Shown here: piece by piece, positions 1-64,000 of the stretch | Numbering within the stretch: the stretch's first letter is position 1 | How the letters are laid out: every line of letters begins with the position of its first letter | DNA from: Agarilytica rhodophyticola | GTDB taxonomy: Bacteria; Pseudomonadota; Gammaproteobacteria; Pseudomonadales; Cellvibrionaceae | Assembly (NCBI RefSeq): GCF_002157225.2 | Contig: NZ_CP020038.1 | Span: 5,176,501-5,240,500 of the forward strand | Reading direction: 5' to 3' | Length of the DNA stretch: 64,000 nt | Translations under genes and position numbers: made by a program | Notes under the pieces: generated by a model | Database searches by the model: none | Told to the model about the DNA's origin: nothing | What the model saw: the letters and a program-made list of their open reading frames with translations, nothing else

Positions 1-587
1 GCACCGGGAACAGCACCCTTAATAAGAATCAAACTGCGCTCAACATCGATCTTCACAATCTCAAGATTTTGTGTAGTTACCTGCTCAGCACCCAAGTGGC
101 CTGCCATTTTCTTGCCTTTAAAAACACGGCCAGGTGTTTGACATTGACCAATAGAACCAGGAGCGCGGTGAGATAATGAATTACCATGGGTTGCGTCTTG
201 CATTCTGAAATTCCAACGCTTTACGCCACCGGCAAAACCTTTACCTTTTGATACACCTGTAACATCTACTTTTTGGCCAGCTTCGAAAAGCTCAACAGTT
301 ATTTCTGAGCCTACCTGGTAGTCTTCGCCTTCATTTCTGAATTCCCAAAGACCACGGCCAGCTTCAGCCTTAGCTTTTGCAAAGTGCCCTTTTTCTGATT
401 TTGATACTCGTGAAGAACGTTTTTCGCCTGCTGTAACCTGAATAGCAGAGTAACCATCAACTTCTATACTTTTCACTTGAGTAACGCGATTAGGAGATAC
501 TTCGATTACAGTTACTGGAACTGAAGCTCCCTCATCTGTGAAAATGCGGGTCATACCGCTTTTGCGGCCGACTATACCTATTGTCAT
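1..587 (-). CDS. rplC: 50S ribosomal protein L3 (partial, C-terminus off window)
   Basis: Large-subunit protein L3, one of the early 23S rRNA-binding assembly proteins. The N-terminus [16 protein letters not shown] and the internal [13 protein letters not shown] and [20 protein letters not shown] stretches are diagnostic. About 195 codons are present of an expected 210 or so, and the C-terminus runs off the left edge. The ATG at 587 is preceded by GAGAGG. It lies about 100 bp downstream of rpsJ, so it is the second gene of the S10 operon. Nothing odd is seen. Confidence 0.97.
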
Positions 588-686
588 TGTGAACCTCTCA
601 GTGTACGGGGCTATTACCCGCTATGGCCGCCCATTGCAGAGCGTTACACAAACTAAAAGTTAAACTTTTAGCTGTGATCTGAAGCC

Positions 687-1031
<345 letters not shown>

Positions 1032-1074
1032 TCAGTTAAGAGTATACGAAATACCCCCCTGAAATGAGGGCGCA

Positions 1075-1103
1075 ATCATAATGACAAGCCCTATAGGTGT
1101 CAA
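1075..1103 (-). promoter_or_regulatory. Sigma-70 promoter of the S10 operon
   Basis: On the minus strand a perfect TTGACA (1098-1103) is separated by 17 bases from TATGAT (1075-1080). Transcription should start near 1068, giving a leader of only about 70 nt before rpsJ. That is too short for the long L4-binding S10 leader of E. coli. A small CCCT/AGGG hairpin lies in the leader. The rest of the 999-1340 gap is AT-rich, with a direct repeat of TATATAAGAAAGAT at about 1232-1265 and no gene. Confidence 0.85.
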
Positions 1104-1340
1104 GCACTTATCTACTAAATATTCAGATATTTAATGATTATGCATTTTTGGAACAAAGCAGTAACTAATCTGCAGGATTTAGCCTCGTTTATTAACTTTT
1201 ATTTGGAAGCTGAAATTACCGCTCCTTCTACTATATAAGAAAGATTATCTATATAAGAAAGATAGCGTAAAGAGTAAATAAGGAATACAGCAGGAAAATG
1301 ACAAATCGCGCCAGAGCGCAAAGGCTATCCGATCCCAATT

Positions 1341-1853
1341 TTATAGGCATCTATCGCTTATCAGAATGGATGATAAACCTTGTGCGGTTGATAGAAACAG
1401 ATAGGCAAAGTTATCTCGCATACCATATTTTACTGTTTCTATATCTTTGGCCTGCTTCTTTAGGGAAGAAACAAAACGTCGATCAAACTTAGTTAGAGAT
1501 TCTTGGCAGCTTGTCGTTTTGGATGGAGAGATAAGTGGGCCAGACAGCTCGATAGCTTGATCATACTTGCTGAAGAAAGTACTGATATCATTCTCTAAAC
1601 GCTTCACTAAGTTTTTGGACAAAGGTCTTTTAGGATCAAAGTTATTAACTTGGTAATAATCACTATAGACTTGCAGTATATTAGCAGCACCCTGCTGCAG
1701 GGGAACCACCAAATTCTGGATATAGCTGACTTTACTGTGCACCTCTTCAACACTCGCCACTGCCCGATAAGGAAAAGCTAGAGAAGAAAAAGCACAGATA
1801 CTAATAAGTGCGAATTCTTTTTTAAGGCTTAGCACGCTTTTACTAACTTTCAT
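1341..1853 (-). CDS. Secreted protein of unknown function, last gene of the Tad locus
   Basis: A 170-aa protein with a basic start, a hydrophobic stretch (about residues 14-33) and a likely signal-peptidase site near AVAS-VEE. The mature part looks helical and charged, with two Cys residues (in TSCQE near residue 115 and the penultimate residue) that could pair in the periplasm. I do not recognise a family. It is the promoter-distal gene of the minus-strand Tad run, about 60 bp after the preceding small secreted protein, and no clear terminator follows before the S10 promoter. Its role is unknown; periplasmic location is inferred. Confidence 0.6.
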   Translation of the reverse strand: MKVSKSVLSLKKEFALISICAFSSLAFPYRAVASVEEVHSKVSYIQNLVVPLQQGAANILQVYSDYYQVNNFDPKRPLSKNLVKRLENDISTFFSKYDQAIELSGPLISPSKTTSCQESLTKFDRRFVSSLKKQAKDIETVKYGMRDNFAYLFLSTAQGLSSILISDRCL

Positions 1854-1912
1854 TAGAGTTAACTTATCAATGGCTTATGGCGATTATCTACTAGCTTCTT
1901 GCTATTACCCTC

Positions 1913-2212
1913 TTATTCCCCATCCGCACCAAAACTTACTTGCCCTTTCACACCTAACTTTTTGAACACACAACCATAAAGTGCTTGAGTAGCAGCCATA
2001 AAATCCAGTTGGGCTTCCGCATTAGCTTTAGCACAGGTTTTAGAAGCTTCCATACATTGCTCAGCGGTGACACTGTATTGCTTCCAGATTGACTCATTTT
2101 CACAAAAGGGACGCAGCTCTTCATCGCTGAGCATACCTACTGAGCCTTGGGCGAATACAATATTAGAAGTCAATAACAGTGCGCATATTGTTGAGTTAAA
2201 CAATAATTTCAT
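1913..2212 (-). CDS. Small secreted cysteine-containing protein, unknown function
   Basis: A 99-aa protein with a clear signal peptide (LLLTSNIVFA then QGSV). The mature part of about 77 residues has four Cys (PFCEN, EQCMEA, KTCAKA, YGCVFKK), suggesting one or two disulfides in the periplasm or outside the cell. It lies in the tail of the Tad locus, 38 bp after the beta-propeller-like gene and before another secreted protein. I do not recognise the family. A role as accessory factor for the pilus or for the neighbouring toxin is possible but unsupported. Confidence 0.6.
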   Translation of the reverse strand: MKLLFNSTICALLLTSNIVFAQGSVGMLSDEELRPFCENESIWKQYSVTAEQCMEASKTCAKANAEAQLDFMAATQALYGCVFKKLGVKGQVSFGADGE

Positions 2213-2249
2213 AAATTCACCATTTATTTATACGGAAGGATTAGGCCAG

Positions 2250-3353
2250 TTAGCTTCGAGAAAAAATTGAAACAGAATAAGGAAGTTCAACTCCTAGATC
2301 ATCTTCACACACCAGTAAGAAATCGTTAGAAATAATAGGGGCTTTCATTAGGCTTTGACCCCATTTACCTTTATCACTTTGGACGATTTCTTTCGTATCT
2401 CTATCGAAAATTACCAAATCACCACGTTTACCGGCGCCTACTACATAGTTTTTATATACAGAAGAGAAGTCTATTTTATGTTGCTTGATTATCTTTTTGT
2501 CAAAGATGGTCAGATCCACCGTTTCAGCAGTTTTAAGATCGATAGTATGACACCCATGTGACCAAAGAATCGTCAAGTTGCTATTTGAAGAATCTAAGTT
2601 ATAACAGGCATTTAGGTTACCGCTGTCACCGCCAAATACCGGAGCTTGTATCCATAAGATATCACCACTATTAATATCTATAGACATCATGGCTCTTACT
2701 TTCTCTTGGCCACCTCGAGGTTTAAATTGTATTTCTCCTACATTAGTAGGCTCCGTCAATACGGCATGACCATTAAACACAAGGGCATCACCGTATTGCT
2801 TTATAGTCCACCGGCTATCAACTGTAATGTGATCAGGAAAAGATACTTGCCACAAGATATCGCCACTAGCACCTTGCACACAGGTAACAATACTTCCAAC
2901 CTGATTAACAAAAAACAAGCGCTCAGAGTCGGGATGTTCCAACAAATAATAATACTCCTCACTCATGGAAAAACTCTGAATTTTTTCCCTCTCTTGTAGA
3001 GATATTAAGTGACGAATATCTTGTTTATGCTCTTCAAACAAAATACAGCCACCCAGCACGGACTTAACTCTGTGTTCAGGCTTTAAGGCGGGGTAGTTTT
3101 TAACATCATGAGCACTTGCAACGAGTAGTTCGCTTTTTCCTTCAAGATCATGAATATAAAGATGACCTGCAAAATTATTAGTTAAACATTTTGAATAATC
3201 ATAACTAAACCGTTTTTCAAATGTACCCTTTTCCAAGTCCATAACACAGCAGGATTTTTCAGCCCCCACTAAGTCGCCGTAAAGTATTGGCACATCATTA
3301 CCTAAGATACCAAGGAGCTTTACGTTACTTAAAAAAGAGGTACATTCGAACAT
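2250..3353 (-). CDS. Cytoplasmic beta-propeller-like protein, candidate immunity protein
   Basis: A 367-aa protein with no signal peptide or membrane segment. It shows repeating strand-rich units of the PQQ/quinoprotein-like type, such as SGDILWQVSF and SGDILWIQAP, and further units near the C-terminus (GDLVIFDRDTKEIV). Its ATG overlaps the stop codon of the upstream pilin-toxin gene (TAATG, sharing 3353), so translation is probably coupled. A soluble protein made with and directly after a polymorphic toxin is the usual arrangement for an immunity protein, and that is the inferred role. No sequence motif proves it. Alternatives are a sensor or scaffold for the pilus. Confidence 0.65.
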   Translation of the reverse strand: MFECTSFLSNVKLLGILGNDVPILYGDLVGAEKSCCVMDLEKGTFEKRFSYDYSKCLTNNFAGHLYIHDLEGKSELLVASAHDVKNYPALKPEHRVKSVLGGCILFEEHKQDIRHLISLQEREKIQSFSMSEEYYYLLEHPDSERLFFVNQVGSIVTCVQGASGDILWQVSFPDHITVDSRWTIKQYGDALVFNGHAVLTEPTNVGEIQFKPRGGQEKVRAMMSIDINSGDILWIQAPVFGGDSGNLNACYNLDSSNSNLTILWSHGCHTIDLKTAETVDLTIFDKKIIKQHKIDFSSVYKNYVVGAGKRGDLVIFDRDTKEIVQSDKGKWGQSLMKAPIISNDFLLVCEDDLGVELPYSVSIFSRS

Positions 3354-5497
3354 TATTCAGCCCTAAAAATATTAGTAAAATTACTGGAAAGTATACTATC
3401 GAATTGCTCCTGATTTCGAGCCCCAAATTTCCTCCATATAGCTTCGCTTTCCTCAGTACGCATACTTCTCATCTCCTCCCTTATAGTATCTAACATATCT
3501 TGCCTTGAAGCACTTAGAGATTGACCGTTACGGCTTAGCTTGTCTCTATCAAAAATCCAGCGTATATCGTCAAGGTCAGCTTGTTGTAAATCTGTTACAA
3601 ATTGTCTCCCAAATTCTTGCGGTGGCAAATTTTGAACAGATTTATATTCATAACGGATAGTCCTGCTGCTAAAGAAGCCTTCATCAATAACCTCCACATC
3701 TACACGTCTACCCGGAGCAGTAACTTCGAAACGAAGCTCCAAATCAGCAAACTGCGCAGGGTTATCAGTGATATGTTTTAAAGTAAACCCAGCACCAACA
3801 GCGAAATTACCCCCTCGTTCAAGATCACCAATAAGTGGCGTGATATCACCTATTTCAACACCAGCGTCGGCCAAATCATGCAAGCCATCCGCTAACTCTT
3901 GTAGGCCTAAAGCGCCAGATCCTGCTGAGCGGTTAGCCGCTAATAAACGCCTTAAATTATCGCCATCAAGATTTATATCGTCCAAGCGTCGATTTTCTAA
4001 TAAACGATGAACACTCTCTAATGATTCTGGTCCTAATCTGCCAAAGTCAGAATAACCAGCGTCATCTGCTATATCCCATGCACGTGCAAGTTCGGGGTTT
4101 TCAATAATTGCATCGCGAATATTAGGATTGTCGTCCAACATCCTGCCAAAGCGATCTCGTTTTGCGGCTGGTAATAGATCCAACGCTTGATCAACAGCGG
4201 CATTGACTCGCCCAGTACGAGCAGCAATATCACATGCATCATTGGGGTTGTGCACCCAGAGCTTATTGGTGCTAACAAAGTAACTGTGATGCTTCTCTAC
4301 TTCAAAGTTGTAAACACTCACAGGACCTTTAGCGTATTTCACACTGCGCACTAAGATATCGCCTTCAGCGGCAGCAAGGGCATTACCTTTTTCTAAATTA
4401 GCAGCAAATACCCAACCTTCACCTTGGCGCCAAAATGGATGTTCAGCAGTGGTTTGAATATGGTCATAGCCGGTTTTTATTTCGTAGTAACCTTCCACCT
4501 CACGGGTGAATAGCTGCGTAATAGGATTAATACCATCCTCGAAAGTATTCTCATCTCGCGAATACACTCGATCACCGACCTTGAGTGTTTCTATTGGCCG
4601 CATCCCTGTTTCTGTCCACACCATGGTGCCTTCAAGGAAGCTACTACAACCAACATCTAGCCTTCGCGCTGTGCGGGAAAAGCCGGCCAAGCGTCGTACT
4701 CGAGTCACAATACTAGTTAATGCAGCGGGGCTAATATTCTCACCCACAAGTTGACCAATACGGTAGGGATCACCACTGATAACAGCAGCTATATCATCAC
4801 CCAGCTGATCAATAATCGCCTGCATGGTCGCTTCAAAATCGGTAAACAATGCGACGGCCAGATCTCGCAACTGGCGTGCAGTCTCAATCGGATTCAATAA
4901 GAAGTTAACTAAATCCCAAAACTGAGTAAGGATGCCGTCCCACAGGCCACGTACAAAGTTAGAGGTAAAATCAAGAATTTCTTCAATTAGACTTTCTTCA
5001 TCTTCAGCGTCGCCTCCATCACCGCCGGTACCTCCACCGCCGCCAGTGCCTCCACCGCCGCCAGTGCCTCCACCGCCGCCAGTGCCTCCACCGCCGCCAG
5101 TGCCCCCCCCGCCGCCAGTGCCTCCACCGCCGCCAGTGCCTCCACCACCGCCAGTGCCTCCACCACCGCCAGTGCCTCCCCCGCCGCCAGTGCCTCCACC
5201 ACCGCCAGTGCCTCCACCACCGCCAGTGCCTCCACCGCCGCCAGTGCCGCCACCGCCGCCAGTTCCGCCACCGCCGCCAGTGCCTCCACCGCCGCCGGAA
5301 CCACTGCCAGGAGCATATTGTCCTCCGGACAATTCTACAGCGACATTAGAACCTTGATCCCGAACAACATCGCCGTACTGTCCTATACCGCCAGCGATAA
5401 TCGTTAGAACGAAACCTAGCAAAGGTAAATATTCGCTCATCGCTGCCCCTGCTTGCCTCGCAAGGCTTTTACCTACAAACCTATTTTTATATTTCAT
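3353..5497 (-). CDS. Flp-pilin / Gly-rich linker / Hint / nuclease-like polymorphic toxin
   Basis: A 714-aa mosaic. Residues 1-60 form a Flp-type prepilin: basic leader, Gly17 cleavage point, Glu22 (+5) and Tyr23 (+6), then a hydrophobic segment. From Gly17 it aligns without gaps to the locus major pilin, with 13 identities in about 42 positions, both ending in ELSG. Residues 64-157 are 15 GGGGGT repeats. An amphipathic region follows, then a Hint domain from Cys284, with TTAEHPFW at 349-356 and the HN end at 416-417, as in pretoxin Hint domains. The C-terminal domain has D600 and E617-Y-K619 in strand-like context, a possible PD-(D/E)XK nuclease core. Inferred role: toxin assembled into or exported by the Tad machine and released by Hint cleavage. 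Confidence 0.85.
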   Translation of the reverse strand: MKYKNRFVGKSLARQAGAAMSEYLPLLGFVLTIIAGGIGQYGDVVRDQGSNVAVELSGGQYAPGSGSGGGGGTGGGGGTGGGGGTGGGGGTGGGGGTGGGGGTGGGGGTGGGGGTGGGGGTGGGGGTGGGGGTGGGGGTGGGGGTGGGGGTGGGGGTGGDGGDAEDEESLIEEILDFTSNFVRGLWDGILTQFWDLVNFLLNPIETARQLRDLAVALFTDFEATMQAIIDQLGDDIAAVISGDPYRIGQLVGENISPAALTSIVTRVRRLAGFSRTARRLDVGCSSFLEGTMVWTETGMRPIETLKVGDRVYSRDENTFEDGINPITQLFTREVEGYYEIKTGYDHIQTTAEHPFWRQGEGWVFAANLEKGNALAAAEGDILVRSVKYAKGPVSVYNFEVEKHHSYFVSTNKLWVHNPNDACDIAARTGRVNAAVDQALDLLPAAKRDRFGRMLDDNPNIRDAIIENPELARAWDIADDAGYSDFGRLGPESLESVHRLLENRRLDDINLDGDNLRRLLAANRSAGSGALGLQELADGLHDLADAGVEIGDITPLIGDLERGGNFAVGAGFTLKHITDNPAQFADLELRFEVTAPGRRVDVEVIDEGFFSSRTIRYEYKSVQNLPPQEFGRQFVTDLQQADLDDIRWIFDRDKLSRNGQSLSASRQDMLDTIREEMRSMRTEESEAIWRKFGARNQEQFDSILSSNFTNIFRAE
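5027..5296 (-). repeat. 18-bp minisatellite coding for GGGGGT units
   Basis: Fifteen in-frame tandem copies of an 18-bp unit (plus strand ccagtgcctccaccgccg, with third-position variants) encode (GGGGGT)15 in the linker between the pilin-like and Hint parts of the toxin. Copies differ mainly at synonymous positions, so the peptide is constant while the DNA is partly diversified. Slippage in whole units would change linker length without a frameshift. The block is far richer in GC than its surroundings. Confidence 0.95.
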
Positions 5498-5511
5498 AGT
5501 GTAGATTCCAG

Positions 5512-6111
5512 TTATTTTTCTTGGTATTTGTTAGCTTGTGCAAATGAGATATTGCTCCACATTCTGTCCAACACTGGAGATAAATGCGGTAACTTCCCCT
5601 CCAGAGTTGAAGCTGTGAGAGACAAAACTTTATTAATACTGTTTCTAGCAACAAAAATTTTTACATCATGTTTCACGTCCTTGCTCTTGGATAAAAACTC
5701 TACTGAGTAGCCTTTTAATCCTCCATATTCATTTTTTTCCAAATCACTCAACTTAAATTGGAAATCTGTACCATAGCTTTTCATCGCGGTATTAATTGCA
5801 ACAAGTGCCATGCGTTTAAAGAAATGTTCACCGCGATCCACTTCTATACTGTTATGCGTTCTGATGGTAATAGCAGCAGGTGGATAATAAGAATCCGGTG
5901 ACATAGCAACAAACTCTCCTCCATTAGTGTCTTCTAAATATTTCCATTGCCATGGAGGATCATTATCTACCCCCACCTGATAGCCATCTTTTACCCAGAT
6001 ATACTGCAATTCCCGAGATTGCACTGGTAACTCAGAGTAAGCACTAGGACTAAACATCAACGCCAACATGCTTATATAAAACATAAAGCGGTATTTAATT
6101 TTCATGATCAT
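5512..6111 (-). CDS. Periplasmic protein of unknown function
   Basis: About 199 aa with a signal peptide (hydrophobic core FYISMLALMF, site near AYS-ELPV). Start ATG 6111 is chosen for AGGA six bases upstream; an ATG at 6105 and one 18 bases upstream are also possible. The mature part is mixed alpha/beta with no motif I recognise. It includes a helix carrying RMALVAINTAMKSYG and a conserved-looking KGYSVEFLSKS strand. It lies between a small membrane protein and the pilin-toxin gene in the same transcription unit. It may be a periplasmic accessory of the toxin or pilus; this is inference. Confidence 0.55.
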   Translation of the reverse strand: MIMKIKYRFMFYISMLALMFSPSAYSELPVQSRELQYIWVKDGYQVGVDNDPPWQWKYLEDTNGGEFVAMSPDSYYPPAAITIRTHNSIEVDRGEHFFKRMALVAINTAMKSYGTDFQFKLSDLEKNEYGGLKGYSVEFLSKSKDVKHDVKIFVARNSINKVLSLTASTLEGKLPHLSPVLDRMWSNISFAQANKYQEK

Positions 6112-6164
6112 AGCGTTCCTACAAATCACTATTTCTTAAATATTAGATTTTTGATAAATGTTAA

Positions 6165-6362
6165 TTACGCAAGACTACTACTAAGTCCTGTAATAAAAGG
6201 CACTGCAAAGAACAGAGAAATAGCAACTAAGCCTTTTTTTCCATGAGCAAGGGCTACCGCATTTTTATATTGAAATTTGCTGAGAAAAAAACAAATGAGG
6301 CAAACTGCAATATAGGCAAAAATCAATTTTCCTAACAGATAACCAATCGAATATAACAACAT
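6165..6362 (-). CDS. Small two-helix membrane protein
   Basis: A 65-aa protein with two hydrophobic segments (about residues 6-28 and 44-62) separated by a Lys-rich loop (KFQYKNAVALAHGKKG). A GTG start nine bases upstream is possible, but AAGG about eight bases before ATG 6362 favours this one. It lies 30 bp after the large membrane spermidine synthase-like gene. Function unknown; an inner-membrane location is predicted. Confidence 0.5.
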   Translation of the reverse strand: MLLYSIGYLLGKLIFAYIAVCLICFFLSKFQYKNAVALAHGKKGLVAISLFFAVPFITGLSSSLA

Positions 6363-6392
6363 GTCATACACCTTAAGTATCTACATTATTAT

Positions 6393-9300
6393 TTAGTCAG
6401 ATGACGCTATACCACCCTGCTCAATTAGCTCTTGCTTGGCATGCTGATAGATAATGGGCATGGCAATCGCCTGACGGTGCTTTTTCATATTTACGCCAAC
6501 ACTTTCGTATTCATCAAATGCTGCAATTGTTGCATTAAAGTTTTTATCCATAAAAGAGGCGTACATATTCATGGATAATAAAAACACTGAAAGATTATCG
6601 TGAACCTTTTTGTCTTTAGGGACGAGCGTTTCCAGTAATTCTGCTGTTACTGCACTGAGGCTCGCATATTCATCAGTCAAGGTATAATTAATGGTAGCAA
6701 CCATATTAGAAACCAATTCAGATGCTTGTACACAAGGTAACTGATCTAAATGCTCAACAAGTTTTTTATTTGTTCCCTTATTCCAAAAAGCAAGAGACAT
6801 ACTGGCCATATAACTCAGGTTCTTAACAACGTAGTTTTCATTTAGATTTTTATGGCATGTTTCAGCAGAATAAAATAGTTGTGAAGCAAAGTAGAGCTTG
6901 TCGGGCAGATCTTGTTTAAGTGCTGTCTGGTTAAAGTAATACTCATATACTTGCTTGGCTTCCATGGCACCAACTGACGGAGAAAAATGCTTTGACTGGC
7001 TAGACACAACACTACTTTCTTCTGTCATTGCCGGCTCATTACCTGGCCATAAATTCTCCATAGTAAACGGCGTGCGATATAACCCCGTAATCTCAAGGGC
7101 ATCCAATTTTAAGAAACGAGCTTTCACTGCACGGGTATCGATTACCGGATAAAAATCAGAATTAGCTGCAACATCAAAACTTTCAAAGAAAGGAGCCAAT
7201 ACACGTTTAGAAGCTAAAAAATGAAATTTAATATCATTAAGATCACTCAAACCTACTCGCTCTAATAGCTCTAAATCTTCGTAATTTTTAAAAATATCTA
7301 CATCAACATTAATGGCCTCTTGAGATTGAGAGGCGACAATTAACATATCTACAGTATTACTCGAATAAACGTTGTAGTGATTAAACTTTTCACCCAGAGC
7401 TTTCATAACACTGGCAACCGTGTGTAAATCTGTTTCGTACAAGTGTAACCACTGAACAAATATTCCATCTTCAGCAATATACTGATTAATATGATTGTAA
7501 AACTCAGAAGAGAATAAGGTCGCGACACCACTCACCCAAGGGTTAGATGGTTCAGAAACAATCACATCATATTTATGGTTGTTGTAAGAAAAAAATGTTT
7601 TCGCATCTTCTATATGAATTTTTGAACGCTCGTCGGTAAATGAACGGGAAACTTTATCACCGAAAAACTTCGCCCCTTCAACCATTTTGCTCTCGATTTC
7701 AATTGAGTCTAAGCGTTTAATGCGCTTATCCCCCATTAAAGTATGCCCAGTTAAACCAGAACCAATACCGATGTTGGCTACATACTCGGGGTTATCGTGC
7801 ATTGCTAAAGGAAGCGCAGCAGCCATTATCATAGTAATTTCATCAGGAGAAGTATCGCCTTTCGGGTCAACCGTAATAGAAGCATCAGGTTTGCCATTGG
7901 TCGCAATAACCATTCGCTCCTCTTCATCCTTACCGACGGTATATACATCAATAGATGAAGTCTTGCCATCAAGGCGTGCTATGTTTTCGCCCGAGCTTAA
8001 AGCGCGCCCGTTTCTAAAAACAGATGATGAAGTTTTGTTAGGATCTAATTCGAAAAAAGCAACAGCGGATAAAACAATTAGCGCCGCACCAGCAACAGGA
8101 GCAGCTATTCGCGGGTGTTTAAAACTGATAGCGGTAGGTCGCAGTAAAAAGAAGCCGACCACAATGTCAATTCCTGCACCTAGAATAATAACAGCTTTTA
8201 AACCGAGTACAGGTAATATCATGTGCACAACTAATAAAATACCTAAAATACTGCCAAGAGTGTTAGCTGAATAGACCATACCAATACTCTTTTCACCTAC
8301 CGAAGTTTTCATTAATGAGTAGGTAATGAGAGGTAAAGTCATACCGGCACAAATCGTTGTGGGCAACATCAGCAGTAGCACAACGAAATGGGATGATAGA
8401 TTAAAAAATAGATATCCCGGTTCACTCTGATCCAATGCTCTCATGAGCACGGACATCAGAGAGAACGTCTGGTCATAAACAAACAGTGATAGTGCTGCAA
8501 GTGCTCCCATTGTTAATTGAATATAGGCTAGTGTTTTAACCGGATCGACTAGTGTTTCAATTCTGTTTTTAATCCAAAAGCCACCAATGGCAATACCCAG
8601 AATAAAACCGCTGAGCATCAGTTCAAAAGAATGTGTCGAGCTACCCAGAACCATGCTCAACATGCGAATCCAACCTAGCTCGTAGAAAAATGATGCCATC
8701 CCAGTAAAACCAGCACATAAAATCATGAGTTTTAATGTGCTAGGCACAATAGCGTTATCGTTACTTAGCTTTTCAGTATTGATAAGCGTTATTTTTTCGA
8801 GACCAATATCATCAATTTCCCATTTGTTATTGATAACCCATACTAGAGCGGCAAGCCATAAATTAACAAAACCGGCTATCGCGACTGTGCCAGGTAGACC
8901 ATAATTTTGAATAAGAACAAAACCGCTAGTTAAAACGCCTACCACAGCACCTAAGCTATTTGAGAAATAAAGCAGGGAGATCAAGCGTCCATTCTTCGCC
9001 GGTGCTGCTCGCACTAAACCTGCGGCAAGCAGAGGAAAAGTCGCTCCTAAAAGAATTGATTGTGGCAATATCAATAACGTCGCCAAAGTCCATTTATATA
9101 AGCCTATAAGTTCAGGGGAAGACATGCCACTGACAACATGTTCATAAGAAAAAGATGTTACAGACATATAAACTGCATGGAATACTATGCCAAGCACACC
9201 TACAGCCGCTTCGGTGATGGCATACCATAATACAGGACGTTTTAAATCGGCGGTTCGTTTACCTACATACCACGCACCAATTGCCATACCTCCCATAAAA

Positions 9301-9446
9301 ATAGAAAGCACTAAGGTCTGAGCATAAGCAGAATGACCTAAGAATAACTTTAGATAGCTTGCCCAAATAGATTGATAGATTAGGCCTGAAAATCCAGAGA
9401 TTCCGAAAATTAAAATTAAAATAACAAATTTTTTACTATTATCCAT
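6393..9446 (-). CDS. Membrane-fused spermidine synthase-like protein
   Basis: A 1017-aa protein. Residues 1 to about 450 hold a dozen or so transmembrane helices in an MFS-like array starting with FSGLIYQSIWASYLKLFLG, typical of membrane-fused spermidine synthase-like proteins. Residues of about 490-760 form a SpeE-like Rossmann domain with a nucleotide-binding loop NIGIGSGLTG and the signature VSEPSNPWVSGVATLFSSEF. About 250 mostly helical residues follow. Real aminopropyl transfer is uncertain, since many such fusions are uncharacterised. The gene overlaps the upstream OmpA-family gene by 8 bases, so it belongs to the Tad transcription unit, an odd partner for a pilus. Confidence 0.85.
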   Translation of the reverse strand: MDNSKKFVILILIFGISGFSGLIYQSIWASYLKLFLGHSAYAQTLVLSIFMGGMAIGAWYVGKRTADLKRPVLWYAITEAAVGVLGIVFHAVYMSVTSFSYEHVVSGMSSPELIGLYKWTLATLLILPQSILLGATFPLLAAGLVRAAPAKNGRLISLLYFSNSLGAVVGVLTSGFVLIQNYGLPGTVAIAGFVNLWLAALVWVINNKWEIDDIGLEKITLINTEKLSNDNAIVPSTLKLMILCAGFTGMASFFYELGWIRMLSMVLGSSTHSFELMLSGFILGIAIGGFWIKNRIETLVDPVKTLAYIQLTMGALAALSLFVYDQTFSLMSVLMRALDQSEPGYLFFNLSSHFVVLLLMLPTTICAGMTLPLITYSLMKTSVGEKSIGMVYSANTLGSILGILLVVHMILPVLGLKAVIILGAGIDIVVGFFLLRPTAISFKHPRIAAPVAGAALIVLSAVAFFELDPNKTSSSVFRNGRALSSGENIARLDGKTSSIDVYTVGKDEEERMVIATNGKPDASITVDPKGDTSPDEITMIMAAALPLAMHDNPEYVANIGIGSGLTGHTLMGDKRIKRLDSIEIESKMVEGAKFFGDKVSRSFTDERSKIHIEDAKTFFSYNNHKYDVIVSEPSNPWVSGVATLFSSEFYNHINQYIAEDGIFVQWLHLYETDLHTVASVMKALGEKFNHYNVYSSNTVDMLIVASQSQEAINVDVDIFKNYEDLELLERVGLSDLNDIKFHFLASKRVLAPFFESFDVAANSDFYPVIDTRAVKARFLKLDALEITGLYRTPFTMENLWPGNEPAMTEESSVVSSQSKHFSPSVGAMEAKQVYEYYFNQTALKQDLPDKLYFASQLFYSAETCHKNLNENYVVKNLSYMASMSLAFWNKGTNKKLVEHLDQLPCVQASELVSNMVATINYTLTDEYASLSAVTAELLETLVPKDKKVHDNLSVFLLSMNMYASFMDKNFNATIAAFDEYESVGVNMKKHRQAIAMPIIYQHAKQELIEQGGIASSD

Positions 9447-10392
9447 TAGTTCTCACCACTTCTACTCTGCGATTTTGGGCTCTAGCTTTACTATCTTTTG
9501 ACAAAGTTTTAGGCCGACCTTCACCGTAACCTGCAACAACCAGGCGGGAATCCTTAATACCTTTTTTTATCAAGTAATTTTTTACTGATTCAGCGCGACG
9601 TAAGGAAAGATCTAAATTGTATTTTTCCGAACCAAGTTCATCTGTATGACCATCGATTGAAATAGTCATCTCAGGCGTTTCATTGAGTACCTCAACCAAG
9701 TTATCCAATACTACGTATGACTCTTTGGTAATATCTGCACTGTCAAATTCAAAAAATAGACCCTCTAGAGGAACACTATCACCCCGAGAGAGCCAAACGC
9801 CCAAGTTGCGTACATTGATGACGTAATTTTTAAAATCGATTGAACCTGTGTTTAGTACATGAATTATTGAACGAGGAATATTGGTAAATTCGTTAACATA
9901 GAATGCCACATACCAATCACCGTCTTTTTTATCTGGATGCTGCGCTAAAATATAATATTGTTTATCGACATAGCCATCCACGTGACGGCTCAGGTATAAA
10001 CGCCATCCTGCAACATCACCGCATTCATCCCGCGCACACTCGTATAAGATTTCGAAGCCTTTTCTCTTCATCTCGTCACGCATATTTTTGGCTATTTCTA
10101 TAGCCGCGTCTGTCTCTGTATGATCATATACTGTACGTTCTACAACACCGTCGAGCATCATGGATTTTGCTGGAAAATAGCCTTCTTCGGAATCGCCAGT
10201 GAGATCTGTAATATATTGAATATCACTCTGAATAACCTGGTAACGTTGATGTTCCTTGTTGATCTTTTTAAACACTGTCGCTTTTGGGTATAGCGAAATT
10301 AAGTCAATTTCAGCAAAGGCTTTGGTTGTGAGTAAACACGCAAAAAAAACCATTAACACATTGAGGGATAATATATTCGGTGCTTTATTCAT
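9439..10392 (-). CDS. OmpA-family outer-membrane protein with DUF4892-like domain
   Basis: A 317-aa protein with a signal peptide (TTKAFA-EID). The middle part (residues about 30-190) resembles DUF4892, including FEILYECARDECGD and a YYILAQ strand. The C-terminal OmpA peptidoglycan-binding domain (about 200-315) has FEFDSADIT, ISIDGHTDELG, NLDLSLRRAESVKNYL and RRVEV, with the Asp and Arg used to bind diaminopimelate. It probably anchors the outer membrane or the secretin to the cell wall. It sits between the TadE-like gene and the membrane spermidine synthase-like gene. Confidence 0.85.
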   Translation of the reverse strand: MNKAPNILSLNVLMVFFACLLTTKAFAEIDLISLYPKATVFKKINKEHQRYQVIQSDIQYITDLTGDSEEGYFPAKSMMLDGVVERTVYDHTETDAAIEIAKNMRDEMKRKGFEILYECARDECGDVAGWRLYLSRHVDGYVDKQYYILAQHPDKKDGDWYVAFYVNEFTNIPRSIIHVLNTGSIDFKNYVINVRNLGVWLSRGDSVPLEGLFFEFDSADITKESYVVLDNLVEVLNETPEMTISIDGHTDELGSEKYNLDLSLRRAESVKNYLIKKGIKDSRLVVAGYGEGRPKTLSKDSKARAQNRRVEVVRTNG

Positions 10393-10421
10393 CGTAAAAT
10401 AATCAAGTTATTAAATTAAAT

Positions 10422-11324
10422 TTATTGCCTTACCGGCGACTGCATACGTACAACAGCATCTGAAGAAATAGGGATATAATATTTTCTACTTTCTACCCCT
10501 GCAGCAGCGAGACCTGCATTGCGCACTGTCTTAGCGGCACATGCTCCCCAATGGGGATGGTCGCGTACTTCTCTTTTTGATGCATAGAAGAACCAAAAAT
10601 CTTGACTCCACAACATATTGAAACGAAATAGTGTGTTATAAAATGCGGCGCGCATGAAAGGGACTGTCAATGGCGCGCACCAATGGCCTCGCACCTTCAA
10701 TATATTGGCGTCCTGCAAATTCATTCTAACCGTGCGCCCCTCAACACGAACATTGGTTGTACCTGCGCTACGGATATTTAAATTATCATTAGGTATTTGC
10801 CTGAATCGCTGCTCTCGACAGCGTGTAATATCATTACCTCGGCGGCGACGAATATTTTCTTCACACCCATCTTGCAGTTGGAACATATCGCGAGCAAAGC
10901 GCCTAAAAACATCTGCGTTCGGCGAAATCACTTGCATACGTATCGGCGCATTACCAATTCGATTACCATTTCTAGGATTAATCTGATTATCTAAATACGC
11001 ACGGCCCTCAGCCAAAAGATAGTTGGCAGCATTGGGATTGCGTTTTAAATACAAAGGTACTAATCCTTTAACCATCATTTGCTGCATAGGGCCTACACGA
11101 GCGTTGTGTAAAGCGCCCTCCCTGGCAGCCCGCAGTACAACATCGTTAAAGGTAGCTTTATCTCGGTATAAAAATACAGCTTGCAATGTACCTAAGACAA
11201 CAATGACCAATGCTGGCCACAAAATAATATGTTCAACGAGTGCTTGACCACCCTGAGATTTTAGCCCTTTCGAAAATATCCTTTTCGGGATATGCGAGCT
11301 AGAGCGCGTATTATATCGAGCCAT
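10422..11324 (-). CDS. TadE-like minor pseudopilin
   Basis: A 300-aa protein. After a basic leader comes a prepilin-type junction, G-QALVEH, with Glu at +5, followed by a hydrophobic helix (IILWPALVIVVLGTLQAVF) and the TadE-like RDKATFNDVVLRAAREGAL. The long C-terminal part is Arg-rich with several Cys. ATG 11324 is preferred to the ATG six bases upstream because GAGG is then seven bases away. TadE-type pseudopilins are processed by the TadV peptidase and help start Flp pilus assembly. It lies about 30 bp after the lipoprotein gene. Confidence 0.8.
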   Translation of the reverse strand: MARYNTRSSSHIPKRIFSKGLKSQGGQALVEHIILWPALVIVVLGTLQAVFLYRDKATFNDVVLRAAREGALHNARVGPMQQMMVKGLVPLYLKRNPNAANYLLAEGRAYLDNQINPRNGNRIGNAPIRMQVISPNADVFRRFARDMFQLQDGCEENIRRRRGNDITRCREQRFRQIPNDNLNIRSAGTTNVRVEGRTVRMNLQDANILKVRGHWCAPLTVPFMRAAFYNTLFRFNMLWSQDFWFFYASKREVRDHPHWGACAAKTVRNAGLAAAGVESRKYYIPISSDAVVRMQSPVRQ

Positions 11325-11352
11325 AATCATACCTCACACTTTCCAAGACTTA

Positions 11353-11805
11353 TCATTCTGTAGCCAAGATACTTATCAATTTCATTTGAAAATTCTCAAG
11401 GCCCAAGTACTCATCAGAGTTTTTCATCATCGCAGCTTTACCTACATCGAGGCTGGAAACTGCTTGTTTTACCCTGGCCAATGCTAGATTATTCCAGCAC
11501 CTAACATCTTCGGGTTGCTTTTTATTACAAGTCTCATAGGCAATAATTGCTGCATCGAGCTGATCGGTGCGTATATAAATATTGCCTAACTTCAACCATG
11601 CCTCGTGATATTTGGGATATTCGCGAGTAATTCTTCTATATTTAGCCTCTGCATCTGACAGCAAGCCTTTCTCATAATAATCATTAGCTATTTCAACAAG
11701 TGCTAGGGCGTCTAAAGACTTTTTGCTGCTGCTATCAGTAGATGCACATGCAACAAGAAATAAAAACTGTAAAACTAATAGCACTTTTAAGGCAAAACTA
11801 CGCAT
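11353..11805 (-). CDS. tadD: TPR lipoprotein, TadD-like
   Basis: A 150-aa protein with a lipoprotein signal ending LVAC (Cys20) followed by at least two tetratricopeptide repeats (EIANDYYEKGLLSDAEAKYR; AWLKLGNIYIRTDQLDAAII; CWNNLALARVKQ). ATG 11805 with AGGA upstream is preferred to the in-frame GTG at 11820. TadD/RcpX-type lipoproteins help localise the Tad secretin. It is shorter than typical TadD proteins, so the symbol is by role and position. Confidence 0.72.
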   Translation of the reverse strand: MRSFALKVLLVLQFLFLVACASTDSSSKKSLDALALVEIANDYYEKGLLSDAEAKYRRITREYPKYHEAWLKLGNIYIRTDQLDAAIIAYETCNKKQPEDVRCWNNLALARVKQAVSSLDVGKAAMMKNSDEYLGLENFQMKLISILATE

Positions 11806-11853
11806 AAATTTTCCTAACACTCTCTGGGCATTGATAATGTTGAGAATTAATAA

Positions 11854-12210
11854 TCAAGCCCAAACTAACTTTTCACCGACACAAATATTGCTCATTCGTG
11901 CATTATTTTCTTTCACTTCAAGAACATACTTTGCTGACAAACACATAGCTTGACGCCATGGCTTCAAGTTTTTGCAGACTTTTAATACTTTTCTATGCTC
12001 GTCAATAAAGTACACATCAATTCTGTAGCGCATAAAAAATGTATGTACAGCATTACACGGAGACAGCAAAAGTCCTTGTTCTTCATTTAGTGGTTGATGG
12101 AATAGCAGGCCTCGCGCCCTAGTCAAAATACCATCAGCCATGGCTATATTAAGTAAATGTTCTCCATCACTGACAACACTCAGTTTTTTAAACTCTCCTT
12201 TAAAGTTCAT
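11854..12210 (-). CDS. DUF192 family protein
   Basis: A 118-aa protein matching the DUF192 pattern: GILTRARGLLF, then the core NAVHTFFMRYRIDVYFID, then KNLKPWRQAM and the VLEV strand near the end. DUF192 proteins are small beta proteins of unknown biochemistry, often exported; this one has no signal peptide. The start overlaps the end of tadC by 11 bases, so it is co-translated with the pilus platform genes. DUF192 genes recur near Tad loci as far as I recall, but the function is not established. Confidence 0.82.
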   Translation of the reverse strand: MNFKGEFKKLSVVSDGEHLLNIAMADGILTRARGLLFHQPLNEEQGLLLSPCNAVHTFFMRYRIDVYFIDEHRKVLKVCKNLKPWRQAMCLSAKYVLEVKENNARMSNICVGEKLVWA

Positions 12211-13087
12211 ACATAAACTTCATCACGATAGGGAATCCCAAAGCCAAAAAGGTCATAGGGAAGATAAATACTACCAAAGGAAAAATTAATTTAACGGGAG
12301 CTTCCATAGCGAGTTTTTCAGCTCGTTGGAAACGCTCCACGCGGCGCTGATCCGCCTGTACTTTTAAAGTGTTACCAACACTCGCGCCCGTTTTTTCTGC
12401 CTGAATTACCGACGTCACAAAAGCAGTAATTTCTTTAATATTGTTTCTCTCAGAAAGCTCACGAATTGAATCCGTGCGAGGCATGCCCGCTTTAATATCA
12501 CGTAATACTTTCTTAAATTCCACATTGAGTGGCCCCTGCGGCCCCTTATCCACAGCTTGCTGAATAGAGCCTGTCATATTCATGCCAGCTTGTACCGCCA
12601 TAGTTAGGAAATCTAGGTAAGTCGGCAACGCCCGGATAATGGCTTTCTCGCGCTTTTTCTTGAGATCCCTTAAAGATATCTTAGGTAGGAAAAAGCCTAA
12701 AACTGCTGCAAAAAAAAGTGCATAACCACTGTATGTCTCAAGCAATAGCATTGAGATAAAAGCAAATATGGCCATTAGCACAGCGCCTGTAATTTTCAAG
12801 CCAATATATTGCTCTGGAGTCATCAAGTAACTGACGCCACTACGCTGAAGATCCTTACTTATTTTCACTAACATCTCAACAGGAAATCGGTCACCAATGT
12901 AAAACGAGAAAAAATTTACTAATGGCCAAATGGATCTTAAGGTGCCAGGTAAAGGATCCATATAAAGGCGATCATCAGTAGGCATATCTTGTTTAATGCC
13001 AGATATTGAAAAGACAAAACAAACAAGGCCGACAAAAAAGGCCATGCCAATCAACATTTTTAAGGCAACAATATCTAACTCAAACAT
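12200..13087 (-). CDS. tadC: Tad inner-membrane platform protein TadC
   Basis: A 295-aa type II secretion F-domain protein. A TM helix near the N-terminus, a second pair around 100-135 and a C-terminal pair (LIFPLVVFIFPMTFLALGFP) flank a cytoplasmic helical domain with PTYLDFLTMAVQAGMNMTGS and the VIQAEKTGASVGNTL motif. It pairs with TadB as the inner-membrane platform on which the CpaF ATPase works. It overlaps tadB by 8 bases and the DUF192 gene by 11 bases. Confidence 0.92.
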   Translation of the reverse strand: MFELDIVALKMLIGMAFFVGLVCFVFSISGIKQDMPTDDRLYMDPLPGTLRSIWPLVNFFSFYIGDRFPVEMLVKISKDLQRSGVSYLMTPEQYIGLKITGAVLMAIFAFISMLLLETYSGYALFFAAVLGFFLPKISLRDLKKKREKAIIRALPTYLDFLTMAVQAGMNMTGSIQQAVDKGPQGPLNVEFKKVLRDIKAGMPRTDSIRELSERNNIKEITAFVTSVIQAEKTGASVGNTLKVQADQRRVERFQRAEKLAMEAPVKLIFPLVVFIFPMTFLALGFPIVMKFMYEL

Positions 13088-13931
13088 CGATACTCACAAT
13101 TTTTTTAATGAATTTATATCCAATAAATAGGAAAATACAAAAAACTGCACATACAACCCAGCCTATGACTTCCGTAAATAACCTTCCCATCGCTTCAGGC
13201 TCAAGCTTCATGAGCACCACAGCCAAAAATACCGGCAAACCCGTCATCACATAGCCTTGCGCTTTCCCTTGAGCAGTTAACGCTCTTATCTTTCCTTCCA
13301 TTTCTAATTTTCGTCTCAAGGTATCGGCTAGGCGATAAAGAACATCCGCTAAACTCCCACCAATTTCACGGCTAATTTTCATCCCTGCGATCACCAATTC
13401 TAATTCCTGTAATGGCATCCTTTCTTGTAGGTTATCCAGCGCTTCGTGATAGTCGATACCGATGCGTAATTCCCGCAAAAAAAGACCAAACTCCTGAGAT
13501 ATAGGCCCAGGAGTTTCAGCCACTACTGTTTCCAAAGCCATATTCATATTGGCGCCAGCACGCATCATGGTAGACATAGAAGTTAGTGCATCGGGCAAAT
13601 CACCTAAAAAGCGATCATTACGTTTTTCTTTCAAAACACGCCAGAAAAATTTAGGGGAAGCACCTAAAAAAATTGAAGCAATAAGGGCTATTGGCCAAGA
13701 CTTCGTTAATAGCCATATAAGTAAAAATGCAGCCACTAACACTAATAAGTTGAGTACGTAAATTTTCTTAGGGTCGATGAAAATAAACATCTCCGTAAGA
13801 TTGGTATTGGCCGATTGAGTAAATAACTCTTGATATTTATTTCCCGCCGCCAACAACTGGGAGAAACCAACGCTAACCAGTATTAACGAACTAAGAAATG
13901 CAGCGATACCAATAAGTATAGGAGTTGTCAT
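13080..13931 (-). CDS. tadB: Tad inner-membrane platform protein TadB
   Basis: A 283-aa T2SSF-domain protein with TM helices at the N-terminus, around residues 55-90 and at the C-terminus. The cytoplasmic domain shows LPDALTSMSTMMRAGANMN and the signature ISREIGGSLADVLYRLADTLR. It is the partner of TadC and contacts the ATPase. Its ATG shares a base with the stop codon of the cpaF gene (TAATG at 13931), indicating coupled translation. Confidence 0.93.
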   Translation of the reverse strand: MTTPILIGIAAFLSSLILVSVGFSQLLAAGNKYQELFTQSANTNLTEMFIFIDPKKIYVLNLLVLVAAFLLIWLLTKSWPIALIASIFLGASPKFFWRVLKEKRNDRFLGDLPDALTSMSTMMRAGANMNMALETVVAETPGPISQEFGLFLRELRIGIDYHEALDNLQERMPLQELELVIAGMKISREIGGSLADVLYRLADTLRRKLEMEGKIRALTAQGKAQGYVMTGLPVFLAVVLMKLEPEAMGRLFTEVIGWVVCAVFCIFLFIGYKFIKKIVSIDV

Positions 13932-15646
13932 TAAGAATTATGCTCCTCTCTAAATATACTCATATCTACTTCAATACCACGACGACGCAGATCCTCATAA
14001 AACTCAGGAACTAAACCAGTAGACTCAAAGCGACCTTCAATTTTTCCATTGGAGTCGTATCCAGTTTGACGAAAGCGAAAAATTTCCGACAACTGCACTG
14101 TATCCCCTTCTACTCCAGTTACTTCTGTCACACTGGTTACACGGCGACTACCACAAGAGAAACGTGTTTGTTGTACAATAATATTGACGGCAGAAGAAAT
14201 TTGTTCGCGGATGGCACGCACCGGCAAATCCATTCCAGACATCAATACCAGTACCTCCATCCTCGAAATACAATCCCGTGGAGAGTTGGAATGGATAGTT
14301 GTTAACGACCCATCATGACCTGTGTTCATCGCCTGTAGCATATCCAATGCTTCACCGCCCCGACACTCTCCTACAACAATTCGGTCTGGTCTCATACGCA
14401 GGCAATTTTTTACAAGGTCACGAATATGAATCGCACCCTTCCCTTCCTGATTTGGCGGTCTAGCTTCCAAAGAAACAAGATTAGGCTGATAGAGTTTAAG
14501 TTCCGCCGCATCTTCCACCGTAACGATACGTTCATTATCTGGAATATAATTTGATAGGATATTAAGCAACGTTGTTTTACCAGAACCTGTGCCACCAGAA
14601 ATAACAACATTTCTTTTGCGAACAATCGCTGTTTCGAGAAACTTAACCATATCACTATTGGCTGAGCCAAAACGAATCAAATCATCTGAGGTAAGACGAT
14701 TCTTCATAAATTTTCGGATAGTGATACTAGGGCCTTTTAGAGCCAGAGGCGGAATAATGGCGTTAACACGTGAACCATCTTTAAGTCTAGCGTCAACCAT
14801 TGGCGAACTTTCATCGATACGACGGCCCAGAGGTGCAACAATACGTTCAATTGCACCAATCACTGAACGGTCATTAGTGAAAGTAATCTTCGATTTTTTA
14901 AGTTGGCCTGCTTCCTCATAGAATATTTCATCACAAGCGTTAACCATGACCTCGCTGACCTGCTCATTATTGAGAAGATCTTCAAGCGGCCCTAAACCTA
15001 CCGCTTCTGCCAGCACTTCATAACCAAGTTGTTTAGCATCTAAAGTATCAGGGAAATCATTAAGATCTTTTAAAATTTCATCGATAGTATTGCGTGTAAA
15101 CTCACGCAATTCTACATCATCCATTTCACTAATATTAACGCGGCGCAAATCCATAATCTGGAATAATTGGCGATGTATCTTCGAGCGCCACTCATGCGAC
15201 TGCATTTTTAATGAATCATCTATGCTTCCAGCATGATCTTCCTGTTGCTGTGTAGAGTTATTTACTTGCGTGTTATCTGTTGATGATGTTTGATTTGTAT
15301 TTGTAGTTTTTTTATCACCAGCGCCACTCTGAAATGCAACTTCCTTCTGATCACCTTTAGGCTTTAAGCGAATAACATAGTCACCGATTTGAATAATATC
15401 GGATTCTTGAATAGGCCCGTACTCAGCAAACTTCTTTTTATTAACGACAATATTTCTCGAGTCAACACTAGCACTGATAAAAGCGCCTTCTGACATATTA
15501 CGGATAATGGCGTGAACGCCGCTAACTCGCCAGCCGTGTAAAACAATATGATTACTTTTGGAGCGGCCTATTTGGCATTCTTCTTCACTCCAAGTAAACG
15601 AAGAAACCTTAGTCCCACTTTTAGTATTAACATCAACTCTATACAT
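13931..15646 (-). CDS. cpaF: Tad secretion ATPase CpaF/TadA with N-terminal FHA domain
   Basis: A 571-aa hexameric motor ATPase for Flp pilus assembly. Residues 1 to about 95 are a forkhead-associated domain ([21 protein letters not shown]), followed by a polar linker rich in Thr, Asn, Ser and Gln to about 150. The ATPase core has the Walker [13 protein letters not shown], Asp box and Walker B-like [20 protein letters not shown], and the His box [13 protein letters not shown]. The FHA fusion suggests control by phosphothreonine binding, since most CpaF proteins I know lack one. It sits six bases after the secretin stop and overlaps tadB by one base. Confidence 0.93.
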
Positions 15647-15651
15647 ACAAA

Positions 15652-16968
15652 TTACTCTAGAATTTTTGTTTTCCAGTCAAAGTTTTTAAAACTTTCTCTT
15701 ATTGGATTACCCGCTTCTATTAGGTCTTTGTTAATTTTTGAATCGGGCGTAACTAAATACGGTGTTACCATGATGACCAATTCTGTCGAATCAGCATCAG
15801 TATTGGTGCTTCTAAAAAGCTGTCCCAAATATGGAATATCACCCAAAAATGGGACTTTTGTATTTTGTTCAGACTTCTCTGCCAGAGCCAAGCCTGATAT
15901 AGCGTAGGTTTCTCCATGGCGTAAATTTACTGTAGTTTCCGAGTTTCTAGATACTAGTCCCGGCACACCATTAACCACATTCGCAAAGTCAATAGAACTT
16001 AATTCAGTAAATATCAAAGTATTAATATTTTCCTCTGAGTCTACTTGAGGGCTTATTTCCAGCCGAACCCCATATTGTTTAAATTCAACTTCTACTTGTC
16101 CCTGGTTATTCAATACTGCAACGGGAAACTCGCCGCCAGATAAAAATGATGCCGACTCACCACTTTTTGCCATCAAACGTGGCGAAGAAATTACTTCAGC
16201 ATCACCGGTCTCTTCTAAGAGATTGATTATTGAACCTAGAACCGTTGTAAGACCACCATAAGAATAAAAGTTGTAATCATTCGGCACACCAGTATCAGGA
16301 TCGATAATACCTGATGCGACTTCATCGCCATCATTGCCTATATCCCTTGCAATACGAAAAAAATCATTACGAGAGAATGTCCTATGAACACCAACAATGG
16401 GTCCTGAAATAGCATCATCCCAGTCGATGCCTAAATCCCTTACCGCTCGTTGTTTTATTTCCAATAAAGTGACATCTATTCGTACAACAGGCTGAAACAC
16501 AAAACTACTGTAAGTCACCAATGATATTGGATTAGAAAACTGTCCTAAAATGGCTAAAAAATTATCCTTTTGAGAAATAGAAACATTGCCACTAAAAACA
16601 ATTCGGTTATCTTTCTCACTAACTTTTAAGCCCGCAATATTTTCAGCCAAGTAGCGTGCTAGTTTTAAGTTCCTTGAGACATCTTGGTTGATAACACTCA
16701 CCTTATAGATTCTCTGTCTTCCACCTTTCTGCCAAACATGTAAATTAGTTTGTCCTAAGCCGGCACCAATAAGTATCATTTCGCCATTTTCTAATGGTCG
16801 GTATAGAACAATTTTTTCATCACCAATGGCAACTTGCTCAACATCGGGCACATCTAATACTTTAACTTCCCCAAGGTGCATTTCTATCGATCTGTAATTT
16901 GCGGATAAAGCAAACGATGCTGAGCAGGTCACTACAATAAAAACTACAACAAAAACAACTTTCTTCAC
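15652..16968 (-). CDS. cpaC: Tad outer-membrane secretin CpaC/RcpA
   Basis: A 438-aa protein with a signal peptide (CSASFALS-ANY), a pilus/secretin N0-like domain (LGEVKVLDVPDVEQVAIGDE) and a C-terminal secretin domain with VISSPRLMAKSGESASFLSG, GEFPV and the closing VPFLGDIPYLGQLFRS. It forms the outer-membrane channel for the Flp pilus. The start is GTG at 16968 with AGGA eight bases upstream. No cpaD/rcpB gene follows, unlike alphaproteobacterial loci. Confidence 0.93.
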   Translation of the reverse strand: MKKVVFVVVFIVVTCSASFALSANYRSIEMHLGEVKVLDVPDVEQVAIGDEKIVLYRPLENGEMILIGAGLGQTNLHVWQKGGRQRIYKVSVINQDVSRNLKLARYLAENIAGLKVSEKDNRIVFSGNVSISQKDNFLAILGQFSNPISLVTYSSFVFQPVVRIDVTLLEIKQRAVRDLGIDWDDAISGPIVGVHRTFSRNDFFRIARDIGNDGDEVASGIIDPDTGVPNDYNFYSYGGLTTVLGSIINLLEETGDAEVISSPRLMAKSGESASFLSGGEFPVAVLNNQGQVEVEFKQYGVRLEISPQVDSEENINTLIFTELSSIDFANVVNGVPGLVSRNSETTVNLRHGETYAISGLALAEKSEQNTKVPFLGDIPYLGQLFRSTNTDADSTELVIMVTPYLVTPDSKINKDLIEAGNPIRESFKNFDWKTKILE

Positions 16969-17039
16969 ACATTCAGTCCTATGATATATATCAACATCAA
17001 CACGAATAATTAGTCCAAAAGTAATATTCAGATGTTAAA

Positions 17040-17966
17040 TTATCGCTGCCCGATTTTTATTTCTTTTTCTTCTGGTGCTTTGCCTTGATACTTTTTATAA
17101 AGACGACCAGTATCTTGCGCATTCCCCCAAAGGTTCTTTTGTCCACTGCCTGAAACACGATAAGAACCTGTCAATACCCCTGAAGTAGCATTGCTTTTAG
17201 AAAACACTCGAATACGATTATCTTTACTGTTATTAAATAAACCAGAGCCATCAGCAAAGCGGCCTTTACTTTCATCTTCAGGATTACGTAATAAGAAAAT
17301 CAATTCACCTAATGTTTGAGCAGAAAGCAGTGTAGAAACATCTTTAGAAGCAACGCCAACAGTGACAGAACCATAACCTTGCTGTGCCGCCTGAGCTTGA
17401 TAGTAAGAGGGGTCAGCAACAGTAGTAATTCCCGTCGCAAGAACTAATACCTTATCTAATAAACTTGTTACGTTAACCGTTTTTGCACCAGAGTCAGAGG
17501 TTATTTTTACCAAAATATCAACATAATCCCCTGGCATTAACATATTTTCATTGGATTGCAGCTCATCTATCGATAATGTTAAAGCTCTCTGTCCTGGGCT
17601 TAACAACTGAGAGAATTTCTCCACACCTGTCAAGCCATCTAACTGACTTCTTAGTAGGGGTTTACCAGCGCCGGCGGGTTCTTTCAAAGTCAAGCCGACA
17701 ATAGAATCAAAGTCATTGGGAAACAAGGTACCGTTAGAAAGATAGGTGGCAGGCACAGGCCTTACTGAAACCGTATCTAAGCTAATTAAATCCCCTACCA
17801 AAAGGTCTTTATTAGGGACGATAACCTCAGTGTAATTTGCCTTTTCATCAAACTCAGCAATGAGAGCTTGCTCACGATGCTCCAGGTATTTAACAGAGGC
17901 AAAGCCTGCAAGACCGGAGAATACAATCGCAACTACCAATAACCCCAGTGATCGATACTTCTTCAT
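17040..17966 (-). CDS. cpaB: Flp pilus assembly protein CpaB/RcpC
   Basis: A 308-aa protein with an N-terminal TM anchor (LLVVAIVFSGLAGFASV), then an SAF domain (VIVPNKDLLVGDLISLDTV, LKEPAGAGKPLLRSQL), and the RcpC-type domain starting LSPGQRALTLSIDE with GDYVDILV. CpaB is a periplasmic partner of the secretin. It lies 71 bp upstream of cpaC in the same run. The extreme C-terminus is basic and disordered-looking. Confidence 0.92.
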   Translation of the reverse strand: MKKYRSLGLLVVAIVFSGLAGFASVKYLEHREQALIAEFDEKANYTEVIVPNKDLLVGDLISLDTVSVRPVPATYLSNGTLFPNDFDSIVGLTLKEPAGAGKPLLRSQLDGLTGVEKFSQLLSPGQRALTLSIDELQSNENMLMPGDYVDILVKITSDSGAKTVNVTSLLDKVLVLATGITTVADPSYYQAQAAQQGYGSVTVGVASKDVSTLLSAQTLGELIFLLRNPEDESKGRFADGSGLFNNSKDNRIRVFSKSNATSGVLTGSYRVSGSGQKNLWGNAQDTGRLYKKYQGKAPEEKEIKIGQR

Positions 17967-18000
17967 ATTTTACTACCTACACCCTCGTATTTTTATGCTA

Positions 18001-18204
18001 TTAAATTGGAATTGACATTGCCCAAACATAGGCCTGGTAGTTCTCTCTAATGGCAGCAATCAACATTTCTGCTGCACTTGTTCTGCCATCGCCGCCTTCA
18101 GCTGGAAGCACAGGCATCAACAAAGCGGCAAGCACAAAGATACTGCCGACAATATATTCGATAGAGGCGGCTCCCTGTTGTTTGTTTCTATTTATTATTT
18201 TCAT
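18001..18204 (-). CDS. Small Flp-type minor pilin
   Basis: A 67-aa protein. The leader MKIINRNKQQ ends at Gly11 and is followed by AASIEY, which puts Glu at +5 and Tyr at +6, the Flp prepilin rule. A hydrophobic helix (IVGSIFVLAALLMPVL) and a short amphipathic tail follow. ATG 18204 with AAGG five bases upstream is preferred to the in-frame TTG at 18216. It is a second, shorter pilin-like gene next to cpaB, probably a minor subunit. Confidence 0.78.
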   Translation of the reverse strand: MKIINRNKQQGAASIEYIVGSIFVLAALLMPVLPAEGGDGRTSAAEMLIAAIRENYQAYVWAMSIPI

Positions 18205-18227
18205 TTTTACCTTCAAAACCCCAATAA

Positions 18228-18926
18228 TTAATAGTCAACTAATACAGCTACAATATCTGTCTTATCACTGGTTCGAGTAATAGTTAAATTAAGTTCCTTA
18301 CCACGCTTGTTAAATAACAAACCAAATTTATTCTGACCTTCATAAGCAAACTGGTGTGTCTGCTCTTCCCATCCTTTCCTTTTATAGACTCTTCTGTAAT
18401 GCTCAACACTTTTCTTAACTGAAGCGGTTGTTCTAGCAACAATAGTACGAGATTTTTTATTCTGATCTACAGCTTTAATGTCATTAATAAATTGCATTTC
18501 CCCTACTTTCGGAAAACCTCGACCAATAGCAGGAGGATTCTTTAACGCAGGCAATTTAGATATTGCAACTAAGCCTTTGGTGGTTTGCAAAACAGAGTCA
18601 TCAAGCTGCACCGTTATTTGGTAATCCCCTTCTAAGCGGCTGATAATATGCCAACCTTCAAAGGCAGACTCTACAAACCCTGGTGCATTTTCTATAGTGG
18701 GCTTTTCCCAAGTTTTTTTATAAAACTCTACGGTTTTTTCGGCAGGCATCCAGGAATTTATTGCCCAAGACTTCATTTCAACACCATTTAAAATCATCTG
18801 ATCAGATACTACCGTCAAACGAGCATCTTTTGGTAGAGGAATTTCAGGCCACTTTGCGTGGACAGCTGTTGAGAGTATGAATAAACTTAATATGCTAAAT
18901 AAATGCCGTATTTTACTTATCCACAT
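18228..18926 (-). CDS. Periplasmic protein with internal duplication, unknown function
   Basis: A 232-aa protein with a signal peptide (LSTAVHA-KWPE). The mature part has two related halves of about 95 residues: PLPKDARL, a strand, then a helix with EKTVEFYKKTWEKP, and again GFPKVGEM, a strand, then a helix with KKSVEHYRRVYKRKGWEE. I do not recognise a named family. It lies between two pilin-like genes, so a periplasmic role in pilus assembly is likely by context only. Confidence 0.62.
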   Translation of the reverse strand: MWISKIRHLFSILSLFILSTAVHAKWPEIPLPKDARLTVVSDQMILNGVEMKSWAINSWMPAEKTVEFYKKTWEKPTIENAPGFVESAFEGWHIISRLEGDYQITVQLDDSVLQTTKGLVAISKLPALKNPPAIGRGFPKVGEMQFINDIKAVDQNKKSRTIVARTTASVKKSVEHYRRVYKRKGWEEQTHQFAYEGQNKFGLLFNKRGKELNLTITRTSDKTDIVAVLVDY

Positions 18927-18961
18927 ACGATAACCTTATTATTTTTAGTATCAGAGATCTA

Positions 18962-19807
18962 TTAACAACCACGACCGCGACCTCGAATACCTTGTAAGCG
19001 TTGGCAAGGCACTCGCTCGGGATCGACACGACCGAAATCCAACTGCCTAAATTCACGAAAGCCGGCAAATGAAGCTGCACCTCTAAATGCATCTACAACA
19101 CCATTGTCTAAAAAGTCGGTAGGCAAAATACGACTAACTCTACGACGCACATCACCAGGCCCATTTGCATTCCACGAACCGACTAACATGGCATTATTAG
19201 TAGTCGCCATTAAAGGCGTATTACTCCCACCTAAAGCTGCATCAAATTCCGCTGTATAATGGCGATCTTTATGGAACTGCATACTAATGCGAGAGTTGTA
19301 AAAGCCGTTGCGATCAAAGTCGAAAACGCCACTGGCGACATTATTAACGGCACTACTGAATGTTCCCGGTGCACGACTATCAGCAATGGCTAGGGTATTG
19401 GGTTCAGCACCGCGTCGATTAGGGGTTTCAATAATTGGGGCTCTGGGCCCATTAGTTAAATCCCAGTTATAAAGGTTGCGATCATATTGGATAGTATTAG
19501 CTGCAACGCGTCTACGATCCTGCACAGAATCAAGAGGCCGATTTTGCTCAGCAAATATTCTTTGATTTATTTCTCGGCTGATATCAATATCAGATTTACG
19601 ATTATATCTACTATCACTCTGATGCCAAACTGTTCGCTCCCACGTTGCATATCTAGCCGCTTCATGGGATTTGTGCTTAGCATCCCCAAGACGTGCTAGA
19701 TAGTTGATTCCAAGCGCAGCTGGAATAACAAAAAATGTTGCAGCAACGATAAAACCTACCATTCCTTGGCCACGCTGTGACATATAAAAATTAGGTATTT
19801 TGCTCAT
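18962..19807 (-). CDS. Pseudopilin-like protein, Tad locus
   Basis: A 281-aa protein. The N-terminus has a prepilin-like junction, Gly13 then QGMVGF, with a hydrophobic helix (IVAATFFVIPAALGINYLA) and the TadE/F-like sequence DAKHKSHEAARYATWERTVW. The usual Glu at +5 is replaced by Gly18, as tolerated in some minor pseudopilins. The C-terminal 260 residues are polar and Arg/Asn-rich with Cys in the last 20 residues. Similar proteins occur after TadG in gammaproteobacterial Tad loci. TadF is a possible equivalent. Confidence 0.68.
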   Translation of the reverse strand: MSKIPNFYMSQRGQGMVGFIVAATFFVIPAALGINYLARLGDAKHKSHEAARYATWERTVWHQSDSRYNRKSDIDISREINQRIFAEQNRPLDSVQDRRRVAANTIQYDRNLYNWDLTNGPRAPIIETPNRRGAEPNTLAIADSRAPGTFSSAVNNVASGVFDFDRNGFYNSRISMQFHKDRHYTAEFDAALGGSNTPLMATTNNAMLVGSWNANGPGDVRRRVSRILPTDFLDNGVVDAFRGAASFAGFREFRQLDFGRVDPERVPCQRLQGIRGRGRGC

Positions 19808-19840
19808 ATCCGTACTCCTAATTAACTAAATTAGCTAGTT

Positions 19841-21310
19841 TTACAGAACACCTGCTGCTCCCTGAATAAGACGTTTTCTGGTCTCACTCATTGGCGATAA
19901 TCTGGCTTGCCAATAGGGGTTATACAAGTTGCCATACTCACGCGCTCGATCGCTTCTTCGATAACCGTTAGTACCGGGTCCATTGTCATTGATTCTTGCG
20001 AAATAGGGCTCTGCTTCTGCCATAGCCGCCATGCGGCTTCTTGCCATATTGGCGGCGCCATCAACATCCAAATTACCCTGGTTATAATTTAATGCTCGCG
20101 CATCACGTACAGAGTTTTGTGGCTTAGTCAGCAGAATGGAAATTCCAGGTGCTTTTTGAATTAAACCGTCGTAGTGCAGATCAAAATAACTGCGCAAACC
20201 GTTATAACCACCGCGCCCCAATTGGATTTCTCGTGCACCGTTAAACTCTACATGCGCAATTCCAGAGGCAACTGGGTTCTGCCCTCTATCCCAACTGTCA
20301 CCAACCGCAGGACGGCGCATATTATGACGATGCCTAAAACTAATGTTTTCTTGTCGGCGAGACGCTTTTGCAGCCCCCCAACCTATGGGAATAGTTTCTC
20401 GCCAACGACACCAACGAGTTCCGAAAGTACCACAACCTCGTGTACGGGTATGCCAAGACATCGTATCCATCGCAATCCAGCTGCCATAGCGATGACGAGA
20501 ATTTTCCCCTGTTAAATCTGTACCGCCGGCTCTTCTCATAGCAAATTGAACAACAAGTAAATTTAGGCTAAACCAACGATAGGTTCTGCGAGAACTAAAA
20601 CCATCGCGGGACTCCATCGTAATCTCGCGAAATTCTTCTACTCGATCAAAATGTTCACGGTAACGCTCAGTAAAGCGTCTCTCCGACCTTACTGTTTCTG
20701 GTCTAAAACGGCGGCTAAACCGGTTATGCTTGCGTGCGTAGTCTGCAAACAAGGCGGCATTTGAAAAGCTTAGTCCTGTTTGAATACTTGGGTCATTTGC
20801 ACGCGAAACTTCTCTTACCGTATCTGCTGCTACTGCGACTGTTGCCACATGCATGGCTTGTTGCGAAGAAGTTAAAGCTGTAATAAGTACATCTATACCG
20901 GTAACAATGGCCGGAGAAATTCGCTCGACAATTCTTTCAAATGCTTGAACTACACGATCAATAGCTCGTGTAACGACGTTAGCATAGGGAATCCATGACG
21001 TGACTAAAGATAAATTCTGAGCAGTGGTTCCCAACCATCTTGTCCAAGAAACCAGGCCTATAGTTTGAGCAATAGCAACTTGATTAGCGACCATAGCTCT
21101 ATTGGTGTAAGACTTAAAATTGAGGTCGCGAGCTTCTATCGTAGCGACACTATATGCCACAGCATCTGCAGTATTCTGTAAGCGCGTTTTTTCGTTCGAA
21201 AGATTAAATGTGTTATAGACATAGGCAGCCCCCATGGACAAGGGAACCAATAAAGCAATTATGTAAACTAAAGCCTGTCCTTTACTCTTAGCTATGTTAA
21301 ATGCTTTCAC
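19841..21310 (-). CDS. tadG: TadG-like pilus assembly protein
   Basis: A 489-aa protein. The N-terminal TadE/G-like segment is KGQALVYIIALLVPLSMGAA, followed by the TadG signature NEKTRLQNTADAVAYSVA. The large remainder is a polar periplasmic domain without the von Willebrand A domain of long TadG proteins as far as I can see. The start is read as GTG 21310, nine bases after GAGGAG; a TTG at 21319 would leave no spacing. It lies about 110 bp after the pilin gene, beyond a hairpin. Confidence 0.75.
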   Translation of the reverse strand: MKAFNIAKSKGQALVYIIALLVPLSMGAAYVYNTFNLSNEKTRLQNTADAVAYSVATIEARDLNFKSYTNRAMVANQVAIAQTIGLVSWTRWLGTTAQNLSLVTSWIPYANVVTRAIDRVVQAFERIVERISPAIVTGIDVLITALTSSQQAMHVATVAVAADTVREVSRANDPSIQTGLSFSNAALFADYARKHNRFSRRFRPETVRSERRFTERYREHFDRVEEFREITMESRDGFSSRRTYRWFSLNLLVVQFAMRRAGGTDLTGENSRHRYGSWIAMDTMSWHTRTRGCGTFGTRWCRWRETIPIGWGAAKASRRQENISFRHRHNMRRPAVGDSWDRGQNPVASGIAHVEFNGAREIQLGRGGYNGLRSYFDLHYDGLIQKAPGISILLTKPQNSVRDARALNYNQGNLDVDGAANMARSRMAAMAEAEPYFARINDNGPGTNGYRRSDRAREYGNLYNPYWQARLSPMSETRKRLIQGAAGVL

Positions 21311-21386
21311 CGAATACAACTCCTCAAAATGAAGGAAAAAAATGTTGTATAGAAAATCAATACACTTATATTTTTAGTAATAATAT

Positions 21387-21410
21387 AAAGAGGTTCAAAC
21401 GAACCTCTTT
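21387..21410 (-). terminator. Strong hairpin after the pilin gene
   Basis: A perfect 10-bp stem (AAAGAGGTTC / GAACCTCTTT) with a 4-base loop lies 14 bases after the flp stop codon. Its downstream arm runs into TTTATATTATT. It could act as a partial terminator and mRNA stabiliser, giving far more pilin than assembly proteins. Confidence 0.75.
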
Positions 21411-21423
21411 GAGAATAGAAAAC

Positions 21424-21723
21424 TTAGTTGTTGCCAGTGTAGTTGCTCAAGTTTCTAACAGCTTTTGCATCAGTCTCAGCAGCAGTCGCAGATTTAGCAG
21501 CTTTCTGTTGTGCGTTAGCACCGTTCTGGCCAGATAATTCCATCGCCATACCAGCAACCTGGTTACGCGCGGTATCACCGAATAGACGGAATACGGCAAT
21601 CGCAGCAATTGCAATCAGAGCCACGATAATTATATATTCAGTCATACCTTGACCGAGACTCTTTTTCTTTTTAACTAAATTATTTTTCATGTCTAAATCA
21701 TTAACTTTAACTTCGTTTTTCAT
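21424..21723 (-). CDS. flp: Major Flp pilin
   Basis: A 99-aa prepilin. An unusually long basic leader (24 residues, ending KKKKSLG) precedes the Flp motif QGMTEY, with Glu29 at +5 and Tyr30 at +6. The hydrophobic helix IIIVALIAIAAIAVFRLFG and the end NQVAGMAMELSGQNG follow. An Ala/Lys/Asn-rich tail makes a mature pilin of about 75 residues. It is the first gene of the Tad run, preceded by a 1.1-kb AT-rich upstream region and followed by a strong hairpin. Confidence 0.93.
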   Translation of the reverse strand: MKNEVKVNDLDMKNNLVKKKKSLGQGMTEYIIIVALIAIAAIAVFRLFGDTARNQVAGMAMELSGQNGANAQQKAAKSATAAETDAKAVRNLSNYTGNN

Positions 21724-22858
21724 AACACGAACCCTTAAATTTACCGAATGTTTTATTAGTTATTAACAAATTTCCGTGTAATTACTTGCATTAGCCGACC
21801 ACGGCATCAACTAAATTCTTTCGTTTAAAAATAACGTGTTTAACATTCAATATGAGCTGCACTTTTTAAAGGCACAAAGAGGCACCTACCAATAACTCAG
21901 TATTTTTAAATCGTTAAACAACACAATTGAAATAGCCTTTCTGCTTTTACACAAAACGACTTAAGTTAAATAAATATTGATAAATACTAAATGCAAGGGA
22001 ACTATGTATTTGTCTTTCAGGTATAAGGAAATACATACTTAATAAAAACACACTTGCTGTGTCAATTTCCCGTCACGAAAAGCATGCTACTCCGTTTTCC
22101 TGACATGAATAACTATTTTTTATCAGCATCGTTGACTTGTATCAAACAATGAGAACAGCATCACAAAAAACGAAGTTATTTTGTCTGATTTTTAATCAAA
22201 AATAATTTTTTGACGTTAATAATAGTAAAAAGCGGTTAAATTCTTATAAAAAAATAGATAAAAGCGATTTGTCAAATTTTTTTTAGCAACAAAAAACTTG
22301 CTTTTTTTAACTAAAAAAATGTTACAACATGTCAAAATGGTCAGCTTTTTGTGTGGCGTTTAAATAATTAAGAAAAGATCTTTATGAAAGAAAATAAATA
22401 TAAAAGTCAATTACACTTTTTAGTAAAAAAGTAGAAAAAATAAGGCTTGAGATATTTTAAGGAGACAGAAAAAGGAAATCTAAGAGATAATTTTTATAAT
22501 AAAAAATAGTTGTTTTTAACGTTAAAAAAGAAAAAATATTAGTGAAAAATTAGAGCTATTAAGGTGTCCCAATAAAATCATTTTATTTTTTAGATATTTT
22601 TGAAAGAAAAATGTCATATATAAAAAAACAAAATAAAAATAAATTAATTAACATATATTTTGCAATTTAAAATTTCTTACATGTAAAATTTTAAAATATC
22701 TAAAAATAATATCTGCTTTTTTAAATGTTTGTCATTACGTTTATATTTTGAGTTTTAAATTTAACGAAAACTTAACAAGAATTTTAGTTTCATTAGAAAC
22801 GTATCTAGTATGTAGTAGTCAGCAACATGGTAATAAGGTTCCTCAAAAATTAATGAAA
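21724..22858. other. AT-rich non-coding region upstream of flp
   Basis: A 1.1-kb gap between the pilin gene and tuf copy 1. The part from about 22150 to 22800 is dominated by A and T runs, as in bent or nucleoid-protein-bound DNA. No convincing ORF or RNA gene is seen. The pilin promoter should lie here on the minus strand. Several TGTCAA elements (22059, 22269 regions) could be minus-strand -35 boxes, but none has a good -10 partner, and I saw no sigma-54 pattern. Confidence 0.6.
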
Positions 22859-22887
22859 AAAAAAGGCTGCCTATGGCAGCCTTTTTT
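22859..22887. terminator. Bidirectional terminator after tuf copy 1
   Basis: A 7-bp stem GGCTGCC/GGCAGCC with a 3-base loop lies between six A and six T residues, so it works for either strand. It starts about 20 bases after the tuf stop. It is identical to the terminator at 42766-42794. Confidence 0.9.
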
Positions 22888-22908
22888 ATCGCAGTGAAAC
22901 AGTGTCAA

Positions 22909-24132
22909 TTACGCAATAATTTTTGCTACAACACCTGCACCTACAGTACGACCACCTTCACGAATCGCAAAACGCAAACCTTCGTCCATCGCAATTGGGC
23001 AGATCAACGTCACTGTCATTTGAATGTTATCACCTGGCATCACCATCTCAACGCCTTCTGGTAATTCACAAGCACCGGTTACGTCCGTGGTACGGAAGTA
23101 AAACTGGGGACGGTAGCCTTTAAAGAAAGGCGTATGACGACCACCTTCATCTTTGGACAAGACGTATACTTCACCTTCGAAAGTCGTGTGAGGCGTAATA
23201 GAACCTACATGCGCCAATACTTGACCACGCTCTACTTCTTCACGCTTAGTACCACGCAACAGAACACCCACGTTCTCACCTGCACGGCCTTCGTCAAGTA
23301 ACTTACGGAACATTTCAACACCGGTGACAGTCGTCTTTGTCGTCTCTTTAACACCGACAATTTCAACTTCTTCACCTACTTTAACAATACCGCGCTCAAC
23401 ACGACCTGTCACAACCGTTCCACGACCTTGGATCGAGAACACGTCTTCGATAGGCATAATGAAAGCACCGTCGATCGCACGCTCTGGCTCAGGAATGTAT
23501 TCATCCAACGTCTCAACCAACTTCTTAACCGCTGATGTACCCAATTCGTTGTCGTCTTGACCGTTCAACGCCATCAAAGCAGAACCCGCAATAATGGGCG
23601 TGTCGTCTCCTGGGAATTCATACTCAGAAAGAAGATCACGTAATTCCATTTCAACCAATTCCAACATCTCTGCGTATTCTTCTGAGTCTACACCGCCACA
23701 GTCTTCTGCTAGAAGGTCTGCTTTGTTCAAGAACACCACAATGTAAGGTACACCTACCTGACGAGACAACAAGATGTGCTCACGTGTTTGTGGCATAGGG
23801 CCATCCGTAGAACCACACACTAAGATCGCACCGTCCATTTGAGCAGCACCAGTGATCATGTTTTTCACGTAGTCCGCGTGTCCTGGACAGTCAACGTGGG
23901 CGTAGTGACGCGTAGGCGAGTCATACTCAACATGAGACGTCGCGATGGTGATACCGCGCTCACGCTCTTCCGGTGCATTATCGATACCATCAAAAGCAAC
24001 GGCGTCACCGCCCCATACTTCCGCACATACGCGCGTTAAGGCTGCTGTTAATGTTGTTTTACCGTGGTCAACGTGACCTATCGTGCCTACGTTTACATGC
24101 GGTTTATTTCTTTCAAATTTTTCTTTAGCCAC
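22909..24132 (-). CDS. tuf: Elongation factor Tu, copy 1
   Basis: A 407-aa EF-Tu, the GTPase that delivers aminoacyl-tRNA to the ribosome. It has G1 GHVDHGKT, G3 DCPGH, G4 NKADL, and the C-terminal [13 protein letters not shown]. The start is GTG at 24132 with GAGG nine bases upstream; the ATG 15 bases further up would add MRNPA, absent from the other copies. The protein is identical to copies 2 and 3. This copy sits alone between the Tad locus and a divergent second EF-G gene, where the ancestral tuf-rpsJ junction would be. Confidence 0.97.
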
Positions 24133-24613
24133 TGCCGGATTCCTCAATATACATTCAGCAACGAGTTAATAGGTTCTGACCATGGATAGCAAAGCTGGAT
24201 AAAGCTATATGTATACAAGGTCATTGGGAACGCAATCTTAAACCTGATTACGGAAGAGTCAACGGCAATAGGAGCAAAATTCAAACAAATCATGAAATAT
24301 CCCCGATTCAAATACTAGATTATCTCAGTAGCTATTGCATATATAAGAAGCAGTCATGTTGAAATAGCTAAAAAACACCCTTTTAGTCTAAAAAAAGCGC
24401 GATCCAATAATTGGGCTTTAACCATTAAATGTGTGTCATTTGAGGAAAATAAGCCCCGTTCAACGTCTAAATGAGCAATATTGACCCAATAATTGTGGTC
24501 GAAGAGGCCTTATTACATTTTTCCTAGCAAGTTCACGCAAAATTTGTTCAAAATTCTTGCAAAACTCCTGTATACTGCCGCCCAAAATTTTACGCTGGCA
24601 TACGAGAGATACA
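24133..24613. promoter_or_regulatory. Divergent promoter region between tuf copy 1 and the second EF-G gene
   Basis: A 481-bp divergent gap. On the plus strand TATACT (24571-24576), followed by a GC-rich GCCGCCC discriminator, is a good -10 for the EF-G gene, about 30 bases before its ATG; no strong -35 is seen. On the minus strand, TTGCGT near 24230 and TACATA/TATACA about 16 bases downstream could drive tuf. No gene is apparent inside. Confidence 0.5.
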
Positions 24614-26698
24614 ATGACAGATCTATCTTTGTACCGAAATATCGGTATTTTCGCGCATGTTGATGCGGGTAAAACTACCACTACTGAAAGAATCCTTAAA
24701 CTTACGGGGAAAATCCATAAAACTGGTGAAGTACACGATGGTGCTGCCACCACTGACTTTATGGAACAAGAACAAGAACGCGGCATTACTATCCAGTCTG
24801 CGGCGACAACTTGTTTCTGGAAAGATCATCGCCTCAATATTATCGATACTCCAGGACACGTTGACTTCACTGTTGAAGTATATCGTTCTCTAAAAGTATT
24901 GGATGGTGGTGTTGGTGTTTTCTGTGGTTCCGGTGGTGTAGAACCACAATCGGAAACTAACTGGCGCTACGCTAACGAGTCTGAAGTTGCACGTATTATT
25001 TTCGTTAACAAGCTCGACAGAATCGGTGCTGACTTTTTGCGCGTTGTTGGCCAAGTAGAGAAAGTGCTAGCCGCTAACCCATTAGTTATGACACTACCTA
25101 TTGGCCGCGAAGACGACTTCAAAGGCGTAGTTGATATTTTACATAAGAAAGCTTATGTATGGGATGATTCTGGCCTTCCTGAAAACTATGAAGAAGTTGC
25201 TATTCCAGAAGATATGGCCGACATGGTTGAAGAATATCATGAGAAGCTCGTTGAGACAGCGGTTGAGCAAGACGACGACCTGATGATGGCTTATATGGAA
25301 GGTGAAGAACCAACTATTGAGCAGCTTAAAGCGTGTATTCGCAAAGGTACAATTTCATTGGCCTTCTTCCCTACCTTCTGTGGTTCTGCCTTTAAAAATA
25401 AAGGCATTCAGTTGGTATTGGATGCTGTTGTTGATTATTTGCCAAACCCAACAGAAGTTGATCCACAGCCGCTTACCGATGAAGAAGGTAACGAGACTGG
25501 CGAAGTTGCTAAAGTTGATGTGGACGAGCCTCTACGCGCCCTGGCCTTCAAAATTATGGATGACCGTTTTGGTGCATTAACCTTTATCCGCATTTACTCT
25601 GGTAAATTAGAAAAAGGGATGACTGTACTTAACTCATTTACCGGTAAGACAGAACGTATTGGCCGCATGGTGGAAATGCACGCCGACGATCGTAACGAAC
25701 TGAGCTCAGCACAAGCAGGTGACATTATTGCTGTTGTGGGTATGAAGAACGTTCAAACAGGTCATACATTATGTGATCCTAAAGAGCCTTGTACTCTAGA
25801 GCCTATGGTATTCCCCGATCCAGTAATCTCTATTGCAGTAACACCTAAAGATAAGGGTGGCGCAGAGAAGATGGGTGTTGCTATCGGTAAAATGGTAGCT
25901 GAGGATCCATCTTTCCGCGTTGAGTCTGACGAGGAAACTGGCGACACCATCCTGAAAGGTATGGGTGAGCTTCACTTAGACATTAAAGTCGATATCCTTA
26001 AGCGTACTTATGGTGTTGAACTAGAAGTGGGTCAACCTCAAGTGGCTTATCGTGAGACGATTACTAAGCCGATTGAAGACAGTTACACTCATAAAAAGCA
26101 ATCTGGTGGTTCTGGCCAGTTTGGTAAAATTGATTACCGCATTAAACCAGGTGAGCCTGGCTCAGGCTTTGCTTTCAGCTCAACTGTTGTTGGTGGTAAC
26201 GTTCCTAAGGAATTCTTCCCTGCTATTGAAAAAGGCTTTAATGGCATGATGGAAGAAGGCCCACTTGCAGGCTATCCTGTGCTAGATGTTGAGATTGAGC
26301 TGTACGATGGTGCTTACCACGCAGTTGACTCCTCGGCAGTTGCTTTTGAAATTGCAGCAAAAGGTGCCTTCCGTCAATCCATGCCTAAAGCTGGTCCTCA
26401 ATTAATCGAGCCAATTATGCATGTTGATGTGTTCACTCCAGAAGATCACGTAGGTGACGTTATAGGTGATTTGAACCGCCGTCGTGGTATGATCAAAGAT
26501 CAGGAAGCAGGCCCTACAGGTGTAAGAATCAAAGCAGATGCGCCACTTTCAGAAATGTTTGGCTACATCGGTCATTTGCGTACTATGACTTCTGGTCGTG
26601 GTCAGTTCTCTATGGAGTTCTCTCACTATATGCCTTGCCCTGCGCAAGTTGCTGAAGAAGTTATTGCAGCTGCTAAAGAGAAAAAAGAAAATAAGTAA
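24614..26698 (+). CDS. Second elongation factor G (EF-G2 type)
   Basis: A 694-aa translation GTPase with all EF-G domains: G1 [13 protein letters not shown]2 [12 protein letters not shown]3 DTPGHVDF, G4 NKLDR, then domain IV around [16 protein letters not shown] and the C-terminal [18 protein letters not shown] 24614 is chosen over an upstream in-frame ATG because the protein then starts [17 protein letters not shown]. It diverges clearly from FusA at 44113-46224 and resembles the second EF-G of Pseudomonas-type bacteria, where the two copies are thought to share translocation and recycling. It is the only plus-strand translation gene here. Confidence 0.93.
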
Positions 26699-26721
26699 GT
26701 ATTATCTATTATGTTAATACT

Positions 26722-26761
26722 AAAAGCCCTCGCTGAATTCATTCAGCAAGGGCTTTTTTTT
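26722..26761 (+). terminator. Terminator of the second EF-G gene
   Basis: A long stem (AGCCCTCGCTGAAT / ATTCAGCAAGGGCT, one mismatch) followed by eight T lies about 25 bases after the stop. The A-run on the other side may also stop the convergent minus-strand operon. Confidence 0.9.
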
Positions 26762-26790
26762 GTGTATATACTTCGACTTTAAAATTGCAG

Positions 26791-27900
26791 TTAGGCAACT
26801 AATTCCTGAGAAATAAATTGCTTAATAACGTTAGACCAGCGATATCCCTCTGTATTGACCTCAGGCAAGCTAGAAGATGCCGACATCTTGCGAACGAGGT
26901 CAATGGCCTGTTGTAAGTTATTGTAAAAGTAAGCTCTTTTGTACAACTTAAAAACTTGATTACAGGGAACATCGGGTAAAATCACTATTTTCTTCATCGC
27001 AATAGCCTCCAAAGTGGTAGTACAAAGTACTTCAGACTGAGAAGGGTTAAAGAATATTTTATAGCTTTTTAGTGACTTCGAAGGCTCGGCTGTTTCACCT
27101 CTGTGTGTAATGTTACCGGTAAATTTATCAGCGTAGGTATCAAAAAACTTCCCCCAGAGATCAAATTTCACATCTGGTAGAGCATTTGCCACATCAATAA
27201 AACTATCAATACTTTTCTCTTTAATAATCTTACCGATGAAGTAAACGTCCGACATATTTTCAACTGAGTCTTCATGGAAAAATTCATCTCCCACGCCATG
27301 CAAACATTGATAGCTTATACCTCTGTAAAAATCTATTGCCGGCGACAATGCCACTAGACGATGAGCATTGCGTTTTAAAATAGCATAGTGCAAAACCCCA
27401 TAGATATTCTTAATCATAAATTTATACAAAAAATCAGGTAGGAAACGAAAATACTTTCGCCAATAATAAGGGTAATTAGTGTGGATGACCCCCATGATTC
27501 TTAAATCTGGCCTAGCCCTTAGGAATTTAGCAAATGGCTTATTAATAAGTAGATGATCTATTTCTTCTAATATTAAATAGTTATTAACAGGAACTTTATC
27601 CAAAAACTTTTCACTTGGGACTATGCCATACCAAGGGATATAGGCTCCATCATAAAAAATGATATCCATCCTACTATAATTATGTTCATCTAAATAGCTG
27701 TTAATATAATCTAGCTGCTCTTTTTGAGAGTTAAATTGAACACTATATATTTTTTTTTGATCTTCTAGACTCAACCAAGGAACCATTAGTTTGACGCAAA
27801 TATTATTCTTAGACAACTCCGAGGCTTTTATCATAGGATTGATAGATGTTCCTGTGAACCAAGGCAAACAAGCTGTCGTAATAATAGTGACATCTCTCAT
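26791..27900 (-). CDS. GT4-type glycosyltransferase resembling plant digalactosyldiacylglycerol synthase
   Basis: A 369-aa soluble glycosyltransferase with a GT-B layout. Recalled plant DGD1/DGD2 motifs are matched along the length: VTIITTACLPWFTGTSINP, VPWLSLEDQKKIY, ILEEIDHL, GVIHTNYPYYW, LHGVGDEFF, YFIGKIIKEKSIDSFIDV and FFNPSQSEVLCTTTLEAIAM. The plant enzymes transfer galactose onto monogalactosyldiacylglycerol. Whether the acceptor here is a lipid is unknown. It is the last gene of a five-gene minus-strand operon and converges on the second EF-G gene. Cyanobacterial DgdA is unrelated, so this is an unusual bacterial member. Confidence 0.78.
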   Translation of the reverse strand: MRDVTIITTACLPWFTGTSINPMIKASELSKNNICVKLMVPWLSLEDQKKIYSVQFNSQKEQLDYINSYLDEHNYSRMDIIFYDGAYIPWYGIVPSEKFLDKVPVNNYLILEEIDHLLINKPFAKFLRARPDLRIMGVIHTNYPYYWRKYFRFLPDFLYKFMIKNIYGVLHYAILKRNAHRLVALSPAIDFYRGISYQCLHGVGDEFFHEDSVENMSDVYFIGKIIKEKSIDSFIDVANALPDVKFDLWGKFFDTYADKFTGNITHRGETAEPSKSLKSYKIFFNPSQSEVLCTTTLEAIAMKKIVILPDVPCNQVFKLYKRAYFYNNLQQAIDLVRKMSASSSLPEVNTEGYRWSNVIKQFISQELVA

Positions 27901-27940
27901 AATATCTTATCTCTGAAATTAACAATATAAAAAGAAATAT

Positions 27941-28759
27941 TTACCAAATAAGTTTTGACAAACGATACTCAGGTTGAAAATTTAGCTGTGAGAAATCCTG
28001 ATCAAAAGCATCATTATCAATCATTAAAGAAGTTATCCCATACTTATATGCACCCAGTATATCGGTGTTCAAACCGTCACCAATAGCGAGACAATTATCC
28101 TTTGCGGGATTACCCAACATATCAAAAAGGTATTCATAGATTAATGTGTGAGGTTTACCAACATAAAAAACCTTACCTCCAAGGCTTTGGTAATATTCAG
28201 CAACATGACCAGCACAATAATATGTATCACCATTTTTTTTTGCTATATAAATATCTGGATTAACACATAACATTTTTCTATCTTTATTAACTGCTTCCAT
28301 CAAAATATCATGGTAGTCAAAAGCACACTTATCAACTAAAGGTAAACCTGTTGCTAATATAAAGTCACAGTCATAAATTTCTGATGTCCTTTTATAATGT
28401 GTATCTTCGAGTAGTCCTATATGTTCATCACCACCAAAATAAAAATATTTTCCAGCCTTAATAGAAATAAGACGATGTAGCTGCTTATCACGAGCTAAAA
28501 TATTAAGTAGCTCCCCTGATGTTAAAATGGTAGACGTTATATTCTCGGGAAGACCACATCGAAAAAGTTTCATTAAGGTAGCATGCGCTCTCCCTGGAGT
28601 GTTGCTTAAAAAAACAATTCTCTTATCTTTTAGTCTTGAAAGACAATCTATAGCCTCTTCAAAAAGAACATCTCCATCGTAAATGACTCCCCAAAGATCC
28701 ACTATAAAAACGTCAAAATTATCAGCAATATTTGAAAGTTTCTCTATTACCTTTGTCAT
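27941..28759 (-). CDS. HAD-IIA (NagD-like) phosphatase
   Basis: A 272-aa HAD hydrolase of class IIA, TIGR01459-like. Motif I is VFIVDLWGVIYDGD, with the nucleophile and acid/base Asp spaced D-L-W-G-V-I-Y-D. Motif II is FLSNTPGRA, the Lys of motif III is in VGKPHTLIY and motif IV is AIGDGLNTDILGA. Members dephosphorylate small sugar phosphates or cofactors; the substrate here is unknown. It is two bases after the GT2 gene, so it probably processes an intermediate of the same pathway. Confidence 0.88.
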   Translation of the reverse strand: MTKVIEKLSNIADNFDVFIVDLWGVIYDGDVLFEEAIDCLSRLKDKRIVFLSNTPGRAHATLMKLFRCGLPENITSTILTSGELLNILARDKQLHRLISIKAGKYFYFGGDEHIGLLEDTHYKRTSEIYDCDFILATGLPLVDKCAFDYHDILMEAVNKDRKMLCVNPDIYIAKKNGDTYYCAGHVAEYYQSLGGKVFYVGKPHTLIYEYLFDMLGNPAKDNCLAIGDGLNTDILGAYKYGITSLMIDNDAFDQDFSQLNFQPEYRLSKLIW

Positions 28760-28760
28760 A

Positions 28761-29621
28761 TTAAAGTACTATTTCACTACTTAGCCGTCGATACTGCTGT
28801 TCTTTAAACTCCTTAAAACCAGGTATTATATTGCATATTCTCTCCCAGTTTGGGTTTTCAGATTTGTTGAATCTGCTGGCTGAATCAACCGTGGATGTCG
28901 TTATTTCCGGATCACAATGGTAGACTTTAATATCTGAAGAATAACAAGCGCGAGAATCAAATTTCGTTATATAGCGAAATGCAAAATCGATATCTTCATA
29001 TCCCCAGTAGCCATCAAATCTTTCGTCAAAACCACCTATAGATAATGCTTTATCTTTTTGAAAAACAGTATTACAGCCTAGGAAGTAAGACCAGGGATGA
29101 GGAATATTTGGCAGCTTATCCATTGCTGGTAAACGCCTGTCTTTAGCTAAGCCATAGTTAGAAGGGCTTCCAATTTTAGGTAAAGATTCAATCTCACTAT
29201 GACTACTAACAACCATATCTTCGCTTACAAGGTTTTGTTGAATAAAACATCTCTCACCAGTGAAAATAGCATTATCATGACCAACAGAAGAGACCGCTTC
29301 TTTCAATTTTTGTATATAGTCCGGGCATAACAGGCAATCAGAGTCCAGAGTTATAACCCAGGGATATTGAGCTAAATTCAAACCTAAGTTTCTTGCTTTA
29401 GCAAGAGCGTAGGTACTATCGAGTTTTGGTTGTTTAAGCAGATATAAAGGGATTTTATCAAAATATTTATAATAAGCTTCTTCTATCACACCACTATCAG
29501 AATTGTTATCAATAAGAAGCACCTCAAAATCAATATTGCTAGATTTTTGAGAGATAAAACTTGACAGAACTTTTTTTAGTAAAGGAGTTTGATTGAAACA
29601 AGGAATGATGAAGGAGAACAT
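28761..29621 (-). CDS. GT2 family glycosyltransferase with galactosyltransferase-like C-terminal domain
   Basis: A 286-aa GT-A enzyme. The nucleotide-sugar fold starts FSFIIPCFNQTPLLKKVL, with VLLIDNNSDSG and the metal-binding DSDCLLCPDY. The C-terminal part has GGFDERFDGYWGYEDIDFAFR, the acceptor/catalytic motif (W-G-x-E-D) of the glyco-transf-7C group. No membrane helix. It ends one base before the HAD gene and starts one base after the aroE-like stop, so translation is likely coupled. Acceptor unknown. Confidence 0.88.
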   Translation of the reverse strand: MFSFIIPCFNQTPLLKKVLSSFISQKSSNIDFEVLLIDNNSDSGVIEEAYYKYFDKIPLYLLKQPKLDSTYALAKARNLGLNLAQYPWVITLDSDCLLCPDYIQKLKEAVSSVGHDNAIFTGERCFIQQNLVSEDMVVSSHSEIESLPKIGSPSNYGLAKDRRLPAMDKLPNIPHPWSYFLGCNTVFQKDKALSIGGFDERFDGYWGYEDIDFAFRYITKFDSRACYSSDIKVYHCDPEITTSTVDSASRFNKSENPNWERICNIIPGFKEFKEQQYRRLSSEIVL

Positions 29622-30512
29622 TTATTTCCCCTCACACAACATATTGTGTGACATCGCTTCGTTGAATTCCGTATCATTCATTTTTTTTACTAAAATGCGA
29701 TCTGCAAGTTCCTTAATAGCTGAACGGCTTTCCATCTCGGGCAAACCTAGCTTTTCAAGAAATATTTTTCCTTGCTCCACTAACATACCAACTCCGCTGT
29801 GCACATAAGATGCCTTCTTAACTTTAGCCCATTTTGAAAATACCGTATCCCCTGCTTTGTAAACTACGTCATAGCATAGGCAATCGCTCTTCAATCTATC
29901 AGGCAAGCCTTGCGGCAAGTCTTCTCTGAGGCTCGCTGAAGTTGCATTAACAATACAATCAAAATGCATCTTTTTAGCTTCAGCTTCTTCTATGATCGAT
30001 ATTTTATCTTGGTTAGAGAAGCTTGACGCTAAGTTTTTTGCTCTATCAGTACTGCGATTACAAATAAAAACATGCTCAATAGAAGTATGCAATAAAGATG
30101 AAAGAATACCCTTTGCCGCGCCACCTGCACCTAATAACAAACAGGTTTTATTTTTGAAGTCATAACCTATGTTTTCCTGGCAATCGTGCACCATACCCCG
30201 ACCATCGGTGTTATCACCACAAATTAAACCTGTATCAGTTAATGTTAAACAGTTAACGGATTTTGCTTTGGCCGCGTGTTCGGTAAGTACATCACACATC
30301 TCATAAGCCTTTTCCTTAAAAGGGACGGTTATCACTAAACCATCCTTAGGCGTCTCGCATTTAAGATATTTATTAACTTCATCATAAAAGTGCACTTCTT
30401 CAGTATGAACTCGTTCTACAACAACATTTTTTTTAACTTGTTGACCGAGAAATTGATAAATTTCTGGCAACTTAGAGTGAGAAACAGGATTACCGATAAG
30501 AGCTAGCTGCAT
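29622..30512 (-). CDS. Shikimate dehydrogenase-like protein (AroE family)
   Basis: A 296-aa protein with the AroE layout: substrate motif GNPVSHSKLPEIY, ITVPFKEKAYEMC with the catalytic Lys, GDNTDGRGM with the catalytic Asp, the NADP Rossmann loop LLGAGGAAKGILSSLL followed by CNRSTDR, and GVGMLVEQGKIFLEKL at the C-terminus. The usual N of NVTxPFK is Ile, and the C-terminus is about 20 residues longer than usual. Its location between a MATE exporter and glycosyltransferases suggests a pathway-specific paralogue rather than the housekeeping aroE, but that is inference. Confidence 0.85.
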   Translation of the reverse strand: MQLALIGNPVSHSKLPEIYQFLGQQVKKNVVVERVHTEEVHFYDEVNKYLKCETPKDGLVITVPFKEKAYEMCDVLTEHAAKAKSVNCLTLTDTGLICGDNTDGRGMVHDCQENIGYDFKNKTCLLLGAGGAAKGILSSLLHTSIEHVFICNRSTDRAKNLASSFSNQDKISIIEEAEAKKMHFDCIVNATSASLREDLPQGLPDRLKSDCLCYDVVYKAGDTVFSKWAKVKKASYVHSGVGMLVEQGKIFLEKLGLPEMESRSAIKELADRILVKKMNDTEFNEAMSHNMLCEGK

Positions 30513-30529
30513 ATATGCCTCCTAAGATA

Positions 30530-31873
30530 TTATTGATTTGCTAACGTTAAATTTCTTAACCACCTTTTACTTAAAAATCTAAGGCCAAATATAAAGACTT
30601 TTACAAATTCTTCTAAATAGGAAAATAAAACAACAATAAAAAGCGAATACCCAGATATAGCGACAAAATACATTGTTGGAATACCGATTAGCCACATACC
30701 AACAAAATCGCCAATCATACAAAACTTATTATCTCCACCAGAATGCAAAATACCGAAACCAAGTGTCATATTTAACACCCTCACCCATACTAGCAGACTA
30801 ACTATAGAAAATATGGAAGGCACAACATTAGAAAAATTAAGGCCATCTGGATATATGCTTTCTAACAAAATGCTCTGAAAAACATAAAGTAATACGCCAA
30901 TAAAAATAGCGCCAAAACATGCACAAAAAATAAATTTAAATGCATAGTCATAAGCTTGTTTAAAGTTACTTGCGCCAAGATGATTTCCTACCATAATATT
31001 ACATGCTGAAGAGAGGCCAAAAAACAAGGCAATTAGCATGCTTTCTATAGGTAAGAAAAAACTAACTATCGCGAGAGCTTCAGTACCTAAAATCCCGTAT
31101 ATAAGATGGTATGTTAAGTTTCCAGCCGCCCACAACCCAAAGCTAGCAGCCATTGGCAATGCGACTTTTAAAAAACCACCCCAATGAGGGTAATTTATAA
31201 TACTTAAAAAGTCCTTAAGTTTCGGCAAACAAAAGTGTTGTACCAAATTCAGGTAATAGAGAATGACAAAAGCATGAAACATACGTGCTAGTAAAGTAGC
31301 AATAGCTGCTCCTTCGACCCCTAGTGGGGCGATACCCATGCCACCGTTAATAAGCCAATAATTTAAGATAATATTTAGAAAGATAGATAATGCACTAAAA
31401 ACAAGAGGCAATTTCACCTGATGATTTGCTCTCATAGTATTTTCTATAGCAGCTATAAAACTTAGAAAAAAAAGTGACGGCAACGTAAACCTTAAGTAAT
31501 TAGAAATATGACTAACTAAAGTAACATCATCAAATAAGAAAGATAGGATATCCGAGCTGTTAAAAATTAGAAACGTACACGAAGGAAACAGAAAGCCCCA
31601 ACTTAATAAAAGCCCCATTACCACTATCTTACTAAGCTTTTCATACTTCTTAGCACCTATATACTGTGATGACAAAATGCCAACAGCCCCCACCAAACCG
31701 AGAATTATGACGCTAAAAAATAATTGTATGCGGTTACCCAAACCTACACCAGCTATCGCTTCATTACTTAAATGACCAATCATCAAAATATCGACCACAC
31801 TAAGTAGAGTGATCATGATTTGCTGCAGAGAAATTGGCCAAGCAATAGAAAAAAATTTTCTGAAAAAAAACAT
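30530..31873 (-). CDS. MATE family efflux transporter
   Basis: A 447-aa inner-membrane protein with about 12 TM helices in two related halves. It opens with FSIAWPISLQQIMITLLSVVDILMIGHLS and GLGNRIQLFF, and the second half repeats this as VALPMAASFGLWA and MVGNHLGASN, the MATE pattern. MATE proteins export organic cations, flavin or natural products using Na+ or H+ gradients. It is the first gene of the five-gene operon, 17 bases before aroE, consistent with export of the pathway product. Confidence 0.9.
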   Translation of the reverse strand: MFFFRKFFSIAWPISLQQIMITLLSVVDILMIGHLSNEAIAGVGLGNRIQLFFSVIILGLVGAVGILSSQYIGAKKYEKLSKIVVMGLLLSWGFLFPSCTFLIFNSSDILSFLFDDVTLVSHISNYLRFTLPSLFFLSFIAAIENTMRANHQVKLPLVFSALSIFLNIILNYWLINGGMGIAPLGVEGAAIATLLARMFHAFVILYYLNLVQHFCLPKLKDFLSIINYPHWGGFLKVALPMAASFGLWAAGNLTYHLIYGILGTEALAIVSFFLPIESMLIALFFGLSSACNIMVGNHLGASNFKQAYDYAFKFIFCACFGAIFIGVLLYVFQSILLESIYPDGLNFSNVVPSIFSIVSLLVWVRVLNMTLGFGILHSGGDNKFCMIGDFVGMWLIGIPTMYFVAISGYSLFIVVLFSYLEEFVKVFIFGLRFLSKRWLRNLTLANQ

Positions 31874-33591
31874 ACGAGCTCAAATAAAGTATTGGCAGTT
31901 ATAATAAAGGAAGAACGGAATGGATTTTAATTATACTACAAACAAAAATAATAAAAATTTATTATGTTTGTTAACACATGAAGTGTCTAAATTCTACTTA
32001 CTTATTCCGACGTTTTTATCAACCACTGTGGCATATAGCAGATCTTAATTATGAAATTAACAAAAAAATAAAAACGTATTTTTTTTAAATTATAGACCGA
32101 TATGAGTATAGACATACTATAAATTTTTGGTACGTAGTATAAGAATTATCATCATTGCCATGAGTTGGCAATTAAACTTATCCACCTCAACATACGGCAC
32201 TACATTCATTGTTATTTTTTGAATTAGTTAACCAATAATGGCATTTATTTTTTAATTTAAAAAATATTTTAATCAGTTTTAAAAGTTACCACACATAATA
32301 ATAGTTAAACTTTTTGTTAAATATAATTAATTTATTTATTTTTGATCGGCATTTTTTATAAACTAGTAAATATATTTTTCCGCATACCCTACCACTTGTA
32401 AACGTCTTCAACTTTTTGATTGCCAACCTTACATCAACAATTACCTCTTTCAAGGCAACAAAAGTCATCTCCTAATTGCTGCTATCTCTGTTACAACAAG
32501 TAAAATATTATTTCCCTGTTTCAGTTGACGCCTCTATTGTTTCAGACAGATCAATTTCATATATAGAAGTTTATTTAATTTCATTTTTGTTAGAGGTTAT
32601 TAGAGTCGTATTTACTAATAGGCATTTGATTTGATAATGATGGTTGATGCGCCTTCTTTAGACAAAGTTCATCAGATCCTATTACGACTTCAAAGCCTTT
32701 TTATTGCTAGGTCTTCCATTTCCATCTCTATATTAATAGTTAATTTTGGTTTATAAATCTCAGAATTTTTCAAAGTCCACACGCACACTATAGTGTTTGT
32801 GTAAGGTGACCTCATCCGATTTAGCCGAATCAATGGCCACTGGGAAGTCAATTAGCATAATATATTCTCTCAACAATAAATCGATAACTTCCCTCTATGC
32901 TTTGCATCCCAAACTACTCTTAGCTCAATGGCTGATAAGAAAGTATGACTTATATCAGACTAATTTTTCATACATTATCTTGTTGTACTAACACTGAGAA
33001 ATTCTGATTTTTAGAAATATTAAAGGTTACCTTATCATCATGAGTATTAAACAAAGATGTGATTGGTTAATAGGGTTTGTACGCTGCTTGTAGCGGCTTG
33101 CAGGATTTTAAGCCTCGATCACTCCATTGGCTGACAAACCAACAAAATTTAGCTGTTCTTCATTCAATGAGGGGGTATTAGGGCTATTTTTACCATGTCG
33201 TTTTCTTACTTTACGTTAAAGCATTCTAGTAGTTCAATTTATGGAACCTAGTTGGGCGCTATATGGTAAAAATTGGAGTGGGAAGAAGTCGGAGTGAAAT
33301 TACGACCTTTCGTTGAAAATTATGATTCTAAGTTTATTCACATTAATATTGAACAATAAAGAGTCAGAAATAACAGTTTTAATAGAAAGTAAGAACAGCT
33401 ACGTCGTTTGAATTAATAGGCAGGATATCATTAACCTACGTAAAATCTATTACTACTATACTTAATTGAAATCTCTAAAGGCCAGTTACTGTATACTCTA
33501 TTTTTCACATATCGAATTCACATACTATTCACGGAAGAAGATTTACACGTCTTGTAAAAACAATTACATTGGGCCAAGAATCTAGATGAAT
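31874..33591. other. AT-rich gap without a supportable gene
   Basis: 1.7 kb between the MATE gene and the methyltransferase. Only short open stretches (60-64 codons at 32286-32468 minus and 32797-32991 plus) of low-complexity composition occur, and I do not accept them. A 12-bp perfect palindrome ACACTATAGTGT lies at 32785-32796. Less AT-rich patches around 33060-33330 contain short open stretches on the minus strand, which may be decayed gene remnants. The promoter of the MATE operon should lie near 31900-32000. Confidence 0.5.
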
Positions 33592-34236
33592 TTATATTCT
33601 TCTATGTACATATACTGTCGCTCTTCCCCAGTGGAATCGCGCTTTAAATTTTCTTTCAACAACGAAATCTGAATCAGAAGCATAATCTAAGATAGAGTAA
33701 CTCACACTCACTAAACGAGCACCTGTAGGGATAGTTTTTAATGCTTCAACTAGTTCTACAATGTATTCATCATGAAGCGACGTGCCATATAAGTAGACTA
33801 GATTAGCATCACTTAAATCTGCCTTGTGCATAAAAGACTGTTTAAACTTAAGGTTTTGTAGAGATAATATATTCTTAACTCTTTGTGCTCTTTTAATGAA
33901 GAAAGGATTAATATCAATACCGATAACACGACAACCAATGAAATGATGTAGCCAAAACATTGTCCTACCTCGCCCACAGCCCAACTCGTATACAGTATCA
34001 TCGGAGCTAATAGCCAATGAGCCTATAACTTGCTTTAACGTTGTAAGCGGTGTTTCACCATAGCATTGTGTTCTATTTTCAGGATAAAGCCGATTATAAT
34101 TATCGCATAGGCTAAAAGGATTACTGACGGCGTATTGCAATAAACAGAGAAAGTCCGTAGCAAAAAATCGAGGATTAGTTAGATAGTAAAAGCAAATACA
34201 TATTCTTTCGTAAAGCTTGAAGGCAGCATTTATCAT
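33592..34236 (-). CDS. Class I SAM-dependent methyltransferase-like protein
   Basis: A 214-aa protein. Start ATG 34236 is chosen because AGGTGAG lies seven bases upstream; the longer in-frame start adds a Cys-rich unlikely leader. The Rossmann core has motif I VYELGCGRGRTMFWL, motif II VIGIDINPFF and a motif with DLSDANLVYLYGT, then a strand-rich end. It resembles small methyltransferases acting on soluble or lipid substrates, with a hydrophobic N-terminal helix (YERICICFYYL). Substrate unknown. It stands alone between long gaps. Confidence 0.75.
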   Translation of the reverse strand: MINAAFKLYERICICFYYLTNPRFFATDFLCLLQYAVSNPFSLCDNYNRLYPENRTQCYGETPLTTLKQVIGSLAISSDDTVYELGCGRGRTMFWLHHFIGCRVIGIDINPFFIKRAQRVKNILSLQNLKFKQSFMHKADLSDANLVYLYGTSLHDEYIVELVEALKTIPTGARLVSVSYSILDYASDSDFVVERKFKARFHWGRATVYVHRRI

Positions 34237-34496
34237 AGTATTCTCACCTAATACATTAATAATGCTAGTTGAAGCCCTAGCACAACACATATGCGACAAA
34301 CTAATAAGTGAGCAGTAAGATGAAGTTGTTCATTTTTTTGGAAAGATATATGAGTATGAAAACATATTTTGGCGTAGATCCAAACTAGCGTTAGCACAAG
34401 CTTATTATTTTTATCTTGATGCCAAAGCGTGTTTCCCCTCTCTCAACCTGGTCGCAAAGTGCCAAAGAGAGCTCTAGAAGTAGATTTGGAGAATGT

Positions 34497-35036
34497 CTAA
34501 AAATTGTGTACGTAAGATACACTAAGGAAATCCAAACCTGGATTTTTAGAATCTAAACCACCATTGGAATAGTGCATATAACGTATTGAGAGCTCTCTCG
34601 AGCGCTCTTTATCTAACCCAATAATTACACCTAGGCGATCTTCAAACTGGTAGTGTGAACCTATATCTTTTCCAGCAAACTTACGGTCATGGACAAGAGA
34701 CGCTCCAATTCCCCCTTCAATAAAAATAGGATGCCGCACACCTTCCCTAGAAAGCCGTTTAACAATGACTGGCGATAAAGAAAGTGCAAAATTGGTTTGA
34801 TGAGAGTTTTCAGCGCCATACTCCCAAAAACTAATACTTCCCTCCCAATAGATGCTAGCCTTACCTATCCACTTAGCAAAGGGAACATGGTTGACTATGG
34901 GCCGATAGGTTAGCCTTAGCCCGGTTATGTCATCACTGCCGTGCAAATAGTCTAAGCCCAGGGATTGCTTTGCTTGCACAGGGTTAAAGGTGCTTAAAAA
35001 AGTAACAACTCCAATAATAAAATATCGTAAAAGCAT
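34497..35036 (-). CDS. PagL-like lipid A 3-O-deacylase / acyloxyacyl hydrolase family
   Basis: A 179-aa outer-membrane beta-barrel protein with a signal peptide (STFNPVQA-KQS). Strand-rich repeats (GLDYLHGSDDITGLRLTYRP, SIYWEGSISFWEYG) lead to the signature IRYMHYSNGGLDSKNPGLDF, containing the His and Ser (H-x-S-N) of the PagL active site, and a C-terminal Phe. PagL removes the 3-O acyl chain from lipid A in the outer membrane. It lies alone; the function is by family. Confidence 0.82.
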   Translation of the reverse strand: MLLRYFIIGVVTFLSTFNPVQAKQSLGLDYLHGSDDITGLRLTYRPIVNHVPFAKWIGKASIYWEGSISFWEYGAENSHQTNFALSLSPVIVKRLSREGVRHPIFIEGGIGASLVHDRKFAGKDIGSHYQFEDRLGVIIGLDKERSRELSIRYMHYSNGGLDSKNPGLDFLSVSYVHNF

Positions 35037-35555
35037 GAGAACTCCATAATCATAAATATATATACCTATATAAATACAATATTTTTTAGATATAGTTCCC
35101 TATTTTAAAAACTCATTAACAACAAGGCTTCCGTTATACTTAACAAACATTCAAGAACTTGCAAAATAGAGATGATCACTTGAGAATTAGATCAAATCGA
35201 TAAGAAAATTCATCTTTTAGTAAACACTGCACTTAAATGAATATTAAATAATAATCGTCTGAGGTCTGGAAAATGGGCTATTGCTCGATATTGAATGGTC
35301 GGCCACTATTACTTACTTTAAAGGGAGCGGACTCGGTCAGTTGGTCGAGGCGGCGATCTGAGACAGAAATGTGCGGGCAAACAAAAATTATTTACCCGCA
35401 TAAAATAGCGATACAATTGACCAATAATGGCTAGCAGTGTTTTCTGTAAATGCCACCAATAGAATTTTACCCTTATCGGTCAAGCACCATTATATTTATT
35501 ACCAAATATTTATTACTAAAGTTCCATATAGAAGTAGCAGTATAAGCTATTCCTA
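35037..35555. other. Non-coding gap with a GC-rich islet and hairpin
   Basis: A 519-bp gap. Most is AT-rich, but 35280-35400 is markedly richer in GC. It ends in a hairpin TGCGGG (35372-35377) / CCCGCA (35395-35400), extended by three A-T pairs after one mismatch. The islet could be a remnant of an inserted element or a small RNA; I cannot tell. Confidence 0.4.
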
Positions 35556-36797
35556 CTACTTTATTTCTATATTGGTAACTCTGATTTCGTCGTTTTTACC
35601 ATTGCCATTAAGGATAACTTTTTTAGCTTTTAAACTGCCAGCTTCTTCTACAGTGACCTCTTCGTCTTCAACAAAGAACTGGTCGAGTCTAATACCAGCT
35701 TTTGCATTATTAGTAACATTGAGCTTTTTAAATGATGCTTTTATCTTACCTTCATCAACTTCGGTAAACTGCATACCTTCATCACCATTTGCATCGATAA
35801 TAGCATTTCTGATCTTCGCTCGGATGTTGCCCTCATCTTCCTCATCTATTTTAATCCCTTCGTCTATATTGCCGATCACATTGATAGAGTTGAAATCTAA
35901 TTGCACATTGCCCTGCCCCTCTTCATCAACATCAAAGCCTTCATCCTGGTTATTATTCACATCGACACCATGTAGAGAAACACTAACATCACCGCCATCT
36001 GCTTCATCAATATCTAGGCCATCATCTAAATCTTCTTGGTTAAATCCTCCATTTTGGTTAATGGTTGAATCTACCATCATCAAATCGACGCCACCGTCAC
36101 CGGCTTCATCAAGCTCTATGCCATCACCACCGTTACTATCAATATGAGAATCAATGATAACCGTAACAATATCACCACCACTGCGCTCGTCTACACGAAC
36201 ACCATCAAAGTCTATAGCGCCGGTGCCATTTGCAATAAAACTAGAATCGCGGATTTCTAGGTCAATACCAATTTCAGAGCCAATATTTCCTTCATCAAAT
36301 TCATCGGCGTTGTCGTCTATATGCAGACCATACAATGCTGAATTTACAATATTGACACCTGTTAGACGTATTGAAATATCGTCTCCTACAGCCTCCTTAG
36401 GAACATTGACTACAATCCCTCTCGTAGCACTGTCTTTAATAGTTAGGTCTTTAATACTAACATCAGAGGCAGTATTAAAAACTAATGTACCATCTTCAGT
36501 AATAGCAGTTAAATCTGGGTCAAGAATAAAACTACCTGCCGCCGAGCCATCGATAACGGTATTTTTACCAATCAATTTTAATGATTGAACGCCACTGTAG
36601 ATAATAGGAGCGGTTAATTTAATTTCGCTATTACTACGAAAGACTATCTTTTTGATGCTGCTGTCATAATTCGCTGCTTCTATGGCACTACGTAAAGAAT
36701 TTTCATCATAAACTTTATTTGCGGAGCCAGAATCAGAGATAGCATTCGCAGATATAAGAGTCATTAACGCTGCTATAATAAATGTTGGTTTGTTCAT
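35556..36797 (-). CDS. Secreted acidic right-handed beta-helix protein
   Basis: A 413-aa protein with a signal peptide (ISANA-ISDSG). The N-terminal part resembles the start of parallel beta-helix proteins (LRSAIEAANYD, VFRSNSEIKL, TVIDGSAAG). From about residue 200 there are at least five repeats of about 27 residues with the pattern D-E/D-G-x3-D/T-E, for example GDGIELDEAGDGG, DDGLDIDEADGGD, DEGFDVDEEGQGN and DEGIKIDEEDEGN, each followed by a strand and a turn ending in Asn. The stacked acidic turns could bind a ladder of Ca2+ ions. The exact function is unknown; a surface or extracellular protein is likely. Confidence 0.75.
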   Translation of the reverse strand: MNKPTFIIAALMTLISANAISDSGSANKVYDENSLRSAIEAANYDSSIKKIVFRSNSEIKLTAPIIYSGVQSLKLIGKNTVIDGSAAGSFILDPDLTAITEDGTLVFNTASDVSIKDLTIKDSATRGIVVNVPKEAVGDDISIRLTGVNIVNSALYGLHIDDNADEFDEGNIGSEIGIDLEIRDSSFIANGTGAIDFDGVRVDERSGGDIVTVIIDSHIDSNGGDGIELDEAGDGGVDLMMVDSTINQNGGFNQEDLDDGLDIDEADGGDVSVSLHGVDVNNNQDEGFDVDEEGQGNVQLDFNSINVIGNIDEGIKIDEEDEGNIRAKIRNAIIDANGDEGMQFTEVDEGKIKASFKKLNVTNNAKAGIRLDQFFVEDEEVTVEEAGSLKAKKVILNGNGKNDEIRVTNIEIK

Positions 36798-36886
36798 AAA
36801 GATTACCTCGATATGGTGAATAAAAAATTGAGGCAGAACAAGTCCTGCCTGTTTGATTTATGGATTAAATTATCTCTTTAAAGGAT

Positions 36887-39157
36887 TTAGAAAGACGGTG
36901 GAGAAAACTGTTTAAACCATAATAAAGCGGCATTATTTGCATTATTATCATCGGTAAAAAATGCCCAGTTTTCGTTTGTATCTTTTGGGCTTACTGCAAA
37001 GCCTTCTAAGTTACTACTATTTGGTGCGATATATTCGACTCTTGTGTTAAATTGACGGTTACCATTGCTAGATGCAACTGAGCTTAAGTCGCTAAGTTCG
37101 AGATAGTTAGGCCCAGTATTGTGTAATATATAAAGTATGCCACTGGAGCGATCAAACTCCAGCCCTGCGTTTTGCTCACGTCCAGTAGCATAACTACCGA
37201 CGAAAGTAATATTACGATCATTATTCGGGTCTAGATCGAATACATAAATAATCCCGCCTTTTTCACGAGCCACAAACATTAAACCGTTCATACCGTTTTT
37301 ACTGGTATAAAGTTGTCCCGTAGCATCTCTAAAGCCTCTGTTTTGCAGCCATGAATCAGGTACGAAAGTAATGCCTTCGGGGCCTTTATTACCGTTATTA
37401 CCAACATATTCACTAACATCCCAACGATGCACACTTTTAGTAACACCAAATTCTGAAATATCAAATTGATGAATAATATTGTCTCGTTCCTGCATCAGAT
37501 AAACATAGGGCTGGCGATAGTCCACCTGCGTAATTCCCTCAAGGTCGGCATCGTGCTGCCACTTAGCGATACCACTTGTATTTGAATCTATCTCAAATCC
37601 ACCTCGGCCATTTTCTTTCAGCGCCCAGAACTTACCAGGCCCGTTGTTGGTACAAACCCACAATGTTCTGGTAACTGGATTCCAATGAGCACCACTTAAA
37701 TCTGCACGAAACTCACTATCCAAATCAGTTAATACTGTCGCTTGATTGTCTGGTTCTGCCGGCCAGTCTTGCAGTGTTGACGCAGAAGCAACAACAATGC
37801 TTATAGCTGCATTCGCAGTTAGAAGACCGCTATCGGTCACTGTTGCTGTTATAATATGAGTTCCAATACTTAATGTGTTAATAGTAATACTATCACCCAT
37901 ACCAATGGCGCCATCGATACTTGAAGTCCACTGCAAACTATTGCTGATATTGCCATCTTCAAAATCATTGGCATTACCGGTAAAGGTAACAGTTTCGCCA
38001 TCTGTAAAACGTGTATCATTAACAGGCGCACTAATTGCTACTACTGGCGCCTGGTTAGCACTCGGTTCTGGGTTAACGTTAATTGCTACTGTTGCTTGCG
38101 AACTCAACTCACTATCATTCCCTTGTAGTTGCAAAACATAACTTCCTGCTTCGGTAAAACTTACACTGGTGCTAGCTTGATTGGCATTATTAAAATTCAC
38201 GGTTGCCGGGCCACTAACTAGACTCCACATAGCGGACACCTCTCCGGGAGGATTTGGTAAACCATCATCGCTTATGGTGCCACTAAGTAATGCGGTGGCG
38301 GGAAGTGTAATCGTTTGTGCAGATCCCGCAGTCACCACAGGTGCCTGATTAACATTAGGTAACATCAAGACACTGAGGCCTTGCTGAACACTGGCCATAG
38401 AACCATCATCGTCTGTTACTGTCAGGCTTACAGTGTAGGTACCCGAATTTAAATAAGTATGCCTCGGGTTGATATCTGCTGATTGGTTACCATCACCAAA
38501 ACTCCAGGCATAACTTCTGATTACACCGTCTGCATCGCTGGAGCTATTGGTAAAATCACAGCTTAATTCCGAACAGACAAAACTAAACATTGGCCTAGGC
38601 GTTTGATTGGGTATCGCATCCCCCAACTCCACATCCATTTGCGAGAAATTCATAAATATTTTTTTGCCGTTATCGGGGTCATCATTAATAAATCGTAGCC
38701 GACCCTCGACCAGTTGGTTCCTGGTCGTAATAATAGAAGATAAATCCCATACGAAATTATTAATTTTACCCGAACTATTACCTGGCAAAACTGTAGATGC
38801 CAAAATACTGTCGCCTACACGATACTCTGCAGTAAAGTTGCCTGTCCAATCTTTCTCTGGTCGATAGTTGAAGGTAATTAAAACCTCGGTTGGATCACCA
38901 AGGCTAATATCTGGATCATTATATTGAGCTTCCCACCAAAATGATGGGTCGCTTCCCAGTATTTCTAGTTTTTCATCTTCATCTAGAGAATTTATCTCAT
39001 CTAAAGGCTCAGTACCTTCTGAGCTACCCACAAAGTACTCTTTATTATCTTTATTGTCGAAGACATTATTTACTAATAAAGCCTCCTGTCCCCAAGCACC
39101 TAATGGCAACAAAGATAAGCACAAGGCTATCGCTGTTAAATATTGAACTGCTTTCAT
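36887..39157 (-). CDS. Secreted PKD-domain protein with C-terminal propeller-like domain
   Basis: A 756-aa protein with a signal peptide (PLGAWG-QEA). An N-terminal beta-sandwich of about 190 residues leads to a PKD domain (SYAWSFGDGNQSADINPRHTY with SLTVTDDDGS). Two further Ig/PKD-like units follow (about 265-360 and 370-460). The C-terminal part (about 475-756) has strands such as DLSGAHWNPVTRTLWVCTNN, LEGITQVDYRQPYVYL and NAGLEFDRSSGILYILHNTG, like SdiA-regulated or phytase-like propellers. It probably acts outside the cell or on the surface. It sits 89 bases upstream of the acidic beta-helix gene on the same strand. Confidence 0.78.
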   Translation of the reverse strand: MKAVQYLTAIALCLSLLPLGAWGQEALLVNNVFDNKDNKEYFVGSSEGTEPLDEINSLDEDEKLEILGSDPSFWWEAQYNDPDISLGDPTEVLITFNYRPEKDWTGNFTAEYRVGDSILASTVLPGNSSGKINNFVWDLSSIITTRNQLVEGRLRFINDDPDNGKKIFMNFSQMDVELGDAIPNQTPRPMFSFVCSELSCDFTNSSSDADGVIRSYAWSFGDGNQSADINPRHTYLNSGTYTVSLTVTDDDGSMASVQQGLSVLMLPNVNQAPVVTAGSAQTITLPATALLSGTISDDGLPNPPGEVSAMWSLVSGPATVNFNNANQASTSVSFTEAGSYVLQLQGNDSELSSQATVAINVNPEPSANQAPVVAISAPVNDTRFTDGETVTFTGNANDFEDGNISNSLQWTSSIDGAIGMGDSITINTLSIGTHIITATVTDSGLLTANAAISIVVASASTLQDWPAEPDNQATVLTDLDSEFRADLSGAHWNPVTRTLWVCTNNGPGKFWALKENGRGGFEIDSNTSGIAKWQHDADLEGITQVDYRQPYVYLMQERDNIIHQFDISEFGVTKSVHRWDVSEYVGNNGNKGPEGITFVPDSWLQNRGFRDATGQLYTSKNGMNGLMFVAREKGGIIYVFDLDPNNDRNITFVGSYATGREQNAGLEFDRSSGILYILHNTGPNYLELSDLSSVASSNGNRQFNTRVEYIAPNSSNLEGFAVSPKDTNENWAFFTDDNNANNAALLWFKQFSPPSF

Positions 39158-40424
39158 AAATTATATGATTCTCATAGTTACATTAAGTTAAGCCAACTAA
39201 ATATATACAAATACTAGACCGTATATAAAGCTGATACGAGTGAAGAAAATAAAGTTGTTAAAAAAAATTTTATAAATTACAAATGATAATAGCTAAACCA
39301 GGTGTATCACTATCGTTACGGTTAAAATAGTTATGACCTAAAATTTAAAATACACATAAAATCAACCCATCAGAAAATTCTACTAGACTAATAGCAAAAA
39401 TATTTATGGATTTGACTTAACCGATCTAGATAATACATATTCTCTACTGTAATAAATGTGTCATATTTCACTTATTGTGATCAAACCGATAAATGGATAT
39501 CAGCTCTTTTAAGAATATGGGAAAATAAAAAATACGAATTCACAATTTACTCATACAAGGAAATTTAATCGCACAACATATATGACCAAAATATATTTAT
39601 TAATTTTAGATTAGTATTTATTTTCATAAGTTTATGAAAAATAAAAATAACAAGAAAGAGTAAGCGGCAACAGCGCACAATAACATCTTAAAACTGAATA
39701 ATTTCCCCAACTATTTAAATTGCTATCCTTCTATTTTTCATCTTCTGGCATTATTTTCGGTGGAAACCATAATAGTTATTTCTATTTCTTACTCCATATA
39801 GTTTTTAGCTCGCAGTTAAATTTTTTACTTTAAATTTAACAAAAACACTATTAAAGACTTTCTTTCATACACTTTTTATTTGTACCAATTTAATTACATC
39901 AAGTTATAAATCTGATTTAATATAAACGCTTTGAATAATAGATTGGGTATGGGATGCACTTAAATAGGGAAGCCTTTTGGGCGGGAGGATAAGTTGTTGC
40001 AACAGCGAAAAATAGACGAGGACAACTATTCTTTATTTCTTAAAATAAATTCAAAAAGAAAACGAACTTCATAATTTTTTAAATACGAAAATTACTCGGA
40101 ACAAAGTGGGGAAATTTCCTTACTCAATAACGATGTCAGAGTATTCTGACTAACCGAAAAACCATAAATACATGAAATTACATAAATAAAATTTTATATA
40201 TACCCACCTATTTATATGCCCCAGGGGCGCAACATTCTCAAAGAACACAAAAACTTTATTTCTGAAAATTTCATTTAAAAAAGTACAATTGATGAAAATA
40301 GTTATTCACTAAATACTTATTTAATAGTTAATCAGTTAAATACTACTTATACTCGCTCAACAAAATCACTATAAAAAATGTGACAAAATACAAAATGCTT
40401 TCGACTAACAAGGGAAGAATTAAC
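39158..40424. other. AT-rich intergenic region
   Basis: A 1.27-kb divergent gap between the PKD protein gene (minus) and the Tat beta-helix gene (plus). It is strongly AT-rich with no ORF, tRNA or clear terminator that I can support. A GGGAAG about nine bases before ATG 40425 is the ribosome-binding site of the right-hand gene. Promoters of both neighbours should lie here but no pair of boxes stands out. Confidence 0.5.
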
Positions 40425-41906
40425 ATGTCAAAATTTAATCGAAGAAACTTTATTAGAAGTGCCAGTACTATCGGCGGAATTGGGATTCTTGCTAGTACCC
40501 AAACTAGCCTCTCTGCAACCACCAATAGATCAAGTCTTACTAGTGCCGAAGCAGCCTCTGGAATTACTGCTGTCAATGAAGAATATTGTCCTGGTGATAT
40601 TAGGCGCTACCTTACAACTAGCGATTTATCCAGATATAAAACTGGAGAACTTACCCGTTACAACGAATACAGCAGTGAAACCGCAAATGACCAAGACGTA
40701 AGGTATGCGCTACAAGCCGCTCATGATCAAGGCGATCAAGTTGGTGGTGCCAGACCTTACTTACCTGGAGGTGGCTGGGTAATCTCAGCGTCTATCTACC
40801 CTTGCCAACTGGGCATGCATGGAGAATCAAGTTTAAATTCAGTGATCAGGTGCAATGGTTGTGACGCTTTTGTTATTCAAGGCCATATCGATTGGAGTGG
40901 CCGACCAGCAAGAGTGTTTGAAAAATTCGGTATAAATTCCCTCCACGGTGACTTGTGCAAAGATAATTGGGGTTTTAAGTTTGAACCCGCTACAAAGAAT
41001 AAGATTGGTTTTACCGTACGAGATCTAGAAATCGGAATAAAAGGGCCCTTTGGTGGCGGATTTTATTTAACAAACCTCTATCGCGCGCACATTGAAAATG
41101 TTGGTATGACAGACATTTCCTGCATGGTTCAGATTGTCGGTCGCGTAGTACAAGCAACTTTTCGTAACGTTATGAGTAACAACGATGATCCGGCTTCATC
41201 GACGGTAATTTCTCCCTATGGCATTAATATTCAGGAGAAAGAAGGCCTAGTTTGTGAAAATATTGTCTTTGAAAACTGTGCCTATATTGGCGGTGAAATA
41301 GGAATATATCATTTAGCTGGTGCCCATATTGAGTTTCTCAATTTTGACACAGAAACAACGAAATATGGCGCTTTTATTGAAGCAGAATGTTATATGCATG
41401 GCAGCATAATGGGGTGTTCAAAAGATGCTAATGAATGGACAGGAATTAAACGCATTAAACGTGCGGGCTACGGAATTTCAGTGCCTCACGATGGCACAAT
41501 ATTCGACAGTGTGGACGTTAACACTTTAAACAGACCCAGTCTTCCAAATAGCTCTTATGGATTTGACCTTGGCGATGACAGTGCTCAAATGATTCACGGT
41601 GTCATTATAAAAAACTGCAGAATTCGTGGAGATCAAGCTTCCATGGCAGATGGAATAAGAGGAAGACATTTACGGGAAGCAACCATCGAAGATAATTTAT
41701 TTAGAAGTGACTGCTTTATAGGAAGAGCAATGAATATCGATGGCAGAAGGTTATTTATTAATAGAAATAGTTGCCGTGGAGAAGTTATAGAAGTTCAAGA
41801 TGGCGACAGAAATGACAACGCTTGTGGTGAAATTAAATATAACGACTGTCGTACTCTAACAACAAATTTATCTGAGCCAAGCAAATGGCAAATTGTAGAT
41901 CTTTAA
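40425..41906 (+). CDS. Tat-exported parallel beta-helix protein (pectate lyase-like fold)
   Basis: A 493-aa protein. ATG 40425 starts a Tat signal, MSKFNRRNFIRSASTIGGIG, with twin Arg followed by a hydrophobic stretch and an Ala-rich end. The mature part has regularly spaced strand turns typical of right-handed beta-helices (GFTVRDLEIGIKGPFGGGFY, GLVCENIVFENCAYIGGEIG, HGVIIKNCRIRG, EATIEDNLFRSDCF, RRLFINRNSCRG). Such folds serve polysaccharide lyases, epimerases and tailspikes. The catalytic residues are not evident, so a polysaccharide-active role is inference. It is one of three adjacent secreted beta-rich proteins and the only one on the plus strand. Confidence 0.78.
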   Translation: MSKFNRRNFIRSASTIGGIGILASTQTSLSATTNRSSLTSAEAASGITAVNEEYCPGDIRRYLTTSDLSRYKTGELTRYNEYSSETANDQDVRYALQAAHDQGDQVGGARPYLPGGGWVISASIYPCQLGMHGESSLNSVIRCNGCDAFVIQGHIDWSGRPARVFEKFGINSLHGDLCKDNWGFKFEPATKNKIGFTVRDLEIGIKGPFGGGFYLTNLYRAHIENVGMTDISCMVQIVGRVVQATFRNVMSNNDDPASSTVISPYGINIQEKEGLVCENIVFENCAYIGGEIGIYHLAGAHIEFLNFDTETTKYGAFIEAECYMHGSIMGCSKDANEWTGIKRIKRAGYGISVPHDGTIFDSVDVNTLNRPSLPNSSYGFDLGDDSAQMIHGVIIKNCRIRGDQASMADGIRGRHLREATIEDNLFRSDCFIGRAMNIDGRRLFINRNSCRGEVIEVQDGDRNDNACGEIKYNDCRTLTTNLSEPSKWQIVDL

Positions 41907-42008
41907 AGGCTGGTTAATTTAGAAAGAACAAATATATAAGCTATATATCTAAGCTAAAGCTCGGAGTTAAACAAGCCGAGCTTATATTATACACCCCCCT
42001 CTTTGAAG

Positions 42009-42548
42009 CTAATCTTTGTTAACAATTGAGAGTACATCTCCAATTAAAGCTGCACTAAACGCAATAATCAAACTCAAACTGACCAAAGCAAGTACGTGTG
42101 CCATAGAAATAAACCAGAAAACTTTTGGTGTCGCCTGACAAAAATCTTGCACTTCAAAAACGGCTGGCATCCATTTATCTAATGGTGCCCATTCAGGAAA
42201 GTTAGCAAAAAAAGCACAAGAACCACCATTGCCAATACTGTATTCGACAACAATTAAATTCCAAGTTTCTAGTGCTAAGCCCAATGCTAGTATCAATGCG
42301 CTAAGACTCATGAGAATTCTAGCCGGCAACCAAGTTTTAACAAACATCGCCAATAATGCCACTAGAGCAATGGCGAACAACCATACGCGGGTATAGATAC
42401 ATAACTCGCATGGGTATACGTGTAAAACATGCTGATAAAACAATGCACCTAGGTCTAAACCCACGCACAGAATAAATACTACCAGCCAAAACCAAAGTGT
42501 TTGTCCTGTTTGTAATATGTTGCGGTAATTAACATTCATCATAAACAT
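42009..42548 (-). CDS. dsbB: DsbB-family disulfide bond formation protein
   Basis: A 179-aa inner-membrane protein with four TM helices. The first periplasmic loop has the redox pair CELC, followed by IYTRVWLF as in DsbB. The second periplasmic loop has a Cys in GGSCAFFANFPEW and another in VQDFCQATPKVF, about 26 residues apart. DsbB reoxidises DsbA with quinones. Here it may serve the Cys-containing secreted proteins nearby, but no dsbA is adjacent. Whether it is the housekeeping copy or a paralogue cannot be told. Several in-frame ATGs lie near the start; the first is used. Confidence 0.85.
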   Translation of the reverse strand: MFMMNVNYRNILQTGQTLWFWLVVFILCVGLDLGALFYQHVLHVYPCELCIYTRVWLFAIALVALLAMFVKTWLPARILMSLSALILALGLALETWNLIVVEYSIGNGGSCAFFANFPEWAPLDKWMPAVFEVQDFCQATPKVFWFISMAHVLALVSLSLIIAFSAALIGDVLSIVNKD

Positions 42549-42765
42549 ATCTTTTTAATAAGCTGATCAATAGATATCTTATCTGTCCAACTTCGACTTT
42601 ACATCTATTGTTTTAGTTCATCATTAAAATAAGACGACTTACAATAATTGGAAGCGTATTTTTTGCGCCATATCAAAATAATAACCATTTAACTGTCCAA
42701 AAAGCTTTATCGAGAAATTTTCCCGGCACTCTTTTCTCCGCACTCTTTCCTCAAGAGTGGCGCAC

Positions 42766-42794
42766 AAAAAAGGCTGCCTATGGCAGCCTTTTTT
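42766..42794. terminator. Bidirectional terminator after tuf copy 2
   Basis: Same hairpin as at 22859-22887: GGCTGCC, three-base loop, GGCAGCC, between A6 and T6. It ends the str operon transcript. An additional hairpin CACTCTT/AAGAGTG at 42741-42759 lies just beyond. Confidence 0.9.
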
Positions 42795-42815
42795 ATCGCA
42801 GTGAAACAGTGTCAA

Positions 42816-44039
42816 TTACGCAATAATTTTTGCTACAACACCTGCACCTACAGTACGACCACCTTCACGAATCGCAAAACGCAAACCTTCGTCCATCGCA
42901 ATTGGGCAGATCAACGTCACTGTCATTTGAATGTTATCACCTGGCATCACCATCTCAACGCCTTCTGGTAATTCACAAGCACCGGTTACGTCCGTGGTAC
43001 GGAAGTAAAACTGGGGACGGTAGCCTTTAAAGAAAGGCGTATGACGACCACCTTCATCTTTGGACAAGACGTATACTTCACCTTCGAAAGTCGTGTGAGG
43101 CGTAATAGAACCTACATGCGCCAATACTTGACCACGCTCTACTTCTTCACGCTTAGTACCACGCAACAGAACACCCACGTTCTCACCTGCACGGCCTTCG
43201 TCAAGTAACTTACGGAACATTTCAACACCGGTGACAGTCGTCTTTGTCGTCTCTTTAACACCGACAATTTCAACTTCTTCACCTACTTTAACAATACCGC
43301 GCTCAACACGACCTGTCACAACCGTTCCACGACCTTGGATCGAGAACACGTCTTCGATAGGCATAATGAAAGCACCGTCGATCGCACGCTCTGGCTCAGG
43401 AATGTATTCATCCAACGTCTCAACCAACTTCTTAACCGCTGATGTACCCAATTCGTTGTCGTCTTGACCGTTCAACGCCATCAAAGCAGAACCCGCAATA
43501 ATGGGCGTGTCGTCTCCTGGGAATTCATACTCAGAAAGAAGATCACGTAATTCCATTTCAACCAATTCCAACATCTCTGCGTATTCTTCTGAGTCTACAC
43601 CGCCACAGTCTTCTGCTAGAAGGTCTGCTTTGTTCAAGAACACCACAATGTAAGGTACACCTACCTGACGAGACAACAAGATGTGCTCACGTGTTTGTGG
43701 CATAGGGCCATCCGTAGAACCACACACTAAGATCGCACCGTCCATTTGAGCAGCACCAGTGATCATGTTTTTCACGTAGTCCGCGTGTCCTGGACAGTCA
43801 ACGTGGGCGTAGTGACGCGTAGGCGAGTCATACTCAACATGAGACGTCGCGATGGTGATACCGCGCTCACGCTCTTCCGGTGCATTATCGATACCATCAA
43901 AAGCAACGGCGTCACCGCCCCATACTTCCGCACATACGCGCGTTAAGGCTGCTGTTAATGTTGTTTTACCGTGGTCAACGTGACCTATCGTGCCTACGTT
44001 TACATGCGGTTTATTTCTTTCAAATTTTTCTTTAGCCAC
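42816..44039 (-). CDS. tuf: Elongation factor Tu, copy 2 (str operon)
   Basis: A 407-aa EF-Tu identical in protein to copies 1 and 3. It occupies the normal tufA place, 73 bp after fusA. The start is GTG 44039, with GAGG nine bases upstream. The whole gene and its terminator match copy 1, including the GTG start, while the ribosome-binding regions differ. Confidence 0.97.
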
Positions 44040-44112
44040 TCTTAATTTCCTCTAAAAAATTTTATCTCTTTAAAGAAATAGGATCTGTTGAACTTTCAAC
44101 AGGCCCAGGTCT

Positions 44113-46224
44113 TTATTCACCAATTGTGTTTTTTGCAATCACACTGTCAGCAACATTTTTCGGTGCTTCGGCATATTTGTCGAATTCCATTGTAAATGTT
44201 GCGCGGCCTTGTGTTGCGGAACGTAAATCAGTTGCATAGCCGAACATTTCCGCCAAAGGTACTTCTACTTTAATAACCTTTCCGGATGAGTTGTCTTCCA
44301 TACCCTGAATCAAACCACGACGACGGTTCAGATCTCCGACTACGTCCCCCATGTTTTCTTCAGGTGTTACTACTTCCACCTTCATCATTGGCTCAAGCAA
44401 TACAGCTCCGCCTTCTTGTGCCAATTTTTTGGTCGCCATCGATGCCGCAATTTTAAATGCCATTTCACTTGAGTCCACATCGTGGTATGAACCGTCGTAA
44501 AGTGTCGCTTTTAAACCGAGAAGAGGATAACCCGCTAGTACTCCGTTTTGCATTTGCTCAGAAATGCCTTTCTCAATAGCAGGAATATATTCTTTAGGTA
44601 CAACACCACCAACAATTTCATTTACAAATTCAAGGCCTTCAGCATTACTATCTTCTGCTGGCTCAAATTTAACCCAAATATGGCCAAACTGCCCGCGGCC
44701 ACCAGATTGACGAACAAATTTGCCTTCGATATCGCTTATCTTGGTAATTCTCTCACGATAAGCAACTTGTGGTTTACCAATATTGGCTTCCACATTGAAT
44801 TCTCTGCGCATGCGGTCGACAAGTATATCTAAGTGCAACTCGCCCATACCAGAGATAATTGTTTGACCAGTTTCCTCATCGGTTTTAACACGAAATGAGG
44901 GATCTTCTTGTGCAAGCTTGCCTAAGGCAATGCCCATTTTTTCCTGGTCTGCCTGAGACTTTGGCTCAACTGCAACGGAGATAACCGGCTCTGGAAACTC
45001 CATTCGTTCCAAAATAATTTTGCCGTTCTCCGCGCACAGAGTATCTCCCGTGGTGACATCTTTGAGTCCGATTGCTGCCGCGATATCTCCGGCCAGTACC
45101 TCTTTGATCTCTTCACGGCTATTAGCGTGCATTTGCACCATACGACCTACACGCTCTTTTTTCTGTTTTACCGAATTGTAAACACCCGTTCCACTTTCCA
45201 ACTTACCGGAATACACTCGGAAGAAAGTGAGGGTACCAACAAAGGGATCGGTAGCAATCTTAAAAGCCAGTGCAGAGAAAGGGGCATTATCATCTGCTGA
45301 GCGACTGTCTTTGGTCTCACCGTCATCTAGCGTACCTTCGATAGCCTTAACTTCTGTTGGTGCGGGCAAATATTCAATCACCGCATCTAACACAGCTTGC
45401 ACACCTTTATTTTTAAAAGCAGAGCCGCCCAATACCGGTACGATCTCATTGGCAAGTGTACGCATGCGAATACCTTTCTTAATATCGGCTTCGCTTAACT
45501 CTCCCTCTTCGAGGTACTTGTCCATAAGCTCTTCATTAGCTTCAGCGGCAGCTTCCACGAGATATTCGCGCATACTTTCACATTCGACGGCAATATCTTC
45601 TGGAATATCGCCGTATTCGAAGGTCATTCCCATGTCTTCTTCATTCCAAAGAATGGCCTTCATTTTAATTAGGTCGACAACGCCTTTGAATTCATCTTCT
45701 GCACCTATGGTCATCTGTAAAGGCACAGGCATGGCGTTTAGGCGATCCTTGAGCTGTTCAACAACGCTCATAAAATTAGCGCCCGCACGATCCATTTTAT
45801 TAACAAAAACCATGCGCGGAACTTCATACTTATTAGCTTGACGCCAAACGGTTTCCGTCTGCGGTTGCACTCCCGAAGAGCCACACAAAACCACAATAGC
45901 GCCATCGAGAACACGCAAGGAACGCTCTACTTCAATAGTGAAATCTACGTGCCCTGGTGTATCAATGATATTAATTCGGTGTTGGTCAAACTGCTGTTGC
46001 ATCCCTTGCCAGAAGCATGTGGTTGCAGCTGAGGTAATCGTAATGCCTCGTTCTTGCTCTTGCTCCATCCAGTCCATAGTAGCTGCGCCGTCGTGCACTT
46101 CACCAATCTTATGAGATAGACCAGTATAAAATAATACACGCTCAGTGGTGGTAGTTTTACCAGCGTCAACATGCGCACATATACCGATATTTCGGTAGCG
46201 TTCTATAGGTGTTTTACGCGCCAC
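44113..46224 (-). CDS. fusA: Elongation factor G (str operon copy)
   Basis: A 703-aa EF-G, the translocase GTPase. Motifs: G1 [13 protein letters not shown]2 [12 protein letters not shown]3 DTPGHVDF, G4 NKMDR, domain [18 protein letters not shown], and domain V ending [18 protein letters not shown]. The start is GTG 46224 with GAGG nine bases upstream. It lies between rpsG and tuf copy 2, but a strong terminator-like hairpin separates it from rpsG. It differs widely from the second EF-G at 24614-26698. Confidence 0.97.
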
Positions 46225-46420
46225 GATTTATTACCTCGATGAGAGCATTGAACATAAAAGTAATTATTCGTTTAGTAAATAACGGTTAGTCCATTATAGG
46301 AGGGGATAACAGTCATTAAACGTATAATCAATATTTTCGTTTTCTTTTTAAAAGCAGCAACTGATTATTGTTTGGCATTTTCAAGTAATTTTGAACACAT
46401 TCAGGCAACTGCTAAACGTC

Positions 46421-46450
46421 AAAAAGGCAGCATAGATAGCTGCCTTTTTA
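46421..46450. terminator. Bidirectional hairpin between rpsG and fusA
   Basis: GGCAGC, seven-base loop, GCTGCC, flanked by A5 and T5, lies about 25 bases after the rpsG stop. On the minus strand it would stop or reduce transcription inside the str operon, so fusA-tuf may depend on read-through or a promoter in the 46225-46420 spacer. Confidence 0.8.
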
Positions 46451-46474
46451 CGCACTCGGATATTAGCAAAAACC

Positions 46475-46945
46475 TTAAAAGCGGAAGTGAGAAAACGCTT
46501 TGTTTGCTTCTGCCATACGGTGAACATCTTCACGCTTCTTAACTGCGCCGCCTTTACTTTGAGCAGCGTCAATTAACTCACCAGCCAAACGCTGAGGCAT
46601 AGACTTTTCACTACGAGAACGCGAGTATTCCACTAACCACCGCATTGCCAAAGCAACACGACGAGAAGGTCTTACTTCTACTGGAACTTGGTAAGTAGCA
46701 CCACCAACACGGCGAGATTTTACTTCCACAAGAGGAGCAATATTTTCTAATGCTTCTTCAAATGTTTCCAGTGGATCTTTGTTAAGCTTTTCACCAACGA
46801 TATCAAGAGCACCGTAAACAATTCTCTCGGCGACTGACTTTTTACCACTGATCATAACGTGGTTCATAAATTTCGCTAATGTGACATTGCCAAACTTAGG
46901 ATCTGGCAAGATCTCGCGTTTAGCGACGACTCTTCTTCTAGGCAT
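46475..46945 (-). CDS. rpsG: 30S ribosomal protein S7
   Basis: A 156-aa S7, primary binder of the 16S 3' major domain and autoregulator of the str operon in E. coli. It begins [20 protein letters not shown] and has the family core [13 protein letters not shown] and [14 protein letters not shown]. The ATG at 46945 is close to its ribosome-binding site. It is separated from rpsL by an unusually long, repeat-bearing 400-bp spacer. Confidence 0.97.
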
Positions 46946-47021
46946 ACTGAATAATCTCTCTCAAATTCAGGGTTATCTGGGATAAGCACAGGGATGTGCT
47001 GTATGCCAAAATCGCAGGAGC

Positions 47022-47250
47022 AGATTTTGGCTGTTTGACTCGCCAAGATCTCAGTTAAAAACTAGCAGATTTTGGCTTTCTAAGTCGCCAAGATCTCAAT
47101 TTAAAACCACCAAAATTTTGGCTGCTTAACACGCCTCAATCTCTTTTAAAACTCCGAAGACTTTGACTGCCTAATTCACCAAAGCTTTTATTAACAACCC
47201 TCAGCAAATCTAGACTACTTTCTCTGAAACTTCTTACCCAGCCTTACTTT
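47022..47250. repeat. Degenerate tandem repeats of about 45 bp in the rpsL-rpsG spacer
   Basis: Units begin near 47022, 47067, 47113, 47158 and about 47204, a period of 45-46 bp. The first two are very similar (agattttggct, cgccaagatctca, ttaaaa), the third and fourth keep the pattern with many changes, and the fifth is barely recognisable. They fill most of the 46946-47345 gap and would be transcribed between rpsL and rpsG. No ORF or CRISPR-like structure. Confidence 0.75.
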
Positions 47251-47345
47251 TAATAGCTTGACCGCATCTCTATTTGGCCCAACTATTATCTCTATCTAAT
47301 ATCTACAACATTTGTAGGCAAAAAAACGCGTTAGTACTGAGCGTC

Positions 47346-47717
47346 TTACTTAGGACGCTTAGTACCATACTTCGAACGACCTTGCTTACGATCGCTAACA
47401 CCTGATGTATCAAGTGCACCACGAACAGTGTGGTATCGAACACCTGGCAAGTCTTTTACACGACCGCCACGAATCAATACAACACTATGCTCTTGCAAGT
47501 TATGCCCTTCACCACCAATGTAAGATGATACTTCGAAGCCGTTCGTTAAACGAACACGACAAACTTTACGCAGAGCAGAGTTTGGCTTCTTAGGTGTAGT
47601 GGTGTAAACGCGAGTACAAACACCGCGTCGCTGAGGGCAAGCTTCTAGAGCACGAACATCGCTCGCTTGAATCTTGCGTTTTCTCGGCTTACGAACCAAC
47701 TGGTTGATCGTTGCCAT
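47346..47717 (-). CDS. rpsL: 30S ribosomal protein S12
   Basis: A 123-aa decoding-centre protein. Contains [18 protein letters not shown] and [17 protein letters not shown]. The Lys residues that mutate to streptomycin resistance (Lys43 counting Met, and Lys88 in GRVKDLPG) are wild type, so sensitivity at this target is expected. It is the first gene of the str operon with its own promoter about 130 bp upstream, and is followed by a long repeat-bearing spacer. Confidence 0.98.
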
Positions 47718-47844
47718 GAAAATTCACTCCAAAAAATACTAAAAAAGCCTGCCTCCTTATGAATAAGGAAGTAGACCGGTTCACATATGAGGAATAGGCT
47801 TATTGAACACAAACCCTTCCGTTCCGACTAACTGCGGGGGGCGC

Positions 47845-47873
47845 ATTGTAAAGATACCGTCCGCCGCCGTCAA
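47845..47873 (-). promoter_or_regulatory. Sigma-70 promoter of the str operon
   Basis: On the minus strand TTGACG (47868-47873), 17 bases, TACAAT (47845-47850), followed by GC-rich GCGCCCCCCGC, the discriminator typical of stringently controlled ribosomal promoters. It implies a leader of about 120 nt before rpsL. Confidence 0.82.
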
Positions 47874-47956
47874 CTTTTAAGCCAATAGCAAGGTTTTTTG
47901 CCATTGGTTTAAAGTTCTGATGAGAGGAAGCTTATAAAAAGCGACCTTTCATTTAA

Positions 47957-47979
47957 GTGCCACCCCGAGCGGATGGCAC
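47957..47979 (-). terminator. Hairpin after rpoC
   Basis: GTGCCA and TGGCAC form a 6-bp stem with an 11-base loop, starting eight bases after the rpoC stop. The following minus-strand sequence has only a weak T tract (TTAAAT), so termination may be incomplete. A second imperfect stem (CCAAT.GCAA / TTGC.ATTGG) lies at about 47882-47907. Confidence 0.5.
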
Positions 47980-47987
47980 CTTTTTCA

Positions 47988-50900
47988 TTAGCTAGATTTC
48001 AGTGCTTCAGTAAGTGCTGCTTCAACTTCTGCCGCACTAACACCATCTTTAGCAGCATCATTATCACCGCGTTTACGTAGACGCTCACTGTGATAAGCCA
48101 AGCCGGTACCAGCAGGAATCAATCGACCTACTACCACGTTTTCCTTCAAACCACGTAGCTTATCAACCTTACCGGTAACAGCAGCTTCAGTAAGCACTCG
48201 CGTAGTTTCCTGGAAAGACGCGGCAGAGATAAAGGACTCTGTCACCAAAGATGCTTTAGTAATACCAAGCAACTGACGCTCAAACTGCGCAGGCTGCTTG
48301 CCTTCTGCACGCAACTTCTCGTTCGACTCTAGAACACTGTTGTATTCAACCTGTTCACCCTTAATAAATTCAGAGTCACCCATGGCTGTAATATCAGCTT
48401 TACGCAGCATTTGACGAACGATAACTTCAATATGCTTATCGTTAATCTTCACACCTTGTAAGCGGTACACGTCTTGAATTTCATTGATGATGTAACGAGC
48501 TAACGCCTCAACACCTTTCAAGCGCAGAATATCATGAGGATTACTTGGGCCATCAGAAACAACTTCACCCTTGGCAACCACTTCCCCTTCAAACACGGTC
48601 AATTGACGATGCTTAGGAATTAGCACTTCGTAGTGTGTAGAACCATCAGGCATTAATTCACCGTTAGTAGGTGTAATTACCAGACGACGCTTACCTTTTG
48701 TCTCTTTACCAAAAGATACTGTTCCTGAGATCTCTGCAAGAATAGAAGGTTCTTTTGGTTTACGCGCTTCAAACAGGTCAGCAACACGTGGCAGACCACC
48801 GGTGATATCTCTTGTTTTCGATCCCTCTTGAGGAATACGTGCCACGATATCACCCACTGCAACCTGATCACCATCACGCAAGCTCAAAATTGCCTTAGAA
48901 GGTAATAAGTAATGCGCTGGCTGCTTGGAGTTAGCCAAAATCAGCTCATTACCTTGCTCATCCAATAGAGTCACTGCAGGTTTTAAATCTTTACCGGCTA
49001 ATGGACGTTCAGCAGGGTCAATTATCTCGATAGAACTCAAACCCGTGAGCTCATCAGTTTTCTTACGGATTGACAGACCTTCTTCCATTCCTGTGAAGGC
49101 TGCTTTACCAGCAACTTCCGCTACGATTGGGTGAGTATGTGGATCCCACTTAGCAACAATACTGCCGCCACTCACTTCATCGCCGTCTTTAACACTAATA
49201 ACGGCACCGTAAGGAATCTTATAACGCTCACGTTCACGACCGGCAGGATCAGCAACTGCGATTTCACCCGATCGAGACACAGCCACAAGGCCACCTTGAG
49301 CACGCTCGACCGTTTTAATGTTATGAAGTCGAATAGTACCGTCTTGCTTCACTTCAACACTATCGGCCGCCGACGCTCTACTCGCCGCACCACCGATGTG
49401 GAAAGTACGCATAGTCAGCTGTGTACCTGGCTCACCAATTGACTGCGCCGCGATAACACCGACAGATTCACCCACGTTAGCACGATGGCCTCGGGCCAAA
49501 TCACGTCCGTAACACTGAGCACAAATACCGAAGCGAGTCTGACAGTGAATAGGTGAACGAGCGATAACCTCATCAATACCCAAGGCTTCGATTCTTTCCA
49601 CCCATTTCTCGTCGATGATGGTACCGGCAGGAACAACGATCTCATCGCTGTTGGCTTTCATAACATCTCGCGCAACTACACGACCCAAGATACGATCACC
49701 CAGAGACTCGATAATGTCACCACCTTCAATTACAGGTGTCATGCTCAGGCCATCGTCGGTACCACAGTCAATTTCTGTGATAACAACATCTTGTGCAACG
49801 TCCACAAGACGACGAGTCAGGTAACCGGAGTTAGCCGTTTTAAGTGCCGTATCCGCCAAACCTTTACGAGCACCGTGAGTAGAAATAAAGTACTGAAGTA
49901 CGTTTAGACCTTCACGGAAATTCGCCACGATGGGTGTCTCGATAATGGAGCCATCTGGACGAGCCATCAGACCACGCATTCCCGCTAGCTGACGAATCTG
50001 TGCAGGCGAACCACGAGCACCTGAGTCAGCATACATAAATACAGAGTTGAAGGACTCCTGTTCGTCTTCTTCCCCGTTTTTATTGATCACGCTCTCTTTA
50101 GAAATTCCATCCATCATCGATTTAGCCACCAGCTCGTTAGCACGGGACCAGATATCGATAACTTTGTTGTACTTTTCGCCCTGGGTCACAAGACCAGATG
50201 AGTATTGTGACTCAATTTCTTTCACTTCAGTCTCAGCACTATTGATAATGCCGGCTTTGCTCTCAGGAATCTCAAAGTCGTTAACACCGATAGAGGAACC
50301 TGAACGGGTACTAAAGTCATAGCCCATATACATAAGTTGGTCAGCGAAGATAACCGTCGCTTTCAAACCTACGATACGGTAACAGTAGTTAATACAGTTA
50401 TTGATGGCTTTCTTAACCATTGGTCGGTCGACCATGCTAAAGGGAATGCCTTTAGGCACAATGCCGTACAATAAAACACGGCCAACGGTGGTTTCTACCA
50501 AGCTACGAGTATCAACAGTTTCCCCATCTTCGCGGATAGAACTTTCACGCAAGCGCACTTTAATACGCGCTTGCAAGCCTACCTGCTTAGCATAATAGGC
50601 ACGTGAAACTTCGTTCTCATCAGAGAACACCATGCCCTCACCTTTATCGTTAACACGTTCACGTGTTAACCAGTAAAGACCGAGAACAACGTCCTGTGAA
50701 GGCACGATAATAGGTTCACCACTGGCGGGCGAGAGAATATTGTTGGTAGACATCATCAAGGCACGCGCTTCTAACTGCGCCTCGATAGTCAAAGGCACGT
50801 GCACCGCCATCTGATCACCATCGAAGTCAGCGTTATAAGCTGCACATACGAGTGGATGAAGTTGAATCGCCTTACCTTCAATAAGCACAGGCTCGAATGC

Positions 50901-52205
50901 CTGAATACCCAGACGGTGAAGCGTCGGAGCACGGTTGAGTAATACAGGATGCTCACGAATCACTTCGTCGAGAATATCCCATACTACAGGTTCTTCGCGC
51001 TCAACCATCTTCTTAGCGGCTTTAATTGTAGTCGCTAAACCACGCAATTCTAATTTGCTAAAGATAAACGGCTTGAACAATTCAAGGGCCATTTTCTTGG
51101 GCAGACCGCACTGGTGTAGGCGCAAAGTCGGCCCGGTCACAATTACCGAACGACCGGAGTAGTCAACACGCTTACCGAGAAGGTTCTGACGGAAACGGCC
51201 TTGCTTACCTTTGATCATGTCAGCAAGAGATTTCAATGGACGTTTGTTAGAACCAGTAATAGCACGACCGCGACGACCGTTATCTAGCAGAGCATCCACC
51301 GCTTCTTGCAACATACGCTTTTCGTTGCGCACGATGATGTCAGGTGCGTTGAGATCGAGAAGACGCTTCAAACGGTTGTTACGGTTGATCACTCGACGGT
51401 AAAGATCGTTCAAGTCTGAAGTTGCAAAACGTCCGCCATCCAGAGGTACTAGAGGTCGTAAATCTGGTGGTAGCACTGGCAGCGCTTCCAAGATCATCCA
51501 CTCAGGTTGGTTACCCGATTGAATAAACGCTTCTAATAACTTAAGACGCTTAGAAAGCTTCTTGATTTTAGTTTCAGAATTAGTATTAGGAATTTCTTCA
51601 CGAATTTCCTGAGCATCACGGTTTAAGTCGATGTCTTGCACCAAAGCCTGGATAGCTTCTGCACCCATCTTAGCTTCAAACTCATCACCAAACTCTTCCA
51701 TCGCCTCGAAGTATTGCTCATCAGTTAACAACTGACCACGCTCAAGGGTTGTCATACCGGGATCAGTAACAACAAATGACTCGAAATACAAAATACGTTC
51801 GATGCTACGCAGAGTCATATCAAGCAGCAAACCAATACGGCTTGGCAGTGATTTCAAGAACCAGATATGAGCAACAGGACAGGCAAGTTCAATATGCCCC
51901 ATACGCTCACGACGAACCTTGGCTAGGGTGACTTCTACGCCACACTTCTCACACACAATACCGCGGTGCTTCATACGCTTGTACTTTCCGCACAAGCACT
52001 CGTAATCTTTTATTGGGCCAAAAATCTTGGCACAAAATAAACCATCACGTTCAGGTTTGAAGGTTCGATAGTTAATGGTCTCTGGCTTTTTCACTTCGCC
52101 ATAAGACCAAGATCGAATCACTTCAGGAGACGCTAAGCCAATGCGAATCCCGTCAAACTCTTCTGTGTTACCTTGGTTTTTTAATAAGTTCAGCAGGTCT
52201 TTCAA
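47988..52205 (-). CDS. rpoC: RNA polymerase beta-prime subunit
   Basis: A 1405-aa beta-prime. The start is TTG 52205, eight bases after GGAGGA; E. coli also uses a non-ATG start. The N-terminal zinc ribbon has [20 protein letters not shown], the catalytic Mg loop is [14 protein letters not shown], and the bridge/trigger region includes [19 protein letters not shown]. The length is normal and no insertions stand out. Its start is 82 bases after the rpoB stop. Confidence 0.98.
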
Positions 52206-52286
52206 GGTATTTCCTCCAGTGGGTGCTTATCGCACAGTGGGCCGTGATATTGTCACTATTAGCCCACCACCGATTTTAAAAAGTGT

Positions 52287-55200
52287 TTACTTTTCTTGAT
52301 CAAATTCGATGTTAATACCGAGTGAGCGAATCTCTTTAATTAATACGTTAAAGGATTCTGGCATTCCCGGCTCCATACGGTGGTCGCCGTCGACGATGTT
52401 TTTATACATCTTAGTACGTCCACCAACATCATCCGATTTAACAGTCAGCATTTCTTGTAGCGTATATGCAGCACCATAAGCTTCTAGTGCCCATACCTCC
52501 ATCTCTCCGAAACGCTGTCCACCGAACTGAGCTTTACCACCCAATGGTTGTTGGGTTACCAAGCTGTATGAACCTGTAGAACGGGCATGCATCTTGTCAT
52601 CCACTAAGTGGTTGAGTTTGAGCATGTACATATAGCCTACAGTCACAGGGCGAGAGAACTCGTCACCTGTACGTCCATCGAATAATTTCATTTGACCAGA
52701 ATCGGGCAAGTCAGCAAGCGTTAACAGCTGCTTGATGTCTTTCTCCTTCGCACCATCAAATACACGAGTAGCCATAGGCACGCCGTCTCTGAGGTTGTTG
52801 CACAGCTCGATAATCTCTTGATCACTAAAAGTATCGAGCTTCTCAACGCGATGAGCACCACCAATTTGGTTGTAAATCTTATCTAGCAGAACGCGAACAT
52901 CAGCAATTTCACGCTGCTGTTTCACCATCTCATCAATCTTGCGACCTAAACCTTTCGCCGCTAAACCGAGATGGGTCTCCAAAATCTGACCAACGTTCAT
53001 CCGCGAAGGCACACCCAGCGGGTTTAGTACGATATCGATTGGCTCGCCATTTTCATCGTGAGGCATATCTTCAATCGGCATAATGACCGAGATAACCCCT
53101 TTGTTACCATGACGTCCAGCCATTTTATCACCAGGCTGAATGCGACGCTTAATAGCCAGGTAGACCTTAACAATTTTAAGAACACCCGGCGCCAAATCAT
53201 CGCCACTTTCAAGCTTGCTCTTCTTATCTTCGAAGCGATCATCAAGCTCTTTACGACGTTCGATAAGCTGCTCTTCAGCTCTATCCAACTGATCATTAAG
53301 GCCATCATCCATCATGCGGATTTTGAACCAATCATCAGAGCTGATAGCATCTAGCATTTCATCGGTAACAGCTTCACCCTTAACAACGCCACGGCCACTG
53401 GCAGCCACTTGGCCAACCAAAGCTGCACGCAAACGTTCAAAGGTGGCACCTTCAACGATACGATATTCTTCATTTAAATCTTTACGTACGGTATCGAGCT
53501 GGGCTTTTTCGATCTCACGTGAGCGAGCATCTTTTTCTAGACCGTCGCGAGTAAATACTTGCACATCGATCACGGTACCTTTAACACTGGAAGGAACTCG
53601 CAAAGATGTATCTTTTACATCAGACGCCTTTTCACCAAAAATCGCACGCAAAAGTTTTTCTTCTGGTGTGAGCTGAGTTTCGCCTTTAGGCGTCACTTTA
53701 CCCACAAGGATATCGCCAGCACCAACTTCAGCACCAACATAAACAATGCCTGACTCATCCAGTTTAGAAAGTGCACCTTCGCCCACATTGGGAATATCCG
53801 CCGTCACTTCCTCACTGCCAAGCTTGGTATCACGGGCAATACAAGTAAGTTCCTGGATATGAATAGTAGTAAAGCGATCTTCTTGCACAACTCTTTCAGA
53901 AACGAGGATCGAGTCCTCAAAGTTGTAGCCGTTCCAGGTCATAAATGCGATACGCATATTTTGACCCAAAGCCAGCTCACCCATATCAACTGATGGGCCA
54001 TCGGCGAGGATATCACCGCGCTTAATAGCATCTCCCATTCTTACGATAGGACGTTGATTGATACATGTATTCTGATTTGAACGGGTGTATTTGGTCAGGT
54101 TGTAAATATCAACACCTGCATCACCTGCGTCTACTTCATCATCAGCAACACGAATAACAATTCGGCCTGCGTCAACACGCTCAACAGTGCCACCACGCTT
54201 AGCCACCACACAAACACCTGAGTCAGCGGCCACATAGCGCTCAATACCGGTACCAACTAGGGGCTTTTGAGCCTTAAGGGTAGGCACTGCCTGACGTTGC
54301 ATGTTCGATCCCATCAAAGCACGGTTCGCATCATCGTGCTCTAAGAAGGGAATTAATGACGCCGCTACAGATACAACCTGACGTGGAGAGACGTCCATAT
54401 ACTGAACATCAGCAGCTGGCTTTAAAGTAAACTCATTTTGGAAACGAACCGAAACAAGCTCTTCTGTTAGAGCGCCTTCCTCATCTGTAGCTGCTGTTGC
54501 CTGCGCAATCACATATTGAGATTCATTGATAGCAGACAAATATTCGATTTCATCAGTAATTTTGCCATCGACAACCTTACGATGAGGACTTTCAATAAAG
54601 CCGTAATTGTTAGTACGGGCATAAGTCGCCAATGAGTTGATCAAACCAATGTTTGGCCCTTCAGGTGTTTCAATAGGACAAACACGACCGTAGTGAGTTG
54701 TATGTACGTCACGTACCTCAAAGCCTGCACGTTCACGAGTAAGACCACCTGGCCCCAATGCAGAAACACGACGCTTATGGGTGATTTCTGACAGTGGATT
54801 GTTTTGATCCATAAACTGTGACAGCTGACTGGAGCCGAAAAATTCTTTTACTGCGGCAGCAACAGGTTTAGCATTGATCAAGTCTTGCGGCATCAAGCCT
54901 TCGCTCTCTGCCATAGAAAGACGTTCTTTAACAGCGCGCTCAACTCGAACCAAACCAACGCGGAATTGGTTTTCAGCCATCTCACCAACAGAACGTACGC
55001 GACGGTTTCCTAAGTGATCGATGTCATCGACAACACCTTTACCGTTACGAATATCGATAAGAGTGCGCAATACATCAACAATATCTTCGTTAGAGAGAGT
55101 ACCCTCGCCTTTCTCTTCTTCGCGGCCAAGGCGGCGGTTGAATTTCATACGACCAACGCCAGAGAGATCGTAACGCTCTTGAGAGAAGAAAAGATTTTGG

Positions 55201-56372
55201 AACAGACCTTCTGCAGATTCTTTAGTAGGCGGTTCACCTGGACGCATCATACGATAAATTTCAACTAAAGCTTCCAATTGAGTTTTAGTTGGGTCGCTGC
55301 GCAAAGTATCAGAAACAAATGGGCCACAGTCTAAGTCATTGGTATAGAGAGTTTCGATACTCGAAACACCTGCATTTTGTAATGCTTCGACAGTCTCTTC
55401 GGTAATTTCAGTGTTACATTCAAACAGCAACTCACCAGTATTAACGTCCACTACATCTTTAGCCAATGCACGGCCATGGAGATATTCTCCAGGGACTTTT
55501 AGCTGAGTGAGTCCTAGCTTTTCAATTTGCTTGATATGACGCGCTGTAATACGACGGCCTTGCTCGACAATCAGATTACCATCGTTATCGACAACGTCAA
55601 AAGTAGTCACATCCCCTCTTAGGCGGGATGGTACAAGCTCCAGCTTAGTTTCACCGTCAGGCGAGAATACGAAGCTGCTGGTATCGAAGAACATGCTAAG
55701 AATTTCTTCATTGGTATATCCTAAGGCGCGCAACAAGATTGTCGCAGGCAGTTTACGTCTGCGATCGATACGCACAAATACCAGATCTTTTGGATCGAAT
55801 TCAAAGTCTAGCCATGAACCACGGTAAGGAATAACACGTGCGGAGTAGAGCAATTTACCAGATGAATGAGTCTTACCTTTGTCGTGCTCAAAGAATACGC
55901 CTGGAGAACGGTGCAACTGGGAAACGATAACACGTTCAGTACCGTTAATAACAAATGTTCCGTTTTCAGTCATCAATGGGATTTCACCCATATAGACTTC
56001 TTGCTCTTTAATATCTTTAATTGCTTTGGTTGACGATTCTTTATCGTAGATAATTAAACGTACGCGAACTCTAAGGGGAGCTGCGTAAGTAGTGCCGCGC
56101 AAAGTACACTCGCTAACATCAAAGACAGGCTTACCTAGTGTATAACTTACATATTCAAGTGCTGCATTTCCAGAATAGCTACTGATTGGAAATACGGATT
56201 TGAATGCAGCATGCAAACCAATATCACCGCGCGCATCAAGAGCGGTGCCAGTTTGGGTAAATTTTCTGTAGGAATCTAATTGAATCGCCAGTAAGTATGG
56301 CACATCCATTACGTCTGATAATTTGCCAAAATCCTTACGGATGCGTTTTTTCTCAGTATATGAGTAAGCCAT
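52287..56372 (-). CDS. rpoB: RNA polymerase beta subunit
   Basis: A 1361-aa beta subunit. ATG 56372 gives the family start [18 protein letters not shown]; an in-frame extension of 21 residues upstream is not supported. The rifampicin region [20 protein letters not shown] and [13 protein letters not shown] is wild type. The C-terminal [20 protein letters not shown] and the switch region are present. It lies about 250 bp after rplL with two hairpins in the spacer. Confidence 0.98.
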
Positions 56373-56522
56373 TAGTGTTGTATTCCTCAGCTTGTTCACG
56401 GATGAGTAATTTACAGATTTATCTAATTTCTGCATTTGTGTCGTAATAAATTTCCTAATTTACTCAACACATCTTTGGGTAAAGCTATTATCTAATATCT
56501 AGTTATTTACAACTTTACCTAG

Positions 56523-56579
56523 CCGTTTTTGCTATGAGACTGCCAAAAACGGAGAAAGGCCGACGGTCTCTAGACCGTC
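56523..56579 (-). promoter_or_regulatory. Two tandem hairpins between rplL and rpoB (attenuator/processing site)
   Basis: Just after rplL, GACGGTCT and AGACCGTC (56562-56579) form an 8-bp palindrome. CCGTTTTTG and CAAAAACGG (56523-56531, 56544-56552) form a 9-bp stem a few bases further on. E. coli has a partial attenuator and RNase III site in this spacer that sets the L7/L12-to-beta ratio; these hairpins probably do the same. Confidence 0.65.
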
Positions 56580-56618
56580 AGCCCACTACCAAATAAGTTA
56601 TTTGGATTTCGTCTGAAC

Positions 56619-56996
56619 TTACTTAAGCTCAACAGATGCGCCAGCTTCTTCAAGTTCTTTCTTAGCAGCTTCGGCGTCGTCTTTAGGAAGAGCTTCTTTA
56701 ACAACACTTGGTGCACCGTCAACAAGAGCTTTCGCTTCTTTAAGACCAAGACCTGTGATGCTACGTACAGCTTTAATAACGTTAACTTTCTTATCGCCAA
56801 CAGCAGTAAGAGTTACGTCAAAATCAGTTTTCTCTTCAGCAGCTGGAGCGTCAGCAGCAGCAGCTGGGCCTGCAACTGCAACAGCAGCAGCGGCAGAAAC
56901 ACCGAATTTTTCTTCCATAGCTGAAACAAGTTCAACAACGTCCATTACAGACATTTCAGCGATTGCATCTAAAATTTCTTCTTTAGATAGAGCCAT
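56619..56996 (-). CDS. rplL: 50S ribosomal protein L7/L12
   Basis: A 125-aa stalk protein. The N-terminal dimerisation helix is [20 protein letters not shown], then an Ala-rich hinge, and the C-terminal factor-binding domain has [23 protein letters not shown] and [11 protein letters not shown]. It binds L10 as dimers and recruits EF-Tu and EF-G. It lies about 137 bp after rplJ. Confidence 0.98.
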
Positions 56997-57133
56997 TACT
57001 CAATCTCCCAATAAATATAAAATAAGTTTAACCACATCAAACTATGGCGTATTACGACTCTGTTATAATCCACTCAAGGGGTATCCCAAGCAGTGGCACA
57101 GAAGTCGTGCGACTAACAACTAGTGAGCAATCA

Positions 57134-57664
57134 CTATGCTGCGTCTTGTTTTTGGTCACGAACAGCCGCGACAACGCGTGTAACGCTGGCAGGTACTTCG
57201 TTAAGAGTACGAGCCAATTTGGTGACTGGTGCGATCATGACGCTAGCGAGCATACCAAGCGCTTGTTCTCTTGTTGGAAGCTTCGCCAAGGCATCGATTT
57301 GCGATGACTCAAGTAGCTTTCCACCAACAGATAGAGCTTTAACTTCAAAGTTCTCTTGCTCTTTAGCAAAGTCTTTGAACAAACGAGCTGCGGCACCTGG
57401 ATCTTCCATAGAAAATCCAAAAATGCTGGGGCCAACAAGTGCATCAGTAACACACTCAAATTCAGTCCCCTGAACAGCACGCTTTGCAAGCGTATTACGA
57501 ATGACACGCAAACTTACACCGTTTTCACGGGCTTGCTTACGCAATGCATCCATAGCGCCAACTGTCACACCACGAGCGTCGGCAATCACCAGAGATAACG
57601 CGTTAGCTGCAGTCTCGTTAACGTCAGCGACAATCGCTTTTTTGTCCTCGAGTCCAATAGCCAT
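57134..57664 (-). CDS. rplJ: 50S ribosomal protein L10
   Basis: A 176-aa stalk base protein that binds 23S rRNA and L7/L12 dimers. Features: [39 protein letters not shown] and [14 protein letters not shown]. The Ala/Thr-rich helical C-terminal tail carries the L12 sites. CAGGAG lies nine bases before ATG 57664. It is preceded by a 299-bp leader, in keeping with L10 autoregulation. Confidence 0.97.
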
Positions 57665-57963
57665 ATATTTCTATCTCCTGGATTCTAAGTTTCGGTCAGT
57701 TTGTTAATACAAACTCACCATTTAATTCGGTGATCTCGAAAGGAGCTCCTGCAACTTCGGGATAATCTGCTTCCGTGCAGCAATCCAATTAAAAATCTAA
57801 TCGGGTCTCACCGTCTGCGTAGGCTGAAATATTCTGATTAAGCAACGTTGGCAAACAACAACCTCCATCGCACCTACGGTCTTTGACGACCTATGGGTTT
57901 ATCTGAATAAATACTACTACCGATAAACACACAGACCACAAAGTCTGTATTCTCTATAAAGCT
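57665..57963 (-). promoter_or_regulatory. L10 (rplJ) leader region
   Basis: A 299-bp spacer between rplA and rplJ whose RNA contains the elements GCCTACGCAGACGGTGAGAC and, further upstream, CCGTAGGTGCGATGG, recalling the conserved gammaproteobacterial L10 leader bound by L10-L12. A small hairpin CAGAC/GTCTG lies just after rplA (near 57930-57950). I could not identify a promoter with confidence. Confidence 0.6.
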
Positions 57964-58659
57964 TTATGCTTCAAGAGATGATAAATCAATTGTTAAACCA
58001 GGCCCCATGGTTGTGCTTAAAGAAACTTTCTTCAAGTAAACACCCTTAGAAGATGCTGGCTTAGCTTTTTTCAAATCGACAATTAATGCTTCCAAGTTTT
58101 CTTTGATTGCAGAAGCTTCGAAGGATATTTTGCCAATGCCGCCATGAACAATACCGCCTTTATCGGCACGGAAACGCACCTGACCTGCTTTCGCATTTTT
58201 AACAGCTTCAGCGACATTAGGTGTTACAGTGCCAGTTTTAGGGTTTGGCATAAGTCCACGAGGACCAAGAACCTGACCTAGTTGACCAACAACACGCATG
58301 GCAGCTGGGTCGGCAATAACAACGTCAAAGTCCATCATGCCACCTTTAACTTCGGCAGCCAGCTCGTCCATACCAACAAATTCTGCACCAGCTTCTTTAG
58401 CGGCGTCGGCATTAGCACCAGAACTGAAAACAGCAACGCGAACTTCCTTACCTGTACCGTGAGGTAAGCTTGTTGCGCCACGAACATTTTGATCTGATTT
58501 TCGAGGGTCGATACCTAAGTTAATAGCGGCATCAACAGTTTCGGAAAACTTAACTTTTGACAGTTCTTTCAATAAAGCGACAGCATCACTAATGGCATAT
58601 TGCTTAGTTGCGTCAACTTTTTCACGGATCGCCTTCTGGCGTTTGCTTAACTTAGCCAT
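57964..58659 (-). CDS. rplA: 50S ribosomal protein L1
   Basis: A 231-aa L1 of the mobile E-site stalk. It has [38 protein letters not shown], the [14 protein letters not shown] signature and [14 protein letters not shown]. It represses its own operon in E. coli by binding the L11 leader. The ATG at 58659 directly follows the rplK stop (58660), so the pair is coupled. Confidence 0.98.
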
Positions 58660-59091
58660 TTACACGCCCTCCACTTCGATACCGGCACTGCGAGCAGATC
58701 CAGCAATAGTACGAACCGCTGCATCCATATCGGAAGCAGTTAAATCAGGCATTTTCACCTGTGCAATTTCTTCTAATTGCTCACGAGTAACTTTGCCAAC
58801 TTTTTCAGTATTAGGACGACCGCTACCACTCTTAATTTTTGCTGCCTTGCGCAATAAAAATGCAGCAGGTGGAGTTTTTGTCTCAAATGTAAAGCTTCTG
58901 TCACTATAAACTGATATAACAACTGGTACGGGTGCGCCAGGCTCAAGGCTTTGAGTCTGAGCGTTAAACGCTTTACAGAATTCCATGATGTTAACACCAT
59001 GTTGACCAAGTGCTGGACCAACAGGTGGGCTTGGGTTTGCTTGACCAGCTGCAACTTGCAGCTTGATATAAGCTTCTATCTTTTTAGCCAT
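58660..59091 (-). CDS. rplK: 50S ribosomal protein L11
   Basis: A 143-aa L11 of the GTPase-associated centre, needed for RelA activation. ATG 59091 gives the family start [20 protein letters not shown]; an in-frame upstream start adds 14 unsupported residues. Core [20 protein letters not shown] and the C-terminal RNA-binding domain with [13 protein letters not shown] are intact. It abuts rplA. Confidence 0.97.
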
Positions 59092-59229
59092 TTTGTTTCC
59101 TCTATATAATGGGTAATTAGCGCCTCTAAGCAATGGCAGTTGCTTGTCTTAGGCTCCCCTTAATGTCTTATAAAAGCGACAGGCTTTTGATAAGACGCGA
59201 AAAACCCTCTTCCGAAAATCAGAAGAAGG
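59092..59229 (-). promoter_or_regulatory. nusG terminator and L11 operon leader with hairpins
   Basis: After nusG comes a terminator-like stem (CCTTCTTC / GGAAGAGGG followed by TTTTT, 59200-59229). Next is a long stem of GTCTTAT and AAAAGC against GCTTTT and ATAAGAC (59165-59196). Then GCCTAAG...GCTTAGAGGC shortly before rplK is a candidate L1-binding autoregulatory site. The order fits partial termination after nusG plus L1 control of rplKA. The promoter was not clearly seen. Confidence 0.55.
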
Positions 59230-59255
59230 TAAAATTTATTTTAGCTGAAAATTTC

Positions 59256-59789
59256 TTAAGTCTTCTCTACCTGACTAAATTCTAGCTCAACAGGCGTTGA
59301 ACGCCCAAAAATAAGAACTGCAACTTGTAGGCGGCTCTTTTCATAATTTACTTCTTCAACAACACCGTTGAAGTCGTTAAATGGCCCATCGGTAACTCGC
59401 ACCATCTCACCAGGTTCAAACAAGGTTTTAGGCGTGGGCTTCTCAGCCGAATCATCGACTCTTTGTAAAATTAAATCGGCTTCTTTCTTAGTAATAGGTG
59501 CAGGTTTATCTGCTTTACCACCTATAAAACCCATCACTCGCGGAGTTTCTTTTACTAAATGCCAGCTATCGTCGGTTAAGTCCATTTCTACAAGAACATA
59601 GCCGGGAAAGAACTTTCTTTCAGACTTACGCTTTTGGCCGCCTTTTATCTCTACAACTTCTTCTGTGGGAACCAAGACTTCGCCAAAACTATCTTGCATT
59701 CCATGAAGTTCTATACGCTCTTTAAGCGCTGAGGCAACTTTTTTTTCGTAGCCAGAATAGGCGTGAACCACATACCAACGTTTTGCCAT
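59256..59789 (-). CDS. nusG: Transcription termination/antitermination factor NusG
   Basis: A 177-aa NusG. The N-terminal NGN domain starts [20 protein letters not shown] with [12 protein letters not shown] and VMGFIGG. The KOW domain has [20 protein letters not shown]. It couples RNA polymerase to Rho or to the ribosome. It lies 75 bp after secE. Confidence 0.97.
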
Positions 59790-59864
59790 CGATTACGCCT
59801 CCTTAAAATCGCTTAACCAATTATCTTGTTTAGCCAATTATCCCAGTTAACCAATTTATTACAG

Positions 59865-60236
59865 TTAACCGATTATCATAGATGCGAGATAGCCAAAGAA
59901 TGCATCCAGTCCCCATAATATAAGGGCTGCAACAAAAACAACGGCAACAACTATTAATGTAGTCTGGATAGTTTCTTGACGTGTTGGCCAAACAACTTTG
60001 CGAATTTCTATTTGAGCAGCTTTGAGCAACTCCCAAAATGAGTAGCCTTTAGCTGTATTGATCGCAATAAAACAAGCAACGCCACCAACAGCCACCAGAG
60101 CTAAAACACGGTATAATACCGGAAACTCTGCTGAATAATAAGAATTCGCTACCGCACCGCCTATTATAAGCGCAATAATGACAAGCCATTTAAGCCCGTC
60201 TAAACGAAATTCTACTGCTTCTGTTTTTGCATTCAT
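59865..60236 (-). CDS. secE: Preprotein translocase subunit SecE
   Basis: A 123-aa SecE with three TM helices: LKWLVIIALIIGGAV, LVAVGGVACFIAI and, after the conserved cytoplasmic helix EIRKVVWPTRQETIQTTLIV, a final helix. It clamps the two halves of SecY. ATG 60236 has a ribosome-binding GAGA upstream; a TTG six bases further up is less likely. It lies 38 bp after tRNA-Trp, the usual place. Confidence 0.95.
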   Translation of the reverse strand: MNAKTEAVEFRLDGLKWLVIIALIIGGAVANSYYSAEFPVLYRVLALVAVGGVACFIAINTAKGYSFWELLKAAQIEIRKVVWPTRQETIQTTLIVVAVVFVAALILWGLDAFFGYLASMIIG

Positions 60237-60274
60237 GTGCAATCTCTAGGTATTAACACTTACATCTATAAATA

Positions 60275-60350
60275 TGGCAGGCCAGGAGGGACTCGAACCC
60301 CCAACTTTCGGTTTTGGAGACCGACGCTCTACCAATTGAACTACTGGCCT
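60275..60350 (-). tRNA. trpT: tRNA-Trp (anticodon CCA)
   Basis: A 76-nt gene with encoded CCA. The acceptor AGGCCAG pairs with CTGGCCT, the anticodon loop is CTCCAAA and the T arm has GGTTCGAGTCC. It sits between tuf copy 3 and secE, as in other gammaproteobacteria. Confidence 0.97.
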
Positions 60351-60371
60351 ATAACAAACTTCTAAATAAAC

Positions 60372-60404
60372 AAAAAGGTTGGCGGAGGATACAGCCAACC
60401 TTTG
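60372..60404 (-). terminator. Terminator of tuf copy 3
   Basis: GGTTGGC / GCCAACC stem with a 10-base loop followed by TTTTTG on the minus strand, about 20 bases after the tuf stop. It is unrelated to the terminators of copies 1 and 2. Confidence 0.88.
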
Positions 60405-60422
60405 TAGAAGTAAACCTAATTA

Positions 60423-61646
60423 TTATGCAATAATTTTTGCTACAACACCTGCACCTACAGTACGACCACCTTCACGAATCGCAAAACGCAAACCTTCGTC
60501 CATCGCAATTGGGCAGATCAACGTCACTGTCATTTGAATGTTATCACCTGGCATCACCATCTCAACGCCTTCTGGTAATTCACAAGCACCGGTTACGTCC
60601 GTGGTACGGAAGTAAAACTGGGGACGGTAGCCTTTAAAGAAAGGCGTATGACGACCACCTTCATCTTTGGACAAGACGTATACTTCACCTTCGAAAGTCG
60701 TGTGAGGCGTAATAGAACCTACATGCGCCAATACTTGACCACGCTCTACTTCTTCACGCTTAGTACCACGCAACAGAACACCCACGTTCTCACCTGCACG
60801 GCCTTCGTCAAGTAACTTACGGAACATTTCAACACCGGTGACAGTCGTCTTTGTCGTCTCTTTAACACCGACAATTTCAACTTCTTCACCTACTTTAACA
60901 ATACCGCGCTCAACACGACCTGTCACAACCGTTCCACGACCTTGGATCGAGAACACGTCTTCGATAGGCATAATGAAAGCACCGTCGATCGCACGCTCTG
61001 GCTCAGGAATGTATTCATCCAACGTCTCAACCAACTTCTTAACCGCTGATGTACCCAATTCGTTGTCGTCTTGACCGTTCAACGCCATCAAAGCAGAACC
61101 CGCAATAATGGGCGTGTCGTCTCCTGGGAATTCATACTCAGAAAGAAGATCACGTAATTCCATTTCAACCAATTCCAACATCTCTGCGTATTCTTCTGAG
61201 TCTACACCGCCACAGTCTTCTGCTAGAAGGTCTGCTTTGTTCAAGAACACCACAATGTAAGGTACACCTACCTGACGAGACAACAAGATGTGCTCACGTG
61301 TTTGTGGCATAGGGCCATCCGTAGAACCACACACTAAGATCGCACCGTCCATTTGAGCAGCACCAGTGATCATGTTTTTCACGTAGTCCGCGTGTCCTGG
61401 ACAGTCAACGTGGGCGTAGTGACGCGTAGGCGAGTCATACTCAACGTGAGACGTCGCGATGGTGATACCGCGCTCACGCTCTTCCGGTGCATTATCGATA
61501 CCATCAAAGGCAACGGCGTCACCGCCCCATACTTCCGCACACACGCGCGTTAAGGCTGCTGTTAATGTTGTTTTACCGTGGTCAACGTGACCTATCGTGC
61601 CTACGTTTACATGCGGTTTGTTTCTTTCAAATTTTTCCTTTGCCAT
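60423..61646 (-). CDS. tuf: Elongation factor Tu, copy 3 (tRNA-tufB position)
   Basis: A 407-aa EF-Tu identical in protein to the other two copies. It starts with ATG at 61646, unlike the GTG of copies 1 and 2. In the first 200 bases of the gene it has a handful of silent changes (for example the third bases near 61446, 61509, 61542 and 61620), while the rest reads as identical. That gradient at one end is the mark of gene conversion. It is cotranscribed with four upstream tRNAs. Confidence 0.97.
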
Positions 61647-61700
61647 TGCGATGGTTTCCTCAACTGGGACTATTCACATTCTAAAAAAGATCATTAAAAA

Positions 61701-61776
<76 letters not shown>

Positions 61777-61789
61777 AAAAATCTTCAAT

Positions 61790-61863
<74 letters not shown>

Positions 61864-62088
61864 GAGACGCCTAGCAAGACACCAACGATCAATTGCTCAG
61901 TCCAGCGCTAAAAGCCTTGCTAGCATATAAGAGTTAACAGGCCTTTCACACTTGATAAAAGATTTTCTAAGTAGACAACTAATTCAACTAGCTACTGATA
62001 CAGTAAATAATGCAGTATTATGAACTTACACTTGATCTACTCTAGGTTAGCGCCTTAAAGCGCTAACAAAACAATTCTTGAAAGTTAA

Positions 62089-62172
62089 TGGTGCAGGGGG
62101 GTGGATTCGAACCACCGAAGCTTGCGCGTCAGATTTACAGTCTGATCCCTTTGGCCACTCGGGAACCCCTGC
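62089..62172 (-). tRNA. tyrU: tRNA-Tyr (anticodon GTA)
   Basis: An 84-nt class II tRNA with encoded CCA, acceptor GCAGGGG/CCCCTGC, anticodon loop CTGTAAA and a long variable arm (CGCGCAAGC region). The 225-bp gap to tRNA-Gly is longer than usual and empty. Confidence 0.96.
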
Positions 62173-62298
62173 ATGCACTTTAACTTACTAAATAACTCTT
62201 GCTTGCATATGCTCACATAATTTTGCGAGCCACTCAGAACAATCGGCCTTCTGAGTAAGTTTCTGAACAAGTCGCCTTTTGGCGACCCGGCAGAAAAA

Positions 62299-62374
62299 TG
62301 GAGCTGGTGAGAGGAGTCGAACCCCCGACCGGCTGATTACAAGTCAGCTGCTCTACCAACTGAGCTACACCAGC
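62299..62374 (-). tRNA. thrU: tRNA-Thr (anticodon TGT)
   Basis: A 76-nt gene with encoded CCA, acceptor GCTGGTG/CACCAGC, anticodon loop CTTGTAA, T arm GGTTCGACTCC. First gene of the thrU-tyrU-glyT-thrT-tuf operon, the same order as in E. coli. Confidence 0.96.
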
Positions 62375-62418
62375 TCTACAAACCACTTTTTAGTTGTGTC
62401 TCTCAAAGTGGAGGCGGG

Positions 62419-62447
62419 ATTCTAGTGAAAGTTTTACTGGGAAGCAA
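62419..62447 (-). promoter_or_regulatory. Promoter of the tRNA-tuf operon
   Basis: Minus-strand TTGCTT (62442-62447), 17 bases, TAGAAT (62419-62424), followed by a GC-rich CCCGCC discriminator typical of stringent tRNA/rRNA promoters. The -35 box overlaps the 3' end of the SPOR-like gene. Confidence 0.75.
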
Positions 62448-63165
62448 CATCTAAACAATAATTTTGTCTTCTTTCGAGCATATTTATTCCTTCCATAGCT
62501 CGCTCCCAGCTCAAACTGCTCATTTTTGCGCCTTCACCGGGTGCAAGCATGACCCAGGTCTCGTGATAAGACCTTTCGATCTCATCAATTTTTGGTTCAA
62601 GTCCGAGTGCTCTAATTTGCTTTATTCGAACGTCAGATGATGATTTTTTGCTAAACATGCCTAAAGAAATACCATTGGCTAATTCTCCTTTAGGGATGAC
62701 ATAACTATCAATTCTCTTCGCCTGCAGCTCACCGAGTAACCGGAGTGCTTCCTGTCGACTTGATTGTGGCTCAAGATATACCCAATAACCTGGCCCAGCA
62801 GGCAACTCAATATCTCTTACCGAACTAGATATTTCGATCGCATTTAAACGTTCAACAAAATTATTGGCTTCCTCAGTGGATTTAAATGGTCCGACAAGCT
62901 CACAAAAAGGCTTACCACTATTTTGTTCTGCCCGACGGGCTTTATTGCTAAGTACGGACAAGCTAGAAGCTTTAGGTAGTCTCGAAGAAGCACCTTTTGA
63001 GTCACTATTAAGCTCAGACAAAAGAATAAGCTCAGGAAAACTAGCGTAGGGGTTGGGAGTGCTACTACTGGTAGCAGGTTGACGAGACGATGAAGGAGTA
63101 ACAAGCATTCCCCAAGCAAAAGCTAGAAGATTAAGAAAACTAAGAGAGAAAAATATCCAGCGCAT
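62434..63165 (-). CDS. SPOR-domain-like membrane-anchored protein
   Basis: A 243-aa protein with one N-terminal TM helix (FFSLSFLNLLAFAWGML), a Ser/Pro-rich periplasmic linker and a C-terminal region (about residues 85-205) with the SPOR-like pattern: FCELVGPFKSTEEANNFVERL, YWVYLEPQSSRQEALRLLGE and LGMFSKKSSSDVRI. SPOR domains bind denuded peptidoglycan at the septum. The same type of gene follows coaX in Pseudomonas and relatives. It lies 74 bp after coaX. Confidence 0.8.
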   Translation of the reverse strand: MRWIFFSLSFLNLLAFAWGMLVTPSSSRQPATSSSTPNPYASFPELILLSELNSDSKGASSRLPKASSLSVLSNKARRAEQNSGKPFCELVGPFKSTEEANNFVERLNAIEISSSVRDIELPAGPGYWVYLEPQSSRQEALRLLGELQAKRIDSYVIPKGELANGISLGMFSKKSSSDVRIKQIRALGLEPKIDEIERSYHETWVMLAPGEGAKMSSLSWERAMEGINMLERRQNYCLDVASQ

Positions 63166-63239
63166 AGAGTTAAGCTCAAAACATCAATACGATGTAGTTA
63201 ATAATAACTGAAATACATGAGAACTGGTTACAATTCCAG

Positions 63240-63962
63240 TTAAGATTCCGTCTGCATTAAACCCTCCAAAACCAAATATTCACTTATTTGTGCGTGCTCT
63301 GGCAAAAATGATTTGACCGAAAAGGCGTCACCGCCGGTCACAAAGATTTTTGTATCGGGTTCCATTTTGGCCGTCAGCTCTGCCATAAACCCTTTTATCA
63401 TCGCACTCAAGCCGTTAGCCACGCAAGGAATGGTATCGCAGCCCAATTTCCAGTCATGGTGAATATTAATAGCATCCACCTTAACAGCTGAGGTTTTCTC
63501 GAACAGTGCTCGTCTCATCATAGCTATACCAGGCACAATAAGTCCTCCCTGATGCAGCCCAGAATGATCAATACAATCCACGGTCAGAGCACTACCTGCA
63601 TCCACTACAAGGCAGGCGCTTTGCACCTTTTGCCAAGCAGCTAGCATTGCTAACCATCGATCCACACCCAGGTTATCGATATTCGCGTAAGAAGCGGTAA
63701 CACCGCCGTAATGCTTTTTCACTTTAGCGAAGGATGGCGATAAACCTAAATACGTTTCTCCCCATCGGGATATGCTTATATTTTTTTCTGCAACAACTGA
63801 AGAGACGGCAAACGATGTAATGGTTTTGGTTGGTAGATTTTCAATTTTTTGCTCGAGGGAGAGCATATTGGCAGAATTGATTACACCGCAATCAATAAGA
63901 GAGGAGTTTTCTTCTATAGCCCATTTCCAACGTGTGTTACCGGCATCTAATAAGAGTCTCAT
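63240..63962 (-). CDS. coaX: Type III pantothenate kinase
   Basis: A 240-aa ASKHA-fold kinase making 4'-phosphopantothenate, the first step to coenzyme A. Motifs: phosphate loop LLLDAGNTRWKWA, NIDNLGVDRWLAMLAA, VVDAGSALTVDCID and GGLIVPGIAMMRRAL, plus TGGDAF near the end. Type III enzymes use NH4+ or K+ and resist CoA feedback. Its ATG overlaps the birA stop (ATGA). Confidence 0.95.
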   Translation of the reverse strand: MRLLLDAGNTRWKWAIEENSSLIDCGVINSANMLSLEQKIENLPTKTITSFAVSSVVAEKNISISRWGETYLGLSPSFAKVKKHYGGVTASYANIDNLGVDRWLAMLAAWQKVQSACLVVDAGSALTVDCIDHSGLHQGGLIVPGIAMMRRALFEKTSAVKVDAINIHHDWKLGCDTIPCVANGLSAMIKGFMAELTAKMEPDTKIFVTGGDAFSVKSFLPEHAQISEYLVLEGLMQTES

Positions 63963-64000
63963 TGGTTTACCCGTAAACTAATTTCACCACCGACAAAATG
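63959..64000 (-). CDS. birA: Biotin ligase/repressor BirA, C-terminal end only
   Basis: Thirteen codons plus TGA remain: HFVGGEISLRVNQ, matching the GGEISLR end of the BirA C-terminal domain. The stop overlaps the coaX start as ATGA. birA-coaX adjacency is common in gammaproteobacteria and supports the call. The rest lies beyond the right edge. Confidence 0.8.
   Translation of the reverse strand, partial: HFVGGEISLRVNQ

What the first reader, a model, noticed from the sequence alone, without database searches (positions are those of the whole stretch)
3353..5497. A polymorphic toxin built on a Flp pilin: possible Tad-pilus effector
Seen: the 714-aa protein begins with a prepilin cleavage motif (Gly17, Glu22 at +5, Tyr23 at +6). 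It aligns without gaps to the locus major pilin across the whole mature helix region (13 identities in about 42, both ending ELSG). It then carries (GGGGGT)15, a Hint domain (Cys284 to His416-Asn417) and a C-terminal domain with D600 and E617-x-K619. Known: pretoxin Hint domains cut toxin tips free in polymorphic toxins, and Tad machines assemble Flp pilins after TadV cleavage. Inference: the pilus machine carries a nuclease warhead on a flexible tether, to be released by Hint cleavage. I know of no described toxin using a Flp pilin as its trafficking domain.
Basis: partly seen in the sequence, partly recalled or inferred. Interest (0 to 1): 0.93.

Follow-up and report, generated by a model that had tools for sequence, protein, structure and literature searches.

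The report
Pilus subunits carrying swappable toxins
In its gene cluster for a hair-like Tad pilus, this bacterium encodes a pilus-subunit head fused to a domain of a self-cutting family and an unknown tail; relatives carry the same kind of fusion with recognised toxin domains on the end, so the pilus is predicted to carry a likely toxin to neighbouring cells, which would make Tad pili a toxin-delivery machine.

Summary
The 714-aa ORF (3353-5497, minus strand) starts with a Flp-type prepilin (profile E 3.5e-6; 0 of 5000 shuffles as good), then (GGGGGT)15, a helical pre-Hint domain, PT-HINT (E 1.2e-22) and an orphan C-terminus. It ends a run of 21 closely spaced Tad-locus genes, overlaps the next gene (TAATG), and its four-gene block is missing from the syntenic Tad locus of a relative.

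It is not alone. Genome G053 has four Flp-headed copies with related fronts and different ends (Ntox47; a weak EndoU match). A larger sister group puts a TadE minor pilin before the same pre-Hint/Hint unit, ending in AHH, Tox-REase-5, NS endonuclease or PoNe-like domains, with PoNi or SUKH genes beside some; others carry RHS. In six Tad loci the only TadE found is such a fusion.

Best reading: polymorphic toxins whose trafficking domain is a Tad pilin. Shown: architecture, polymorphism, context. Inferred: Tad delivery, Hint release, killing. Not established: that this C-terminus is a nuclease (no homologue; model pLDDT 49). Nearest print found: one sentence naming Flp pilins beside a toxin domain (PMC12605009).

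The parts
3353..5497 (-). Flp-pilin-headed predicted polymorphic toxin, 714 aa
5312..5497 (-). Flp prepilin head, residues 1-62 (leader 1-17, G17 cleavage site, E+5, Y+6, ...GDVVRDQ...ELSG)
5012..5296 (-). Gly-rich tether, (GGGGGT)15 = residues 68-157; 18-bp tandem array
4649..5002 (-). helical-looking pre-Hint region, residues 166-283, shared with Flp-headed and TadE-headed relatives; no Pfam match
4247..4648 (-). PT-HINT domain, residues 284-417, with C284, T350-x-x-H353, H416-N417
3356..4246 (-). orphan C-terminal region, residues 418-714, predicted toxin; D600 and E617-x-K619 present
2250..3353 (-). 367-aa candidate immunity gene; its start overlaps the toxin stop (TAATG); only weak, sub-threshold BamB/propeller matches
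5512..6129 (-). g205: accessory protein with predicted PsbP/Mog1-type fold, 14 bp upstream of the toxin
6165..6371 (-). g68: small hydrophobic protein found next to g205 relatives
21424..21723 (-). Flp major pilin of the locus
19841..21319 (-). TadE/G-like pilin (Pfam Tad)
18962..19807 (-). pilin-like minor subunit (weak Flp-profile match, E 0.009)
18228..18926 (-). 232-aa Tad-locus protein, no Pfam match; conserved in related Tad loci
18001..18216 (-). 71-aa prepilin-like protein (motif by eye)
17040..17966 (-). RcpC/CpaB
15652..16968 (-). RcpA secretin
13931..15646 (-). TadA ATPase with FHA domain
13080..13931 (-). TadB (T2SSF)
12200..13087 (-). TadC (T2SSF)
11854..12210 (-). DUF192 protein
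11353..11820 (-). TadD-like TPR protein
10422..11330 (-). stand-alone TadE minor pilin, homologous to the head of the TadE fusions
9439..10392 (-). OmpA-family protein
6393..9446 (-). MFS/spermidine-synthase fusion; last gene before the accessory block
1913..2212 (-). 99-aa protein; its relative follows the MFS gene directly in G014
1341..1853 (-). 170-aa protein; its relative follows the 99-aa gene in G014

Best explanation
The gene encodes a Flp-pilin-type head fused by a glycine tether to a pre-Hint and Hint unit and an orphan C-terminal domain, and it is likely a polymorphic toxin that would ride the Tad pilus of its own locus to neighbouring cells. Proposed mechanism: the prepilin leader is cut after G17 by the genome's prepilin peptidase (inferred). 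The E+5/Y+6 helix enters the filament as a minor subunit, most likely at or near the tip (inferred), and the tether lets the bulky cargo sit outside the fibre. The Hint domain frees the C-terminus at N417 (inferred; residues present). The released domain enters the target by an unknown route. The overlapping 367-aa gene is the likely immunity protein. g205/g68 are a likely accessory pair: g205 has the predicted fold of the Eag chaperones that hold transmembrane heads of T6SS effectors, so it may hold the pilin helix before assembly. A sister class with TadE heads would work the same way.
Against: I found no experiment on export, processing, pilus incorporation or toxicity of any member. This C-terminus has no homologue and no usable model. 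In 5 of the 11 genomes (G053, G392, G499, G470, G763) the fusions found lie on other contigs than TadA, and the Hint-type fusions of G039 and G082 lie outside their Tad loci. Two of the 11 fusions are not intact frames (G392 interrupted; G763 cut by the contig end). G053, G392 and G014 have no g205 at E<=0.01. The Flp-headed relic of G295 stands in a genome without a TadA match. The protein is far larger than a normal Flp pilin, and passage through the secretin is unproven. The only Peptidase_A24 of the own genome lies far from the locus.
Confidence: 0.68

Rival explanations
1. The pilin head is only a prepilin-peptidase-processed membrane anchor or export signal; delivery is by another route (T2SS, vesicles, outer-membrane exchange) and the Tad pilus is not needed.
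For: In G053, G392, G499, G470 and G763 the fusions found are on other contigs than TadA, and the Hint-type fusions of G039 and G082 are outside their Tad loci.
Against: TadA in 11 of 11 fusion genomes tested against 10 of 55 relatives; two different Tad pilin types serve as heads; a fusion is the only TadE found in six Tad loci, those of G039 and G082 included; E+5 and the ELSG tail of Flp pilins are kept.
Confidence: 0.15
2. A pilus-displayed non-toxic protein (adhesin or surface decoration) tethered by glycine and released by Hint.
For: The window's own C-terminus matches no toxin family.
Against: Homologous fronts carry Ntox47, AHH, Tox-REase-5, NS endonuclease and Tle1-like ends, and PoNi or SUKH genes stand beside some; TAATG overlap with the next gene and joint absence of both at the G014 locus.
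Confidence: 0.08
3. A decaying or silent fusion gene with no present role.
For: A relic with the same head in G295 and an interrupted TadE-Hint frame in G392 show that such genes decay; the Gly-Thr repeat could be slippage.
Against: 714 codons open, Hint catalytic residues kept, 14-bp and -1-bp junctions in a tight gene run.
Confidence: 0.05
4. g205 is the immunity protein (periplasmic) rather than a chaperone, and the 367-aa gene is something else.
For: The same fold is seen in T6SS immunity proteins Tsi3, TplEi and Tli4.
Against: g205 relatives accompany toxins with different C-termini (by eye), as a chaperone for the shared head would; PoNi or SUKH genes already stand beside three of those toxins.
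Confidence: 0.2

Closest known systems
Polymorphic toxin systems with PT-HINT (Zhang et al. 2012, PMC3482391; terms searched in the held part only)
   Same: Shared N-terminal trafficking part, pre-toxin and Hint, variable C-terminal toxin, immunity genes
   Different: Trafficking domain is a Tad pilin (Flp or TadE); words beginning with 'pilin' or 'pilus' do not occur in the held first 300,000 of 357,715 characters of that paper
Kil (Tad-like) pilus tips of Myxococcus xanthus (PMC12075869, PMC8460266; passages read)
   Same: Tad pilus with variable domains on minor pilins, contact-dependent killing
   Different: There no toxin is identified (the 2025 paper proposes that Tip4 carries or associates with one) and the tips work with a T3SS-like complex; here named toxin families are fused to the pilin itself, with immunity-family genes beside some
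ARC toxin domains with Flp pilins (PMC12605009; one section and passages read)
   Same: Names Flp pilins among the domains associated with a toxin domain
   Different: One sentence and a figure; 'TadE' and 'pilus' do not occur in its main text, and no Hint domain or delivery by pili is discussed in what I read
Eag (DUF1795) chaperone-effector-immunity units of T6SS (PMC7773334; passages read)
   Same: Order accessory gene, effector, next gene; accessory protein of the same predicted fold; effector with an N-terminal transmembrane helix
   Different: Here the head is a pilin; g205 seems exported (signal peptide by eye) and matches no Pfam profile up to E 10

Membership tests
Polymorphic toxin system | same N-terminal part joined to different C-terminal toxin domains | tested here: met
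   met by the relatives: G053 copies and P0001-P0003; the window's genome has one copy
Polymorphic toxin system | pre-toxin/Hint processing unit | tested here: met
   PT-HINT 81 bits, cut-off 27.7
Polymorphic toxin system | immunity gene directly downstream | tested here: inconclusive
   367-aa gene overlaps by TAATG but has no immunity-family match; PoNi and SUKH genes in relatives
Polymorphic toxin system | toxicity and neutralisation | not testable with these tools
   needs the bench
Flp/Tad pilin | prepilin motif G|xxxxEY and hydrophobic helix homologous to Flp pilins | tested here: met
   Pfam Flp_Fap itself does not match
Flp/Tad pilin | small protein (the Caulobacter mature pilin has 45 residues; PMC11067988, passages) | tested here: not met
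   714 aa; hence pilin-headed, not itself a Flp pilin
Flp/Tad pilin | cut by prepilin peptidase and built into a filament | not testable with these tools
   one Peptidase_A24 in the genome, far from the locus
Tad locus | RcpA, RcpC, TadA, TadB, TadC, TadD, TadE and Flp genes together | tested here: met
Tad locus | own TadV and TadZ | tested here: inconclusive
   no Peptidase_A24 within the locus; TadZ was not looked for
PT-HINT | Cys at start, TxxH, terminal HN | tested here: met
   C284, T350/H353, H416/N417; invariant in 6 of 6 aligned fusions
PD-(D/E)XK nuclease | D and (D/E)-x-K on the core sheet | tested here: inconclusive
   residues present; model pLDDT 49, no homologue
Eag/DcrB chaperone (g205) | Mog1/PsbP-type fold | tested here: met
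Eag/DcrB chaperone (g205) | DUF1795/DcrB profile match; binding of the effector head | tested here: inconclusive
   no Pfam match up to E 10; binding not testable

The most novel reading that the evidence does not exclude
Tad pili are a toxin-delivery system in their own right: a class of polymorphic toxins uses Tad pilins (Flp or TadE) as the trafficking domain, in some loci the only TadE is the toxin, so every such pilus is capped or studded with a warhead, and a periplasmic Eag-like protein loads the pilin head.
Probability: 0.58. Interest if true: 0.94.

Novelty: new variant of a known kind. Interest (0 to 1): 0.87.

Why it matters
How Tad-dependent killers intoxicate prey is open: for the Myxococcus Kil pilus the toxin was still to be discovered in 2021, and in 2025 one tip was proposed to carry or associate with a toxic activity (PMC8460266, PMC12075869, passages). 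Here toxin domains of named families sit on Tad pilins in one polypeptide, some with immunity-family genes, also in strains with DSM numbers (Marinobacterium iners DSM 11526, M. mangrovicola DSM 27697; that these are harmless marine strains is recalled). That turns 'does a Tad pilus deliver toxins?' into a deletion-and-competition experiment, and would add a type IV filament to the list of polymorphic-toxin routes.

Tried and rejected
Protein search with only the pilin head (residues 1-64): 48 candidates, none scored E<=10, so Flp-headed relatives had to be found by genome searches. Homologues of the C-terminus: none in 389 other order genomes except three weak hits (E 0.0015-0.0096, not followed), plasmids (215 residues searched), named genomes (274 pattern matches, no relative), viral contigs (18, no relative), protein database (7995 candidates of limited length scored, none at E<=1), PDB sequences (5 weak hits, E 0.04-1.4, taken as unrelated). 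Its AlphaFold model (pLDDT 49) was not searched by fold because matches would be meaningless. The five other Hint places of the own genome: RHS-like or short frames, no pilin head seen by eye. Of the pre-Hint hits in 10 of 390 order genomes, I used the 6 with E<=2.1e-6 and did not examine the other 4 (E 6e-4 to 0.006). Of 34 of 369 class genomes hit by the pilin-to-Hint profile, I took larger stretches of 5; many of the rest cover only the TadE or only the Hint part. This adds support, and I left the odds as they were.

In print: ten library searches (each lists at most 25 of 2 to 218 papers) listed no paper whose title or abstract start describes TadE- or Flp-headed toxins as a class; the one sentence of PMC12605009 is the nearest I saw. 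Most subscription papers and bioRxiv are not in that library, so priority is not proven.
Full report
CHECK OF THE OBSERVATION. The ORF is real and on the minus strand at the stated coordinates. The head matches Flp pilins beyond chance by three tests: 14 identities in 46 ungapped positions with the locus pilin, 0 of 20,000 shuffles; a profile of seven pilins from this and related Tad loci, E 3.5e-6 among 367 targets and 0 of 5000 shuffles; and BLAST between this head and a Flp pilin of another genome, E 2.5e-5. Pfam's Flp_Fap model does not match it. The Glu and Tyr of these positions make hydrogen bonds in the Caulobacter Tad pilus and are said to be conserved across Tad pilins (PMC11067988, passages). 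The Hint domain scores 81 bits against a cut-off of 27.7 and keeps C284, T350-x-x-H353 and H416-N417.

THE LOCUS. Flp, TadE/G-like, RcpC, RcpA, TadA with FHA, TadB, TadC, DUF192, TadD-like TPR, TadE and OmpA genes run on one strand from 21723 down to 9439. The run goes on through an MFS/spermidine-synthase gene, g68, g205, the toxin, a 367-aa gene and two small genes, with gaps of -11 to 104 bp over 21 genes; toxin stop and 367-aa start share a base, TAATG. Co-transcription was not tested. The locus lies between a tuf gene and rpsJ. In genome G014 (TadA 77% identical) the same gene order runs from flp to the MFS gene and then directly into relatives of the 99- and 170-aa genes; g68, g205, toxin and 367-aa relatives are missing from the 39 kb looked at, and g205 from the whole genome. 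So the block 2250-6371 looks like an accessory module gained or lost as a unit.

RELATIVES WITH THE SAME HEAD. G053 (same order, other family) has four Flp-headed proteins. Their pilin, linker, pre-Hint and Hint parts are 92, 90 and 62% identical to the first of them. One ends in Ntox47 (E 1.2e-34) with a 137-aa gene (DUF6756) 6 bp behind it. Two end in another domain, which gives a sub-threshold EndoU match in one (E 2.8e-4) and none at E<=1e-3 in the other. The fourth runs off its contig.

A SISTER CLASS WITH TadE HEADS. G039 carries a TadE domain (E 8.3e-9) before the same pre-Hint and Hint, a PoNe-like end (by eye) and two PoNi-family genes. A profile from both classes found 61 proteins at E<=1e-10 among 7994 scored; in 18 of 61 Pfam lists both TadE and PT-HINT, and in 2 of 61 TadE with RHS repeats. 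Ends include AHH, Tox-REase-5 and NS endonuclease. Three proteins that match the M. iners front at a reported 100% have three different ends, the mark of a polymorphic toxin. TadE-RHS fusions of 1783-1993 aa occur in G451, G499, G470, G039 and G082; G499 and G470 end in a Tle1-like phospholipase domain, and that of G039 contains PT-HINT and is overlapped by an ankyrin-repeat gene. In G763 RHS repeats (E 8e-74) follow a TadE-matching start that is cut by the contig end.

IN THE TadE PLACE. In M. iners (L043), M. mangrovicola (L057), G458 (L095), G451 (L093), G039 (L116/L135) and G082 (L117/L136) a fusion is part of the Tad locus and gives the only match to the window's TadE in the stretch fetched (the M. 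iners contig ends just behind it). In G458 a SUKH-1 gene (E 2.5e-18) lies 0.6 kb behind the fusion; in M. mangrovicola two PoNi-family genes follow (E 2.2e-13 and 2.5e-16). The window itself, G014, G049, G004 and G015 have a stand-alone TadE, with frames of 250-290 aa in the four relatives. In the window the toxin is therefore an addition to TadE, not its replacement.

CO-OCCURRENCE. TadA was found in 11 of 11 fusion genomes tested, two of whose fusions are not intact frames (G392 interrupted, G763 contig-cut). Among 58 relatives 13 have TadA; three of these are fusion genomes, so 10 of 55 others, in which only Hint-type fusions had been looked for. Five of the 11 (G458, G499, G470, G451, G763) were found with a profile that contains TadE, so they are biased towards Tad; the six found with the pre-Hint profile alone are not. 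G295, which holds a broken Flp-headed copy, has no TadA match: 11 of 12 if it is counted. In 6 of the 11 (own, G268, G451, G458, G039, G082) a fusion lies in the Tad locus; in 5 (G053, G392, G499, G470, G763) the fusions found are on other contigs than TadA.

MECHANISM. Shown: architecture, homology, polymorphism among relatives, gene order and Tad association. Inferred: leader cleavage, incorporation as a minor or tip subunit, Hint cleavage at N417, release, killing. The entry step into the target is unknown. That the tail lies outside the fibre is inferred from the Caulobacter structure, where the pilin N-terminus points to the centre. [quoted passage not shown] this family would put toxins there.

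WHAT IS NOT SETTLED. The window's own C-terminus is an orphan; D600 and E617-x-K619 are compatible with a PD-(D/E)XK nuclease, but nothing here tests it. The immunity role of the 367-aa gene rests on overlap and joint absence only.

Noticed in passing
window 22859-24133, 42766-44040, 60422-61663: Three nearly identical tuf (EF-Tu) copies (99-100%) within 40 kb; the Tad locus lies between the first copy and rpsJ.
   Followed up: no
L131 11458-11961 (G295): Flp-headed ORF that ends after 167 aa without Hint, beside g68- and g205-like genes; a transposase-like frame (by eye) lies just downstream on the other strand; the genome has no TadA match.
   Followed up: partly
L135 779-7422 (G039): TadE-RHS-Hint fusion of 1993 aa in the Tad locus, overlapped by a 220-aa ankyrin-repeat gene, a possible immunity partner.
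   Followed up: partly
P0057 (462 aa, named Methylophilus sp.): TadE fused to an OmpA domain (Pfam listing); in the window TadE and OmpA are neighbouring genes.
   Followed up: no
L041/L044/L059 (M. iners, 5.4-kb contig): Contig with a short pre-Hint match and a frame whose end resembles the Tox-REase-5-type ends by eye, possibly stand-alone toxin and immunity cassettes.
   Followed up: no
window 18001-18216; L043 10066-10221; L095 5084-5239: Second, very short prepilin-like protein encoded just upstream of RcpC/CpaB in three Tad loci.
   Followed up: no
window 6393-9446: 1017-aa MFS/spermidine-synthase fusion in the Tad gene run of the window, with a 65% identical relative at the same place in G014.
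   Followed up: no
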